Shown: positions 1-64,000 of the stretch, in pieces | Numbering within the stretch: position 1 is the first letter of the stretch | Layout: the number at the start of each line of letters is the position of its first letter | Source of the DNA: Noviluteimonas gilva | GTDB lineage: Bacteria; Pseudomonadota; Gammaproteobacteria; Xanthomonadales; Xanthomonadaceae | Length of the DNA: 64,000 nt | Direction of reading: 5' to 3' | NCBI RefSeq assembly: GCF_009740395.1 | Contig: NZ_WOXT01000003.1 | Coordinates: forward strand, 124,001 to 188,000 | Translations under genes and position numbers: made by a program | Notes under the pieces: generated by a model | Seen by the model: only the letters and a program-made list of their open reading frames with translations | Databases searched by the model: none | What the model was told of the DNA's origin: nothing

Positions 1-1274
1 CCGTCGAAGACCCAATCGGGCAGGGGCGCGTTCGCCATCGTCTGGTTGGCGACGATGTCGTCGGCGATCCATTGCGCGACCTGCTTCCAGCCCGCGGCCT
101 GCCAGGTTTCGAACGGACCGAGCGACCAGCCGTAGCCCCAGCGGATCGCGAGGTCGACGTCGCGCGCGGTGTCGGCGATGTCGGCCAGGTGATACGCGGT
201 GTAGTGGAACGTGTCGCGGAAGCAGGCCCACAGGAATTGCGCCTGGGGATGTTCGCTCGCACGCAATGCGGCGAACTTCTTCGCGGGATCGCGTTCCTTC
301 AGCAACTCGGCGACCGAGGGATCGAGTTCACCGGCGCTCGGGCGATAGTCCTGCTTCGCAAGATCGACGACGAGGATGTCCTTGCCGCGCTTGGTGTAGA
401 AGCCCGCGCCGGTCTTCTGGCCAAGCGCGCCCTTGCCGACGAGTGCCTGCAGCCATGCGGGCGCGGTGAAGTACGAATGCCACGGATCGTTGGGCAGCGT
501 GTCGCCCATCGTCTTGATCACGTGCGCCATCGTGTCGAGGCCGACGACGTCCGCGGTGCGGTAGGTCGCCGACTTCGGGCGGCCGATCGCCGGGCCGGTG
601 AGCGCATCGACGGTGTCGAAGCCCAGGCCCAGGCGCTGCGTGTGGTGCATCGCGGCCAGCATCGAGAACACGCCGATGCGGTTGCCGATGAAGTTCGGCG
701 TGTCCTTCGCATAGACCACGCCCTTGCCGAGCGTGGTGACGAGGAAGGTTTCGAGGCCTTCGAGGATCTCGGGATCGGTCGTCTGCGCCGGAATCAGTTC
801 GGCCAGGTGCATGTAGCGCGGCGGGTTGAAGAAGTGCACGCCGCAGAAGCGATGACGCAGCGCTTCGGGCAGCACACCGGCGAGCGCGTTGATGCCCAGG
901 CCCGAGGTGTTGCTCGCGAGCACCGCGTGCTCGGGCACGTAGTCCGCGATCTTCCGGTACAGGTCCTGCTTCCAGTCCATGCGTTCGGCGATCGCTTCGA
1001 TCACCAGGTCGCAACCGCGCAGCAACTCAAGACCCGTGTCGTAATTCGCCGGCACGATGCGATCGGCCAGCGCCTTGTCGGCGAGCGGAGCGGGGGAGAG
1101 CTTCGCGAGATTCGCGATCGCCTTGATCGCGATTCCATCGGCCGGGCCTTCTTTCGAAGGCAGGTCGAACAGCACCGTATCGACGCCGGCATTGGTCAGG
1201 TGCGCGGCGATCTGCGCGCCCATCACGCCCGCGCCGAGCACGGCGGCCCGGCGTACAAGCAGTTTCTTCGACAT
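1..1274 (-). CDS. 3-hydroxyacyl-CoA dehydrogenase (FadB/FadN-like), partial
   Basis: Fatty-acid beta-oxidation enzyme that oxidises 3-hydroxyacyl-CoA with NAD+. The protein starts MSKKLLVRRAAVLGAG with a Rossmann nucleotide-binding motif (GAGVMGAQIAAHL) near residues 15-27. It continues with the dehydrogenase signatures SNTSGLGI, GVHFFNPPRYMHL and DTPNFIGNRIG, then the helical C-terminal dehydrogenase domain. The frame is still open at position 1, so the 3' end lies outside the window. Relatives of this type are near 790 residues and end in an enoyl-CoA hydratase domain. The start is the ATG at 1274-1272. It lies 54 bases downstream of the TetR gene on the same strand, so the two are probably one operon. 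The enzyme class is clear; the full domain set is inferred. Confidence 0.88.
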   Translation of the reverse strand, partial: MSKKLLVRRAAVLGAGVMGAQIAAHLTNAGVDTVLFDLPSKEGPADGIAIKAIANLAKLSPAPLADKALADRIVPANYDTGLELLRGCDLVIEAIAERMDWKQDLYRKIADYVPEHAVLASNTSGLGINALAGVLPEALRHRFCGVHFFNPPRYMHLAELIPAQTTDPEILEGLETFLVTTLGKGVVYAKDTPNFIGNRIGVFSMLAAMHHTQRLGLGFDTVDALTGPAIGRPKSATYRTADVVGLDTMAHVIKTMGDTLPNDPWHSYFTAPAWLQALVGKGALGQKTGAGFYTKRGKDILVVDLAKQDYRPSAGELDPSVAELLKERDPAKKFAALRASEHPQAQFLWACFRDTFHYTAYHLADIADTARDVDLAIRWGYGWSLGPFETWQAAGWKQVAQWIADDIVANQTMANAPLPDWVFD

Positions 1275-1328
1275 GTTACGTAAGCCCTTGAACGGGAAAG
1301 TGGAAATCGGGGGACTTAAAGCAATCTC

Positions 1329-1949
1329 TCAACTTTTGAAACCGGCGGCCGCGAAGCGAATCAACTCCTCCGCGGCATGCAGCCGATGCGCGGACTCGGA
1401 AACACCCGAGGGCCGCTTGATCAGGCCGAAATCGGCCATCGCATACGTCAGGGCGCCGGAGAGGAAATCCAGTCGCCAATAAAGCGCTTCCTTGGTGAGC
1501 CCGGGCATACAACCGGCGATGGCTTTCGCGAATTCGCGCAGCACATGGCCGTATTGGTCGGAGAGGAACTTGCGCAGGCCATCGTTCTTTTCCGCATAGG
1601 CGCGGGCGATCACGCGGATGAAGGCGCCGCCGCCGTGGCGGTCCTGCGCCATGGCCAGCGCGGGTTCGACGAAGGCGGCCAGGATCGGCTCCAGCTCGCC
1701 CGGATGGTTCTTGATTGCGGTCTTCAGCGCCTCGAGGCGGTGGGCGCTCATGTCGTCCATGCGGCGGCGGAAGACCTCGTTGACGAGGTTCTCCTTGCTG
1801 CCGAAGTGGTAGTTCACCGCGGCGATGTTGACGTCCGCGCGGCTGGTTACCTGGCGCAGCGACGTGCCCGAGAACCCGTATTGGGCGAAGAGTTCTTCGG
1901 CGGCGCCGAGGATGCGGTCCTTGGTGGAGAAGTGGACGGTGGTGGGCAT
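1329..1949 (-). CDS. TetR-family regulator, PsrA-like
   Basis: DNA-binding repressor. The N-terminal helix-turn-helix runs through ILGAAEELFAQYGFSGTSL and the TetR recognition block VNIAAVNYHFGSKENLV (about residues 12-55). The C-terminal ligand domain contains FIRVIARAYAEKNDGLRKFL and WRLDFLSGALTYAM, which resemble Pseudomonas PsrA, a long-chain fatty-acid-responsive repressor of beta-oxidation genes. The start chosen is the ATG at 1949 (MPTTVHFSTKDRIL), five codons inside the longest frame. Its neighbour downstream is an acyl-CoA dehydrogenase-type beta-oxidation gene. I infer that it autoregulates this operon and senses acyl-CoA or fatty acid. A dyad that could be its operator lies 38 bases upstream. 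Confidence 0.85.
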   Translation of the reverse strand: MPTTVHFSTKDRILGAAEELFAQYGFSGTSLRQVTSRADVNIAAVNYHFGSKENLVNEVFRRRMDDMSAHRLEALKTAIKNHPGELEPILAAFVEPALAMAQDRHGGGAFIRVIARAYAEKNDGLRKFLSDQYGHVLREFAKAIAGCMPGLTKEALYWRLDFLSGALTYAMADFGLIKRPSGVSESAHRLHAAEELIRFAAAGFKS

Positions 1950-1986
1950 GGCGAGGGGCCTCAAACGGTCGGTTCAAGCGCACGGT

Positions 1987-2002
1987 TCAAACGCTTGTTC
2001 GA
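1987..2002. promoter_or_regulatory. Candidate TetR/PsrA operator dyad
   Basis: Imperfect palindrome TCAAACGCTTGTTCGA: half-site TCnAAC, 4-base spacer, GTTnGA, symmetric at five of six half-site positions. It lies 38 bases upstream of the TetR start, where an autoregulator would bind. Two direct copies of CGGTTCAA (1970-1977 and 1983-1990) overlap the same place. The assignment rests on position and symmetry only. Confidence 0.4.
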
Positions 2003-2109
2003 TCCTATTCCGTACGCCGACGTATCGTCAACGCACCGTTCGTGGTCGATGCGTTGCGGCCGCTCACCGGGGGTTGGGTTCCACGCGTGCAAGTGAAGCG
2101 TTCAACGGC

Positions 2110-2115
2110 TAGAAT
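2110..2115 (+). promoter_or_regulatory. Candidate ndk promoter -10 box
   Basis: TAGAAT is a good sigma-70 -10 hexamer. No convincing -35 hexamer sits 17 bases upstream. If it is used, transcription would begin near 2122 and the hairpin at 2136-2159 would fall at the very start of the ndk leader. Confidence 0.35.
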
Positions 2116-2135
2116 CGCCGCCAGCCATATCGGCT

Positions 2136-2161
2136 AAACCCGCGTTCCGTCGCGGGTTTTT
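2136..2161 (+). terminator. Intrinsic-terminator-like hairpin in the ndk leader
   Basis: A perfect 9-base stem (2136-2144 with 2151-2159), 6-base loop TTCCGT, and a run of T to 2161. Polarity is plus strand. No plus-strand gene precedes it in the window, so it either attenuates ndk or ends a very short leader RNA. Confidence 0.55.
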
Positions 2162-2217
2162 CTGTTATCCTCGGGCCGCGCGCAAGTCGCGAGCCCGCCT
2201 GCCCGGAGTATTTCGAA

Positions 2218-2643
2218 ATGGCGCTGGAGCGCACCCTGTCCATCATCAAGCCCGATGCCGTTGCCAAGAACGTCGTCGGCGAAATCTATTCCCGCTTCGA
2301 GAAGAACGGCCTGAAGGTCGTCGCCGCGAAGATGAAGCACCTGTCGAAGCAGGAAGCTGAAGGGTTCTATGCCGTCCACCGCGAGCGTCCGTTCTTCGGC
2401 GCGCTGGTGAACTTCATGATCTCCGGCCCGGTCATGATCCAGGCGCTCGAAGGCGACAACGCGGTGCTGAAGAACCGCGACCTGATGGGCGCCACCAATC
2501 CGAAGGATGCCGCCGCGGGCACGATCCGCGCCGACTTCGCCGACTCGATCGACGCCAACGCCGTGCACGGCTCGGATTCGCTCGAAAACGCTGCGATCGA
2601 AATCGCGTACTTCTTCCCCACCACCGACGTCTACGCGCGCTGA
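2218..2643 (+). CDS. ndk: Nucleoside diphosphate kinase
   Basis: Transfers the gamma-phosphate between nucleoside triphosphates and diphosphates through a phosphohistidine, balancing cytosolic NTP and dNTP pools. The 141-residue length is typical. Visible family signatures are [12 protein letters not shown] at the N-terminus, the [11 protein letters not shown] segment, [14 protein letters not shown], and the active-site NAVHGSDS, whose histidine is the phosphate carrier. The start ATG at 2218 follows a CCCGGAGTATTTCGAA ribosome-binding region. It heads the plus-strand run that continues into rlmN 58 bases later. Confidence 0.97.
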
Positions 2644-2701
2644 GCGCCTGACGATCAAGGTCATCGAAACGAACGCAGTGAACGTGACGCTTCAAAACGG
2701 T

Positions 2702-3844
2702 ATGTCCGCCAAACAGAACCTCCTCGAGCTCGATCGCGAGGGCCTGGAAAACTTCTTCGCCGACACCCTTGGCGAGAAGCGTTTCCGCGCGCACCAGGTG
2801 ATGAAGTGGATCCATCATCGTTACGTCACCGATTTCGCCCAGATGACCGACTTGGGCAAGGTGCTGCGCGCCAAGCTCGAGGACGCGGCGGAAATCGTCG
2901 TGCCGAAGGTGCAATTCGAAAAGCCTTCGGCCGACGGCACGCACAAGTGGCTGCTCGGCATGGATGGCGGCAACGCCATCGAAGCCGTCTTCATTCCCGA
3001 CAAGGGCCGCGGCACGCTGTGCGTGTCCTCGCAGGTGGGCTGCGCGCTCAACTGCCAGTTCTGCTCCACGGCCACGCAAGGCTTCAACCGTAACCTCTCC
3101 ACCGCCGAGATCATCGGTCAGGTGTGGGTGGCCGCGCGTCACCTGGGCAACGTCCCGCACCATCAGCGCAAGCTCACCAACGTGGTGATGATGGGCATGG
3201 GCGAGCCGCTGGCCAATTTCGACAACGTCGTGCGCGCGATGAACGTCATGCGCGACGACCTGGGCTTCGGCCTGGCGAACAAGCGCGTCACGCTGTCGAC
3301 CGCGGGCATGGTCCCGATGATCGACAAGCTGGGCGAGGTGTGCGACGTCTCGCTCGCCATCTCCCTGCACGCGCCGAACGACGAGCTGCGCAGCGAACTG
3401 GTGCCGCTCAACAAGAAGTACCCGATCGCCGAACTCCTCGATTCCGCCGCGCGCTATGCGATGCGCAAGAAGGGCACGTCGATCACCTTCGAATACACGC
3501 TCATGAAGGGCGTGAACGATCAGCCGCAGCATGCCAAGCAGCTCGCGCGGCTGATGCACAAATTCGACAACGCCGTGCAGATGAAGGATGCGGCGAAGGT
3601 CAACCTGATTCCGTTCAATCCTTTCCCGGGCACGCGCTTCGAGCGCTCGCCGGAAGAGGACATCCGCGCGTTCCAGAAAACCTTGCAGGAAGCGCGCGTG
3701 CTGGCGACGGTGCGACGCACCCGCGGCGACGACATCGACGCTGCGTGCGGCCAGCTGAAGGGGCAGGTGCTCGACCGGACCCGGCGACAGGCCGCGTTCC
3801 GCAAGCACCTGGCCGAACAGGGGATTGGCGATGCGGCGGCCTGA
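2702..3844 (+). CDS. rlmN: Dual-specificity 23S rRNA/tRNA adenine-C2 methyltransferase
   Basis: Radical-SAM enzyme that makes m2A at 23S rRNA A2503 and tRNA position 37, affecting peptidyl-transferase function and decoding fidelity. The [4Fe-4S] ligands are the CALNCQFC cluster (Cys114, 118 and 121 from the chosen start). The methyl-carrying C-terminal cysteine is in DIDAACGQ (Cys349). Other signatures are [16 protein letters not shown] and [11 protein letters not shown]. The 380-residue length fits the family (E. coli 384). The start is uncertain: the ATG at 2702 gives [10 protein letters not shown], and an in-frame GTG at 2678 would add eight residues. It is followed by pilF with a 14-base overlap, so the two genes are translationally linked. 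Confidence 0.95.
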
Positions 3845-4649
3845 GGTCGTCGTCCTCGCACTCCTGGTGGCCCTCGTCGGGGCCGGTTGTTCGCGTGTCG
3901 CCTTCATGAAGACCGAGCCGGGCCGCAAGGGCTTCGAGTCGACGAACGAACCCGTCGTCGTCCATGAAAGCGCCGAAGCCCGCAATCGATCCACCGCGCG
4001 CAACTCGCTCGCCCTGTCGGAAGAACGCCTGCGCACGGGCGACCTGGTCGCCGCCGAAAAGTACGCGCGCCAGGCGCTGAAGTCCGATCCCAATTCCGTC
4101 GGCGCCTACACCTTGCTCGCCGTGATCGCGGACGGGCAGGGCCAGCCCGCGCAAGCCGGCCAGCACTACAAGCGCGCGTCCGAACTCGCGCCGGCCGATG
4201 GCCGCATGCTCAACAATTACGGCACGTGGTTGTGCAAGAACGGGCAGGCGCAGGCCTCGCTCGACTGGTTCGACCGCGCGCTGCAGGCGCCGGGTTACGC
4301 CACGCCCGCGGCCGCATTGGCCAATGCGGGCAGCTGCGCGCTCGATGTCGGCGACAACGTCCGCGCCGATCGCGACCTGCGCCAGGCCCTCGCGATCACC
4401 CCGGAAAACCCGGTCGCCCTGGCCGCGCTCGCGCGACTGCAATACCGCTCCGGCAACTATTTCGAAGCACGCGCCTTCTCCGAGCGCCGACTGGCGGCTG
4501 CCCCGGCGGACGCCGAAGCGCTAATACTTGCGTCACAGATCGAAGACAAACTCGGCGACAGTGCTGCGGCGTCGCGATACGTTCGCCGCTTGGGGGAGGA
4601 GTTCCCTGGCGCTGCGCAAGGGAACGTGGGGGGATCGAAGTCGCCATGA
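3831..4649 (+). CDS. pilF: Type IV pilus biogenesis TPR lipoprotein PilF/PilW
   Basis: Outer-membrane pilotin-type lipoprotein that helps assemble the PilQ secretin used by type IV pili. The 272-residue protein has a lipoprotein signal peptide with lipobox LVGAGC near residue 20. It then has tandem tetratricopeptide repeats (for example [20 protein letters not shown], then [18 protein letters not shown] and the repeats after it). The ATG at 3831 is preferred over a TTG two codons upstream. It overlaps rlmN at its 5' end and rodZ (ATGA) at its 3' end, a conserved gene order in Xanthomonads and Pseudomonads. Confidence 0.92.
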
Positions 4650-5473
4650 ACAGCGAACACGAACACGCCTACGCATCCGGCGGAGAGCCCGGTGTCGGCG
4701 AACGTTTGCGCAAGGCACGCGTCGCCGCGGGCCTGTCGGTCGACGACGTCGCCGCGAAACTCAAGATGCCCCATCGCGTCGTGGAAGCGATGGAAGCCGA
4801 AGACTGGAAGCGCCTGGGCGCGCCGGTCTACGTGCGCGGGCAGTTGCGCAGCTATTCGCGCCTGCTCGGCCTGGTGACCTCGACCACGCTCGCCGCTTCC
4901 GGCATCGCACCGATCGAACCCACGCCCATCGTCGCGCGCAGCTACACGCCGCGGATGACGCGCTGGTTCGAACAGGGCAAGCGCCGCCTCGTCTACATCA
5001 TCCTGACCGCCGCGCTGGTCGTGCCCGCGTGGCTGGCGACCAAGCCGCACATCATGGGCCGCACGGATCCGGCGACGGTGCAGTCGCTCGATGCGCCCGC
5101 CACCGGTTCGCCGCAGGTCGGTGCGATCAGCGAGCCGGCGCCCGTCGCCAACGAACCCACCGTCGTCGCCTCGATGACGCCCAACCTCTCGCCGCGTCCG
5201 GCGGCGAAGTCCACGCTCGTGCTGCGCCTGACGGGCGACAGCTGGGTGCAGGTGCAGGCACCGGATGGCCGCACGATCGAGAAAGGCCTGATGTCGGCGG
5301 GCACCACGCGTTCCTATGCCGCCGGCGAAGTCGGCCGCGTCACGCTGGGCAACGCATCGGCGGTCGTGGTGCAGCAGGGCGATCGCCCGCAGGACCTGAC
5401 GCCCTACCAGCGCGCGAACGTTGCGCGCTTTACGGTATCCTCTGACGGCTCCCTGGCGCCGGTCGGCGACTGA
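4646..5473 (+). CDS. rodZ: Cytoskeleton protein RodZ
   Basis: Inner-membrane protein that links MreB to the elongasome and sets rod shape. The 275-residue protein has an N-terminal helix-turn-helix (VGERLRKARVAAGLSVDDVA, residues about 17-85) with the family motif YVRGQLRSYSRLLG. It then has a basic segment, one transmembrane helix (LVYIILTAALVVPAWLA, about 116-132), a proline/alanine-rich periplasmic linker, and a C-terminal DUF4115 beta domain (LVLRLTGDSWVQVQAPDGR onward). The start ATG at 4646 overlaps the pilF stop by four bases. In enterics ispG and hisS follow; here yfgM comes next. Confidence 0.95.
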   Translation: MNSEHEHAYASGGEPGVGERLRKARVAAGLSVDDVAAKLKMPHRVVEAMEAEDWKRLGAPVYVRGQLRSYSRLLGLVTSTTLAASGIAPIEPTPIVARSYTPRMTRWFEQGKRRLVYIILTAALVVPAWLATKPHIMGRTDPATVQSLDAPATGSPQVGAISEPAPVANEPTVVASMTPNLSPRPAAKSTLVLRLTGDSWVQVQAPDGRTIEKGLMSAGTTRSYAAGEVGRVTLGNASAVVVQQGDRPQDLTPYQRANVARFTVSSDGSLAPVGD

Positions 5474-5566
5474 CCCACGCGCGAAAGCACTGCCTGCGGG
5501 GCGCAGCCGTGACGCGTCCCGCGTACGCGCCCGCCCGCATCCCCCAGCAACAGCCCAAGAGTCAGC

Positions 5567-6205
5567 ATGGTCGACCATTTGCTCGATGAGCACGAACAAA
5601 GCGAACGCGTCCGCAGTTGGCTGCGCCAGAACGGCGCCGGCCTCATCGCGGGCATAGCCCTGGGCCTGGCCGCGATCGGCGGCTGGAACTGGTGGCAGAA
5701 CCACCAGGCCGGCCAGCGCGCGCAGATGGGCGCGCAGTACACCCACGTCGTCGACGCGATCGCCGCCAACGACCTGAAGAAGGCCGCCGCGGAAAACGCG
5801 ACGCTTTCGAAGTCCGATACCGAATACGCCGCGCTCGCCGCGATGCAACTGGCGCGCGCGCAGGTCGACAAGGGCGACCGCGACGGCGCGATCGCCACGC
5901 TCAAGGGCGTGCACGCGAAGGACCCGGCGATCATGGCCGTCGTGCGTTCGCGACTGGCCCGCCTGTACCTGGACGGCGGCAAGCCGCAGGACGCGCTGAC
6001 GCTGCTCGGCGACAAGCCCGAAGGCGCCGCGGCCATCGAAGCGCGCGGCGATGCGCTCTTCGCGCTCGGCCGCACCGAAGATGCACGCGCCGCCTACACG
6101 CAGGCGCTCGCGAAGCTCGACGTCGCCACCCCGGCGCGTCGTCTCGTCGAACTCAAGCTCATCCAGGTCGGCGGCAGCCCGGCCCGTCCGGAGAACAGCA
6201 TCTGA
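5567..6205 (+). CDS. yfgM: YfgM-like periplasmic chaperone/ancillary SecYEG factor
   Basis: Single-pass inner-membrane protein with periplasmic TPRs; in E. coli YfgM binds SecYEG and PpiD and helps hand over outer-membrane proteins. The 212-residue protein begins with the conserved cytoplasmic segment EHEQSERVRSWLRQNG. A transmembrane helix follows (AGLIAGIALGLAAIGGW, about 24-40), then TPR-like helices (LAAMQLARAQVDKGDRDGAI). Its stop overlaps the bamB start in TGATG, as expected for a yfgM-bamB pair. Confidence 0.92.
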   Translation: MVDHLLDEHEQSERVRSWLRQNGAGLIAGIALGLAAIGGWNWWQNHQAGQRAQMGAQYTHVVDAIAANDLKKAAAENATLSKSDTEYAALAAMQLARAQVDKGDRDGAIATLKGVHAKDPAIMAVVRSRLARLYLDGGKPQDALTLLGDKPEGAAAIEARGDALFALGRTEDARAAYTQALAKLDVATPARRLVELKLIQVGGSPARPENSI

Positions 6206-7407
6206 TGTCTGCGAATTCCCGCATTGTTTCGCGCGCGGCCCTCGTGCTCGCGTGCGTTTTCGTCCTCGGCGGCTGCACCACCATCAAGGGTTGGTTCGGC
6301 GGCAAGGACGACAAGAAAGCTTCAGAACCCGCTGAACTCACCGACATCACGCCGACCGCGACGGTCGCGAAGATGTGGTCGGTCGGCGCGGGCAAGGGCG
6401 AAGGCAAGATCGGCATCCGCCAGGGTCCGGCGGTCGCCGACGGCAAGGTGTTCGTGGCCGCGGTGACGGGCGGCGTCAGCGCGCTCGACCTGCAGACCGG
6501 CGCGGTGCAGTGGAACTTCACGCCTGCCGAAATCGAAGACAAGCCCAACGTGCGCCTTTCCGGTGGTCCCGGCGTGGGTGGCGGCGTGGTCGCGGTCGGT
6601 GGACTCGACGGCGAAGTGATCGCCCTCGATGCCGCGACCGGCACCGAGAAGTGGAAGGGCAAGGTCGGCGCCGAAGTCATCGCCGCGCCGGCCATCGGCG
6701 ATGGCCTGGTCATCGTGCGCAGCAACGACGGTCGCGTGACCGCGTTCGATGCCGAATCCGGCGCGCGTCGCTGGTTCTGGCAGCGCGATCTTCCGGCGCT
6801 CACCGTTCGCGGCAACGATTCGGTGCTGCTCGGCCCCGGCTTCGTGTTCGTCGGCAACGACGACGGCACGGTCGCCGCGCTGTCGACGTCCGACGGCCGC
6901 CTGCTGTGGGAACAGGCCGTCGCGCAGACCGAAGGCCGCAGCGAACTCGACCGCATGGCCGACGTCGACGGCACGCCCGTCCTCGACGGCACGACGATCT
7001 ACGCGACGAGCTTCAAGAAAGAAACGATGGCGATCGACGGCCCGACCGGCCGCCCGATCTGGCAGCGCGAAAACGGTGGTTCGGGCCGCATCGGCAATGC
7101 GCCCGATCGCGTGGTCGTCGCCGATCCGGCCGGCACCGTGTGGGCCATCGACAAGGCTACCGGTGGCGCGCTGTGGTCGCAGCCTGCGCTCGCACGCCGC
7201 AACGTCACGGGCGTGGCGGTGCAGGGCGATTTCGCCGTGGTCGCCGACTACGACGGTTACGTCCATTGGCTCCGCCTGTCCGACGGTGCGTTCGCCGCGC
7301 GCGAACGTGTCGGCGGTGATGAAGTGAAGGCCGCTCCTGTCGTCGCCGACGGCGTCCTGCTGATCCAGAACACCGACGGCGAAGTCACGGCCTTCCGGCT
7401 GCAGTAA
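6205..7407 (+). CDS. bamB: Outer membrane protein assembly factor BamB
   Basis: Lipoprotein subunit of the BAM complex that inserts beta-barrels into the outer membrane. The 400-residue protein has a signal peptide with lipobox VLGGC at about residue 24. A beta-propeller of PQQ-like repeats follows (such as [30 protein letters not shown] and [13 protein letters not shown]). The ATG at 6205 overlaps the yfgM stop by one base; longer upstream frames are spurious. It sits eight bases before der, a gene pair conserved across gammaproteobacteria. Confidence 0.96.
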
Positions 7408-7415
7408 GGGTCCAA

Positions 7416-8822
7416 ATGCTTCCCCTCGTCGCGCTGGTGGGTCGTCCGAACGTCGGGAAGTCGACGCTGTTCAATGCGTTGACGCGCTCGCGCGATGCCC
7501 TCGTGCACGACGAGCCCGGCGTCACGCGCGATCGCAATTACGGTGTGTGCCGCCTGGATCCCGAGCGCCCGTTCGTGCTCGTCGACACCGGCGGCATCGC
7601 GGGCAGCGAAGAAGGCCTGGCCGGCGCCACCGCACGCCAATCGCGCGCGGCGGCCGAAGAAGCCGACCTGATCCTGTTCATCGTCGACGGCCGCGAAGGC
7701 GCGTCGTCCATCGACGACGAGATCCTCGCGTGGTTGCGCAAGGTCGATACGCCGACGTTCCTGGTCGTCAACAAGATCGACGGCCTGGACCCGCAAACCG
7801 CGCTCGCCGATTTCGCGCGCTACGGCTTCAAGGACGTGCTCGCCACGTCCTCGGCGCACAAGACCGGTATCGACACGTTGCTTGCGCGCGCGCTCGCCGC
7901 GCTGCCGAAGGACGGCGACGCCGAGATCCTCGACGACGATCCCGAGCGCATGCGCGTGGCCTTCGTCGGCCGCCCGAACGTGGGCAAGTCCACGCTGGTC
8001 AACCGCATCCTCGGCGAGGAGCGGATGATCGCCTCCGACGTGCCGGGCACGACGCGCGATTCGATCGCCGTCGACCTGGAACGCGACGGACGCAAATATC
8101 GTTTGATCGACACCGCCGGCCTGCGCCGCAAGGGCCGCGTCGAAGAAGCGGTCGAGAAGTTCTCGATCGTCAAGACGCTGCAGGCGATCGAACAGTGCCA
8201 GGTCGCGGTGATCCTGATCGACGCCGTCGAAGGCATCACCGAACAGGACGCCAGCGTGCTCGGCGCCGTGCTCGACGCCGGCCGCGCGCTCGTGGTGGCG
8301 ATCAACAAGTGGGACGGGCTGACCGACTACCAGCGCCAGCAGAACGAAGCGCTGCTCTCGCGCAAGCTCGCGTTCGTCGACTGGGCCGAAGCGGTGCGCA
8401 TTTCCGCGCTGCATGGGTCGGGCCTGCGCGAACTGTTCAAGGCGGTGCATCGCGCGCACGCGTCGGCCACGAAGAAGTTCACCACGGCGGATATCACGAA
8501 GGCGATCGAAATCGCCTACGAAACCAATCCGCCGCCGGTCGTGCGCGGCCATGTGGCCAAGCTGCGCTTCGCGCATCCGGGTGGTGAGAATCCGCCGACG
8601 TTCATCGTGCACGGCACGCGCCTGCGCACCTTGTCGGATTCGTATCGCCGGTATCTCGAAAACTTCTTCCGCAAGCGCTTCAAGCTCGTGGGCACGCCGG
8701 TTCGTTTCATCTTCAAGGAAGGCGAAAACCCGTACAAGGACAAGCCGAAGCAGCAACTCACGCAGCGCCAGGTCGTGAAGAAGCGCCGCCTGATGCGGCA
8801 CGTCAAGAAGCACGGCAAGTAA
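7416..8822 (+). CDS. der: Ribosome-associated GTPase Der (EngA)
   Basis: Essential GTPase that matures the 50S subunit. The 468-residue protein has two G domains in tandem. The first P-loop GRPNVGKST begins at residue 9 and has DTGG (G3) and NKID (G4). The second P-loop GRPNVGKST lies near residue 184 and has DTAG and NKWD. A C-terminal KH-like domain (about 355-440) and a basic tail rich in lysine and arginine follow. The ATG at 7416 is eight bases after bamB, so it is probably cotranscribed with the envelope genes upstream. Confidence 0.97.
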
Positions 8823-8832
8823 CGGGCACGCC

Positions 8833-9399
8833 GTGATCGCGCCGCGCGCCATCACGCTCGGGATCCTCGCCGGTGGTCGCGGCACGCGACTGGGCGGCAT
8901 CGACAAGGCCTGGATCGTGCGCGACGGGATCGCGCAGGTGCAGCGGTTGGCGAAGCGGTTCGACGGCGAGGTGTCGCAGGTGCTCGTCAGCGCGAATCGC
9001 GATCTGGAACGATTTCAAGCGCTGGGGTTTATCGCAGTGGCGGATCGCACGCGCGACCTCGGCCCGATCGGCGGACTCGATGCACTCGCGCACGCGTGCA
9101 CGACGCAGTGGCTGCTCACGATTCCCGTGGACCTCGTGTTCGTCAATGACTGCCTGATTCCCACGCTCGGCAGCGCAGGCGGGCAGGGCGCGAGCATCGA
9201 AGACGAGGACGGACCGCAGCCGTTGGTGGCGTTGTGGAATGTCGAAGCGCTTCGCAACGCGCCGTTCCAGCGCGACGACCTGTCGGTGCAATCGCTGCAA
9301 ACCGAGCTTGCGATGCCCCGCATCCGCCTGGACGGCGTGCGCTTCGGCAACCTCAACACGCCCGAAGACCTCGCCGCCGCCCACGCGACGCTGCCCTGA
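8833..9399 (+). CDS. mobA: Molybdenum cofactor guanylyltransferase MobA
   Basis: Adds GMP to molybdopterin to form the guanine dinucleotide cofactor used by DMSO-reductase-family enzymes. The 188-residue protein has the nucleotidyltransferase loop LAGGRGTRLGGIDK (residues about 12-25), the DLGPIGGLDAL segment, a conserved aspartate in TIPVDLVF, and FGNLNTPEDL near the C-terminus. It starts with GTG at 8833, ten bases after der. It ends one base before moeA, which supports a cofactor operon. Confidence 0.93.
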   Translation: MIAPRAITLGILAGGRGTRLGGIDKAWIVRDGIAQVQRLAKRFDGEVSQVLVSANRDLERFQALGFIAVADRTRDLGPIGGLDALAHACTTQWLLTIPVDLVFVNDCLIPTLGSAGGQGASIEDEDGPQPLVALWNVEALRNAPFQRDDLSVQSLQTELAMPRIRLDGVRFGNLNTPEDLAAAHATLP

Positions 9400-9400
9400 C

Positions 9401-10618
9401 ATGCGCGACGACTTCCCCACGCAACTGACCTTCGACGACGCCCAGGCGATCGTCGACGCCACCGCGGCCGAACACCGCCTTCCCACCGAACGCCTCGCGC
9501 TCGCGCGTACGCACCAGCGCATCCTCGCGCAGGACGTGGTCGCGCCGATTCCGCTGCCGCCGTTCGACAACAGCGCGATGGACGGTTACGCGGTGCGCCA
9601 CGCCGACATCGCGCGGGGCGAAACCACGCTGCAACTTGTCGGCGAACAGTTCGCCGGTCGCGCGCTCGACCTGCGCGTCGATGCAGGCCAATGCGTCCGC
9701 ATCACGACCGGCGCACCGATGCCCGCGGGCGCGGACACCGTCGTCATTCGCGAAGTCGTGCGCATCGAAGGCGACCGCATCACGTTCCCCGCCGACTTCC
9801 GCGCCGGCGCCAACGTGCGCTACGCAGGCGAAGACGTTCAGGTCGACGACGCCGTGCTCGCACCGGGCCAGGTGCTCACGCCCGCGCGCGTGGCCACCGT
9901 CGCATCGTTGGGCATCGATCAACTCAGCGTGTCCGCGCGGCCGACGGTCGCAGTGTTCACCACCGGCGACGAACTCGTGCAGCCGGGCATCGCGCTCGAA
10001 CCGGGCCAGATCCACGACAGCAACCGCGAACTGCTGATGGGCTTGCTGCGCGCCGATGGCCTGGAACCCACCGCGTGGCCCACGATGCCCGACGATCCCG
10101 AACGCATCGCCTCGATGCTGCGCGATGCCGCGTCGAGTTTCGATGTCGTGATCACGTGCGGCGCGGTGTCCGCAGGCGAGAAGGACCATGTGCCCGCGCT
10201 GCTCGACGCGCACGGTCGCATCCGCTTCTGGAAGGTGCGCATGAAACCGGGGATGCCGTTGCTGTTCGGTGATCTCGACCAAGCGCGCTTTCTCGGATTA
10301 CCCGGCAATCCGGTGTCGGTCTTCGCCACCTACGCAACGCTCGGGCGCCGATTGCTCGATGGGCTGCAGGGGCGCACGGAAGCGCGTCGCGTCTTCCGCG
10401 CACGCCTCGCGACGCCCATCGACAAACCACATGCCCGACGCGAGTTCCTCCGCGGGCGCCTGGAAGTGGGCGAAGACGGCACGCTCCGTGCGCACCCCGA
10501 CGCTGCCACCGGCTCGCATCGCCTGCGGGCCGCCGCGATGGCGGATGCGCTGATCGTCGTTCCGGAGGGGCCGCAACAGCTTTCCATCGGCAGCGTCGTC
10601 GACGTGCTGCCGTATTAA
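9401..10618 (+). CDS. moeA: Molybdopterin molybdenumtransferase MoeA
   Basis: Inserts molybdate into adenylylated molybdopterin. The 405-residue protein has the family landmarks in order: PPFDNSAMDGYAVR (about 53-66), the beta domain around RITTGAPMPAGADTVV, FTTGDELV, ITCGAVSAGEKDHV (the molybdate/MPT pocket), KPGMPLLFG and FLGLPGNPVSVFATY. The start is the ATG at 9401, one base beyond the mobA stop. The longer frame that begins inside mobA is spurious. Confidence 0.96.
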   Translation: MRDDFPTQLTFDDAQAIVDATAAEHRLPTERLALARTHQRILAQDVVAPIPLPPFDNSAMDGYAVRHADIARGETTLQLVGEQFAGRALDLRVDAGQCVRITTGAPMPAGADTVVIREVVRIEGDRITFPADFRAGANVRYAGEDVQVDDAVLAPGQVLTPARVATVASLGIDQLSVSARPTVAVFTTGDELVQPGIALEPGQIHDSNRELLMGLLRADGLEPTAWPTMPDDPERIASMLRDAASSFDVVITCGAVSAGEKDHVPALLDAHGRIRFWKVRMKPGMPLLFGDLDQARFLGLPGNPVSVFATYATLGRRLLDGLQGRTEARRVFRARLATPIDKPHARREFLRGRLEVGEDGTLRAHPDAATGSHRLRAAAMADALIVVPEGPQQLSIGSVVDVLPY

Positions 10619-10655
10619 CGCGGCGCGCGGCTGACACTCATTAGAATCAGCGCGA

Positions 10656-11783
10656 ATGTCCGTCCACGAACGCACCCCCGCCGAAGCCCTCGCGCGCCAG
10701 CAAGCCGGCGCGCTCCTGGTCGATGTCCGCGACGCACACGAGCGCGCGCTCGGCACCGCGCACGGCGCGCGTGGTATCGCGCGTGCAGAGCTCGAAGCCG
10801 ATCCGTCGGCCCATCTGCCGGACACGACTGCGGAAATCCTGCTGATCTGCCAGAGCGGCCGGCGTTCGCAATTCGCCGCCGATGCGCTGGCATCGCACGG
10901 CTATACGAATCTCGCTTCCGTCATCGGTGGCACGGTCGCGTGGTCGGCCGCGGGATTGCCGATGGATGCGCCCGAACTCGACGACGACTTCAGCGATCGC
11001 TACTCGCGCCATCTGCGTTTGCCGGAAGTCGGGCTCGCAGGCCAGACGCGACTGGAAGCGGCCAGCGTGCTCGTGATCGGCGCAGGCGGGCTGGGTTCGC
11101 CCGTCGCGTATTACCTTGCGGCCGCCGGTGTCGGAACCTTGCGCATCGCCGACGACGATGTCGTCGACCGCAGCAACCTGCAGCGCCAGATCCTGCACAC
11201 CGATGCGCGCATCGGTGCACTGAAAGTCGAAAGTGCGCAGACGACGTTGAGCGCGCTCAATCCGCGCACGCGCATCGAAGCCATCGCCGAACGCGTCACT
11301 TCGGAGAATGTCGAACGCCTGCTGGAAGGCATCGATGTCGTCGTCGATGGCGCCGACAATTTCGCCGCGCGCTACCTGCTCAACGATGCGTGCGTGAAAC
11401 TCGGCAAGCCCTTGGTCTACGGCGCGGTGCATCGCTTCGAAGGGCAGGTGAGCGTGTTCGATGCGGGCCGCCATCGTGGCTCGGCGCCGTGCTATCGCTG
11501 CCTCTTCCCCGAACCGCCGCCGCCGGAAGCCGCACCCAACTGCGCCGAAGCCGGCGTGCTCGGCGTCGTGCCGGGCCTGGTCGGTTTGTTACAGGCGACC
11601 GAGGCGATCAAGCTCCTTCTCGGCATCGGCACGCCGCTCACGGGCCGCCTGTTGCATGTCGACACGCTGGGCCTGCGCTTCCGCGAAACCCGCCTGTCGC
11701 CCGACCCCGATTGCCCCGTGTGTCCGCCCGGGCGTGATTTTCCCGGTTACATCGACTATGCGAGGTTCTGCGCAGGGGGCTGA
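10656..11783 (+). CDS. moeB: Rhodanese-MoeB/ThiF fusion (sulfur-carrier adenylyltransferase)
   Basis: Adenylates the C-terminal glycine of a sulfur-carrier protein (MoaD or ThiS type). The 375-residue fusion has an N-terminal rhodanese domain (residues 1-100) with catalytic-loop cysteine Cys65 in LICQSGRRS. A ThiF/MoeB domain follows, with the nucleotide loop GAGGLGSPVAYYLAAAGVG (from about 143), DDDVVDRSNLQRQ, and DGADNFAARYLLND. Zinc ligands CYRC (about 282) and CPVC near the C-terminus are present. In MOCS3-type fusions the rhodanese is C-terminal, so this order is reversed. It follows moeA by 37 bases and has its own possible -10 (TTAGAAT near 10640). Confidence 0.93.
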   Translation: MSVHERTPAEALARQQAGALLVDVRDAHERALGTAHGARGIARAELEADPSAHLPDTTAEILLICQSGRRSQFAADALASHGYTNLASVIGGTVAWSAAGLPMDAPELDDDFSDRYSRHLRLPEVGLAGQTRLEAASVLVIGAGGLGSPVAYYLAAAGVGTLRIADDDVVDRSNLQRQILHTDARIGALKVESAQTTLSALNPRTRIEAIAERVTSENVERLLEGIDVVVDGADNFAARYLLNDACVKLGKPLVYGAVHRFEGQVSVFDAGRHRGSAPCYRCLFPEPPPPEAAPNCAEAGVLGVVPGLVGLLQATEAIKLLLGIGTPLTGRLLHVDTLGLRFRETRLSPDPDCPVCPPGRDFPGYIDYARFCAGG

Positions 11784-11815
11784 CGAGCAGCCCAGCGACG
11801 GCGCCCGGGGGTGAC

Positions 11816-12823
11816 ATGGAAGTTGCAGTCCGCAGGAAGATCTCGACGCTGTTGTTGCTGCTCGCGCTGGCGTGCCTGGGAATCCATGAGGCGCGCGCGG
11901 GCGAACCCTGCGCCATCGCCACCCCGCCGGCGACCACGTGGGGCCAGCGCGTCGCCGCGGTGGCCTGCGCGGAAAGCCGTCTGTGGTATTCGCCGTTCCT
12001 CGACGACCAGGGCCGCCTGGCGAGCATCCGCATCGCCGAAGCCGAGAACAGCCGCCTGCAGGACGGCAGCACGACCGCGTGGCGTCGCGTCGTCGATTAC
12101 TGGAAAGGCACCGGCCTGCTGTACGGCATGTCGGGCCACATGGGCGCGAACGAATGCGGCCTGTCGCTCGACGTCTGGCCCGGTTCGGCCGCGTGTCGCG
12201 CATTCGTCGTCGATACACCGTGGTCGGCGACCTTCGTCTCTTTCGTCTACATCCGCGCGGGCATTCCGGGTTTCGCGCCCTCGGCGAGCCATTTCGATTT
12301 CATCCGGCAAGCCTTGAAGGGCGGGCCCAATTCGCCATTGCGTTTCGCCGATCCCGACAAGGAAGCGCCCGCCGTGGGCGACCTATTGTGCTTCACGCGC
12401 GGGCAGGGTGCGCCGATGGGGCCCGCGGGCATGCGCGCGTATGCCGAGCGCAGCAGCGATTCGATCGCGATGCATTGCGACATCGTGGTGTCGATCGACA
12501 ACGGGAAACTCTATGCGGTCGGCGGCAACGTGCTGCAGGGCGTCACGATGCGCACGCTGCACGTCAATCGCACAGGCGCGCTGTGGAACCTGCCGCATCG
12601 CGGCGCGATGGGCGTGGCGTGCACGCCGGGCGCGAGTGCAGGGTGCACGTTCAATCGCCAGGATTGGGTGGCTTTGCTGAAACTGGAACCGAAAGCGAGC
12701 GCGCCACCGCCGACCCCGGCATCGCCCATCCAATGCTGCACGCTGTGTCCCTTGCCGATGCCGGCGAACATGCAGCGCTGCCCGGTCGCACCCAAACCGA
12801 TCGCGCCGACGACGACGCCCTGA
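11816..12823 (+). CDS. Secreted DUF2272 protein
   Basis: Unknown function. The 335-residue protein has a signal peptide (KISTLLLLLALACLGIHEARA, cleavage about residue 28). Its central region contains PWSATFVSFVYIRAGI and ASHFDFIR, which match my recollection of DUF2272, a possible NlpC/P60-like papain-fold hydrolase. The C-terminal 45 residues are proline-rich with clustered cysteines (IQCCTLCPLPMPANMQRC), which suggests a disulfide-bonded tail outside the cytoplasm. The ATG at 11816 follows a GGGGGTGAC region. Its stop TGA and the stop of the minus-strand zinc-ribbon gene abut at TGATCA. Confidence 0.75.
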   Translation: MEVAVRRKISTLLLLLALACLGIHEARAGEPCAIATPPATTWGQRVAAVACAESRLWYSPFLDDQGRLASIRIAEAENSRLQDGSTTAWRRVVDYWKGTGLLYGMSGHMGANECGLSLDVWPGSAACRAFVVDTPWSATFVSFVYIRAGIPGFAPSASHFDFIRQALKGGPNSPLRFADPDKEAPAVGDLLCFTRGQGAPMGPAGMRAYAERSSDSIAMHCDIVVSIDNGKLYAVGGNVLQGVTMRTLHVNRTGALWNLPHRGAMGVACTPGASAGCTFNRQDWVALLKLEPKASAPPPTPASPIQCCTLCPLPMPANMQRCPVAPKPIAPTTTP

Positions 12824-13024
12824 TCAGGCCGACGGCGTCGCGCGCTTCGGCCGCGGCTTGGTGCGCTCGTCCATCTGCAACCCGAGCACGGTGTTGCAGT
12901 GGATGCACGAAAAAGTCATCACGCGCCGCTGCTTGGTTTCGCCGTCGACGGTGGCCACCGCCTGCTCGACGTTGACGTGCAGGACGCGCATGTCGCACTT
13001 CGGGCATTTCGCCTGGTTCATCAT
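12824..13024 (-). CDS. Small zinc-ribbon protein
   Basis: A 66-residue protein with two Cys-x2-Cys knuckles, CPKC (about residue 7) and CIHC (about residue 42). It is very likely a single zinc ribbon, and its C-terminus is basic. Function unknown. The start ATG at 13024 shares one base with the alpha/beta-hydrolase stop (TGATGATG), so translation is coupled; a second ATG follows at once at 13021. It is the last gene of the minus-strand trio. Confidence 0.7.
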   Translation of the reverse strand: MMNQAKCPKCDMRVLHVNVEQAVATVDGETKQRRVMTFSCIHCNTVLGLQMDERTKPRPKRATPSA

Positions 13025-13812
13025 CAAGGGGTCCCTACGAAGGCCATCAGTGACTGTGCGTACGTCCTGCTCGAGGCGACCGTCGAATGGTCGGCGTGGG
13101 GCAGGTCGAGGACGGTCGGCTTGTACTTCAGCGACGCGATGAGTTTGTTGGTGCTCACGGCGGGCACGACGTCGTCGCGGCCGGCGCGCACGATCAGCAG
13201 CGGCCCCTTGTAGGCCTGCAGGTAAGAGGCCTGTTCGTACTTGTCCTGCAACAACCAGCGGACGGGCAACCAGGGGTAATGCTGCTGCGCGACGTTGGCC
13301 ATGCTGTCGAAGGGCGTGACCAGCACGAGCTTGGCGACGGGACGCTTCGACGCGACATAGCTCGCCACCGCGCTGCCCAGGCTGCGGCCGATCACCACGA
13401 TGCGCGCGCCCGGTTGGCGCGCCTGCACCTGGTCGTAGACGGCGAGGGCGTCTTCGAGGATGTCGGCTTCCGTCGGCGTGCCTTCGCTCGCGCCGTAGCC
13501 GCGATAGGGCACCAGGTAGGTGCTCGCATTCGGGAACCACTTGGCGAAGTCGGCCTTGCGATCCTCGATGCGTTCGGCGTTGCCGCCGAAGTACAGCACC
13601 GCGCCGGGTTGCCCGATGTTGACCAGCCATCCGTTGAGCATCACGCCGTTGCGCGCGATGCCGAAGTCGGTCTGGTCGGGCGTGGCTTTCGTGGTTTGCG
13701 GGAGATAGAGGATGTCGCGCTGCTTGGCGTACATCCAGCCGCACAGGCCGGCGTAGGCGAGTACGGGCGCGGCGGCGATCAGCGTGATCACGACGGGCTT
13801 GCGGAGTTTCAT
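13024..13812 (-). CDS. Membrane-anchored alpha/beta hydrolase
   Basis: A serine hydrolase of unknown substrate, 262 residues. The N-terminal hydrophobic segment (VVITLIAAAPVLAYAGLCGWMY) acts as a signal anchor. The catalytic triad is visible as the nucleophile in GRSLGSA, aspartate in RAGRDDVVP, and histidine in LPHADHS. It resembles the YfhR/BEM46-type family (a periplasm-facing hydrolase after one membrane helix). The start ATG at 13812 is four bases inside the 3' end of the DUF1244 gene, so this gene, the DUF1244 gene and the zinc ribbon form a tightly overlapping trio. Confidence 0.88.
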   Translation of the reverse strand: MKLRKPVVITLIAAAPVLAYAGLCGWMYAKQRDILYLPQTTKATPDQTDFGIARNGVMLNGWLVNIGQPGAVLYFGGNAERIEDRKADFAKWFPNASTYLVPYRGYGASEGTPTEADILEDALAVYDQVQARQPGARIVVIGRSLGSAVASYVASKRPVAKLVLVTPFDSMANVAQQHYPWLPVRWLLQDKYEQASYLQAYKGPLLIVRAGRDDVVPAVSTNKLIASLKYKPTVLDLPHADHSTVASSRTYAQSLMAFVGTP

Positions 13813-14129
13813 CGCGGTGCCTCCTTGCGTTGCGCGGCTTCGAATGCGGCCAGTTGCTCCGGTGTCGCCTCGCGCTGGTGTTTGGCCTTCCATTGGGCGA
13901 AGGGTTCGCCGTAGACGGCGTCGCGGGCTTCTTCCTTCGTCAACGTAATCCCGCGGTGCTCGGCGGCCTCGCGGTACCAGTCGGCCAGGCAATTGCGGCA
14001 GAAGCCGGCGAGCGTCATCAAGTCGATGTTCTGCACGTCCGCGCGCTCGCGCATGAGGTGCTCGACGAGGCGGCGGAAGACCGCAGCCTCGATCTGTTGG
14101 CTTTCGAAATCCTGGTCCTGCCCGGTCAT
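13809..14129 (-). CDS. DUF1244 family protein
   Basis: A 106-residue cytosolic protein of unknown role. It matches my memory of DUF1244 through the block DLMTLAGFCRNCLADWYREAAEH, which carries a conserved Cys-x2-Cys that might bind a metal. The start ATG at 14129 (MTGQDQDFESQQ) is chosen because the upstream extension shows no family resemblance. It overlaps the alpha/beta hydrolase by four bases and is divergent from folD across a 95-base gap. Confidence 0.8.
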   Translation of the reverse strand: MTGQDQDFESQQIEAAVFRRLVEHLMRERADVQNIDLMTLAGFCRNCLADWYREAAEHRGITLTKEEARDAVYGEPFAQWKAKHQREATPEQLAAFEAAQRKEAPR

Positions 14130-14224
14130 GCGTTCCTGCTTGTTGGCGCCTCGTGGTCGCGAGGCTACAACGGGTCGGCAATAATGTCCGGCCTTGACTC
14201 CACCATACGGCCGGTCCATTGGAC

Positions 14225-15094
14225 ATGACGATGCCCCCAGCCCGAATCCTCGACGGAAAGCGGATCGCGGACGAACTGCTCGATTCGCTCAAGGCCCGGG
14301 TCTCGGCGCGGGTCGCCGAAGGCAAGGCGCCCCCCGGCCTGGCCGTGGTCCTGGTGGGCAACGACCCAGCCTCGTCGGTCTACGTGCGCAACAAGCGCCG
14401 GGCCGCGGAGAAGGTCGGGATCCGCGCGATCGACCACGATCTGCCGGCGACGACCACCGACGCCGAACTCCTGGCCCTGATCGACCGCCTCAACGCCGAC
14501 CCGGAGGTGCACGGCATCCTGGTCCAGCTGCCCCTGCCGGACCGGCGCGACGCGACCGAGCTGATCCACCGCATCGACCCGCGCAAGGACGTCGACGGCT
14601 TCCACCCCGAGAACGTCGGCCATCTGGCCCTGCGCCAGTTCGGCTTGCGGCCTTGCACGCCGCGCGGCATCACGACCCTGCTGGCCTGGACCGACCGCCC
14701 CGTGCGCGGGGCCAGCGCGACGATCGTGGGCGTCTCCAACCACGTCGGCCGCCCGATGGCGCTGGAACTGCTCATCGCCGGCTGCACGGTGACCTCCTGC
14801 CACAAGTTCACGCCGCCCGACGTCCTCGAGGCCTCGGTGCGCAACGCCGACATCCTCGTCGTCGCCGTCGGCCGCCCCGGCCTGATCCCCGGCGAATGGG
14901 TGAAACAGGGCGCGGTGGTCATCGACGTGGGCATCAACCGCCTCGACGACGGCCGACTGGTCGGCGACGTCGGCTTCGAAGCGGCCGCCAAGCGCGCCAG
15001 CTGGATCACGCCGGTGCCCGGGGGCGTCGGGCCGATGACCGTGGCCACGTTGATGCAAAACACGCTGGAAGCCGCGGAAGCCGCGAATTTGTGA
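14225..15094 (+). CDS. folD: Methylenetetrahydrofolate dehydrogenase/cyclohydrolase
   Basis: Bifunctional cytosolic enzyme interconverting 5,10-methylene-, methenyl- and 10-formyl-tetrahydrofolate; supplies formyl groups for purine and initiator fMet synthesis. Visible signatures are [14 protein letters not shown] (catalytic Tyr/Lys), [28 protein letters not shown], the NADP loop [12 protein letters not shown] and [20 protein letters not shown]. About 289 residues from the ATG at 14225; a TTG at 14219 is also possible. A degraded second copy of the last 18 codons lies 100 bases downstream (see the pseudogene entry), so this copy may have replaced an earlier one. Confidence 0.96.
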
Positions 15095-15104
15095 GGGGGA
15101 GTAG

Positions 15105-15123
15105 CCCCTTTTAGTAAAAGGGG
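15105..15123. repeat. Palindrome CCCCTTTT-AGT-AAAAGGGG
   Basis: Perfect 8-base inverted repeat with a 3-base loop, just after the folD stop. It lacks a T-run, so it is not a standard terminator. Similar C-run/A-or-T/G-run palindromes follow genes at 23467-23489 and 55297-55315, which suggests a dispersed short palindromic element family. Confidence 0.5.
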
Positions 15124-15193
15124 CGCGGCGACAGCCGGGGGAATTTGGCCCTGCGCACCTGGGTCGCGGTTTGCGTGAGCAAACTGCGAGCCC

Positions 15194-15250
15194 GTAGCGA
15201 CACTCATGCAGAACACACTGGAGGCGGCAGAGGCATCGGACGCGGGCTGA
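15194..15250 (+). pseudogene. Remnant of a second folD 3' end
   Basis: Eighteen codons and a stop translate to [18 protein letters not shown]. The first 14 residues equal the end of the intact folD upstream ([14 protein letters not shown], then NL or similar). At DNA level the two copies differ at many third positions, so this is an old homologous copy, not a recent tandem duplication. No further folD similarity is seen 5' of 15194. It lies directly before the guaB promoter, where the end of an ancestral folD would be expected. Confidence 0.8.
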
Positions 15251-15257
15251 TTCCGGC

Positions 15258-15263
15258 TACAAT
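15258..15263 (+). promoter_or_regulatory. Candidate guaB promoter -10 box
   Basis: TACAAT in the context GGCTACAATG, 29 bases before the guaB ATG. No clear -35 hexamer is seen. It sits right after the folD remnant. Confidence 0.4.
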
Positions 15264-15291
15264 GTCGCGCTTCCCGCACTCGGGTAGCCCA

Positions 15292-16749
15292 ATGCTCCGC
15301 ATCCTGGCCGAAGCGCTCACCTACGACGACATCTCGCTCGTTCCGGCGCATTCCACGGTCCTTCCGAAGGACGTCCGCCTCGCCACGCGCCTCACGCGCA
15401 ACCTCCGGCTGAACATGCCGATCGTGTCCGCCGCCATGGACACCGTCACCGAAGCACGCCTTGCCGTCACGATGGCGCAGCTCGGCGGCATCGGCATCCT
15501 GCACAAGAACATGTCGGTCGAACGACAGGCCGCGGAAGTCGCGCGCGTCAAGAAGTTCGAAGCCGGCGTGATCAAGGAGCCCTTCACCGTCGGGCCCGAA
15601 ACCACGATCGGCGAAGTGCTCAAGCTCACGCGCGCACGCAACATCTCCGGCGTGCCGGTGGTCGAGAACGGACAACTGATGGGCATCGTGACCGGGCGCG
15701 ACATGCGCTTCGAGAAGAAGCTCGACGATCCGGTCCGCCACATCATGACCAAGAAGGATCGCCTCATCACCGTGCGCGAAGGCGCCAGCGATGAGGAAGT
15801 CGTGCAGTTGCTGCACAAGCATCGCATCGAGAAAGTCCTCGTCGTCAACGACGGCTTCGAGCTGCGTGGCCTGATCACGGTCAAGGACATCCAGAAGAAG
15901 CAGGACAACCCCAACGCCGCGTACGACCCGAGCGAGCGCCTGCTCGTCGGCGCCGCGGTCGGCGTGGGTGGAGATACCGAACAGCGCATCGAAGCGCTCG
16001 TCGCCGCGGGCGTGGACGTGATCATCGTCGACACCGCGCACGGCCATTCGCAGGGCGTGCTCGATCGCGTGCTGTGGGCCAAGAAGACGTTCCCGAAGCT
16101 CGAAGTCATCGGCGGCAACATCGTCACCGGCGATGCGGCGCTCGCATTGATGGACAACGGCGCGGACGCGGTGAAGGTCGGCGTCGGTCCCGGTTCGATC
16201 TGCACCACGCGGATCGTGGCGGGCGTCGGCGTGCCGCAGGTCACCGCGGTGTCGATGGTCGCCGAAGCGCTGCAGGATCGCATTCCGTTGATCGCCGACG
16301 GCGGCATCCGTTACTCGGGCGACATCGGCAAGGCGATCGTCGCCGGCGCATCGAGCGTGATGATCGGCGGCCTGTTCGCGGGCACCGAGGAATCGCCGGG
16401 CGAAACCGAACTGTTCCAGGGCCGCAGCTACAAGAGCTATCGCGGCATGGGTTCGCTGGGTGCGATGGAGAAGGGGTCGAAGGACCGCTATTTCCAGGAC
16501 GCCAGCGACGCCGACAAGCTCGTGCCCGAAGGCATCGAAGGCCGCGTGCCGTATCGCGGTCCGCTCAGCGGCGTGGTGCATCAACTCGCGGGCGGCCTGC
16601 GCGCGACGATGGGCTACGTCGGTTGCGCGACGATCGATGAAATGCGCACCAAGCCGTCCTTCGTGAAAGTGACCTCCGCCGGCACGCGCGAATCGCACGT
16701 GCACGATGTGCAGATCACCAAGGAACCGCCGAACTACCGCGCTTCCTGA
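15292..16749 (+). CDS. guaB: Inosine-5'-monophosphate dehydrogenase
   Basis: Oxidises IMP to XMP with NAD+, the committed step of GTP synthesis. The 485-residue protein has a TIM barrel interrupted by a CBS pair (about residues 95-205, with [21 protein letters not shown]). The active-site loop is GPGSICTTR with catalytic Cys304. [13 protein letters not shown] and the flap region [14 protein letters not shown] are also present. The start ATG at 15292 ([13 protein letters not shown]) is the family start; the longer upstream frame crosses the folD remnant and is spurious. guaA follows after 49 bases. Confidence 0.97.
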
Positions 16750-16757
16750 CCCACCTC

Positions 16758-16781
16758 GCGCCGGCTTCGTGCCGGCGCTTT
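16758..16781 (+). promoter_or_regulatory. Strong hairpin between guaB and guaA
   Basis: Perfect 8-base GC stem (16758-16765 with 16771-16778), 5-base loop TTCGT, and a short TTT after it. It lies inside the guaBA gap. It may be a partial attenuator or an mRNA-stability structure setting the guaB:guaA ratio. Confidence 0.45.
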
Positions 16782-16798
16782 CGCATCAGGGCTTCCAG

Positions 16799-18382
16799 AT
16801 GACGCAAGACACGCAGCACGACATCCACACCGACAAGATCCTCATCCTCGATTTCGGTGCGCAGTACACGCAGTTGATCGCGCGCCGCATCCGCGAACTC
16901 GGCGTCTATTGCGAAATCTGGGCGTGGGACCACGACCCGTCGGAAATCGCGAAGTTCGGCGCGAAGGGCATCATCCTGTCGGGCGGTCCTGAGTCGACGA
17001 CGTTGCCGGGTGCGCCCAGCGCGCCGCAGGAAGTCTGGGATTGCGGCCTGCCGCTGCTCGGCATCTGCTACGGCATGCAGACGATGGCCGCGCAGCTCGG
17101 TGGCGCGACGGAAGCCGCGGACCAGCGCGAGTTCGGTCATGCGCAGGTCGAGATCGTCGCGCACGATGCGTTGTTCGATGGTTTGAAGGACCACCCCGGT
17201 TCGCCGCCGCGCCTGGATGTGTGGATGAGCCATGGCGACCACGTGTCGCACGCGCCGCCGGGCTTCACCGTCACCGCGCGCACCGATCGCATTCCCGTCG
17301 CCGCGATGGCCGACGAAGCGCGCCGCTGGTACGGCGTGCAGTTCCATCCCGAAGTCACGCACACGCGTCAGGGGCAGGCGCTGTTGCGTCGCTTCGTCGT
17401 CGACATCTGCGGCTGCGCCACGTTGTGGACGGCGGCGAACATCATCGACGACCTCGTCGCCCGCGTGCGTGCGCAGGTCGGTTCGGAAGAAGTGATCCTC
17501 GGCCTGTCGGGCGGCGTGGATTCGTCGGTGGTTGCAGCGCTGTTGCATCGCGCGATCGGCGATCAGCTGACGTGCGTGTTCGTCGACACCGGCCTGCTGC
17601 GTTTCGAAGAAGGCGACCAGGTGATGGCGATGTTCGCCGAGCATATGGGCGTCAAGGTCATTCGCGTGGATGCCGCGCCGCGTTACTTCGCCAAGCTCGA
17701 AGGCGTCGGCGATCCGGAAGCCAAGCGCAAGATCATCGGCAATCTGTTCGTCGACATCTTCGACGAGGAGTCGACGAAGCTGGCGAACGCCAAGTGGCTC
17801 GCGCAGGGCACCATCTATCCCGACGTGATCGAGTCGGCCGGCAGCAAGACCGGCAAGGCGCACGTCATCAAGAGCCACCACAACGTCGGTGGCTTGCCCG
17901 AGCACATGAAGCTGGGCCTGGTCGAACCGCTGCGCGAATTGTTCAAGGACGAAGTGCGTCGCCTGGGCGTCGAACTCGGCCTGCCGCCGGCGATGGTCTA
18001 TCGCCATCCGTTCCCGGGCCCGGGCCTGGGCGTGCGCATTCTCGGCGAAGTGAAGCCCGAGTACGCCGATCTGCTCGCCAAGGCCGACCACATCTTCATC
18101 GACGAGCTGCGCAAGCACGGCCTGTACGACAAGGTCAGCCAGGCCTTCGCGGTGTTCCTGCCGGTGAAGTCGGTCGGCGTGGTCGGCGATGCGCGTGCCT
18201 ACGAGTGGGTGATCGCGCTGCGCGCGGTGGAAACCATCGACTTCATGACCGCGCACTGGGCGCACCTGCCGCACGAATTCCTCGGCATGGTGTCCAACCG
18301 CATCATCAACGAGCTGCGCGGCGTCTCGCGCGTGGTGTACGACATCAGCGGCAAACCGCCGGCGACGATCGAGTGGGAGTAG
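16799..18382 (+). CDS. guaA: GMP synthase (glutamine-hydrolysing)
   Basis: Converts XMP to GMP using ATP and glutamine ammonia. The 527-residue protein has an N-terminal class-I amidotransferase ([18 protein letters not shown]; nucleophile Cys90 in GICYGMQ; His/Glu in QFHPEVTHT). The ATP-pyrophosphatase follows, with P-loop GLSGGVDSS near residue 238, then the dimerisation domain with [16 protein letters not shown] and the C-terminal [12 protein letters not shown]. The start ATG at 16799 follows CAGGGCTTCCAG. It forms a guanine-nucleotide operon with guaB. Confidence 0.97.
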
Positions 18383-18411
18383 GGGAACGGCTCAGCCCGG
18401 TCCGAAAATAA

Positions 18412-19395
<984 letters not shown>

Positions 19396-19396
19396 C

Positions 19397-19858
19397 TCAA
19401 CGCCGCTTGCGCTGCATTTCCTGTTCCATCTCCAGGTCGAAGCTGGAGACCGACAGGCTCACCTCACGACCCAACCAGATGCTCGCCCCGAGCAGGAACA
19501 CCACGCCGACCAGCGCGAGCGCGGTCGGCACCACGCCGAGCTTGAAGCCGGTGAAGGCGTCCAGGGCGAGCGAGAGGCTCGTGCCCACGAACGCACCGAG
19601 CGCGCCGTAGAGCATCTGGCAGGCACGCAGCACCAGGTGGGCGCGGCGACGATGGCGATGGATCTGGTCCTGGCGCTCGGCCGCATCGGGCGCATCGAAC
19701 TCCCAGCTCACCATCAGCGCCCGCAGCCGGTCGACCACGCGGGCCAGCCGTGCATTTGCCGAGGTCAGCAGCGAGGCCGTGGCCGCCATGAGCAGGGCGG
19801 GGGCGAGCATCGCGGTCAGGATCGCGTAGTGGGCGAGGGCGGATTGGAACTGGGGCAT
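19397..19858 (-). CDS. DUF2721 membrane protein
   Basis: A 153-residue inner-membrane protein of unknown function. The N-terminal helix [21 protein letters not shown], followed by [16 protein letters not shown], is the DUF2721 hallmark as I recall it. A basic cytoplasmic loop ([13 protein letters not shown]) precedes two further hydrophobic helices ([17 protein letters not shown] and [22 protein letters not shown]). The start ATG at 19858 faces orn divergently across 67 bases. Confidence 0.8.
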
Positions 19859-19925
19859 CGGCGGTGGGCGGGCGGGCGATGGAGCGGGCTATCATGCGGC
19901 AGGTCCCGTTTCCCTAGCGAGCACG

Positions 19926-20498
19926 ATGCCGAACCACATGGAAAGTGAAGGCCGGTTGATCTGGATCGACCTGGAAATGACCGGGCTCGATACCGGCCGT
20001 GACTCGATCCTCGAGATCGCCACGATCGTCACCGACTCCAACCTCCAGGTCCTCGCCGAAGGCCCGGAGCTGGCCATCGCGCACCCGGTCTCGGTGCTCG
20101 AGGCGATGGACGAATGGAACCGCACGCAGCACCGCAAGTCGGGCCTGTGGCAGCGCGTGGTCGACAGCCACGTGACGCTCGACGAAGCCGAAGCGCGCAC
20201 GATGGCCTTCCTGTCCGAATGGGTGCCGGCCAACGCCTCGCCCATGTGCGGCAACTCGATCTGCCAGGACCGCCGATTCCTGCATCGGCTCATGCCCGCG
20301 CTCGAAAACCATTTCCACTATCGCAACCTGGACGTCAGCACCGTCAAGGAACTGGCGCGCCGCTGGGCGCCCACGGTGCTGGGTGGTTTGCGCAAGCAAT
20401 CGGCGCACACGGCGCTGAGCGACGTGCGCGATTCGATCGCGGAACTGGCCTACTATCGACGCCACATGGGCCCCCTGTCGGGCCTGCCGACGGGGTAG
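19926..20498 (+). CDS. orn: Oligoribonuclease
   Basis: A 3'-5' exoribonuclease that clears RNA dinucleotides, including pGpG from cyclic-di-GMP breakdown. The 190-residue protein is a DEDDh nuclease. Exo I is [11 protein letters not shown], Exo II is [12 protein letters not shown], and Exo III is [14 protein letters not shown] with the catalytic His/Asp. The start ATG at 19926 or the ATG at 19938 are both possible. A diguanylate cyclase gene begins two bases beyond its stop. Confidence 0.96.
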
Positions 20499-20499
20499 G

Positions 20500-23451
20500 G
20501 TGCGCCGCTTCCTCGCACTGCTTGCGCTGTGCATCCTCGCTGCCGGCGCGCACGCCGCCGGCAAGCCGGTCAACGCTTACTTCCGCGAAACCTGGACCAC
20601 CCGCGAAGGCCTGCCGCACAACCAGGTCAACGCGATCGCGCAGACGCCCGACGGGTATCTGTGGTTCGGCACCTGGGAAGGCCTGGTCCGCTACAACGGG
20701 CTCGAATTCCACGTCATCGACCGCCGCAACACGCCGGCGCTGCGCGACAACGGCATCCGTTCGATCCGCGTCGCGCCCGACGGCGCGCTCGTCATCGGCA
20801 CATCGCGCGGTGGCGTGAGCGTGCTGCGCAAGGGCGCGTGGCGCACCTACGGCAAGCGCGACGGCCTGGCGCAGGACGAGGTGATGGATGCGGTACTCGA
20901 TGCGAAGGGGCGCCTGTGGGTCGCCACCGAAAGCGCGGGCATGACGCGCATCGATGCCGACGGCCGCGCACACCAGTACAACCAGGCGACGGGCCTTCCG
21001 ACCAACATCACCTTCGGCCTGGTGCGTGATCGCGACGACACGGTGTGGCTGTCGAGTGCCGCGGGTGTCGTGCGCTTCGTCGGCGACAAGGCGCCGGTGG
21101 TCTACAACGAAGACGACGGACTGCCGGACGCGCCGATCTTCCATCTGGAACAGATGGCCGACGGCACGCTGTACGCCGGCACCGAACGCGGCGCATATCG
21201 GCGCGTCGGCGAGCGCTTCGAACTGGTTTCGACCACGTTGCCCGCCGACGGCGTGCCGAGCCTGGTGCGCGACAACGCCGGCGACCTGTGGGTCGGCACG
21301 ATCAACCACGGCCTGCTGCGCCTGGGCGCGGATGGCACGCTCGATAATTTGAGCAGCCAGAAAGGCTTGCCGAACAATCGCGTCGCGGCCTTGTTCGTCG
21401 ATCGCGAAGGCAGCCTGTGGGCCGGCACCAACGCGGGCCTGTTGCGCTTGCGCGATGCGCCGTTCACCACGTTCAACACCGAGCAGGGCCTGAGCGACGA
21501 CTACGTGCGCGCGATCGTGCAGGGCCGCGACCGCAGCATCTGGATCGGCACCAGCCGCGGCTTGAATCGCTGGAAGGACGGCAAGGTCGTCGATGTGCTG
21601 ACCAGCGCCGACGGACTTCCGGGCGATTCGATCCTGAGCCTGCTCGCCGAAAACGACGACAGCCTGTGGGTCGGCACCTACGTCGGCGGCTTGTTGCGAT
21701 TGCGCGACCGCAAGGTCGTCGAGCATTACGACACCGCGAGCGGATTGCCGGGAAGCAACCAGATCCGCGCGCTCGCGCACGGGCTCGACGGGTCGCTGTG
21801 GATCGGCACCTCGCGCGGCCTGGTGCAGATGAAGGACGGCAAGTTCCGTCTCTTCGGTTCGGCCGCGGGCCTGCCGCGCGATTTCGTCCTCGCCCTGCAT
21901 GTCGCGCGCGATGGCGCGGTGTGGGTCGGCACGGCCAACGGCGCGGCGCGCGTGGTCGACGAACGCGTCGAACCGATCGACCTGCATCGCATGAACGATG
22001 CGCAGGACGTCTTCGACTTCCACGAAGACGGCGACGGCACGGTGTGGATCGCGACCGACCGCGGCCTGGTGCGTTATCGCAACGGGCAGGTGGCGTCGAT
22101 CGGATTGGCGCAAGGGTTGCCGATCGACACCTTGTTCCAGGTGGTCGACGACCAGGCGGGCAGCTTGTGGCTCACGTCCAATCGCGGCGTGTTGCGTGTC
22201 GCGCGCCGCGATGCCGAAGCGGTGTTGGCGGGCAAGCAGCGCACGGTGAATCCCGATCAGTTCGGCGAACCCGATGGTTTGGCGAGCAGCCAGGCGAACG
22301 GCGGTTCCGGGCCCGCGGCGATTCGCGATGCGCAAGGGCGCCTTTGGGTCGCGACCGCGCGCGGCGCGGCGATGGTCGATCCGACCGTGTTGCACAGTTA
22401 TCGCCGGCAATTGGCGCCGGTGGTGATCGAACAGGTCATCGCCGACGATCGCGAGTTGCCCGCGCAGGCGAAACTCGTCCTGCCGCCGGGCACGCGCAAA
22501 CTCGAATTCCACTACGCGGGCCTGAGTTTCCAGATGCCGCGCCTGCTGCGCTATCGCTATCGGCTCGAAGGCGTGGACGCGGGTTGGAACGAACGCGGCA
22601 ACCAGCGCGTCGCGCAATACACCAACCTCGGGCCCGGCAAATATCGCTTCCTGGTGTCTTCATCGGCGCCGGGGTTGGGGCAGGGCTGGAATCCCGACGC
22701 AACCGCGCTCGAGATCGAGATCCAGCCGCAGGTGTGGCAGAACGCGTGGTTCATGGCCGCGTGCATGGCGGCGATCGCGCTGCTGGTGTTCTTCTACATC
22801 CGCTGGCGCACGCGCAGCCTGCGCGTGCGTGCGATCGAACTGGAGCGCGTGGTCGAAGAACGCACGCGCGATCTGCGCGAACAAACCTCGCGCCTGCTCG
22901 TGGCCGATGAAGAAAAGACGCGCCTGCTGCACCAGTTGCAGGACAAGTCGGAAGCCTTCGAACGCCAGGCGCGCGAAGATGCGCTGACCGGCTTGCAGAA
23001 CCGACGCAGCCTGGACGAAGGGCTGGCGCGGGCGTACGAGGCGGCGGTGCGCACGCAGCAGCCGCTGAGTTTCGCACTGCTCGACATCGACAACTTCAAG
23101 CGTATCAACGACGAGTACTCGCACGCCGCGGGCGATGAAGCCTTGCGCGAGGTTGCGCGCGTGTTGCTGGAATCGCTGAACCACGATGCGTTGCTCGCGC
23201 GCTGGGGCGGCGAGGAGTTCGCGGTCCTGTTCCCGGCCACGACGCTCGACCAGGCGCGCGCGCGTTGTGAAACGGCGCGCGCCGCAATCGAAGCCCTGAA
23301 TTGCGATGCGTTCGCGCCCGGTTGGCGCATGACGCTGAGCGGCGGCGTGTGCGACCGCACGGGATTTGCGCACCACGAACGCCTCGTGCGGCGCGCGGAT
23401 CAGTTGCTGTACGAGGCGAAACGGGCGGGGCGCAATCGCATCGTGGGATAG
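20500..23451 (+). CDS. Periplasmic-propeller sensor diguanylate cyclase
   Basis: Makes cyclic-di-GMP in response to an unknown periplasmic signal. The 983-residue protein has a signal peptide (residues 1-20, ending AHAA). A large two-component-regulator-type propeller follows (about 25-620), with many repeats of the form GxLWVGT.GLxR. A Y_Y_Y domain (FHYAGLSFQMPRLLRYRYRLEG onward, about 660-735) leads to one transmembrane helix (MAACMAAIALLVFFYIRW), a coiled coil (about 775-820) and a GGDEF domain with GGEEF at residues 903-907. An inhibitory RxxD is not obvious. It starts with GTG at 20500, one base after the orn stop codon, so it is likely cotranscribed. Confidence 0.93.
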   Translation: MRRFLALLALCILAAGAHAAGKPVNAYFRETWTTREGLPHNQVNAIAQTPDGYLWFGTWEGLVRYNGLEFHVIDRRNTPALRDNGIRSIRVAPDGALVIGTSRGGVSVLRKGAWRTYGKRDGLAQDEVMDAVLDAKGRLWVATESAGMTRIDADGRAHQYNQATGLPTNITFGLVRDRDDTVWLSSAAGVVRFVGDKAPVVYNEDDGLPDAPIFHLEQMADGTLYAGTERGAYRRVGERFELVSTTLPADGVPSLVRDNAGDLWVGTINHGLLRLGADGTLDNLSSQKGLPNNRVAALFVDREGSLWAGTNAGLLRLRDAPFTTFNTEQGLSDDYVRAIVQGRDRSIWIGTSRGLNRWKDGKVVDVLTSADGLPGDSILSLLAENDDSLWVGTYVGGLLRLRDRKVVEHYDTASGLPGSNQIRALAHGLDGSLWIGTSRGLVQMKDGKFRLFGSAAGLPRDFVLALHVARDGAVWVGTANGAARVVDERVEPIDLHRMNDAQDVFDFHEDGDGTVWIATDRGLVRYRNGQVASIGLAQGLPIDTLFQVVDDQAGSLWLTSNRGVLRVARRDAEAVLAGKQRTVNPDQFGEPDGLASSQANGGSGPAAIRDAQGRLWVATARGAAMVDPTVLHSYRRQLAPVVIEQVIADDRELPAQAKLVLPPGTRKLEFHYAGLSFQMPRLLRYRYRLEGVDAGWNERGNQRVAQYTNLGPGKYRFLVSSSAPGLGQGWNPDATALEIEIQPQVWQNAWFMAACMAAIALLVFFYIRWRTRSLRVRAIELERVVEERTRDLREQTSRLLVADEEKTRLLHQLQDKSEAFERQAREDALTGLQNRRSLDEGLARAYEAAVRTQQPLSFALLDIDNFKRINDEYSHAAGDEALREVARVLLESLNHDALLARWGGEEFAVLFPATTLDQARARCETARAAIEALNCDAFAPGWRMTLSGGVCDRTGFAHHERLVRRADQLLYEAKRAGRNRIVG

Positions 23452-23466
23452 CGACGCAATCTGGGG

Positions 23467-23489
23467 GCAAGGGGGGCTTGGCCCCCCTT
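23467..23489. repeat. Palindrome CAAGGGGGGC-TTG-GCCCCCCTTG
   Basis: Perfect 10-base inverted repeat with a 3-base loop between two converging genes (the cyclase and ppsA). There is no T-run in either direction. It probably belongs to the same dispersed palindrome family as 15105-15123 and 55297-55315, and it may act as an mRNA 3' end barrier. Confidence 0.5.
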
Positions 23490-23499
23490 GAACCCCGTG

Positions 23500-25896
<2,397 letters not shown>

Positions 25897-25982
25897 CGGA
25901 AGGGGGGAGGAATGCGGCAAGCGCCGGCGGCGCCGCCACGAAGCGCGGTATTTTACAGGCCCCGCGTCCTCATCGCCTCCAC

Positions 25983-26804
25983 ATGACCCAGACCCGCCCG
26001 GTCTTCTACGTTTCCGACGGCACCGGCATCACGGCCGAGACCATCGGCCACAGCCTGCTGACCCAGTTCGCCGACACGCGATTCACCACCGACCGCATCT
26101 CCTTCGTCGACACGGCGGAGAAGGCCCGGGAGGCCGCCAATCGCATTCGTGAGGCCGGGGAGGCCGCGGGCGCGCGGCCCATCGTGGTCAACTCGTGCGT
26201 CGACAACGAGCTGTACCGCATCCTCGCCGAGAGCGGCGGGCTGATGCTGGACATCTTCGCGCCCTTCATCGAGCCGCTGGAACGCGAACTCGGCGAGCAG
26301 CGCTCGCTGCGGGTGGGGCAGGCGCACGGCATGGTGAACTTCGAGGCCTACCACCGCCGCATCAACGCGATGAACTACGCGCTGACGCACGACGACGGCA
26401 TGATCATGGACTTCGAGGATGCCGAGATCATCCTGGTCGGCGTGTCGCGCGCGGGCAAGACGCCGACGTGCGTGTATCTCGCGCTGCATTACGGGATTCG
26501 CGCGGCCAACTATCCGCTGACCGAAGAAGACCTCGAGGCCGACAGGCTGCCGGCGAAGCTGCGCTCGCATCGCCACAAGTTGTTCGGCTTGACGATCGAT
26601 CCGATCCGACTGCACCAGATCCGCCAGGAACGCCGGCCCAATTCGCGTTACTCGCAACTGGATACGTGCAAGCGCGAAGTCGCGCAGGCCGAGCACATCT
26701 TCCTCAACGAGAAGTTGACGACGCTGAGCACCACGCACACGTCGATCGAAGAGATCGCAAGCAAGGTGTTGACCACGCTCGGCATCCACCGCGAGATGTT
26801 CTGA
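25983..26804 (+). CDS. ppsR: PEP synthetase regulatory protein (kinase/pyrophosphorylase)
   Basis: ADP-dependent threonine kinase and Pi-dependent phosphorylase that switches PpsA off and on. The 273-residue protein has the DUF299 hallmarks: [21 protein letters not shown] at the N-terminus, the P-loop-like [15 protein letters not shown] from about residue 153, and the C-terminal helical block [11 protein letters not shown]. The start ATG at 25983 is preceded by GCCTCCAC. The divergent pairing with ppsA is conserved in many proteobacteria and supports the assignment. Confidence 0.96.
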
Positions 26805-26938
26805 CAGCGTGAAGCGCGCACCTGAAATTCGTTTGAATTCCGGCGTGCGTTGGCTCGCGTTGGGAAACTAAACGTTAGGCCTGTCCGGGCGTGCCGTCAA
26901 TGCTGCCGCAAGCGGTTTCCGGCGTGTAGGATCGGGCC

Positions 26939-27427
26939 ATGAGCAGCATCGCTTCCCGCACCACGCGCATCCCTCGACTGAGCCGGTTCGGCTGGCTCAT
27001 GGCGTTGTACGCAGAGAACCACGTGCGCCTGGTGCGCCTGTTCGAACCGCAGCACCTGGCGGTCGGACGGTATGTGTCCAGTGTCGGCGACGGGCTCGAC
27101 GTGGTGCTCGATGTCGTCGAGATCCACGCCTACACCGTCGAACTGCGATTGAGCTACGCCATCCGCGATCCGCTCACCGGCCAGCCCGATCCCTCCGCGC
27201 ACCTGCGGCTGTATCGCGATGCGAAGCAGGTCGAAGCCACGCACTGTTATGTCGGCCGCCGCTGGCAGGACGTCATCGGCATGTATCCGCCGCCGGCCGA
27301 AGTGGTCTGCCATCGCCTGCGCATGAACACCTTCCTCGGCAAGTGGATCCAGTACCTGGCCGAGCAGGGTCACGGCGTGGCGACGTTGGTGCCGGTTCCC
27401 GACGCGACGACCACGATTGCAGCGTGA
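26939..27427 (+). CDS. DUF1249 family protein (YqiB-like)
   Basis: A 162-residue cytosolic protein of unknown function. It resembles E. coli YqiB (DUF1249): a RFGWLMALYAENHVRLVRLF start, a central beta region LDVVLDVVEIHAYTVELRLSY, and the end motif RLRMNTFLGKWIQYLAEQGHG. The start ATG at 26939 lies in a 134-base gap after ppsR in which I see no clear promoter. The tRNA operon promoter begins 30 bases after its stop. Confidence 0.8.
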   Translation: MSSIASRTTRIPRLSRFGWLMALYAENHVRLVRLFEPQHLAVGRYVSSVGDGLDVVLDVVEIHAYTVELRLSYAIRDPLTGQPDPSAHLRLYRDAKQVEATHCYVGRRWQDVIGMYPPPAEVVCHRLRMNTFLGKWIQYLAEQGHGVATLVPVPDATTTIAA

Positions 27428-27456
27428 TGTTGTCCGCACGAAGTTGCGAAAAGGTG

Positions 27457-27485
27457 TTGACGCTCCGCAGGACGCCCCCTAAACT
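27457..27485 (+). promoter_or_regulatory. Promoter of the tRNA-Ala/tRNA-Glu operon
   Basis: TTGACG (27457-27462), an exact 17-base spacer, and TAAACT (27480-27485), ending 18 bases before the first tRNA nucleotide. This is the best sigma-70 promoter seen in the window. Confidence 0.75.
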
Positions 27486-27503
27486 TTCGGGCTCACCAGC
27501 AGT

Positions 27504-27579
27504 GGGGCCATAGCTCAGCTGGGAGAGCGCCTGCATGGCATGCAGGAGGTCGCCGGTTCGATCCCGGCTGGCTCCACCA
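27504..27579 (+). tRNA. tRNA-Ala (GGC)
   Basis: 76 bases with encoded CCA. The acceptor arms GGGGCCA and TGGCTCC pair with one G-T. The D arm is TAGCTCAGCTGGGAGAGC, the T loop is GGTTCGATCC, and the anticodon GGC is at 27537-27539 in the loop of the CTGCA/TGCAG stem. Confidence 0.96.
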
Positions 27580-27605
27580 AAAAATTCAAGCTGCAAACCG
27601 CTACT

Positions 27606-27681
27606 GTCCCCATCGTCTAGAGGCCTAGGACATTACCCTTTCACGGTAGCGACCGGGGTTCGAATCCCCGTGGGGACGCCA
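27606..27681 (+). tRNA. tRNA-Glu (TTC)
   Basis: 76 bases with encoded CCA. The acceptor GTCCCCA pairs with TGGGGAC; the T arm contains GGTTCGAATCC. The anticodon TTC is at 27640-27642 in a 7-base loop. It is the second gene of a two-tRNA transcript, 26 bases after tRNA-Ala. Confidence 0.96.
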
Positions 27682-27691
27682 ATCAAGCAAG

Positions 27692-27718
27692 AAGGGCCGC
27701 TGAAAAGCGGCCCTTTTT
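27692..27718 (+). terminator. Terminator of the tRNA operon
   Basis: A perfect 10-base stem AAGGGCCGCT/AGCGGCCCTT with a GAAA tetraloop, running into TTTTT. It ends 31 bases before the glutathione transferase ATG. Confidence 0.9.
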
Positions 27719-27749
27719 GTTTTGACGCCCGGCGTCGATACTCGGGCCG

Positions 27750-28400
27750 ATGACGATCACCATCACCGCGTTCGAACGCTCGCCCGATGGCGGCAAGGGA
27801 CTGGCGCGCGATACGCGCGTGCGCTGGGCGCTCGAAGAAGTGGGGCAGCCCTACGCCGTTCGCCTGGTCCCGCATGCGGCGATGCAGGCACCCGCGCATC
27901 TGCGGCTGCATCCCTTCGGCCAGATTCCGACTTACGAAGAAGGCGACCTCGTGCTGTTCGAGACGGGCGCGATCGTCTTCCACATCGCGCAGCACCACGC
28001 GGGCCTGTTGCCCGACGACGCCGATGCCCGCGCACGCGCGATCACCTGGATGTTCGCCGCGCTCAGCACGATGGAGCCGCCGATCCTCGAACTGGTCATC
28101 GTCAAGTTCATCGAAGGCGACAAGCCCTGGAGCAAGGAACGCCTGCCCCTGGTGCTCGATCGCATCCGCAATCGGCTCGGCCAACTTTCCGTTCGACTGG
28201 GCGATGCCGACTGGCTCGATGGAGCGTTCAGCGCGGGCGACCTGATGATGGTGTCGGTGCTGCTCCGCGTGCGCGCGTCGGGATTGCTCGACGAATATCC
28301 GAACCTCGCGGCCTATGTCGCCCGCGGCGAAGCACGTGCCGCCTACAAGCGCGCCTTCGCCGCGCAGTACGCGATCAACGCCGCGCCAACACCGGGCTGA
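27750..28400 (+). CDS. Glutathione S-transferase family protein
   Basis: Probable glutathione-dependent transferase or thiol-redox enzyme; substrate unknown. The 216-residue protein has an N-terminal thioredoxin-like domain (residues 1-80) containing VRWALEEVGQPYAVRL, the cis-proline segment FGQIPTYEEGDLVLFETGAIV, and a C-terminal all-helical domain with the N-capping-type motif FSAGDLMMVSVLLRV. A -10-like GATACT (27737-27742) is so close to the ATG at 27750 that a leaderless transcript is possible. Confidence 0.88.
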   Translation: MTITITAFERSPDGGKGLARDTRVRWALEEVGQPYAVRLVPHAAMQAPAHLRLHPFGQIPTYEEGDLVLFETGAIVFHIAQHHAGLLPDDADARARAITWMFAALSTMEPPILELVIVKFIEGDKPWSKERLPLVLDRIRNRLGQLSVRLGDADWLDGAFSAGDLMMVSVLLRVRASGLLDEYPNLAAYVARGEARAAYKRAFAAQYAINAAPTPG

Positions 28401-28789
28401 TCGCGCGACGCAAATGTCGAATCACGCGACGCACTTGTTCGAAACCTGACGCGCCGCGTCACCTGCCGCATTTTCATTTCGTTTTCAATAGCGAAACCGT
28501 TTGCGCGCGTGATGTTTTCGTTTAAAGTGCGATCCGCATCCCACTTCGGCTGAAAGGGGATCGGTTGTAAATGCCGAAGGGGGACCGGGCGCGGCGTCAT
28601 CGAAGCGTTCCGACAGGCACCAGGCGGTGCCGAAGCAGGGGGAAAACTCGAATCGTCTCGACGGCCCGGCTGGCTTCGGCTTGCCATGTCCGCTCATTCG
28701 CGTAGCCATCTGGCGCGAGTGCGCGTACGGCTGCGCGCGTTCGCCGGGTTCCCGCTGCTGCCACTCCATGCAGTCGATCGGGAAACGGA
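28401..28789 (+). other. 389-base leader/promoter region of the giant repeat protein
   Basis: No gene is seen. An AT-richer patch (about 28470-28530) holds a possible promoter: TTGCGC at 28500 and TTTAAA at about 28522. The roughly 250 bases after it, up to the ATG at 28790, would be an unusually long 5' leader. It contains a small hairpin GGCACC/GGTGCC near 28615-28630. I checked for a cyclic-di-GMP riboswitch and did not recognise one. Confidence 0.4.
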
Positions 28790-31700
28790 ATGAATCTGCT
28801 GAACCTGCGCCGGGCCGCCTTCCGCACCATCGCGATGTTGGGTTTGGGTGTCGCGCTCCTCGCGCCGCATTTCGCACACGCCTCTTCGACCATCCGCACC
28901 TTCGCGGTGCGCAAGACCTTTACCCAGCGCGGCGACGCGCTGCTGGTCGGCAACACGCTGCTGACGTGCCCCACGGCGGCGTCGGGGTGCACGACCGCGC
29001 AGAACGGGTCGGGCAACAACAACGACTTCGCGATGACGTGGGTCGACATCGATGGCGATGGGTCGACCTTCAACTCCTCGCGCGCGACGCTGACGCTGCC
29101 GGTAGGCGCGACGGTGAGCTACGCGGCCCTGTACTGGGGCGGCGACAGCGCGGGCGCGCCGACGCCGGCGAGCCGCAACCTCGTGCGCTTCGCGACGCCG
29201 GCGGCCGGTTATTCGAACGTCACCTCCAGCAGCCTCGACGTCTCCGGCACGCGTTACGCCGCGTTCGCCGACGTCACCACGCAGGTGCAGGCCGGCGGCT
29301 CGGGCGTGTACGCGGTGGCGAACCTGCAGGCGAGCACCGGTGCGGATCATTACGGCGGCTGGAGCCTGGTCGTCATCTACAAGCTCGCCACCGACACGCT
29401 GCGCAACCTCACGCTGTTCGACGGCTATCTCGAGATCAACACCACCTCGCCGAGCTTCGTCACCACGCCGGTGTCGGGCTTCCGCACGCCGCCCGCGGGC
29501 GCGGTCAACACGCGCATCGGCCTGGTCGCGTTCGAAGGCGACAACAACTTCACCGGCGACCAGTTCCTGATCAACGGCACCACGCAGCTCACCGATGCGC
29601 TGAACCCCGCGACCAACGTCTTCAATTCGACGAACACGCGCCTGGCCGCGCAGCAGGGTGGCCGCACGCCGTCGCACACGAACCAGTTCGGCTTCGACAT
29701 CGATTACATCTCCGCCGGCGCGGTGCTGGGCAACAACGCGACGAGCGCGAGCCTGACGTTCAACACGACGAGCGAAACCTATTTCCCGACGGTGCTGATG
29801 TTCGCCACCGACGTGTATGAGCCGGAGATCGTCACCAACTTCACCAAGACCGTTTCCGACGGCAACGGCGCGCCGTTCCGCCCGGGCGACGAGCTGACGT
29901 ACACGATCAACGTCACCAATAGCGGCAACGATTTCGCGAACAACACCATCGTCACCGACCCGCTGCCCGTGGGCGTGACCTACGTGCCGAACTCGCTGCA
30001 GGTGGTGAGCGGCGCGAACGCCGGCACCAAGACCGACGGATCGGGCAACGACCAGGCCGAGTACAACGCGGGCACGCGCACCGTGACTTTCCGCGTGGGC
30101 ACCGGCGCCGACCAGACCGTCGGCGGCCAGCTCGTTCCGGCCGCGTCGACCGTGCTGCGCTTCAAGGTCACGATCGATGCCAACCTCGCCAACGGCGCGA
30201 ACATTTCGAACGTCGCGACGATCGGCTATGTCGCCGGCACCACGGGCGACGCCGGCAGCGGCAGCAATCCGCCGACGAGTTTCACCGTCGCGCGCGATAC
30301 GGATCTGTCGATCACCAAGACCGGCCCTGCGACCGTCGGCCTCGGCGGCGCGGTTTCGTACCTGGTGACGGTGTCGAACAGCGGCCCCGAACACGCGAAC
30401 GGCGCGACCGTCACCGACGACGTGCCCAACGCACTCACGGGCGTTGCGATCACCTGCGCCGCCAGCGGTGGCGCGGTGTGTCCGTCGACCACCGGCCTGA
30501 CCGATCTCACGGCGCTCGCGATCGCGACCTTCCCGTCGGGCGGCAGCGTCGCGTTCACCATCACCGGCACCGCGCCGAATGCGGCGACGACGCTGTCGAA
30601 CACCGCGACCGTCGCCGCGCCGTCGAACACCAACGATCCGAACACCGCGAACAACACGGCCGGCCCGGTCACGACGAATGTTTCGCCGGCCGCCGACGTC
30701 TCGCTCGCCAAGACGCTGGTGACCGCGGGTCCGTTCTACGTCGGCCAGTCGCTGCAGTACCAGATCGTCGTGTCGAACGCCGGTCCGCAGGCCGCGGCGA
30801 ATGTCGTCATCTCCGATACGCCGAGCAATCTGTCGATCGGCACCGTGAGCGGCGGCGGTTGTTCCGCGCTGCCGTGCACGATCGCGAGCCTCGCTTCGGG
30901 CGCCAGCGCGACGATCACCGTCAACGCGACGATCAACGCGACCGGTGCGTTCGACAACGGTGCGTCCGCCACGAGCGCGACCAGCGATCCGAACACCGCC
31001 AACAACAGCGATCCGAGCGGCAACGGCGGCACCGCCGTGCAGGGCGCCGACATCACGCTGACCAAGACGCTGATGACCGCCGGCCCGTACGCGATCGGCC
31101 AGGTGATCACCTACCAGTTGGTCGTGCACAACAACGGCCCCGCCAACGCGATGAACGTGGCGGTCTCCGACACGCCCGCCAATCTGACGATCCTGACCGT
31201 GTCGGGCGCCTGCAGCGCGCTGCCGTGCGTGATCAACAGCCTGCCGGACGGTCCGAACCGCATCATCACCGTCACCGCGCAGATCACTGGCGCGACGTTC
31301 GACAACAGCGCCACCGCGTCGAGCCCGGCGCCCGATCCGGTGCCCGGCAACAACGCCGATGCGACGGGCAACGGCGGCACCGCGGGTGCGACCGCCGATC
31401 TCGCGCTGAGCAAGACGCTCGTCACCGCCGGCCCGTATCTCCCCGGGCAGACGGTGCATTACACGATCGTCGTTTCGAACAACGGTCCGTCGGCGGCGGC
31501 GGGTGTCGTGGTCAACGACACGCCGACCAACCTGACGATCCTTAACGTCAGCGGGCCTTGCACGAGCTTCCCGTGCGCGGTCGGCGCCATCGCTTCGGGC
31601 GCCAGCGCGACGATCCAGGTCGATGCGCGCATCGATGCGGCCGGCGCGTTCGACAACGCGGCGACCGCGACGTCGACGTCGACCGATCCCACGCCCGGCA

Positions 31701-34700
31701 ACAACGGCGACAGCACGGGCAACGGCGGTACCGCGGTCGCGTCGGCGGACTTCGCGATCATCAAGTCGACGCCGAACGGCGCGGGCGTGCCTGCCGGTGC
31801 GCCGGTGCAGTACACGATCACCGTCACCAACAATGGTCCCTCGACGGCCGATGCGCTGGTGGAAGACACCTTGCCTGCGGGACTCACGGGCGCGACGTGG
31901 ACCTGCGCGGGCACGTGTCCGATGGGTTCGGGCGCGGGCGATCTCTCGGTGATCCTGACGCTTGCGCCGACGCAGAGCGCGACGTTCACGATCGATGCGA
32001 CTGCGCCGATCATCGCGCCGGCGACCATCGCCGCGAACACCGCGACGGTCGCCGCGACCAACAGCGCGGTCGATCCGACCCCCGCCAACAACTCGGCGAC
32101 CGCCACCGCCATCGCCGTCACCGCGCTCGCCATCAACGCGCAGGACGACACGTCCGCGCAGACCCCGGGCGGGGCAGGGGGCACGGCGATCGCGAACGTG
32201 CTGGCCAACGACACCTTCAATGGTGCAGGCGCCGACCTGTCGAGCGTTTCGCTCTCCATCGATACGCCGGCTTCCAATCCGAACGTCGCGCTCGATACGG
32301 CCACCGGTGCCGTCACCGTCGCCGCGAACACGCCGGGCGGCACGTACACCATCGTCTATCGCCTCTGCGAAATCGCGAACCCGACCAACTGCGACACCGC
32401 CACGGTCACCGTGTCGGTCGCCCTGGCGGTGATCGTCGCGACGAACGACACCGGCACGATCGGTGGCGCGTCCGGCGGCACTGCCGTCGCCGATGTCCGC
32501 GCGAACGACATGATCGACGGCGCGACGCCGACGTCCGGCAACAGCGTGCTCTCGCAGGTCTCGACGACCGACGCGCGCGTGCATCTCGATGCGGCCACCG
32601 GCGCGATCCTGGTCGACGCCGCCACGCCGGCGGGCACGTACACCGTGACGTATCGCGTGTGCGATCCGATCAACGCCACCAACTGCAAGCAAGCCGACGC
32701 CGTCGTGACGGTGACTGCGGCTGCGCTGATCGCAGGCGATGACACCGCGGGTCCTGTCTCCGGCACGACTGGTGGCAACGACATCGTCAATGTGCTCGGC
32801 AACGACACACTCGGCGGCGCTGCTGCGACCACGTCCAACGTCACGCTGGCGCCGGTGACCAATGGCCCGCTGTCGATGGATGCCAACGGCAACGTGGACC
32901 TCGCACCGAATACGCCGGCGGGTACGTATACGGTCGACTACCAGGTCTGCGAAGCGCTCAACCCGACGAACTGTGATACCGCAACGGTCACCGTCACCGT
33001 GTCGGCCGCCGTCGTCGCCGCTGGCAATGACGCGGGTTCCATCGGTGGTGCGACGGGCGGCACGGCGATCGCCGATGTGCGCGCGAACGACACCGTCGGC
33101 GGCGCAACCGCGAACGGCACGAACGCAACGCTTGCGCAGGTCTCGACCACGGACGCGAAGGTCACGCTCGATGCGTCGACCGGTGCGATCAATGTCGCCG
33201 CCAACACGCCGGCGGGCACGTACACCGTGAGCTATCGTGTGTGCGAAGCGCTGAACCCGACCAACTGCCAGACGGCCGATGCCGTCGTGACGGTGACCCC
33301 GGCAGCGCTGGTCGCAGGCGACGACAACGCGGGTCCTGTCTCCGGCACGACCGGCGGGAACGACATCGTCAACGTGCTCGGCAACGACACGCTGGGTGGC
33401 GCGCCCGCGACCACGTCGAACGTCACTCTGACGCAGGTGGCCAACGGCCCGCTGTCGATGGATGCCAACGGCAACGTCGACCTCGCACCGAACACGTCGG
33501 CCGGCACGTACACGCTCGACTACCAGGTCTGCGAAGCGCTCAATCCGACGAACTGCGCCACGGCGACGGTCACTGTCACCGTGTCGGCCGCCGTCGTGGT
33601 CGCTGGCAATGACGCGGGTTCCATCGGTGGTGCGACGGGCGGCGCGGCGATCGCCGATGTCCGCGCGAACGACACCGTCGGCGGCGCGGCCGCGACCAAC
33701 ACGAACGCGACGCTCGCGCAGGTTTCGACGACGGACGCGAAGGTCACGCTCGATGCGTCGACTGGCGCGATCAATGTCGCTGCCAACACGCCGGCCGACA
33801 CGTACACCGTGACCTATCGCGTGTGCGAAGCGCTGAATCCGACCAACTGCCAGACCGCCGACGCCGTCGTGACGGTGACCGCGGCTGCACTGGTCGCAGG
33901 CGACGACAACGCGGGTCCCGTTTCCGGCACGACCGGCGGGAACGACATCGTCAACGTGCTCGGCAACGACACGCTGGGTGGCGCTGCGGCGACGACGTCC
34001 AACGTCACGCTGGTGCCGGTCACGAATGGCCCGCTGTCGATGGATGCCAACGGCAACGTCGACCTCGCGCCGAACACGCCGTCCGGCACGTACACGCTCG
34101 ACTACCAGGTCTGCGAAGCGCTCAACCCGACGAACTGCGATACCGCGACGGTGACCGTCACCGTGTCGGCGGCGAGCCTGGTGGCCGGCAACGATGCCGG
34201 CACGATCGGCGGCGCGACGGGCGGTACCGCGATCGTCGACGTGCGCGCGAACGACACCGTTGGTGGCGCTGGCGCGACCAATGCTAACGCGACGCTCGCG
34301 CAGGTCTCGACGACGAATCCGAACGTCACGCTCGACACGTCGACCGGCGCGATCCAGGTCGCCGCCGGGACGCCGTCAGCTTCGTACACGGTGACCTACC
34401 GCTTGTGCGAAGCGCTCAACCCGGCCAATTGCACGACGGCCGATGCAGTCGTCACCGTCACCGCCGCCGCGATCGTCGCGGGCGATGACAGCGCCGGCCC
34501 GATTTCCGGCCGCACCGGTGGCAACGACATCGTCAATGTTCTGGGCAACGACACGCTCGGCGGTGCGAACGCGATGACGTCCAACGTCACGCTGACGCCG
34601 GTCACCAATGGCCCGCTGTCGATGGATGCCAATGGCAACGTCGATCTCGCACCGAACACGACTGCGGGCACGTACACGCTCGACTACACGGTTTGCGAAG

Positions 34701-37700
34701 CCCTGAATCCGACGAATTGCGACACGGCGACGGTCACCGTGACGGTCGCGGCAGCGGTCGTCTCCGCAACGAACGACGCCGGCTCCATCGGCGGCGCGAC
34801 GGGCGGCACGGCCATCGCCGATGTCCGTAGCAACGACACCATCGACGCGGCCACCGCTACCAACTCGAACGCCACGCTCGCCCAGGTCTCGACGACCAAC
34901 CCGAACGTCACGCTCGACACGTCGACCGGCGCAATCCTGGTCGCCGCCGGCACGCCGTCCGGCACGTACACGGTGACGTATCGCCTGTGCGAAGCGCTGA
35001 ACCCGACCAACTGCACGCCGGCTGATGCAGTCGTCACCGTCACCGCCGCCGCAATCGTGGCGGGCGATGACAGCGCCGGCCCGATCTCCGGCCGCACCGG
35101 TGGCAACGACATCGTCAATGTCCTGGCCAACGACACGCTCGGCGGTTCGAACGCGACGACGTCGAACGTGACGCTCACGCCGGTCACCACCGGTCCGCTG
35201 TCGATGGACGCCAACGGCAACATCGATCTCGCGCCGAACACGACTGCGGGCACGTACACGCTCGACTACACGGTCTGCGAAGCGCTGAATCCGACCAACT
35301 GCGCCACCGCTACGGTCACCGTGACGGTCGCGGCCGCGGTCGTGTCCGCAACGAACGACGCCGGTTCCATCGGCGGCGCGACGGGCGGCACGGCGATCGC
35401 CGATGTCCGCGGCAACGACACCATCGACGCGGCCGCCGCTACCAACTCGAACGCCACGCTCGCCCAGGTCTCGACGACCAACCCGAACGTCACGCTCGAC
35501 ACGTCGACCGGCGCGATCCAAGTCGCCGCAGGCACACCGTCGGGCACGTACACGGTCACCTACCGCCTGTGCGAAGCACTCAACCCGACGAACTGCACGA
35601 CAACTGATGCAGTCGTCACCGTCACCGCCGCCGCCATCGTGGCCGGCAATGACAGTGCGGGTCCGATCTCCGGCCGCACCGGCGGCAACGACATCGTCAA
35701 CGTCCTCGCCAACGACACGCTCGGTGGCGCGAACGCGACGACCTCGAACGTGACGCTGACGCCGGTCACCACCGGTCCGCTGTCGATGGACGCCAACGGC
35801 AACATCGACCTCGCGCCGAACACGGCCGCGGGCACCTACACGCTCGACTACACGGTCTGCGAAGCGCTGAACCCGGCGAACTGCGACACCGCCACGGTCA
35901 CCGTGATCGTGTCCGCGGCGACGTTGTCCGCGTCCAACGACACCGGTTCCATCAACGGCGCCACGGGCGGCACGGCCATCGCCGATGTCCGCGCGAACGA
36001 CACCGTCGATGCAGCCGCCGCCACCGGTGCGAACGCCACGCTCGCCCAGGTCTCGACGACAAACCCGAACGTCACGCTCGATACAACCACCGGCGCGATC
36101 ACCGTCGCCGCCGGCACGCCGTCGGGCACGTACACGGTCACGTATCGCCTGTGCGAAGCGCTGAACCCGACCAACTGCACCACGGCCGACGCCGTCGTGA
36201 CGGTCACTGCATCCCCGATCGCCGCCAACGACGACACCGCGGGCCCGATCTCCGGCCGCACCGGCGGCACCGCCATCGTCGCCGTGCTCGACAACGACAC
36301 GCTCGGCGGCGCGGCGGCGACCACGTCCAACGTGACGCTCGCGCCGGTCACCAACGGCCCGCTGTCGATGGATGCCAGCGGCCAGGTCGACCTCGCGCCC
36401 AACACGCCGGCCGGCACGTACACGCTCGATTACACCGTGTGCGAGGCGCTCAACCCGTCGAACTGCGCGACCGCGACCGTGACGGTCACCGCCAGCGCCG
36501 CGGCCCTGGTCGCGACGAACGACAACGGTTCGATCGGCGGCATCGCCGGCGGCACCGCCATCGCCGACGTGCGCACAAACGACACGGTCGACGCCGCGCT
36601 CGCCACCAGCGCGAACGCCACGCTCGCCCAGGTCTCGACGACGAACCCGAACGTCACGCTGGACACGACGACCGGCGCGATCGACGTCGCCGCCAACACG
36701 CCGGCGGGCACGTACACCGTGACCTATCGCCTGTGTGAAGCGCTGAACCCGACGCACTGCACGACCGCCGACGCCATCGTCGTCGTCACCGCCGCCGCGA
36801 TCGTCGCCAACGACGACTCCGGCGGCCCGGTGCAGGGCAGGGTGGGTGGCAACGACGTCGTCAATGTGCTCGGCAACGACACGCTGGGTGGCGCGACCGC
36901 CACGACGCCGCAGGTCGTGCTCACGCCGGTGACCAACGGTCCGCTGTCGATGGATGCCAACGGCAACGTCGATGTCGCCCCGAACACCGCCGTCGGCACC
37001 TACACGCTCACCTACACGGTGTGCGAAGCACTGAACCCGTCGAACTGCGACACCGCCATCGTGACGATCACCGTCGACGCCGCCGCCATCGTCGCCAACG
37101 ACGACACCGGCCCGAATGTCGCCGGCGCCACGGGCGGCACGGCGATCGCCGACGTGCGCGGCAACGACACGCTCGGTGCCACGCCGGTCGTGAACGCGGA
37201 CGTCGTGCTGAGCATCGTGACGCCGGCCTCGACGCCGAACGTCGCACTCGACACCACGACCGGTGCGGTGACGGTGGCCCCGGGCACTGCGGCCGGCACC
37301 TACACGATCACCTATCGCCTGTGCGAAGCGCTGAACCCGACCAACTGCGACACCGCCATCGCGACCGTCACCGTCACCGCCGCGGCCATCGTGGCGAACG
37401 ACGACCACGGTGGTCCGATCGATGGTGGGGCAGGGACGGGCAATGCGCTGAACGTGTTCGGCAACGACACGCTCAATGGCGCCGCCGCCACGACGTCGAA
37501 CACGACGCTCGCGCCGGTGACCAACGGCCCGCTGTCGCTCGATGCGAACGGCACCGTCGCCGTTGCCGCCGGTACGCCGGCCGGCACGTACACGCTGACG
37601 TACACGCTGTGCGAATCGCTCAATCCGACGAACTGCGACACCGCGACGGTCACGGTCGAGGTCATCGCCCCGGCGATCGCCGCGGCCGATGACGCGTCGA

Positions 37701-39013
37701 CGACGGTGCAGAACACCGCCACCATCATCGCGGTCCTGGGGAACGACACCATCGGCGGTTCCGCGGCCGACCAGGCGCGCATCGCGGTCACCGTCACGAT
37801 CGAAACGCAGCCCGCGCACGGCACGGTCGTCGTCAACGACGACGGCACCGTCACCTACACGCCATCGACGAACTACAGCGGCCCGGACACGTTCACCTAT
37901 CGCCTGTGCGACCGCCTGAACCCGACCGTCTGCACGACCGCCAACGTCGCCATCACCGTCACGCCGAACGAAGTCGAAGCCCACGACCAGGTCGCCACCA
38001 CGCCGCAGACCGGCCCGGTGCGCATCGATGTCGTCGGCACGACGCGCAACGGTGGCGGTGCGCCGCTGGATCCGACCTCGGTGCAGGTCGTGACGCAGCC
38101 CGCGCACGGCACGGTCGTCGTCAATCCGGACGGGTCGATCACCTACACGCCGGACCGCCTGTTCATCGGCACCGACACGTTCACCTTCCGCATCTGCGAT
38201 CTGTCCACGCCGACGCCGGTGTGCGACACGGCGACGGCGACGATCACCATCCTCGCCGACGCCACGTCGCTGCGCCTGTCGAAGACGACGACCTCGTCCG
38301 CGGTGCGCGTCGGTGATGTCGTGCGCTACACGGTGCGCGTCGACAACGTCGGCATCGCGCCGGCCAACGACGTGATCGTGGTCGATACGCCGCCCGCGGG
38401 CTTCACCTACGTCGAAGGCTCGTTGCGCGTCGACGATGCGGACGATGCGTTCGTGCAGACGGGTGCGAATCCGCTGCGCGTCGCCGGTGTCGACGTTCCG
38501 GTCGACGGCCACGCGACGATCACCTATGCGCTGCGCGTCGGCGCGGGCGTCGGCCGCGGCACGCACATCAACCGCGTGACCGCCACCGACAGCACGGGCC
38601 TGACGCTCAGCAACCAGGCCTCGGCCGAAGTGCGCGTCGAAGGCGATCCGCTGCTCGACGACAGCCTGGTGTTCGGCACGGTGTTCGTCGACACCAACGG
38701 CGATGGCATGCAGCAACCGGGCGAACCGGGGCTGGCCGGCGTGCGCATCGCGTCCGTCGAAGGCCTGCTGATCGAAACCGACGCGCAGGGCCGCTGGCAC
38801 CTGGCCGGTGTCGATGCGCAGAACGCGCTGCGCGGTCGCAATTTCATCCTGAAGGTCGATGCCAGCACCTTGCCGGCCGGCGCTTCGTTCACCACTGCCA
38901 ATCCGCTGGTTCGCCGCATCACGCCGGGCGTGCCGGTGCGCTTCGACTTCGGCGTCCGACTGCCACCGCCCGAGGACGCGAGACCTGCGCCCTCGGCCCC
39001 GGCAGCGAACTGA
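28790..39013 (+). CDS. Giant exported DUF11/Ig-like repeat protein (3407 residues)
   Basis: Predicted surface or periplasmic fibre; function unknown. A signal peptide (residues 1-32, ending AHA) comes first. Next is a unique domain (about 33-343), then six DUF11-type domains (about 344-1113; motif ADxxLxKTLVTAGP). A long Ig-like array (about 1118-2966) alternates two unit types of 96-98 residues, each with the marker CEALNPTNC. Two divergent units with PAHGTVVVN follow (to about 3160), then a last DUF11 domain, an SdrD-B-like domain (GTVFVDTNGDGMQQPGEPG, about 3293-3360) and a proline-rich tail. There is no autotransporter barrel, LPXTG or type-I secretion end. An outer-membrane barrel gene follows 11 bases later and is the likely partner. 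Several array units are near-identical at DNA level. Confidence 0.85.
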   Translation: MNLLNLRRAAFRTIAMLGLGVALLAPHFAHASSTIRTFAVRKTFTQRGDALLVGNTLLTCPTAASGCTTAQNGSGNNNDFAMTWVDIDGDGSTFNSSRATLTLPVGATVSYAALYWGGDSAGAPTPASRNLVRFATPAAGYSNVTSSSLDVSGTRYAAFADVTTQVQAGGSGVYAVANLQASTGADHYGGWSLVVIYKLATDTLRNLTLFDGYLEINTTSPSFVTTPVSGFRTPPAGAVNTRIGLVAFEGDNNFTGDQFLINGTTQLTDALNPATNVFNSTNTRLAAQQGGRTPSHTNQFGFDIDYISAGAVLGNNATSASLTFNTTSETYFPTVLMFATDVYEPEIVTNFTKTVSDGNGAPFRPGDELTYTINVTNSGNDFANNTIVTDPLPVGVTYVPNSLQVVSGANAGTKTDGSGNDQAEYNAGTRTVTFRVGTGADQTVGGQLVPAASTVLRFKVTIDANLANGANISNVATIGYVAGTTGDAGSGSNPPTSFTVARDTDLSITKTGPATVGLGGAVSYLVTVSNSGPEHANGATVTDDVPNALTGVAITCAASGGAVCPSTTGLTDLTALAIATFPSGGSVAFTITGTAPNAATTLSNTATVAAPSNTNDPNTANNTAGPVTTNVSPAADVSLAKTLVTAGPFYVGQSLQYQIVVSNAGPQAAANVVISDTPSNLSIGTVSGGGCSALPCTIASLASGASATITVNATINATGAFDNGASATSATSDPNTANNSDPSGNGGTAVQGADITLTKTLMTAGPYAIGQVITYQLVVHNNGPANAMNVAVSDTPANLTILTVSGACSALPCVINSLPDGPNRIITVTAQITGATFDNSATASSPAPDPVPGNNADATGNGGTAGATADLALSKTLVTAGPYLPGQTVHYTIVVSNNGPSAAAGVVVNDTPTNLTILNVSGPCTSFPCAVGAIASGASATIQVDARIDAAGAFDNAATATSTSTDPTPGNNGDSTGNGGTAVASADFAIIKSTPNGAGVPAGAPVQYTITVTNNGPSTADALVEDTLPAGLTGATWTCAGTCPMGSGAGDLSVILTLAPTQSATFTIDATAPIIAPATIAANTATVAATNSAVDPTPANNSATATAIAVTALAINAQDDTSAQTPGGAGGTAIANVLANDTFNGAGADLSSVSLSIDTPASNPNVALDTATGAVTVAANTPGGTYTIVYRLCEIANPTNCDTATVTVSVALAVIVATNDTGTIGGASGGTAVADVRANDMIDGATPTSGNSVLSQVSTTDARVHLDAATGAILVDAATPAGTYTVTYRVCDPINATNCKQADAVVTVTAAALIAGDDTAGPVSGTTGGNDIVNVLGNDTLGGAAATTSNVTLAPVTNGPLSMDANGNVDLAPNTPAGTYTVDYQVCEALNPTNCDTATVTVTVSAAVVAAGNDAGSIGGATGGTAIADVRANDTVGGATANGTNATLAQVSTTDAKVTLDASTGAINVAANTPAGTYTVSYRVCEALNPTNCQTADAVVTVTPAALVAGDDNAGPVSGTTGGNDIVNVLGNDTLGGAPATTSNVTLTQVANGPLSMDANGNVDLAPNTSAGTYTLDYQVCEALNPTNCATATVTVTVSAAVVVAGNDAGSIGGATGGAAIADVRANDTVGGAAATNTNATLAQVSTTDAKVTLDASTGAINVAANTPADTYTVTYRVCEALNPTNCQTADAVVTVTAAALVAGDDNAGPVSGTTGGNDIVNVLGNDTLGGAAATTSNVTLVPVTNGPLSMDANGNVDLAPNTPSGTYTLDYQVCEALNPTNCDTATVTVTVSAASLVAGNDAGTIGGATGGTAIVDVRANDTVGGAGATNANATLAQVSTTNPNVTLDTSTGAIQVAAGTPSASYTVTYRLCEALNPANCTTADAVVTVTAAAIVAGDDSAGPISGRTGGNDIVNVLGNDTLGGANAMTSNVTLTPVTNGPLSMDANGNVDLAPNTTAGTYTLDYTVCEALNPTNCDTATVTVTVAAAVVSATNDAGSIGGATGGTAIADVRSNDTIDAATATNSNATLAQVSTTNPNVTLDTSTGAILVAAGTPSGTYTVTYRLCEALNPTNCTPADAVVTVTAAAIVAGDDSAGPISGRTGGNDIVNVLANDTLGGSNATTSNVTLTPVTTGPLSMDANGNIDLAPNTTAGTYTLDYTVCEALNPTNCATATVTVTVAAAVVSATNDAGSIGGATGGTAIADVRGNDTIDAAAATNSNATLAQVSTTNPNVTLDTSTGAIQVAAGTPSGTYTVTYRLCEALNPTNCTTTDAVVTVTAAAIVAGNDSAGPISGRTGGNDIVNVLANDTLGGANATTSNVTLTPVTTGPLSMDANGNIDLAPNTAAGTYTLDYTVCEALNPANCDTATVTVIVSAATLSASNDTGSINGATGGTAIADVRANDTVDAAAATGANATLAQVSTTNPNVTLDTTTGAITVAAGTPSGTYTVTYRLCEALNPTNCTTADAVVTVTASPIAANDDTAGPISGRTGGTAIVAVLDNDTLGGAAATTSNVTLAPVTNGPLSMDASGQVDLAPNTPAGTYTLDYTVCEALNPSNCATATVTVTASAAALVATNDNGSIGGIAGGTAIADVRTNDTVDAALATSANATLAQVSTTNPNVTLDTTTGAIDVAANTPAGTYTVTYRLCEALNPTHCTTADAIVVVTAAAIVANDDSGGPVQGRVGGNDVVNVLGNDTLGGATATTPQVVLTPVTNGPLSMDANGNVDVAPNTAVGTYTLTYTVCEALNPSNCDTAIVTITVDAAAIVANDDTGPNVAGATGGTAIADVRGNDTLGATPVVNADVVLSIVTPASTPNVALDTTTGAVTVAPGTAAGTYTITYRLCEALNPTNCDTAIATVTVTAAAIVANDDHGGPIDGGAGTGNALNVFGNDTLNGAAATTSNTTLAPVTNGPLSLDANGTVAVAAGTPAGTYTLTYTLCESLNPTNCDTATVTVEVIAPAIAAADDASTTVQNTATIIAVLGNDTIGGSAADQARIAVTVTIETQPAHGTVVVNDDGTVTYTPSTNYSGPDTFTYRLCDRLNPTVCTTANVAITVTPNEVEAHDQVATTPQTGPVRIDVVGTTRNGGGAPLDPTSVQVVTQPAHGTVVVNPDGSITYTPDRLFIGTDTFTFRICDLSTPTPVCDTATATITILADATSLRLSKTTTSSAVRVGDVVRYTVRVDNVGIAPANDVIVVDTPPAGFTYVEGSLRVDDADDAFVQTGANPLRVAGVDVPVDGHATITYALRVGAGVGRGTHINRVTATDSTGLTLSNQASAEVRVEGDPLLDDSLVFGTVFVDTNGDGMQQPGEPGLAGVRIASVEGLLIETDAQGRWHLAGVDAQNALRGRNFILKVDASTLPAGASFTTANPLVRRITPGVPVRFDFGVRLPPPEDARPAPSAPAAN
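32141..37684 (+). repeat. Coding tandem array: 582-base A+B unit
   Basis: Anchor codon of the A unit (before GDD/NDD) recurs at 32735, 33317, 33899, 34481, 35063, 35645, 36227 and 36809: seven intervals of exactly 582 bases (194 codons). The next interval is 588. Each period holds an A domain (GPxSGxTGGNDIVNVLGNDT, then NGPLSMDANG) and a B domain (GSIGGATGGTAIADVRxND, then LAQVSTT). In total 19 units lie here, with two more divergent ones to about 38268. Confidence 0.9.
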
Positions 39014-39024
39014 GGACCGCCGAC

Positions 39025-42000
39025 ATGACCATGAAGAAGACGCTCCTCCACGTGACGCTGATCGGCCTGCTGTACGCGGCCGCCCCGATGCCGGCGCATG
39101 CGCAACAGCCGTTGTCGACGACGGCCGCGGCGACCGCGGATCCCGCGCTCGTGCGCGCCGGCCGCCATGCGATCGCGCTGCCGAACGGCGGCACGATCTG
39201 GGCGGTGGAAGATCCCACGCTCACGACGCCGCGTTTGTCGGTGCGCGCGCCGGCGACGATCGCGTTCGCCGATGGCCGCATCGTCGGGCCCGTGCGGTTC
39301 CAGGGTGCGACCAACTATCCGTCGTTCATCGATCGCATCGAAGTGACGGTGTATCGCGAAAGCGATGCCGATCTCGTCGAACCGCTCGCGACCGTCGTGC
39401 TCCCGGCCGGCGCGATGCCGCAGGGCACGTGGGATGGTGCGCTGCCTGCGAACCTCGTTCTGAAGCGCGGCGACTCGCTGCGATACATCTCGCGCGCCTA
39501 CGGCAAGAACGGCGGCGTCGACGAAACGTATCCGCAGCTGCTGCAACTCGTGTCGCCGGAAGAACAGGCGCGCGGCGTGCAGGCACTGCGCGCGGATGTG
39601 GAACGTTCACGTGGCCAGGCGCTCGACGCGGAGCAGGCGCAGAGCCTTTCGCTGGAAGCCAACGCGGCCGGCGACAACGCCTTGCGCCAGCAGAACATCG
39701 CGGTGCACGGATCGCGCGTGCGCATCCAGGGCCGCGACGTTCCGGCGGGCCAGAGCATCACGATCGACGGCACCACCGTGCCGCTGACGCGTGAACGCAC
39801 GTTCGTCGCCGAGTATCTCGAGCCGGTCGGTGCGCACGACTACGCGATCGCCGTGGGGCAGGGGAGTGTCGCGCAGTCGCTGAACGTCGACGTGACGGGG
39901 CGTTACCTGTTCCTCGTCGCGATGGCCGACGTGACGCTCTCGCAGAGCAGCGCGAGCGGCAACATCGAACCGCTCGCGGGCGATGAACGTTTCGAAGACG
40001 GCTTCCTCGACGAAGGCCGCCTGGCCTTCTACCTGAAGGGCAAGGTGCGCGGGAAATACCTCGTCACCGCGCAGGCCGATACGCAGGAGCGTTCGCTCGA
40101 CAATCTGTTCAACGGATTCTTCGAAGCCGATGCACAGGATGTGTTCCGTCGCCTCGATCCGGATGCGTATTACCCGGTCTACGGCGACGACTCGACGACC
40201 ACGCGCGATGTCGATACGCAGGGCAAGCTGTACGTTCGCGTCGACTGGGATCGCAGCCAGGGCCTGTGGGGCAACTTCAGCACCGGGTTCTCGGGCACCG
40301 AGTACGGCCAGTACCAGCGTTCGCTGTACGGCGCGGCGCTCGACTTCAAGAGCCGTGGCACGACCGAGCTCGGCGATGCGAAGTCGGAGTTGCGTGCCTT
40401 CGGTTCCGAAGCGCAGAGCGCGGTCGGGCACAGCGAGTTCCTCGGCACCGGCGGCAGCCTGTACTACATGCACCACACGGACTTGTTGCCCGGTTCGGAT
40501 CATGTCGTGCTCGAAATCCGCGACGTGCGCACCGGCCGCGTGGAATCGCGTGTCGACCTGCAACGCGGCGCTGATTACGAAATCGACGAACTCCAGGGCC
40601 GCCTGATCCTCACGCGTCCGCTTTCGCAGATCACGCGCGAGAACGTGCGCACGCTGACGCGCGATGCGGCGCTCGACGGGTTCGAACAGCGCTTGCTCGC
40701 CGATTACGAGTACATCCCGACGGGGTTCGACGCGGGCCACGTGAGCAGCGGCGTGCGCGCCAAGCAGTGGATCGGCGATCACGTGGCGGTCGGTGCGACC
40801 TATGTCGACGAGAACCGCGACGGCGACGACTACGGCCTGCGTGGCGGCGATCTGACCTTGCAGGCGGGTCGTGGCACGTACTTGAAGCTCGAAGGCGAGC
40901 GTTCCGAATCGACCTCGGTGCCGGTGTTCTTCTCCGACAACGGCGGTCTGTCGTTCGTCGAACGCAATCCGGTCAGCACTGCGCGCAGCGGCGACGCGCG
41001 TGCGGTCGACGGTCGGGCGAACCTGCGCGAACTCGGCTGGACACAACGCGACTGGACGCTCGGTGCGTGGTGGCGTGATGTCGACGATGGCTTCTCCGTT
41101 GCGCGCGCCGACACGGGCCTGGCGACGCAGGAACAAGGTGTCGAGTTCACCGGCCAGATCGGCGAACGCTTCACGCTCTCGGGGCGTTGGACGGAAGCCG
41201 ATCGCGGCACGTCGGAACTCGACCAGACGCAGCTGACCGGCGACTGGCGCATCGGCGATTCCGACCAGCTCGGATTCGAAGTGCGCGACGTGCGCGAGGC
41301 CGCGACCGGATTCGACGAAAGCGCGTTGCTTGCCGCCTTCAGCTATCGCCACCGCATCGGGTCGAGCGTCGAGTTGTACGGCGTGGGCCAGGCGAGCGTG
41401 CGGGAGGAGGGCGGTTACGCGGAGAACGATCGCCTGACACTCGGCGCCAAGTATTTGTTCGGCGATCGTTCGAACGTCGGCCTGGAAGTCAGCGGCGGCG
41501 ATCGCGGGCAGGCGGCGACGCTCGATGGCGAATATCGTCTCGGCGAGGACCACACCGTCTACGGCGGTTACACCTACAGCACCGACACGACGGCCTCGCG
41601 CTTGGCCAGCGAATTCGATCGCCAGTTGCGCAACGGCTGGACGCTCGGCCAGCGCTGGCGCCCGACGAACCAGTTGAACGTGTTCAACGAAAGCCAGTTC
41701 CTGCGCAGCCCGAACGGCGACGACGGCATCACGCACACGCTCGGCATGGATTTCTATCCGACCGATGCGTGGCAGCTCGGTTTCACCGTGATGGATGGCG
41801 AGCTCGATGCGGCCAGCGGCCGCGTGGATCGTCGCGCCTACAGCGTGTCCGCCGGCCGCACCGATGCCGACACGCAGTGGTCGAGCAAGCTCGAGTTCCG
41901 CCGCGACACCGGCGCCGAACAACGCGACCAATGGGTGACCACCAATCGCCTGATGTATCGCGTCAACGACGACTGGCGCATCGCCGCGCGCGTGAACTAC

Positions 42001-42546
42001 GCCGACACCGACGATCGCGTGAATCCGCTCGCAAGCGCGACGCTCGGCGAAACCAACATCGGCTTCGCCTGGCGCCCGCACGACACGACGCGTTATGCGT
42101 TGTTCGGCAAGGCGACGTACCTGTACGACATCGCGTCGCCGGGGCAGGTGGGCGGTGCGACGTACGACCAGCGTTCGCAGGTGTTTTCGCTGGAAGGCGT
42201 CGTGCAACTCGACGACCGCTGGGAGCTGGCGCCGAAGCTGGCCACCCGTCGCGGCGATTGGCGCGTGGAACGCGGCACGGGCGATTGGCTCGACAGCCGT
42301 GCGTCCTTCGCCGCGCTGCAGGTCCGCTATCACTTGCCGATGGAATGGGATGCGCTGGCGGAGACGCGCTGGCTCGACGTCCGCGATGGCGGCACGCGTA
42401 ACGGCGTTTTGATCGGCATCGATCGCCAGCTGGGCGACAATTTCAAGATCGGCGTCGGCTACAACTTCACCGATTTCAGCGACGATCTGACGGATCTGGA
42501 ATACGACCACGAAGGCGTGTTCCTGAATTTCGCCGGGTTCTATTGA
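39025..42546 (+). CDS. Outer-membrane beta-barrel partner of the giant protein
   Basis: The 1173-residue exported protein has a signal peptide (residues 1-27, ending AHA) and a soluble N-terminal part (about 28-300). A conserved block follows with KVRGKYLVTAQADTQER, then DPDAYYPVYGDDSTT (about 378-392) and SLYYMHHTDLLPGSDHVVLEIRD. A long C-terminal region of alternating short beta strands (about 560-1173) ends in aromatic FAGFY, as outer-membrane barrels do. From memory, this block occurs in large barrel proteins that are fused or adjacent to DUF11 repeats. A Shine-Dalgarno AGGA overlaps the upstream stop; an ATG at 39031 is an alternative start. I infer a role in anchoring or exporting the giant protein. 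Confidence 0.8.
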   Translation: MTMKKTLLHVTLIGLLYAAAPMPAHAQQPLSTTAAATADPALVRAGRHAIALPNGGTIWAVEDPTLTTPRLSVRAPATIAFADGRIVGPVRFQGATNYPSFIDRIEVTVYRESDADLVEPLATVVLPAGAMPQGTWDGALPANLVLKRGDSLRYISRAYGKNGGVDETYPQLLQLVSPEEQARGVQALRADVERSRGQALDAEQAQSLSLEANAAGDNALRQQNIAVHGSRVRIQGRDVPAGQSITIDGTTVPLTRERTFVAEYLEPVGAHDYAIAVGQGSVAQSLNVDVTGRYLFLVAMADVTLSQSSASGNIEPLAGDERFEDGFLDEGRLAFYLKGKVRGKYLVTAQADTQERSLDNLFNGFFEADAQDVFRRLDPDAYYPVYGDDSTTTRDVDTQGKLYVRVDWDRSQGLWGNFSTGFSGTEYGQYQRSLYGAALDFKSRGTTELGDAKSELRAFGSEAQSAVGHSEFLGTGGSLYYMHHTDLLPGSDHVVLEIRDVRTGRVESRVDLQRGADYEIDELQGRLILTRPLSQITRENVRTLTRDAALDGFEQRLLADYEYIPTGFDAGHVSSGVRAKQWIGDHVAVGATYVDENRDGDDYGLRGGDLTLQAGRGTYLKLEGERSESTSVPVFFSDNGGLSFVERNPVSTARSGDARAVDGRANLRELGWTQRDWTLGAWWRDVDDGFSVARADTGLATQEQGVEFTGQIGERFTLSGRWTEADRGTSELDQTQLTGDWRIGDSDQLGFEVRDVREAATGFDESALLAAFSYRHRIGSSVELYGVGQASVREEGGYAENDRLTLGAKYLFGDRSNVGLEVSGGDRGQAATLDGEYRLGEDHTVYGGYTYSTDTTASRLASEFDRQLRNGWTLGQRWRPTNQLNVFNESQFLRSPNGDDGITHTLGMDFYPTDAWQLGFTVMDGELDAASGRVDRRAYSVSAGRTDADTQWSSKLEFRRDTGAEQRDQWVTTNRLMYRVNDDWRIAARVNYADTDDRVNPLASATLGETNIGFAWRPHDTTRYALFGKATYLYDIASPGQVGGATYDQRSQVFSLEGVVQLDDRWELAPKLATRRGDWRVERGTGDWLDSRASFAALQVRYHLPMEWDALAETRWLDVRDGGTRNGVLIGIDRQLGDNFKIGVGYNFTDFSDDLTDLEYDHEGVFLNFAGFY

Positions 42547-42585
42547 GCCCGGCGGATTCGAAGAAAGGATTGGAAAGGACGCCAC

Positions 42586-42756
42586 ATGTTTGTGCAGAAC
42601 GATTCGAACAAATCCCCGAGTGCGCCTGTAGACCAGGCGCCTGATCAGACGCCGCCGCCGGTGAGTCCGCCGCAGCGTGCCGTGCCGGAACCGCAGACCA
42701 GGACGGGCTCGCTCAGCGAAAGCCTCAAGACGCGTCTGTTGCGGGCGCTGCGCTGA
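42586..42756 (+). CDS. Proline-rich 56-residue mini-protein
   Basis: Not recognised. It begins 39 bases after the barrel stop, with AAAGGA at a good distance from the ATG. Residues 10-36 are rich in proline, glutamine and alanine (QTPPPVSPPQRAVPEP). The last 16 residues form a basic amphipathic helix candidate (SLSESLKTRLLRALR). There is no signal peptide. Position, ribosome-binding site and strand suggest it is the third gene of the repeat-protein operon. Confidence 0.5.
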   Translation: MFVQNDSNKSPSAPVDQAPDQTPPPVSPPQRAVPEPQTRTGSLSESLKTRLLRALR

Positions 42757-42788
42757 GAGGGACCCGGAATGGTCGAAATACCGCCCAG

Positions 42789-42858
42789 AGGGTGCAGACC
42801 CTTCCTAGCCATATTCGAGACAATACGTAAGATGCATTATGCGAAGTCTCGGATATGG
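42789..42858 (+). ncRNA. Structured intergenic element, possible RNA or recombination site
   Basis: Hairpin AGGGT-gcag-ACCCT (42789-42802) is followed by a 13-base stem (42809-42821 with 42846-42858, one G-T pair). Inside its 24-base loop a further 5-base stem forms (42826-42830 with 42837-42841). The half sequences also look like two inverted arms, of which the right one contains GCATTATGCGAAGT, reminiscent of tyrosine-recombinase sites. Base composition is lower in GC than the surroundings. No known RNA family recognised. Confidence 0.4.
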
Positions 42859-42919
42859 GCATGGGGAGGTTCTCTCTAAGCGCCCGACCGCCACCCCACT
42901 GCTGAGTTCCTTCAAAACC

Positions 42920-42952
42920 AAAGGCTTGGGGCCGCCACCTCAAGCCTTTTGG
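42920..42952 (+). terminator. Terminator-like hairpin before the Fe-S fusion gene
   Basis: A 9-base stem AAAGGCTTG/CAAGCCTTT with a 12-base loop and a TTTT end. It lies about 80 bases before the next gene's start. It could end the giant-protein operon, end a small RNA, or serve as the switchable terminator of a leader. Confidence 0.6.
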
Positions 42953-43031
42953 ATTTCAACATGAAGTGCATTCATCTCGGCGATCGGCGTTAGCCTTGTC
43001 GATGCGCAACGTCGTGCATGAGGACGCAGGC

Positions 43032-45023
43032 ATGGATTCGGGAATCGCGACACCGACTTCGCGCGAACAACTCTGGGCCCTGCTCGCCGAAGCGGCCGAA
43101 ATCGAACATCACCTGATGTGCTGCTACCTCTATGCCGCCTTCAGCCTCAAGGAGCATGCGGACGAAGATCTGACGGACGTCGAACTCGCCGCGGTACAGC
43201 GTTGGCGCAAGGAGATCTTCGCCGTCGCCGTCGAGGAGATGGGCCACCTGGCGATCGTCTGCAACATCCTCTCCGCGCTCGGTGCGCCAGCGCACTTCGT
43301 CCACCAGAATTTCCCCGTTCCCGCCGGTTACCACCCCTCGGGCGTGGTGGTGAAACTTTCGCCCTTCGAACCGGCGACGCTCGCGCATTTCATCTATCTC
43401 GAACGCCCCGCTGACGCGGAGATCCTCGACGGCGCAGGCTACGAGCCCGCGCGGCGTTATGCGCGCGCACTCGACATGGATCGCTTGATGACCGTGTGCA
43501 CGGACTACAACACGGTCGGCGAGTTGTATCAGTCGGTGGAAGCCGGCCTGCAGTTTCTGTGCGATGCGTTCGGCGAATCGGCGTTGTTCGTCGGCGATCC
43601 GCAGCATCAACTCGATGCCGAAACGACGCGGCTCCCGGGCCTGGTGCCGGTGCGTTGCATCAAGACCGCGCTCGCCGCCATCGACGCCATCGTCGTCCAG
43701 GGCGAAGGCGCGAAGGCTTGTGGCGGCGATTCGCACTACCAGCGGTTCCTCCGCATCCAGCGCGAATACGACGCGCTGTTGGTTTCGCGCCCCGCGTTCA
43801 AACCCGCGCGCATGAATGCGTACAACCCGGTGATGCGCCCGCCGCCGACGCCCGAAGGCAAACTCTGGGTCAGCGAGGAACCCGCGGCGGCGCTGCTCGA
43901 TCTCGGCAACGCGTTGTACAACCACTGCCTGCGATGCCTGTCGCTCGCTTACGCCGGCGTCGATCGCCCAACGCAAACTACGCTGGTCTCGGCAACCATC
44001 GATCTGATGCACTTGCTGACACCGGTCGCGACGATGTTGGGCCGCCTGCCCGCGAACCCGAGCGCGCCGGATGCGACCGCAGGCCTGAGTTTCGCGACGA
44101 TCCGCACCTCCGCCGCGCTTCCCGCCGAAGCGGCGAGCCTGGACATCCTGGTCGAACGCCTCGCGCAATTCACGGCGCGATGCGAACGGTTGGGTACGCA
44201 ATATCCCGAACTCGCTCCGCTACTCGACGCCACGCGAGCGGGCACGCAACGCGTGGCGAATCGCATTGCGCAAGCCGCAGCGGAGTCGCGCGAGGGGCAA
44301 CCAAAAGCGGCCACCGCAAGCGCGCCTCCAACGAACGACCGCCCCCCTGCCCCGCGTGCCCCGCCGCAACCCGTGGCGGACGGTAACGGCGTCGAAATCA
44401 TTCCGGGCAGCGAAATCGACCTGGTGTACGAGGGCAAGCGATGCATCCACGCGCGGCATTGCGTGCTCGGCCAGCCCGGTGTGTTCAAGGCGAACGTCGA
44501 GGGGCCGTGGATCGATCCGGATGCGGCGTCGACGGAAGACCTCGTGACCGTCGCGCACATGTGCCCCTCGGGCGCGATCCGTTATCGACGCCATGATGGC
44601 GGCGCCGAAGAAGCGGCACCGCCGATCAACCTCGTGCAATTGCGCGAGAACGGCCCGCTGGGCATTCGCGCCGACATCGTGCTCGACGGCACGCGCATCG
44701 GGATGCGCGCGGTGTTGTGTCGGTGTGGTGCCTCGAAGCACAAGCCGTTCTGCGATGGCAGCCACAACGAGATTCACTTCCGCGCCAGTGGCGAACCGGA
44801 CACGGTGGAATCGCAACCGCTCGCCGCACGCGGCGGACCCTTGCGCGTCGATCCCGAGATCGACGGCCCGCTGGTGGTGACCGGCAATCTCGAGATCTGC
44901 TGCGGCACGGGGCGGACGGTCAACCGCGTCACCGCAACGCGCCTGTGCCGTTGCGGTGGATCGTCGAACAAACCGTTCTGCGACAACACCCATCGTCGCA
45001 TCGGATTCCGCAGCGAGGGCTAG
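43032..45023 (+). CDS. VioB-like ferritin-fold / ferredoxin-like / double-CDGSH fusion
   Basis: The 663-residue cytosolic protein has three kinds of metal module. Residues 10-260 form a ferritin-like domain (EIEHHLMCCYLYAAFSL and VAVEEMGHLAIVCNIL, an E..EH...EExxH pattern) of the iminophenylpyruvate-dimer-synthase type (VioB/RebD). About 458-520 is a divergent single-cluster ferredoxin (YEGKRCIHARHC, HMCPSGAIRYRR). Two CDGSH [2Fe-2S] domains follow: CRCGASKHKPFCDGSH (about 563-578) and CRCGGSSNKPFCDNTH (about 639-654, with CDNTH in place of CDGSH). The ATG at 43032 is preferred because GAGG lies eight bases upstream; the ATG at 43002 is possible. The stop overlaps that of the convergent tyrosinase gene (CTAG). 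Confidence 0.85.
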   Translation: MDSGIATPTSREQLWALLAEAAEIEHHLMCCYLYAAFSLKEHADEDLTDVELAAVQRWRKEIFAVAVEEMGHLAIVCNILSALGAPAHFVHQNFPVPAGYHPSGVVVKLSPFEPATLAHFIYLERPADAEILDGAGYEPARRYARALDMDRLMTVCTDYNTVGELYQSVEAGLQFLCDAFGESALFVGDPQHQLDAETTRLPGLVPVRCIKTALAAIDAIVVQGEGAKACGGDSHYQRFLRIQREYDALLVSRPAFKPARMNAYNPVMRPPPTPEGKLWVSEEPAAALLDLGNALYNHCLRCLSLAYAGVDRPTQTTLVSATIDLMHLLTPVATMLGRLPANPSAPDATAGLSFATIRTSAALPAEAASLDILVERLAQFTARCERLGTQYPELAPLLDATRAGTQRVANRIAQAAAESREGQPKAATASAPPTNDRPPAPRAPPQPVADGNGVEIIPGSEIDLVYEGKRCIHARHCVLGQPGVFKANVEGPWIDPDAASTEDLVTVAHMCPSGAIRYRRHDGGAEEAAPPINLVQLRENGPLGIRADIVLDGTRIGMRAVLCRCGASKHKPFCDGSHNEIHFRASGEPDTVESQPLAARGGPLRVDPEIDGPLVVTGNLEICCGTGRTVNRVTATRLCRCGGSSNKPFCDNTHRRIGFRSEG

Positions 45024-48000
45024 TTCGCGCTTTCGGGCATCTGCTTTCCGTCCCGGTGTTCACCGACGTGGACGTGCGTACTCGCGTCACTCCATTCACC
45101 GCCGTCGTCGGTGACGCGCACGGTCACGATGCGATGCTCGGTCTCCGGCACTTGCACGGTGACTTCGAACGGCGGCTCCTTGCTCGTTCCTACGGGGACG
45201 AACTTCGCGTCGAACAGATCGCTGTCGGCCATGAAGAATTCCGCGGCTCGCACTTTGCCATCGGCATCGCGGGCATCGGCCGTCAGGATCACGGTGCCTG
45301 GCGCGTCGCCGGCGCGGGCCCTGAGAGTCACCACCGGTGGCAGGTTGTCGACGCCGACGACCAGACGGTCTTCCGTCGTCGACAGGCCTTCGCTGTCTTC
45401 GGCGATGGCGCGCAACCGTTGCGGGCCGACGCGCGGGGTCCACTCGAAGGTCGAAGCGCCCGCCTGGGCCTGCAAGGGTTTGTCGTCGACGAACAGCGTG
45501 ACCCTGCGGATCTGGCGGTTCGGCGCGACCGCATCGACGTTCAACTTCATCGGTTCACCCGCGCGCACCAGCGCATCGTCGAGTGCAATGCGCACGCTCG
45601 GCGGTTCTGCGGCATCGACGCCGTCGGCCACGAGTGCTCCATCGAACACCAGGTCGTCCTGCAGGTTGTCGTCGAACTGATGCACTTCGACGGCCAACAC
45701 GTTGTCGCCTGCGCGTAGTGCATCGGGCGGCAAGCGCACGGGGAAATACGCGAGTTCCGCGGCGCCCGACACCGGCTTGAGCACTTGCTTGTCGAAGTTC
45801 ATTCGATGCACTTCGCGGCCGTTGAGATACACGACGGCGCCATCGTCGGCACGCAAGCGCAGCGAGAGATCGTGCAGAAGTTGCGGATCCTGGATGTCGA
45901 AGTGTTTGCGGAAGTACGCGACGCGGGTTCCCGCCGCCACGCCGGACATGGCCTCGATGTTCGGCGCGAATCCCAACGGTGCAGGCGCTTCGGGCCATTG
46001 CGAGTCGTCGTACTCCAGCGCGGTCCAGTCGGATGGCGGCGTATCGAACGTCGCGTGCCGCCACGCGCTGCGCGGCCGGATCAAGTTGCGCTGTGAAACG
46101 TCGAGCTGGAAGCGCACGCCACCGACCACGACATCGCGCGCTTTGCCGTCGGTGCGCTTCTGCACGACATCGAACAACAGCGGCTCCTTCATCGGTTTGG
46201 TGTCGCGCCGCATCTGGAACACGAGTTGCAGTGGGAATCGCTCACCCGGCTTCAACGGGATGCCGTCCAGTGCATCGTCGAGGCCGTTCAACCGCACGAC
46301 CACGTTGTCCTTCGGCAGGTTCTGCATCCGCGGTGATGGCTGCATGCGTTGGGCTTGCTTCGCGACCGCCCTGCCCCGCGTCCCCTGCCCTTCGATCCGG
46401 CTGAACAATTCGGCCGGCATGCCCACGTCGATCGCTTCGACGTAGCGCGCGAGTTGCGCGTAGCGCTGCGGCACTTCGCGGAACTGCAGCGACGCCATCA
46501 TCGGTGCATCGGTGTCGTTCGCCATCATCATCGACATCGCGGCCATCGTGCCGCTGAAGTCGTCGAGCACCTGGATGTTCCGCCACGCCAGGTTGTTGCC
46601 GTTGCGCACGTTGGTGGTGAGGTTGGACCCTTCGGCCGTCCCGATCGGCGTGATGCGGCCCAGCAGGCCGAAGCCGTTCATGTCGCCGAGGCACGCATAG
46701 TCGCTCGGCCGCGGCGGATACCACGGGACTTCGAGGATCACCGCCTGGCCCGGTGCGAGGACGGGGATCGTGAGTGGCGCGGTGTCGTAGATCGGCGGCG
46801 ACAGGACCGAGCGATCGAAGCTGTTCTTCGACACGATGAAACCACCGGCGGACGTCCACGGATCGATCGGCGCGCCCGACGGCACCACGCCATTCCAGGG
46901 GCGCAAGCCGTTGACCATCACCGCGCTGGTCGCCGACGACCCGTATGCGGTGCCGGCTTCGAAGCGCGAGGTGTTCGCGCGTTGCCAGCGCGCCCACAGT
47001 TGATCGACCTTGCCGTGCAGCAGGAAGAAGAACGGATCGCGCGTGGCCGAGGCGACGGCCGACATCGATCCGCCCGTGCCACCGATGTAACCGTGGTTCG
47101 AATCGTGGTTGGGCGGTTCTTCGATCTGCACGCTGAAGTTTTCCGCGGCGTTCGTGCCGCGATAGTTGGCCCAACCCATGTGGATGGTGTCCGACTCCGA
47201 GCCGGGCACGCCGGTGCGCAGGTTGCGCACGACGCTCGCGCCTTCCGAGGCCGCCGGTTCGAGCGCAGGCGACAGCGGCGCGCCCATGCCGGTGCCGCCG
47301 GTGCCGCGACCGGAGTTGCCCATGAACGTGGACGTGAACAGATTCGTGCCGCCCGTGCTATTGGTCGGATCGGTCGTCCATTGCCAGTACATCAACTTGA
47401 CGCGCGGATCGGCTTCCTGCAGCAGGAGTTCGAGGCGATTGAGGAACTCGCGATGCCACGGCAGGAACGCGGCGTTGTGGTGTTCCGGTGCACGCACGTG
47501 GATCTGTTGTTGCTTCGTCCAGTAGTCGTAACCGGTGAGCAGCGCGAACGCAGGCGTCGAGGCCATCTCGATGTAGGCATCGCGCAGGCGCGTGCGCTGC
47601 GTGGCCGTCGCGCTGGCGGCGTTGACGCGCGGCTTGGTGATCTCGGCGCCCATGAGGCGATCGGTGCCGCACACGGCCGTGTACGCGTCGACCCAACTCG
47701 TCGGCCATGCCTGGCCCGCCGAGGATTTCGCCCAGTACACATGCAATTGCTCGGTGCCGGCCGATGACGCCGCGCCGCGATTGCGCACGCGCACGTATAC
47801 GTAGTTCGGCATGCCGAAGCGCGGATTGCGATATTCGGGGCTCTGGTGCGCCGCGGGCGTCCACGAGGGCGATGCGGGGTTGAAGGCCGTCGGCCTGTAG
47901 TTCGGATCCGGGCTCGTGCGCACCCAGATGTCTTCCGAGACCCACATCGGGCCGGAATCGGGATTGGGTTGCACACCGGTGTCGGCCGGGGTGTCGCGAA

Positions 48001-48091
48001 TGTACAGATCAGTCTGGGCGAAGGCTGCACTGGCTGCGCACCACGCCAACGCGGCCACGACGAGCTGCTGCACCCTCAAGCGCTTGCACAT
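45020..48091 (-). CDS. Secreted tyrosinase-family copper oxidase
   Basis: Predicted type-3 copper enzyme oxidising phenols; 1023 residues. A Sec signal peptide (ending AAFAQ, about residue 25) is followed by an N-terminal beta region. The tyrosinase domain (about 165-400) has copper-A ligands in IHVRAPEHHNAAFLPWHREFL and copper-B ligands in NHDSNHGYIGG and RDPFFFLLHGKVDQLW. A mixed domain follows, then a galactose-binding-like module (about 710-850, with RLRADDGAVVYLNGREVHRM) and Ig-like domains to the end. The start ATG at 48091 has a strong AAGGAGGT site; an upstream in-frame extension is unlikely. Substrate unknown. No copper chaperone gene (MelC1 type) is nearby. Confidence 0.88.
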   Translation of the reverse strand: MCKRLRVQQLVVAALAWCAASAAFAQTDLYIRDTPADTGVQPNPDSGPMWVSEDIWVRTSPDPNYRPTAFNPASPSWTPAAHQSPEYRNPRFGMPNYVYVRVRNRGAASSAGTEQLHVYWAKSSAGQAWPTSWVDAYTAVCGTDRLMGAEITKPRVNAASATATQRTRLRDAYIEMASTPAFALLTGYDYWTKQQQIHVRAPEHHNAAFLPWHREFLNRLELLLQEADPRVKLMYWQWTTDPTNSTGGTNLFTSTFMGNSGRGTGGTGMGAPLSPALEPAASEGASVVRNLRTGVPGSESDTIHMGWANYRGTNAAENFSVQIEEPPNHDSNHGYIGGTGGSMSAVASATRDPFFFLLHGKVDQLWARWQRANTSRFEAGTAYGSSATSAVMVNGLRPWNGVVPSGAPIDPWTSAGGFIVSKNSFDRSVLSPPIYDTAPLTIPVLAPGQAVILEVPWYPPRPSDYACLGDMNGFGLLGRITPIGTAEGSNLTTNVRNGNNLAWRNIQVLDDFSGTMAAMSMMMANDTDAPMMASLQFREVPQRYAQLARYVEAIDVGMPAELFSRIEGQGTRGRAVAKQAQRMQPSPRMQNLPKDNVVVRLNGLDDALDGIPLKPGERFPLQLVFQMRRDTKPMKEPLLFDVVQKRTDGKARDVVVGGVRFQLDVSQRNLIRPRSAWRHATFDTPPSDWTALEYDDSQWPEAPAPLGFAPNIEAMSGVAAGTRVAYFRKHFDIQDPQLLHDLSLRLRADDGAVVYLNGREVHRMNFDKQVLKPVSGAAELAYFPVRLPPDALRAGDNVLAVEVHQFDDNLQDDLVFDGALVADGVDAAEPPSVRIALDDALVRAGEPMKLNVDAVAPNRQIRRVTLFVDDKPLQAQAGASTFEWTPRVGPQRLRAIAEDSEGLSTTEDRLVVGVDNLPPVVTLRARAGDAPGTVILTADARDADGKVRAAEFFMADSDLFDAKFVPVGTSKEPPFEVTVQVPETEHRIVTVRVTDDGGEWSDASTHVHVGEHRDGKQMPESAN

Positions 48092-48215
48092 GACGACCTC
48101 CTTGCGCCCCTGCCATGAGGTAGGACGCAAGGCATTGCCCGAATGGGTCACGCAAAGCGATGTGCACGGGCGGAGAGCCGCATTCACCCGGGTGATCGCA
48201 AGTCCCTCCGGGCGC

Positions 48216-48617
48216 CTACAGGCCTTTGCACGCGGCCTGGACCTTGTCTCCCAACGCGCGCAACTGCTCGAACGTACGCTCCAGGCCTAACTTGTCGAGG
48301 ACGCGCTGCTCTTCCGCACGCGCCGCGGCGCATGTCTGGCGCTGGCGATCGCGCTTGTCGGCTTTTGGGCCCTTCGCGCCGCCGCGAACGGATTTGGGTG
48401 CCTTCGCTTTGGCAGTTTTCGCTGGCTTCGATCTCAAGACACGTTCCTCAGCCCGCGCCTCCGGCACGGCGATGGTTTTCGTCAACCGACTTCCCGCGTC
48501 GCACGGTGTGTCCTGGTACGACACGGCGCCATCGGCAGCCACGCATCGCAACAACTCCGCGGCGCATGCGATTCCCGGCAGCAGCGACAACACGAAGCAC
48601 CACGCGAACCGTTGCAT
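48216..48617 (-). CDS. DUF4124 periplasmic protein
   Basis: A 133-residue exported protein of unknown function. A signal peptide (FVLSLLPGIACA, about residues 8-19) is followed by the DUF4124 pattern LLRCVAADGAVSYQDTPC (about 22-39). Then comes a lysine/alanine-rich linker (KPAKTAKAKAPKSVRGGAKG) and a C-terminal helix with one Cys (AACKGL). The start ATG at 48617 lies downstream of a long palindromic leader. Confidence 0.8.
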   Translation of the reverse strand: MQRFAWCFVLSLLPGIACAAELLRCVAADGAVSYQDTPCDAGSRLTKTIAVPEARAEERVLRSKPAKTAKAKAPKSVRGGAKGPKADKRDRQRQTCAAARAEEQRVLDKLGLERTFEQLRALGDKVQAACKGL

Positions 48618-48637
48618 GTCGGCATCCTTGCCCTTCC

Positions 48638-48656
48638 GCCCGGCGACGGGCCGGGC
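48638..48656 (-). repeat. Short GC hairpin in the DUF4124 leader
   Basis: GCCCGG/CCGGGC, a 6-base stem with a 7-base loop, 21 bases upstream of the DUF4124 start codon. It probably lies in the mRNA leader beside the larger palindrome at 48668-48746. Confidence 0.4.
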
Positions 48657-48667
48657 TTCCTCGATGG

Positions 48668-48746
48668 CGATGGCGGCGGACGCCCGCTGCCGGAGTTGTC
48701 GTGACTCCGAGGGGCAATCGCAGAGGACCGGGCGCCGCCGCCATCG
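48668..48746. repeat. 79-base bulged palindrome with inner hairpin
   Basis: Arms 48668-48686 and 48729-48746 pair over 18 base pairs with one bulged A (48680). Inside is a second hairpin CGGAGT/ACTCCG (48691-48696 with 48704-48709, 7-base loop). It lies between the cyclase stop (48821) and the DUF4124 start (48617). It could be a REP/REPIN-type mobile palindrome, a transcription barrier for the cyclase mRNA, or a leader RNA of the DUF4124 gene. Confidence 0.55.
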
Positions 48747-48820
48747 GAGTTCAGATTGCCGATTCGACGCCGGGGAATCTGTCAGGGAAATCCGAAACGC
48801 GTTGTCGGATTTCTACGCGA

Positions 48821-50959
48821 TCAATCTTCGATCACGCGCCAGGTATTGCGCCCGGCGGACTTCGCTTCGTACAGGGCCTTGTCGGCCAGCGCGATCAACG
48901 CATTCGCCGACGCCGCCTGCGCGACGAACGCGATGCCGATGCTCGTGCCCATCTGCAGGTGCACCCCCTCGAACACCACCGGCGGCCGCACCACCGTCAG
49001 GATCTTCTGCGCGATCAACTCCGCGACCTGCGCCGTGCGCGCATCTTCGATCAGCACGACGAACTCGTCGCCACCCAGGCGCGCGACCACATCGACATCG
49101 CGCACGCACGCGGTCAACCGCCCGGCAAACGCCTGCAACACCGCGTCGCCCGCCAGATGTCCATGCGTATCGTTGATCGCCTTGAACTTGTCCAGGTCCA
49201 GCGACATCAACACCAGCGGCGAGCTCTGCCGACGCGAACGCGCGATCGCCTGCTCCAGCCGTTCGTCGAACTGACGGCGATTACCCAGGCCCGTCAATGC
49301 ATCCACGCGCGCGAGTTTCGCGAGCGCCTGCTCTGCCTGTTTCAGCGGCGTGATGTCGAACGTGAGCGCATAGAAGCCGCGATTCGATCCATCCGGCGCG
49401 ACGTCCGGCACGAAATGCGACTGCAGATAACGACCGGCCGACGACGCGCTCGGATCGCGTTCGAACTTCTGCTCCTCGCCGTCGAGCGCACGATGGATGA
49501 AGGGCGCCCATTCGCGATAGGCCTCCTCCCCTCTCGCTTCGCGGATCGTGCGACCCAGCAGCTCGTCCGGCTTCCGGCCGAACAAGCGCTCGTAGTACGC
49601 ATTGATGAAGGTGTAGCGCTCGTCCGCGTCGATGTGCACGATCAGCGCCGGCATGTTGTCGGCGACCGCGCGCAGGCGCGATTGGCTTTCATCGAGTGCG
49701 GCCAGCGCCTGCATTCGCTTGCTGATGTCGCGCGCGGAAGCGACGAGCTCCCACGGCGCATCGGGATCGCCGCTTTCCACGCGCGTCGCGGCCACTTCGA
49801 CCCAGCGCTCCTGCCCATCCTTGTGCAGGATGCGGAAGGTCACCGGCTCCGAGATGCCCGTTTCCGCAATGCGCTGGAACGCCGCCGACGCTTGCGGAAT
49901 GTCTTCCGGATTCACCAGGTCCCAGCGCGCCCGCAGGAATTCCTCGGGCTCGTAACCCAATACATGGCGAATCGCGGGCGACACATACGACGGCGCGCCG
50001 TCGGCCGACATGCGGACGACCAGGTCGCGGCTGTGATCGGCCAGCGTGCGATACCGCACGGCCAGGCGCCGACGTTCCGACAACACAGTCGCGACCGGCA
50101 ACGCGAGCAAGCACGTCGCGGTGATGAACAATTGGAGCAGCAAGGTCCGCTGCAACAACGAAGGGGATTCGACCAGCGCGAACGGCCCCGTCTCCAGCGC
50201 CGTCGCAACGCCACTCAACACCGCGATGACCACCGTCGCGCCCACCACGCCCGCGAACCCGTGCCGGAACACCACCAGCATCAGCGGCACGAAGACGAGG
50301 AACAACAGCGGCAACCGTTCCTGCGTGAACACGATCGCGCACACCGCGAGCAGCGCGCCCATGCACAGCGCGTAGTCGAGATGCCGCCCGCGACGCCCGA
50401 CGATCCACCGCCCTTCCCTGCGCGCCACCACCATCAGCGTGGCGACGATCACCATGCCGATGACGTGCGCGGTGTACCAGGTGAGGAAGACTTCGCCGAG
50501 GGAGACGTGGCCGCCCACCGCGCTGTTGAAGACTGCGATCAGCGCGGACAACGCACACGCGATCAGCGTCGACGCCGTTGCCGTGAACGCGAGCCGCAGC
50601 AGCCTGGACGGATCGGTGATGTCCGGAACGCGGCGCCGGATCGCACCGGCGACGCAGACGATCTCCAGCACATTCGCCAGCGAGTTGCCGATCGACATTC
50701 CCAGCGCATCGCCATGCAGCAAGCGCGCCGTGAACTCGCCGATCCAGCCCGCCGCGATCCACCACGGCCATTGCCGCGTGGTTTTGAACAACAGCACGCC
50801 GACCACGATGCCGTTGGCGATCCACACCGACGACACGCTGCCCGCCACGCGCGTCAGATCGATCGCGATCCACGCGAACACCGCCGTCGCGGCGGCCAGC
50901 AGGACGAGGCGGCCCGGAAGCCCGGGCCACCGTTCGATGCGCGTTGCAGCACTCACCAC
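48821..50959 (-). CDS. MASE1-PAS-PAS-GGDEF diguanylate cyclase
   Basis: Inner-membrane cyclic-di-GMP synthase, 712 residues. About eight hydrophobic helices of MASE1 type fill residues 15-300 (VSSVWIANGIVVGVLLF, then WWIAAGWIGEF). Two PAS domains follow (about 305-425 with GAPSYVSPAIRHVLGYEPEEF, and about 430-545 with YTFINAYYERLFGRKPDELLG), then a GGDEF domain with DALTGLGNRRQF and an intact GGDEF at residues 629-633. An RxxD inhibitory site is not seen. The start is a GTG at 50959, with a second GTG next to it. Confidence 0.92.
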   Translation of the reverse strand: MVSAATRIERWPGLPGRLVLLAAATAVFAWIAIDLTRVAGSVSSVWIANGIVVGVLLFKTTRQWPWWIAAGWIGEFTARLLHGDALGMSIGNSLANVLEIVCVAGAIRRRVPDITDPSRLLRLAFTATASTLIACALSALIAVFNSAVGGHVSLGEVFLTWYTAHVIGMVIVATLMVVARREGRWIVGRRGRHLDYALCMGALLAVCAIVFTQERLPLLFLVFVPLMLVVFRHGFAGVVGATVVIAVLSGVATALETGPFALVESPSLLQRTLLLQLFITATCLLALPVATVLSERRRLAVRYRTLADHSRDLVVRMSADGAPSYVSPAIRHVLGYEPEEFLRARWDLVNPEDIPQASAAFQRIAETGISEPVTFRILHKDGQERWVEVAATRVESGDPDAPWELVASARDISKRMQALAALDESQSRLRAVADNMPALIVHIDADERYTFINAYYERLFGRKPDELLGRTIREARGEEAYREWAPFIHRALDGEEQKFERDPSASSAGRYLQSHFVPDVAPDGSNRGFYALTFDITPLKQAEQALAKLARVDALTGLGNRRQFDERLEQAIARSRRQSSPLVLMSLDLDKFKAINDTHGHLAGDAVLQAFAGRLTACVRDVDVVARLGGDEFVVLIEDARTAQVAELIAQKILTVVRPPVVFEGVHLQMGTSIGIAFVAQAASANALIALADKALYEAKSAGRNTWRVIED

Positions 50960-50981
50960 GCGCGCACCGCTTGCGACTGCC

Positions 50982-51548
50982 TCAGCGGCCGCGCCCCAGC
51001 CACCAGGCGATCGGCACGCTCGCGATCAACAGGCCCAGGCCGGAATCGAGCAACGCACCGACGGTGAAATCCATCGGGAAGCGATACCAATTCCAGTACG
51101 GCACGCTGGTGGTCAGCCACGACATCACGCCCAATGCGCCGCCCATCAACACGCGCTTGCCGAACGACACCGGCGCGAGCGCAAGGACCCATGCGGCGAT
51201 CAACGCGATGACCACGTCGATGATGAATTGCTTGAACAGCGCCGGCCCCATGGTCTGCAGGTTCGGATTCGGCGTGGGATCCCACACGACGAAAGCCGAC
51301 GGCGCGTCCTTGTACTTGGTGGTGAACGCGTTCATCGCTTCCGCGTCGCGCCACATCTCCGGGTCCATGCCGGGGATCATGTAGATGCCCGCGCCCTTGT
51401 CGGCGCTGGCGTGCAACGCGGTCATCGCCGCGTCCTGGTTGCTCGCGACCTTCATGCCCATCTCGCCGATGGGCAGCACGACGTGGGCGATGGCGCCCCA
51501 CAGGAACAACACGATTCCGCCGATCAATCCGGCGACGAAAGTCCGCAT
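50982..51548 (-). CDS. Hypothetical membrane protein
   Basis: Not recognised. The 188-residue protein has an N-terminal membrane helix (FVAGLIGGIVLFLWGAIAHVVLP) and an extracytoplasmic middle (about 30-95) with YMIPGMDPEMWRDAEAMNAF. The C-terminal half has three more hydrophobic helices (ALFKQFIIDVVIALIAAWVLA, LMGGALGVMSWLTTSVPYW and LGLLIASVPIAWWLG). The start ATG at 51548 (MRTFVAGL) is preferred over a frame that begins 36 codons earlier without membrane character. It lies between the cyclase and crcB on the same strand. Confidence 0.7.
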   Translation of the reverse strand: MRTFVAGLIGGIVLFLWGAIAHVVLPIGEMGMKVASNQDAAMTALHASADKGAGIYMIPGMDPEMWRDAEAMNAFTTKYKDAPSAFVVWDPTPNPNLQTMGPALFKQFIIDVVIALIAAWVLALAPVSFGKRVLMGGALGVMSWLTTSVPYWNWYRFPMDFTVGALLDSGLGLLIASVPIAWWLGRGR

Positions 51549-51618
51549 GCCCGTCCCCTTCCGATGCGCGGCGGATGCCGCCGGGCGAGGATGCACCGGG
51601 TGGACGGCCCGCGGCAAC

Positions 51619-52017
51619 TCAATACGGTGGGCGGATCCAGGTGGCCGTGCGCGCACCGAGCCACACGAGGAACAAGCCTGCGACGAGCGTCACGCCGAGA
51701 TAGAGCAGCGCCTGGTCGCTGCGATGCGAGCGGGAGAACAGCAGGATTTCGAGCATCAGTGCCGAATAGGTCGTCAGGCCACCAAGAACGCCCACGATCA
51801 GGAAAGCGCGCCAATACAGCGCCGACGGGCCGCGTGCTTCGAGCCAGATCGCGATGAAGCCCGCGAGGAATGCGCCGACCAGATTCGCCGTCAGCGTGCC
51901 CCACGGAAACCCGTCGCCCAGGCGCCGCAACATCGCACCGCCGACCCAGAACCGCCCCGCGGCGCCGAGCGCGCCACCGAGCATCACCAGCACCATCTGC
52001 TGCCACCATGCGGTCAT
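51619..52017 (-). CDS. crcB: Fluoride-specific ion channel CrcB/Fluc
   Basis: Dimeric dual-topology channel that expels fluoride across the inner membrane. The 132-residue protein has four hydrophobic helices and the family signatures GGALGAAGRFWVGG, PWGTLTANLVGAFLAGF and GGLTTYSALMLE (sodium and fluoride site). The start ATG at 52017 overlaps the stop of the upstream MFS gene (ATGA). No fluoride riboswitch is recognisable; the coupling to the MFS gene makes separate riboswitch control unlikely. Confidence 0.93.
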   Translation of the reverse strand: MTAWWQQMVLVMLGGALGAAGRFWVGGAMLRRLGDGFPWGTLTANLVGAFLAGFIAIWLEARGPSALYWRAFLIVGVLGGLTTYSALMLEILLFSRSHRSDQALLYLGVTLVAGLFLVWLGARTATWIRPPY

Positions 52018-53186
52018 GGCGGGACTTTACCAGCCAGTGGCCACAACACGATCCCGGCGCACACGGCGAGCGCCGCACTCGCGCCGAACGCGATCATCGG
52101 CGCACCGTTTTCCCACAGCGCGCCGAACACGGCGGACGCCGGCAACAACAACAGGCCGGTCACGAGGTAGTACCAGCCGAACGCCGTGCCTGCACGGTCC
52201 GCCGGAATGAGATCGGCGACGAGTGCGCGTTCGGCGCCTTCGATCGTCGCGGTGACCAGGCCGTAGGCGGGGAACAGGATCCACAGCCAGTGCTTGTCGA
52301 TGGGGATGACGCCCAGCAGCACGTACAGCACTGCATACCCTGCCCATCCAGCGAGGATCAAACGCTTGCGGCCGACGCGATCGGACAATGCAGACAAGGG
52401 CGTCGATGCAAACGCCGCCACCGCGGAGAACGACGCCCAGAGCAGCGTAATCTGGCTCGCGCCGAGGCCCAGGTCTTGCGCGCGCAACAACAGGAACATG
52501 TTCGACGCATTGCCGAGCGTGAACAGCCCGAGCGCGAACAGGTATCGACGATACGGCGCCGGCAAGGCCGAAAAGCGCCAATCGATCGGCCCCGTCGACT
52601 TCACTTGCGCCACCGTGGGCTCGCGCAATCGCAGCGCCATGAACAAGACGAGCACGGCAGGCACGAACGCGACCAGGAACACCTGCCGCAAGGACAAGCC
52701 TGCGGCCAACAATGCTGCTGCAATCAAGGGGCCGATCACCGCGCCCGCGTTGTCCATCCCGCGGTGCAAACCGTATGCGAGCCCGCGTTGTTCGGGCGCC
52801 ACGCTCGCCGCCAACATCGCGTCGCGTGGCGCGGACCGCAGCCCTTTTCCCACGCGATCCACGAAGCGAAACGCGAGCACGCCGAACCAGCTCGTCGCGA
52901 TGCCGATCAAGGGGCGCGCAATTCCTGCAAGTCCGTAGCCGACGACGACGAAGGGTTTGATGCGCCGCATGCGGTCGGCCAGCGCGTCCGAGAACAACTT
53001 CAGCAAGCTGCTCGCCGCTTCGGCGACGCCTTCGATCACGCCGAGCGCCTTCGGCCCGGCCATCAACACGCTCGCGACATACAGCGGCACGAGCGGATAG
53101 ATCATGTCGCTCGCCGCATCGTTGACCAAACTGATCGCGCCCAACAGCCAGACTGTTTTCGGCAGGCTGGCGAGCGCGCGACGCAT
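52014..53186 (-). CDS. MFS transporter
   Basis: A 390-residue, twelve-helix major facilitator of unknown substrate. Signatures include the N-terminal LLGAISLVNDAASDMIYPLVPLY, the loop DALADRMRR, FRFVDRVGKGLRSAPRDAML and SDRVGRKR in the second half. The DRVGKGLRSAPRDAM block resembles the Fsr/YjiJ-like MFS group that exports small toxic compounds; that is an inference. Its start shares one base with the rarA stop (TGATG) and its stop overlaps crcB, so it is inserted into an otherwise familiar rarA-crcB order. Confidence 0.85.
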   Translation of the reverse strand: MRRALASLPKTVWLLGAISLVNDAASDMIYPLVPLYVASVLMAGPKALGVIEGVAEAASSLLKLFSDALADRMRRIKPFVVVGYGLAGIARPLIGIATSWFGVLAFRFVDRVGKGLRSAPRDAMLAASVAPEQRGLAYGLHRGMDNAGAVIGPLIAAALLAAGLSLRQVFLVAFVPAVLVLFMALRLREPTVAQVKSTGPIDWRFSALPAPYRRYLFALGLFTLGNASNMFLLLRAQDLGLGASQITLLWASFSAVAAFASTPLSALSDRVGRKRLILAGWAGYAVLYVLLGVIPIDKHWLWILFPAYGLVTATIEGAERALVADLIPADRAGTAFGWYYLVTGLLLLPASAVFGALWENGAPMIAFGASAALAVCAGIVLWPLAGKVPP

Positions 53187-54553
53187 CAGGCGTCGTGTTC
53201 TCCGGAGGCGCCGCGCGCTTTCGAACGTGCGGCGCGCAGGGCGTCGAGTTTCTCCTTCATGCGCCCTTCGAGCCCGCGATCGGTGGGCGCGTAATACACG
53301 CGTTCGCCCATCGCGTCGGGGAAACCGGTCTGACCGAGCGCGATGCCGCCTTCCGCATCGTGGTCGTACTGATAGCCCTTGCCGTAGCCGAGTTGCTTCA
53401 TCAGCTTGGTGGGTGCGTTGCGAATGTGCATCGGGACGTCGAGCGTGCCGTAGGCTTCGACATCGCTCCGCGCCTGGTTGAACGCGACGTAGGCGGCATT
53501 CGACTTCGAGGTCGTCGCGAGATAGATCGCGACCTGCGCGAGTGCGAGATCGCCTTCCGGGCTGCCGAGTCGGTCGTACGTGTCCCAGGCCTCCACGGCC
53601 ATCTGCAAGGCGCGCGGATCTGCAAGCCCGATGTCTTCCACCGCCATGCGTGTGAGGCGGCGCGCGAGGTAATTCGGATCCACGCCGCCATCGAGCATGC
53701 GCGCGAACCAATACAACGCGGCATCGGGATTGGAACTGCGCACCGATTTGTGCAGCGCGGAGATCTGGTCGTAGAACTGTTCGCCGCCCTTGTCGAAGCG
53801 GCGCGTGCGATCGGCGAGCACCTGCGCGAGCGTCTGCTCGGTGATGGTGCCGCCCTCCCCCGCCAGGTCGGCGGCGATTTCGAGGAAGGTGAGTGCGCGA
53901 CGCACGTCGCCATCCGCCGCGCGGGCGATGAGCAGGAGTTGTTCGGGATCGACGTTCAACGCGCGATCACCGAGGCCGCGATCCGGATCGTCGAGCGCGC
54001 GTTGCAGCGCGACGGCGATGTCTTCCGGCGACACCGATTCCATCACGTGCACGCGGCATCGCGAGAGCAACGCGGAGTTCAATTCGAACGATGGATTTTC
54101 CGTCGTCGCACCGACGAACAGGATCGTGCCGCGTTCGATGTGCGGCAGGAACGCATCCTGCTGCGCCTTGTTGAAGCGATGCACCTCGTCGACGAACAGC
54201 ACGGTGCGGCGGCCTTCGCTGAAACGCAGCCCCGCTTCGGCGAGGACCTGGCGTACTTCGGGCAAACCGACGAGCACCGCGGACACCGCGCGGAATTCCG
54301 CATCGGCATACGTCGCGAGCAATTGCGCGAGCGTCGTCTTGCCGCAGCCCGGTGGGCCCCACAGGATCATCGAATGCACGCGGCCGGATTCGATCGCGCG
54401 TCGCAACGCGGTGCCCGGTGCAAGCAGACGGCGCTGCCCGACCATCTCGTCGATCGTGCGCGGCCGCATCCGCTCGGCGAGCGGACGCAGCGCGTCGCGA
54501 TCGACGCTCAGCAGATCGGGTTCGGGAATCGCGGGGGTGCGGGCTCGAGCCAC
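53186..54553 (-). CDS. rarA: Replication-associated recombination protein RarA (MgsA)
   Basis: AAA+ ATPase that acts at stalled replication forks. The 455-residue protein has the family start LAERMRPRTIDEMVGQ (about 16-31), Walker A GPPGCGKTT near residue 65, Walker B VLFVDEVHRFNKAQQD, sensor 1 GATTENPSFELNSALLSRC, and the C-terminal tetramerisation domain with DPNYLARRLTRMAVEDIGLADPRAL. It starts with GTG at 54553, 16 bases after lolA; about 80 codons upstream in frame lie antisense to nothing useful and inside lolA, so they are rejected. Confidence 0.94.
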   Translation of the reverse strand: MARARTPAIPEPDLLSVDRDALRPLAERMRPRTIDEMVGQRRLLAPGTALRRAIESGRVHSMILWGPPGCGKTTLAQLLATYADAEFRAVSAVLVGLPEVRQVLAEAGLRFSEGRRTVLFVDEVHRFNKAQQDAFLPHIERGTILFVGATTENPSFELNSALLSRCRVHVMESVSPEDIAVALQRALDDPDRGLGDRALNVDPEQLLLIARAADGDVRRALTFLEIAADLAGEGGTITEQTLAQVLADRTRRFDKGGEQFYDQISALHKSVRSSNPDAALYWFARMLDGGVDPNYLARRLTRMAVEDIGLADPRALQMAVEAWDTYDRLGSPEGDLALAQVAIYLATTSKSNAAYVAFNQARSDVEAYGTLDVPMHIRNAPTKLMKQLGYGKGYQYDHDAEGGIALGQTGFPDAMGERVYYAPTDRGLEGRMKEKLDALRAARSKARGASGEHDA

Positions 54554-54569
54554 CCAGTGATGATAACGA

Positions 54570-55187
54570 TCAACCGCCCGCGACGACGTCCACGCCCTTC
54601 GGCGGCGCGAAGGTGAACGTGCTCTTCGGGAAGCTCGGGTTCTTCTTCCAACCCGAGAAGCGCAGTTCCGTGCGCTGGCCGAGCGGATCGACGATGCGCA
54701 TGCGCTTGAGGCCGGCATCGTCGAAGCCCAGGCGCGCGGATTCGAAGCTGGCGTTGTCGGCGCTGCGCGGGCGCAGTTCGATCCAGTCCAGGCCATCGGC
54801 CGCGGGCAATTCCTTGACCAGGAATTCCTTGTCCAGGCGCGTGGGATCGATCAGCGCGGTCAGCGGCGAGCTTTGTTCCTCGACGCCTTGCGCGCGCTTG
54901 GTCACCTGCTTGAGGTCGGGGTCGTAGACCCACACGGCCTTGCCGTCGGCGACGATCAACTGTTCGAAGGGCTTGGCGTATTCCCAACGGAAGTTGCGCG
55001 GCGCCGACATCGCGACGCGGCCGCTGGAGGCTTCCTTCTTCTTGCCGTTGGCGTCGAAGACCTGCTGGGTGAACGTGCCGTCCAGGCCCTTGAGGTTCTT
55101 GGTGAACGCAGTGAGGTCGTCGCGGCCGCCGGCGTGGGCGGTGGTGGCGAGCAACGCGGTGGTCAGGCCGAGGGTCAGCAGGCGCAT
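54570..55187 (-). CDS. lolA: Outer-membrane lipoprotein carrier protein
   Basis: Periplasmic chaperone that carries lipoproteins from LolCDE to LolB. The 205-residue protein has a signal peptide (MRLLTLGLTTALLATTAHA, residues 1-19), FTQQVFDANGKKKEASSGRVAMSAP, RNFRWEYAKPFEQLIVADGKAVWVYDPDLKQVT and the C-terminal FTFAPPKGVDVV. The start ATG at 55187 is chosen because the signal peptide begins there. It sits between ftsK and rarA as in many gammaproteobacteria. Confidence 0.95.
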   Translation of the reverse strand: MRLLTLGLTTALLATTAHAGGRDDLTAFTKNLKGLDGTFTQQVFDANGKKKEASSGRVAMSAPRNFRWEYAKPFEQLIVADGKAVWVYDPDLKQVTKRAQGVEEQSSPLTALIDPTRLDKEFLVKELPAADGLDWIELRPRSADNASFESARLGFDDAGLKRMRIVDPLGQRTELRFSGWKKNPSFPKSTFTFAPPKGVDVVAGG

Positions 55188-55273
55188 GGCGAAGTCCACG
55201 AAAGTCGTTGGGGCGGAGTCTGCCCGGGGGTGGATGAATGGGGGATCACGCATTCGATTGCGCTTTATCCCCC

Positions 55274-55315
55274 TCGAGCGCGCTTGGCGCGCTCGATCCC
55301 CCTTGGCAAGGGGGA
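55274..55315. repeat. Two adjacent palindromes between ftsK and lolA
   Basis: TCGAGCGCGC-ttg-GCGCGCTCGA (55274-55296, perfect 10-base stem) is followed at once by TCCCCCTT-ggc-AAGGGGGA (55297-55315, perfect 8-base stem). There is no T-run. The second resembles palindromes at 15105-15123 and 23467-23489. It probably belongs to a dispersed intergenic repeat family. Confidence 0.6.
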
Positions 55316-55328
55316 TGAGGGGCGCGCG

Positions 55329-57692
55329 CTATTTGGGGGGCGGCGGTGCGAGCACGCTGCGGTCGCCGTTGTGTTCCGGCGGTGTCACGACGCCTGCGGC
55401 TTCCATCGCTTCGATCAGGCGCGCGGCGCGGTTGTAGCCGATCTTCAGGCGGCGTTGCACACCGGAGATCGAAGCACGTCGCGTCTCGGTCACGATGCGC
55501 ACCGCTTCGTCGTACAGCGGATCGGATTCGTCGCCGCCACCGCCGCCGGATTCCGGCAAACCGGTCGCGCCGACGACCACGCCATCGCCCAGCGTCTGCA
55601 CTTCGTCGAGCACGCCTTCGATGTAATCCGGGCGGCCGCCGATCTGCTTGAGGTGTTCGACGACGCGATGCACTTCTTCGTCCGACACGAACGCACCGTG
55701 CACGCGCTCGGGCATCGCGGTGCCCGGCGGGAGATACAGCATGTCGCCGTGGCCGAGCAGCGTTTCGGCGCCCGATTGATCGAGAATCGTGCGCGAGTCG
55801 ATCTTGCTCGACACCTGGAACGCGATGCGCGTCGGGATGTTCGCCTTGATCAAACCGGTGATGACGTCGACCGACGGGCGCTGCGTCGCCAGGATCAGAT
55901 GGATGCCCGCCGCACGCGCCTTCTGCGCGAGGCGCGCGATGAGCTCTTCGACCTTCTTGCCGACGATCATCATCATGTCGGCGAATTCGTCGATGAACAC
56001 GACGATGAACGGCAGCGTTTCCAGCGGACGCGGCACTTCGCCGAGTTCCGGGTTCGGCTTGAACAGCGGATCCATCAACGGCTGGCCGGCGTCGATGGCG
56101 TCCTTCACTTTCTTGTTGAAGCCCGCCAGGTTGCGCACGCCGACGGTCGACATCAGCTTGTAGCGGCGCTCCATTTCGGCCACGCACCAGCGCAGGCCGT
56201 TGGCGGCTTCCTTCATGTCGGTGACCACCGGCGCCAGCAGGTGCGGAATGCCCTGGTACACGGACAGTTCCAGCATCTTCGGGTCGATCATCAACATGCG
56301 CACGTCCTTCGCGGACGCCTTGTACAGCAGCGACAACACCATCGCGTTGACCGCGACGGACTTGCCCGAGCCGGTCGTGCCGGCGACGAGCAAGTGCGGC
56401 ATGCGCGCCAGATCGGCCACCGTCGGCCGGCCCGCGATGTCCTTGCCGAGCGCCAGCGTGAGCGGGCTGCCCGACTTGTCGTATTCCTTCGAACGCAGCA
56501 GCTCGCTGAGGAAGATCATCTCGCGCGAGGTGTTCGGCGTTTCCAGGCCGACGACCGACTTGCCCGGGATGACGTCGACCACGCGCACCGACTTCACCGA
56601 CAGGCCGCGCGCGATGTCCTTGTCGAGCGAGGAAATCTGGCTGACCTTGACGCCCGGTGCGGGCTCGAGTTCGAAGCGCGTGATCACCGGGCCCGGATAG
56701 GCGCCGACCACCTGCGCATCGATGCGGAAGTCCTTGAGCTTGAATTCGATCTGGCGCGAGAGCGTTTCGAGCGTCTCTTCGCTGTAGCCCTTCGCCTGCG
56801 GCTTGGGGTCGTCGAGCAAGGCGAGCGGCGGGATGCCCGTGCCGTCGCCGGTGTGGAACAGCGGGATCTGCGTTTCGCGCTTGGCGCGATCGCTCTTCTC
56901 GACGACGGGCGCCGGCGGCGGTTCGATCTTGACCGGCGCACGCTTGGCGCGCAGTTCGGTTTCGACCTTGCGCGTCTCTTCGCGTTCTTCGCGGAACGCA
57001 CGTGCCTGCTGCCATTCGGCCGCTTGCTGCTGGCCACGACGGAACAGCGGCGGAATCTTGAGCACCCAGCCGCCGATGCGGTCCATCACCGTCAGCCACG
57101 AGATGCCGGTGGCGAGCGTGGTGGAAATCAGCAGCAATGCGACGAGGAAGAGATTGGCACCGACCGGCCCGAAGCCGTGATACAGCGAACGACCGACGAG
57201 CTGGCCGAGGATGCCGCCGCTGCCCGCCGAGAAATCCGGTGCGGCGCCGATGCGCAGGTGCAGGAAGCCCGTCGCCGAAACCAGGAAGCCGACGATGCCG
57301 ACCAACCGCAATGCAGGCCCGAGGTCCGCATCGCCGTCGCCATCGCTGTCCATGCCGAACAGCGCGATCCAGGCGATGAGCCCGAGCATGATCGGCAGCA
57401 GGAAGGCGACGTAGCCGCAGAGATACAACAGCACGTCGGCGGTCCACGCACCGACGATGCCGCCGAAGTTGTGCAACGGGGCGGTGACGCTGCCCGAATG
57501 CGACCAGCCCGGATCGGCCGGCGAGAAGGTCCAGAGGCTCGCCATCAGGTAGGCGAGCACGGGGGCGATGGCGATCAGCGCGAGGTCGCGCCACAGGCGT
57601 TGCCGGCGCGCGCCACCGCCCGCAGCGGCCGGAGCCGCTGCGTTCTTGCGCTTGGATTTTCCGCCTTCCAAAGCCACCGGCCTTGCCGACAC
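55329..57692 (-). CDS. ftsK: DNA translocase FtsK
   Basis: Division-site motor that pumps chromosome ends and activates XerCD at dif. The 787-residue protein has four to five N-terminal membrane helices (about 35-205) and a linker (about 210-290, rich in charged residues) that is short compared with E. coli FtsK. The RecA-like motor has Walker [17 protein letters not shown] near residue 437 and Walker [17 protein letters not shown]-terminal gamma winged helix follows ([24 protein letters not shown], about 725-770). It starts with GTG at 57692. It is followed by lolA after a gap with two palindromes. Confidence 0.96.
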
Positions 57693-57722
57693 GTACGACC
57701 TGCCTTGAGGTAGTTCCCCTAG

Positions 57723-59894
<2,172 letters not shown>

Positions 59895-59900
59895 TCCCGC

Positions 59901-61022
59901 ATGCACGCGCGCATCCTCGGCGCGCTGAGCGAAGTGCCCGCCGCGACGTGGGACGCAGTGCACGACGGCGGTCATCCGTTCGTCGCGCATGCGTTCCTGG
60001 CGGGCCTGGAGGAACACGACTGCGTGCGCGCGTCGCTGGGTTGGGTGCCTGCGCACCTGGCCTTGTTCGACGGCGAAACGCTCGTCGGCGCGGCGCCCGG
60101 ATATCGCAAGCGCAATTCGCACGGGGAGTTCGTGTTCGACCATGCGTGGGCGCAGGCATATGCGCACCATGGGTTGGCGTATTTCCCGAAATGGCTGGGC
60201 GCCGTGCCCTACTCGCCCGTCACCGGGCCGCGCTTGCTGGCGCGCGATGACGTCACGCGAACGTTGCTCGCCGCGGCGATCGTCGCGATCGTGCGCGAGG
60301 CCGGGTGGTCGTCGGCGCACGTGAACTTCCATCGCGCGGACGAAGCGAACGCCTTCGACGCCGATTGGATTCCGCGGATCGACGTGCAGTATCACTGGGA
60401 GAATCGCGGCGCGTGGAGCGACTTCGATGCGTTCCTTGCCGCAATGGACCACAAGCACCGCAAGAACATCCGGCAGGAACGCGCGAAGGTCGCGCGCGCC
60501 GGGGTTCGCATGCGCATCGTGCACGGCGATGAAGCCAGCGACGCGGATCTCGCGGCGATGCACGGGTTCTATCTGCAAACCTTCCACGAGTACGGCAACA
60601 CGCCGGCGCTGACGCTGGAGTTCGTGCGCCATCTGGCACGCACGATGCCGCGGGCATTGGTGCTGATGTTGGCCGAGCTCGATGGCGAAACCATCGCCGG
60701 TGCGCTCTGCCTGCGCGGCGGCGACACCCTGTACGGACGCTACTGGGGCGCGACGCGCCTGGTGCCCGGCCTGCATTTCGAAACCTGTTACTACCAGGGC
60801 ATCGATTACTGCCTGCGCGAAGGCTTGCAACGTTTCGAGCCCGGTGCGCAAGGCGAACACAAACTGGCGCGTGGTTTCCTTCCGACATTGGTGCACAGTC
60901 GCCACTGGATCGGAGAGCCCGATTTCGCCGATGCGATCCGGCATTGGTGCGCGGAGGAAAGCGTGTCGGTGCGGCGTTACTTCGCGACCTTGCAATCGCA
61001 TTCGCCGTTTCGCGCCGAATGA
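59901..61022 (+). CDS. FemAB-like GNAT family protein
   Basis: A 373-residue cytosolic protein resembling PF04339 (FemAB-like/DUF482), two GNAT-type halves that may transfer an aminoacyl or acyl group. Visible family segments are PFVAHAFLAGLEEHDCV, the YLALF-type core around HLALFDGETLVGAAP, FDHAWAQAYAHHGLAYFPKWLGAVPYSPV, KHRKNIRQERAKV, and FEPGAQGEHKLARGFLPT. The donor is unknown. It starts six bases after trxB and overlaps aat by four bases, so the run trxB to aat is probably one transcript. Confidence 0.87.
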   Translation: MHARILGALSEVPAATWDAVHDGGHPFVAHAFLAGLEEHDCVRASLGWVPAHLALFDGETLVGAAPGYRKRNSHGEFVFDHAWAQAYAHHGLAYFPKWLGAVPYSPVTGPRLLARDDVTRTLLAAAIVAIVREAGWSSAHVNFHRADEANAFDADWIPRIDVQYHWENRGAWSDFDAFLAAMDHKHRKNIRQERAKVARAGVRMRIVHGDEASDADLAAMHGFYLQTFHEYGNTPALTLEFVRHLARTMPRALVLMLAELDGETIAGALCLRGGDTLYGRYWGATRLVPGLHFETCYYQGIDYCLREGLQRFEPGAQGEHKLARGFLPTLVHSRHWIGEPDFADAIRHWCAEESVSVRRYFATLQSHSPFRAE

Positions 61023-61753
61023 GTCCGCGCATGCCGGTGATGCTCGGTCCCGATCCGGTGTTCCCGCCGGTGGAGCTGGCGCTGCGCGAACCCGATGGCT
61101 TGCTGGCGGTCGGCGGCGATTTGTCGGTGCCCCGATTGCTCGCGGCGTATCGCAGCGGGATCTTCCCGTGGTTTTCCGCGGGCCAGCCGATCCTGTGGTG
61201 GTCGCCCGATCCGCGCATGGTGTTTCGCACCGAGGGTGGCGTGCGCCTGTCGTCGAAGTTCCGTCGCGGGTTGCGGCAATCGGCGTGGACCGTGCGCGCC
61301 GATACGCGATTCGACGAAGTGATTGATGCCTGCGCGACCATCCGGCGCCCGGGGCAACGCGGCACGTGGATCGTGCCGGCGATGCGTCGCGCGTATGGTG
61401 TGCTGCACGAACAAGGGCACGCGCACAGCATCGAAGTCTTCGATAGCGAGCGCCTGGTCGGCGGGCTGTACGGCGTTTCGATCGGCGCGATGTTCTTCGC
61501 CGAGAGCATGTACAGCGGGCAGTCCGGTGCTTCGAAGGTCGCGCTGGCCGCCCTCGCCCATCGCCTGCGCGAATGGGGCTGGCCCCTGATCGACGCGCAG
61601 GTGGAGAACGACCACCTGCTGCGCATGGGCGCCGAATCACTGCCGCGCGACGCCTTCCAGCGCATCGTGGCGGCTCAGGTGGCCATCGCCGTGGAACCAG
61701 GCCCCTGGACCGCGCGATTCGGCGAACTGAGCGCCCCTGCCCTCGCAGCCTGA
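61019..61753 (+). CDS. aat: Leucyl/phenylalanyl-tRNA--protein transferase
   Basis: Adds Leu or Phe to proteins with basic N-termini, making them ClpS/ClpAP substrates by the N-end rule. The 244-residue protein has PDGLLAVGGDLS, YRSGIFPWFSAGQPILWWSPDPRMV, GTWIVPAMRRAYGVLH, GVSIGAMFFAESMYSG and WPLIDAQVENDHL. The start ATG at 61019 overlaps the upstream stop. The clpA gene that acts on its products lies 400 bases further, on the opposite strand. Confidence 0.96.
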   Translation: MSPRMPVMLGPDPVFPPVELALREPDGLLAVGGDLSVPRLLAAYRSGIFPWFSAGQPILWWSPDPRMVFRTEGGVRLSSKFRRGLRQSAWTVRADTRFDEVIDACATIRRPGQRGTWIVPAMRRAYGVLHEQGHAHSIEVFDSERLVGGLYGVSIGAMFFAESMYSGQSGASKVALAALAHRLREWGWPLIDAQVENDHLLRMGAESLPRDAFQRIVAAQVAIAVEPGPWTARFGELSAPALAA

Positions 61754-61846
61754 ACCGGACGCTTGGCGCTCCAGCGCCGCACATGCCAGAATGCGCGACT
61801 TTGCGGGCGGCCGAATGCCGACCCGCCTTATCCGATCAGGAAATAC

Positions 61847-62065
61847 ATGGCCAAAGACGACGTCATCGAGTTCGAGGGTACGGTCACCGAAACCCTCCCG
61901 AACACCATGTTCCGGGTGAAGCTCGAGAACGGCCACGAAATCATCGCCCACATCTCCGGCCGCATGCGGAAGAACTACATCCGCATCCTCACCGGCGACA
62001 AGGTCAAGGTGGAAATGACGCCTTACGACCTGACCAAGGGGCGCATTACGTACCGTATGAAGTAA
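61847..62065 (+). CDS. infA: Translation initiation factor IF-1
   Basis: Binds the 30S A site during initiation. The 72-residue OB-fold protein is near invariant: [30 protein letters not shown], then [18 protein letters not shown], then [10 protein letters not shown]. The start ATG at 61847 has AGGA six bases upstream. Gap to aat is 93 bases, so it likely has its own promoter. Confidence 0.98.
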
Positions 62066-62085
62066 ACCACGCAAGTGGTTGAATG

Positions 62086-62113
62086 AAAAAGGCGACCTGA
62101 GGGTCGCCTTTTT
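62086..62113. terminator. Bidirectional terminator between infA and clpA
   Basis: A perfect 12-base stem AAAAAGGCGACC/GGTCGCCTTTTT with a 4-base loop TGAG. A-run and T-run flank it symmetrically, so it can stop both converging transcripts. Confidence 0.92.
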
Positions 62114-62134
62114 CGTTTGCGCGGAGATTAACGG

Positions 62135-64000
62135 TTAAACCGTTACCGGAAGCAGCTTCTCCGGCTCGGCCTGCGCTTCGACCTTCAGCTCGCCATCGAC
62201 CACGTCGATAGACACCTTGCCGCCGCCGACCAGTTTGCCGAACAGCAGTTCGTCCGCGAGCGGCCGCTTGATCTTTTCCTGGATCACGCGGGCCATCGGG
62301 CGGGCGCCCATCAGCGGGTCGAAGCCGTGCTGCGCGAGCCAGTCGCGGGCCGCCGGGGTGGCGGACAGCGACACGTTCTTCTCATGCAACTGGACTTCCA
62401 GCTCGATCAGGAACTTGTCGACCACGCGCAGGATGTGCTCGAAGCCCAGCGCCTGGAACTGCACCACCGCATCGAGGCGGTTGCGGAATTCCGGGCTGAA
62501 GCTGCGGCGGATCACTTCCATCGCATCGGTGCTGTGGTCCTGGCGGGTGAAGCCGATCGTGCGACGCGAGGCTTGCGCGGCGCCGGCGTTGGTCGTCATC
62601 ACCAGGATCACGTTCTTGAAGTTCGCCTCGCGCCCGTTGGTGTCGGTGAGCACGCCGCGGTCCATGACCTGCAACAGGATGTTGAAGATGTCCGGATGCG
62701 CCTTCTCGACTTCGTCGAGCAACAGCACGCAGTGCGGCGTCTTGACGATCTTCTCGGTCAACAGACCGCCCTGGTCGAAACCGACGTAGCCCGGAGGCGC
62801 GCCGATCAGACGACTGACCGAATGCGGCTCCATGTACTCGGACATGTCGAAGCGCACGAGCTCGATGCCCAACTGCAGCGCGAGCTGGCGCGTGACTTCG
62901 GTCTTGCCCACGCCGGTCGGGCCGGAGAACAGGAAGTTGCCGATCGGCTTGTCCGGATTGCCCAGGCCCGAGCGTGCGAGCTTGATCGCCGAGACGAGCG
63001 TGTCGATGCCCGGGTCCTGCCCGAAGATCACCATCTTCAGGTTGCGATCCAGGTTCTTCAGCACGTCCTTGTCCGACGCACTGACCTGCTTGGTCGGGAT
63101 GCGCGCCATCTTCGCCACGATCGTTTCGATTTCCTCGACGTCGATCAGCGACTTGCGCACGGCGGCGGGCAGAAGCCTTTGACGGGCACCTGCTTCGTCG
63201 ATGACGTCGATCGCCTTGTCGGGCAGCAGACGATCGCCGATGTGCTTCACCGACAGGTCGACCGCGGCCTGCAATGCGTCGTCGGCGTAGGTCACGCCGT
63301 GGTGCGACTCGTAACGCGGCTTGAGGCCGTGCAGGATTTCCACGGTCTCGCCCACCGTCGGCTCGACGATGTCGATCTTCTGGAAGCGACGCGCGAGCGC
63401 GCGATCCTTTTCGAAGATGCCGCGGTATTCCTGGAAGGTGGTCGAACCGATGCAGCGCAACTCGCCGGACGCGAGCACGGGCTTGATCAGGTTCGAAGCA
63501 TCCATCGTGCCACCCGACGCCGAACCGGCGCCGATGATCGTATGGATCTCGTCGATGAAGAGGATCGCACCGGGGTGCTTCTTCAACTGCGCGAGGACCG
63601 CCTTCAGGCGCTTCTCGAAATCGCCGCGGTACTTGGTGCCCGCGACCAGCGCGCCGAGGTCGAGCGCGTAGATCACCGCGTCGGCCAGCACTTCGGGCAC
63701 GTTGCCTTCGACGATGCGCTTGGCCAGACCTTCGGCGAGCGCGGTTTTGCCCACGCCGGCTTCGCCGACGTAAAGCGGGTTGTTCTTGCGACGGCGGCAC
63801 AACACCTGGATGGTGCGTTCGACTTCATCGGCGCGGCCGACGAGCGGGTCGATCTTGCCGGCGAGCGCGAGGTCGTTGAGGTTGCTGGCGAATTCGGCGA
63901 GCGCGTCGCCCTTGTGTTCGCCCTCCTCGCCCTGGCGCGCCTCGTCCTGCGATTGCGATTCCTCGCCTTCGCCGGTGCGCGTGATGCCGTGCGAGAGATA
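62135..64000 (-). CDS. clpA: ATP-dependent Clp protease ATP-binding subunit ClpA, partial
   Basis: Unfoldase ring that feeds ClpP and works with ClpS on N-end-rule substrates. The visible 621 residues begin near the end of the N-domain linker (acidic stretch GEEGEHKGDAL). AAA-1 has Walker A VGEAGVGKTALAEG and Walker B ILFIDEIHTIIGAG. AAA-2 has FSGPTGVGKTEVTR, FDMSEYMEPHSVSRLIGAPPGYVG and LLLDEVEKAHPDIFN. Sensor-2 GARPMARVIQEKIKRPL lies near the end. The frame is still open at 64000, so the start and the N-domain are outside the window. Confidence 0.96.
   Translation of the reverse strand, partial: YLSHGITRTGEGEESQSQDEARQGEEGEHKGDALAEFASNLNDLALAGKIDPLVGRADEVERTIQVLCRRRKNNPLYVGEAGVGKTALAEGLAKRIVEGNVPEVLADAVIYALDLGALVAGTKYRGDFEKRLKAVLAQLKKHPGAILFIDEIHTIIGAGSASGGTMDASNLIKPVLASGELRCIGSTTFQEYRGIFEKDRALARRFQKIDIVEPTVGETVEILHGLKPRYESHHGVTYADDALQAAVDLSVKHIGDRLLPDKAIDVIDEAGARQRLLPAAVRKSLIDVEEIETIVAKMARIPTKQVSASDKDVLKNLDRNLKMVIFGQDPGIDTLVSAIKLARSGLGNPDKPIGNFLFSGPTGVGKTEVTRQLALQLGIELVRFDMSEYMEPHSVSRLIGAPPGYVGFDQGGLLTEKIVKTPHCVLLLDEVEKAHPDIFNILLQVMDRGVLTDTNGREANFKNVILVMTTNAGAAQASRRTIGFTRQDHSTDAMEVIRRSFSPEFRNRLDAVVQFQALGFEHILRVVDKFLIELEVQLHEKNVSLSATPAARDWLAQHGFDPLMGARPMARVIQEKIKRPLADELLFGKLVGGGKVSIDVVDGELKVEAQAEPEKLLPVTV

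Follow-up and report, generated by a model that had tools for sequence, protein, structure and literature searches.

Fibrillar adhesins with stalks of DUF11 (CLIPPER) domains and an OmpA-like anchor have been described, for example B9T28_05395 of Acinetobacter silvestris (PMC12617251; PMC10952558), and such anchors and stalks are reported to be frequent among the adhesins of Proteobacteria (PMC10952558). How these giant adhesins cross the outer membrane is not stated in the excerpts of that account available to us (PMC10952558). The locus analyzed here lies in a window of 64,000 nucleotides, the whole stretch of DNA under study. It resembles the described systems in encoding a long exported protein with a stalk of tandem DUF11 and cadherin- or Big-type domains, and the relatives of the window also share the C-terminal OmpA-like anchor. 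In contrast, the published anchor resides on one protein, with no barrel partner mentioned in the excerpts of either source (PMC12617251, PMC10952558), while here the barrel is encoded by a separate gene and the OmpA domain is cut across two genes or, in the window, is absent. DUF11-stalk, OmpA-anchored adhesins have already been published, as the same excerpts attest (PMC12617251, PMC10952558), so the fibre, taken by itself, does not represent an undescribed kind of protein.

Several export systems invite comparison with the barrel. The ushers FimD and PapC are also large barrels with an inserted plug-like part, and they export Ig-like adhesive proteins, but in the excerpts available they are given 24 strands (PMC8410936), while about 40 are predicted here, and the substrate here is one giant chain. 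SprA of type 9 secretion is likewise a very large single-chain barrel, of 36 strands, and serves cargo proteins with a conserved C-terminal domain, again as excerpted (PMC10994853); the host here, however, belongs to the Pseudomonadota and not to the Bacteroidota. Type 11 secretion (DUF560), according to the excerpted source, similarly places a dedicated outer-membrane protein beside the cargo gene (PMC12282271). This candidate (Slam) was rejected, as a Pfam scan with E up to 1 gave no DUF560 match.

The fibre gene and its neighbors

The locus belongs to a soil bacterium, and all of its features lie on the forward (+) strand. An open reading frame of 3407 aa at 28790..39013 encodes the giant fibre protein, with DUF11 and Big_9-type repeats (Pfam DUF11, E 8.9e-87; Big_9, E 2.9e-28; NCBIfam B_ant_repeat), and is followed after 11 bases by the 1173-aa barrel gene at 39025..42546. 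The sequence TGAGGA at 39011..39016 resembles a ribosome-binding site for the barrel gene; it overlaps the stop codon of the giant gene and lies 8 bases before the barrel ATG. The frame sizes, the spacing and the overlapping Shine-Dalgarno sequence given by the first-pass annotation are therefore all real. Its matched signal peptides stand insofar as both large proteins open, judged by eye, with signal-peptide-like sequences (residues 1-31 of the giant protein, 28790..28882; residues 1-26 of the barrel protein, 39025..39102).

The same annotation had described a cassette of three genes. The two large genes do form a real conserved pair, but the third frame, of 56 aa (42586..42756), is not conserved and was left out of the system. 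It begins 39 bases past the barrel stop and has a ribosome-site-like sequence, GGAAAGGA, ahead of its ATG, as a genuine small protein of the system might. Among the matches listed from related loci, however, the best one outside the window covers 31 residues at E 0.014 (L210), and the best others in 149 host-family genomes have E values of 0.002-0.004. In the lack of a convincing homologue in either set it was rejected as a member, and a role in the system is highly improbable.

The giant protein begins, after its signal-like start, with a region (residues ~32-345, 28883..29824) that may be the adhesive tip. It has no Pfam match above cut-off, and the sole match there, to Gmad2, reaches 10.3 bits against a cut-off of 25.7. 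Stalk domains of the DUF11/DUF7619 type, recognized by Pfam and NCBIfam, occupy residues ~350-1130 (29837..32179), with TIGR04226 matching residues 350-480 at 32.8 bits (cut-off 30). These are followed by 21 Cys-paired repeats of ~96-98 residues and two alternating types (residues ~1125-3150, 32162..38239), delimited by Cys spacing and Big_9 matches with edges set by eye. The Cys-paired repeats seen at first pass are borne out by the composition of the protein, which contains 54 Cys and, between residues 1193 and 3145, 21 C-x7/8-C motifs spaced 96-100 residues apart, mainly 98 and 96 in alternation. Tandem Repeats Finder missed these repeats, since the double unit exceeds the 500 bases that are its maximum period. 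In total the protein has 7 DUF11 and 11 Big_9 stretches by Pfam and roughly 30 Ig-like domains, and all DUF11 matches in the genome (E <= 0.001) lie inside this one frame. Its signal-like start and tandem stalk domains are among the features by which DUF11-stalk fibrillar adhesins are recognized.

The best-conserved part of the protein is a C-terminal module of DUF11 and SdrD-like character (residues 3160-3395, 38267..38974). Its conservation among partners and its co-occurrence with the barrel suggest that it could act as a dock. Among partner proteins longer than 800 aa, the median identity of this module was 51-70% in 95/95 compared with ~30-44% for earlier windows of the protein, the N-terminal ones being under-sampled because the locus edge truncates many partners. 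The module is followed by a short tail (38975..39013), where most relatives have OmpA-like pieces. Neither Pfam nor the comparison of OmpA pieces revealed a C-terminal OmpA-like anchor in the protein of the window, so the earlier statement that this protein lacks an export domain of its own holds for the window, while the relatives do have pieces of the OmpA type.

Predicted fold of the barrel protein

No family in Pfam or NCBIfam matches the barrel protein above cut-off; with Pfam extended to E 1, only DUF2490 and BBP2 appeared, both below cut-off. Neither the barrel sequence nor its profile found anything meaningful in sequence searches of the PDB. Two AF2 models of middling quality (pLDDT 74 and 73; pTM 0.67 and 0.65) agree on the architecture. 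Beta domains and a helical hairpin, probably periplasmic, are predicted at residues 49-307 (39169..39945). A predicted beta-barrel of ~40 long strands follows at residues 327-1173 (40003..42543), a hand count from the strand lists that excludes one earlier strand (residues 294-307). In both models, six strands precede a beta insert (residues ~479-530, 40459..40614) and 34 follow it. The insert is plug-like by position, and its resemblance to the usher suggests that it may serve as a plug.

Based on these models, the nearest solved folds are, loosely, the FimD usher and SprA. FimD ranked first for both models in VIA-align (Z 16.6 and 16.8), with a loose fit (rmsd 6.7-20 A over the FimD rows). 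For the first model SprA was the top Foldseek match (E 2.5e-8, query TM 0.17), closely followed by a TonB receptor, and aligned structurally over 465 residues with Z 15.2 and rmsd 10; for the second model SprA was not among the 50 matches listed. Query TM among the Foldseek matches listed was at most 0.20, porins and TonB receptors reached Z 11-14, and a viral fold library gave loose matches. The Pfam scan (E up to 1) gave no Usher match, and the barrel has no C-terminal usher domains because a barrel strand is the last element of its chain. The NCBIfam scan (E up to 0.1), which we take to include a SprA model, gave no SprA match.

The fold neighbors also include complexes of Deinococcus SlpA (Z 12.8 for the first model, up to 14.2 for the second), which has been described, in the excerpts available, as tying the outer membrane to peptidoglycan (PMC9388160). 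By analogy, the giant protein could be periplasmic and, with the barrel, link the outer membrane to peptidoglycan, and the OmpA-like pieces of the relatives would suit such a tether. However, a tether running radially would not need the length of roughly 30 Ig-like domains, and still less that of the open frame of 11,777 residues in one relative; both are too long for it. Its distribution is also patchy, the system being found in 118/247 host-family genomes and in 0/4 other searched genomes of the host genus. This function is quite improbable.

Another way to read the barrel is as a mount in the outer membrane and nothing else, with the fibre exported by a different route such as type II secretion. 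Type II secretion exports folded proteins, and its secretin GspD scored above cut-off in 56/60 chosen barrel-bearing genomes, that of the window included. The OmpA pieces of the relatives favor anchoring, and the likeness of the barrel to ushers and SprA is loose. In two nearly complete genomes (G054 and G123), however, the best secretin match (1.5e-59 and 2.2e-60) is at the level of the second-best match elsewhere; two more (G109 and G187) also fall below the cut-off, but closer to it. Moreover, ~40 strands with an insert behind strand six would be more than a mount requires. Anchoring without export is a somewhat unlikely explanation. The first-pass proposal that the barrel anchors or translocates the fibre fits a predicted ~40-strand barrel with a loose usher and SprA likeness, although translocation is an inference only.

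Pairing of the two proteins and a proposed divided OmpA-like domain

The pairing of fibre protein and barrel is well supported. A partner lies upstream, at no more than 1.5 kb, in 136 of the 160 distinct barrel relatives, and 13 others are fused with one. A further 7 have too little flank to judge, and in 4 none was found. A partner thus adjoins or is fused to 149 of the 153 barrels that could be judged. Its absence from the other four does not refute the pairing, as barrels that usually occur alone would have done, and three of these four had just 1.3-1.5 kb of flank, while the L222 barrel had no partner in 5.8 kb. A partner here is a match to a C-terminal-block profile built from these same partners, and it does not always carry DUF11 (that of L106 matches Calx-beta but not DUF11). 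Barrels are called distinct if non-identical over the last 300 residues (the last 800 in the count of 117 pairs below), so near copies are counted apart. Across 247 host-family genomes, 110 had both the C-terminal module and the barrel, 8 the barrel only, none the module only and 129 neither, so that the barrel accompanies the module in 110/110. Relatives were found in genome contigs by a profile scan and not by a single-sequence scan. In a search for an empty site, matches to the left flank sat at several places in four relatives of the same genus.

Type 5 secretion includes the autotransporters and the two-partner TpsA/TpsB systems. As in these, passenger and barrel form one chain in some relatives and are encoded by two adjacent genes in others. 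The barrel predicted here is, however, far larger, and an OmpA-like domain lies between passenger and barrel; no POTRA or autotransporter match appeared in the Pfam scan (E up to 1).

In most relatives, the partner terminates in an incomplete domain of the OmpA-like (peptidoglycan-binding) type, of which its tail holds the first two thirds; the remainder seems to lie just past the signal peptide of the barrel. This split, which is new here, is fairly supported. Three single-chain relatives (L105, L106 and L108) have the order fibre-OmpA-barrel, with PF00691 matched over 1-98 or 2-98 of 98 positions, while the partner tails of L014 and L018 match just 1-65/66 of 98. Joining the pieces barely changed the Pfam match (1-67 and 1-65 of 98; 40.3 to 41.3 and 43.4 to 44.1 bits), and the barrel piece alone gave no Pfam OmpA match. 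A profile was built on intact OmpA domains (25 rows, one of them a second reading of one domain). On it, 99/99 partner tails begin no later than position 8 and 96/99 end by 81 of 118, and the barrel segments end at 112-117 in 89/99. Taken singly, the barrel segments score weakly (at best 9.3 bits, 52/99 above zero, one unmatched), and shuffles reach 10.6 bits; 29/99 nevertheless exceed the 99.5th percentile of shuffles, compared with 0/18 among barrels without pieces. In profile-profile comparison, the OmpA probability was 96.6 for the tail, 60.7 for the barrel segment and 0.2 for barrels without it. The G-x-[AT]-D...R motif occurs in 99/99 tails, but it lends no independent support to peptidoglycan binding, being nearly the rule by which tails were defined.

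The window has neither piece, and PF00691 is absent from both of its proteins. Of 120 distinct barrels, L222 and L050 (no upstream partner sequence found) and L226 (short) were dropped, leaving 117 pairs, of which 99 have both pieces, 18 neither and none one alone. A stricter motif rule for the partner piece gave 92 with both, 7 with the barrel piece alone, 18 with neither and 3 unknown. It was loosened because those seven tails have RRS or similar, by eye, where the rule wanted RA; they score 8.4-17.8 bits on the OmpA profile, within the 4.2-21.6 bits of all 99 tails. Among the 18 partners without pieces, 17 score at most 2.5, and the 6.1 of L220 is taken for its first, degenerate OmpA-like piece.

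On a FastTree phylogeny with some long branches, the state of the pieces changed six times, and 6/6 independent pairs agree (p 0.031), six being the minimum able to reach p 0.05. The matched state might reflect recombination of the whole junction, or shared ancestry, and not a working contact: no more than a few hundred bases separate the pieces, the changes are only six, and the tree counts changes but is blind to gain versus loss. Against this, a lone OmpA end on a barrel would be without evident use, yet 0/117 pairs have one piece. The barrel start and a signal-like stretch, comparable by eye to that of the window, lie between the pieces and remain in all 18 barrels without them, so a single deletion cannot explain the matched state. 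An origin of this kind is unlikely.

A proposed route for export and anchoring

The reading we favor, at about even probability, is a fibrillar-adhesin system of two partners, comprising a barrel dedicated to export and anchoring, a dock and, in most relatives, a split OmpA lock. The giant protein and the barrel would each reach the periplasm by Sec, via their own signal peptides, and the giant protein would fold there, where its Cys pairs can oxidize. Its conserved C-terminal module may then dock on the periplasmic part of the barrel protein, and the very wide, usher- or SprA-like barrel could pass the fibre across the outer membrane to the surface, with the C-terminus retained as the anchor. 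The OmpA-like domain would lock this dock in most relatives, its first two thirds coming from the adhesin and its end from the barrel, so that the two chains together would form one domain that binds peptidoglycan. In the lineage of the window, both pieces were most likely lost, and the fibre would be held through the remaining interface.

No description of the barrel or of a split OmpA domain was found in the open PMC literature. The conserved pair and the domain apparently cut between its members suggest an undescribed way to export and hold giant adhesins. The strongest form of this proposal, a new outer-membrane route in which a ~40-strand barrel, exceeding the 36 strands of SprA, passes a whole folded giant adhesin and the two are joined by one peptidoglycan-binding domain of two polypeptides, is possible but on balance doubtful. 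With the barrel present in all 110 host-family genomes that bear the module, the question of how such adhesins cross the outer membrane gains a gene to knock out. A wall-binding domain common to two separately exported proteins would, if true, make an unusual kind of latch, and ready-made controls exist in the lineages that lack it, that of the window included.

The gene pair and its conservation

The giant fibre gene (28790-39013, forward strand) encodes a 3407-residue protein in which a Pfam scan finds seven DUF11 and eleven Big_9 stretches, and from residue 1193 onward the protein carries 21 Cys-pair motifs at a spacing of 96-100 residues. This ORF accounts for every DUF11 match in the genome. 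The barrel gene (39025-42546, forward strand) follows after 11 bases, with a TGAGGA overlapping the stop of the giant ORF, and its 1173-residue product matches no Pfam or NCBIfam family above cut-off. While the first-pass annotation described a three-gene cassette, only the two long ORFs are retained. The 56-residue ORF directly downstream of the barrel gene has no convincing homologue among the collected loci or in 149 Xanthomonadaceae genomes, and the cassette is therefore counted as two genes.

The product of 42966-45023 weakly resembles VioB over part of its length (59 bits, where the cut-off is 1250) and has, by eye, two CxCG...KPFCDxxH-like motifs close to its C-terminal end. Upstream lie tRNA-Ala (ggc) and tRNA-Glu (ttc) genes (27504-27681) and, about 5 kb from the pair, a GGDEF domain protein (20500-23448; 132 bits, cut-off 37.4). 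Matches to the left flank are scattered over several places in genus genomes.

Using the barrel profile (E <= 0.001), the barrel was detected in 118 of 247 family genomes, 42 of 274 gammaproteobacterial genomes and none of the four other genomes of the genus searched. A scan of named genomes gave at least 563 stretches encoding it, and many of the best 80, which were retained, came from Lysobacter, Stenotrophomonas, Pseudoxanthomonas and Luteimonas. Three genomes (G009, G019 and G020) have two or more barrels each at separate places; one of these (locus L024) is of a distant type, whose N-terminus bears OmpA domains in two stretches (Pfam).

The association of barrel and adhesin, stated beforehand as a refutable claim, held. 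Of the 160 distinct barrels, 136 are preceded at no more than 1.5 kb, and in the same orientation, by a separate partner recognised by its C-terminal block, and 13 are fused to theirs. For seven others the flank was under 900 nt, and no partner was seen there. Four had no partner, within 5.8 kb of upstream flank for Pseudoxanthomonas yeongjuensis (L222) and 1.3-1.5 kb for the other three. In the reverse search, the C-terminal module of the giant (38267-38974; E <= 1e-10) was present in 110 of the same 247 family genomes, all 110 of which have the barrel; eight had the barrel only and 129 neither. Thus, the pair is kept in both search directions. To the partners longer than 800 residues (95/95), the module shows a median identity of 51-70%, and more N-terminal segments of the giant about 30-44%.

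Additionally, contig 2 of G373 (L094/L095) holds an open frame of 11,777 residues, of which the last 6497 codons were translated, joining fibre and barrel in one chain. In the fused proteins L094 and L093, a hydrophobic, signal-peptide-like stretch seen by eye lies between the OmpA-like part and the barrel, which would suit either a fusion of two genes or a chain that is cleaved once exported.

Predicted architecture of the barrel

In both AF2 models (74 sequences; mean pLDDT 74 and 73), six long strands precede a beta insert near residues 479-530 and 34 more long strands follow it, as counted by hand; their closure into a barrel is presumed. For the first model, Foldseek ranked SprA first (E 2.5e-8, query TM 0.17) and a TonB receptor third, and in VIA-align the top rank went to FimD (Z 16.6), while SprA scored Z 15.2. 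FimD again led for the second model (Z 16.8, rmsd 19.9), and SprA was absent among the 50 VIA-align matches listed. Porins and TonB receptors matched at Z 11-14. Usher barrels consist of 24 strands and are gated by a plug (PMC8410936), and SprA has 36 strands (PMC10994853). Searches with the barrel sequence gave no match to ushers in Pfam and none to SprA in NCBIfam. The models are read as a predicted usher/SprA-like architecture, not as family membership.

OmpA-like pieces in adhesin and barrel

Partner tails at L014 and L018 cover only positions 1-65/66 of the 98 of PF00691. The missing end piece, a G-x-x-x-P...RRV stretch, appears to sit in the barrel protein right after its signal-like start, and three single-chain relatives (L105, L106, L108) carry a whole OmpA-like domain N-terminal to the barrel. 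On a 118-position profile built from whole OmpA domains in unsplit relatives, adhesin tails start at position 8 or earlier in 99/99 and end by 81 in 96, while barrel segments end at 112-117 in 89/99, 82 of these with at least 10 columns. In profile-profile alignment, the tails reached a probability of 96.6 and the barrel segments 60.7, compared with 0.2 for barrels from tail-less pairs. Barrel segments exceeded the 99.5th percentile of 1966 shuffles in 29/99 cases, compared with 0/18 for barrels of pairs lacking the pieces. However, individual segments are weak, 47/99 scoring zero or less or giving no match, and joining tail and segment leaves the Pfam match almost unaltered (L014, L018).

Both pieces occur in 99 of 117 distinct pairs, neither in 18 and one alone in none, the motif rule for the adhesin piece having been loosened once before this count. 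Each piece needs six changes on the tree, and independent pairs agree in 6/6 (sign test, p 0.031). The tree gives no direction, gain and loss looking alike, but because the single-chain relatives carry the whole domain, the 18 pairs have probably lost both pieces. These 18 retain, by eye, the barrel start and signal-like stretch between the two piece sites, so one deletion is no explanation. The window is among them, as are Lysobacter terrigena (L155) and a MAG that bears the label Rhizobium (L162), and these three cluster in the tree. In two Pseudoxanthomonas loci (L161, PXM02; L166, PXM01), a C-x4-C pair lies at the adhesin end, and their barrels lack the C-x4-C otherwise common behind the signal-like start.

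A D...R motif is found in 99/99 adhesin tails, which adds little support because it is almost identical to the rule defining tails. Its D and R we take to be the peptidoglycan-binding residues of OmpA. Such binding by two conserved OmpA residues is reported in PMC6572160.

Proposed export and anchoring

Gram-negative adhesins with DUF11 (CLIPPER) stalks and OmpA-like anchors are already described (PMC12617251, PMC10952558). For the barrel partner and the proposed split domain, no published description was found in the open PMC literature.

We infer that the barrel transports the fibre. The main rival is export by type II secretion, and GspD is indeed above cut-off in 56 of 60 hand-picked barrel-bearing genomes; however, secretin matches are much weaker in two nearly complete genomes (G054, G123) and intermediate in two more (G109, G187). 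For transport by the barrel, both proteins would cross the inner membrane via Sec, and the giant would fold and oxidise within the periplasm. Its C-terminal module would then dock onto the periplasmic domains of the barrel, and the fibre would exit through the wide barrel, leaving its C-terminus behind as an anchor. In most relatives, the shared OmpA domain would complete this anchor by binding peptidoglycan.
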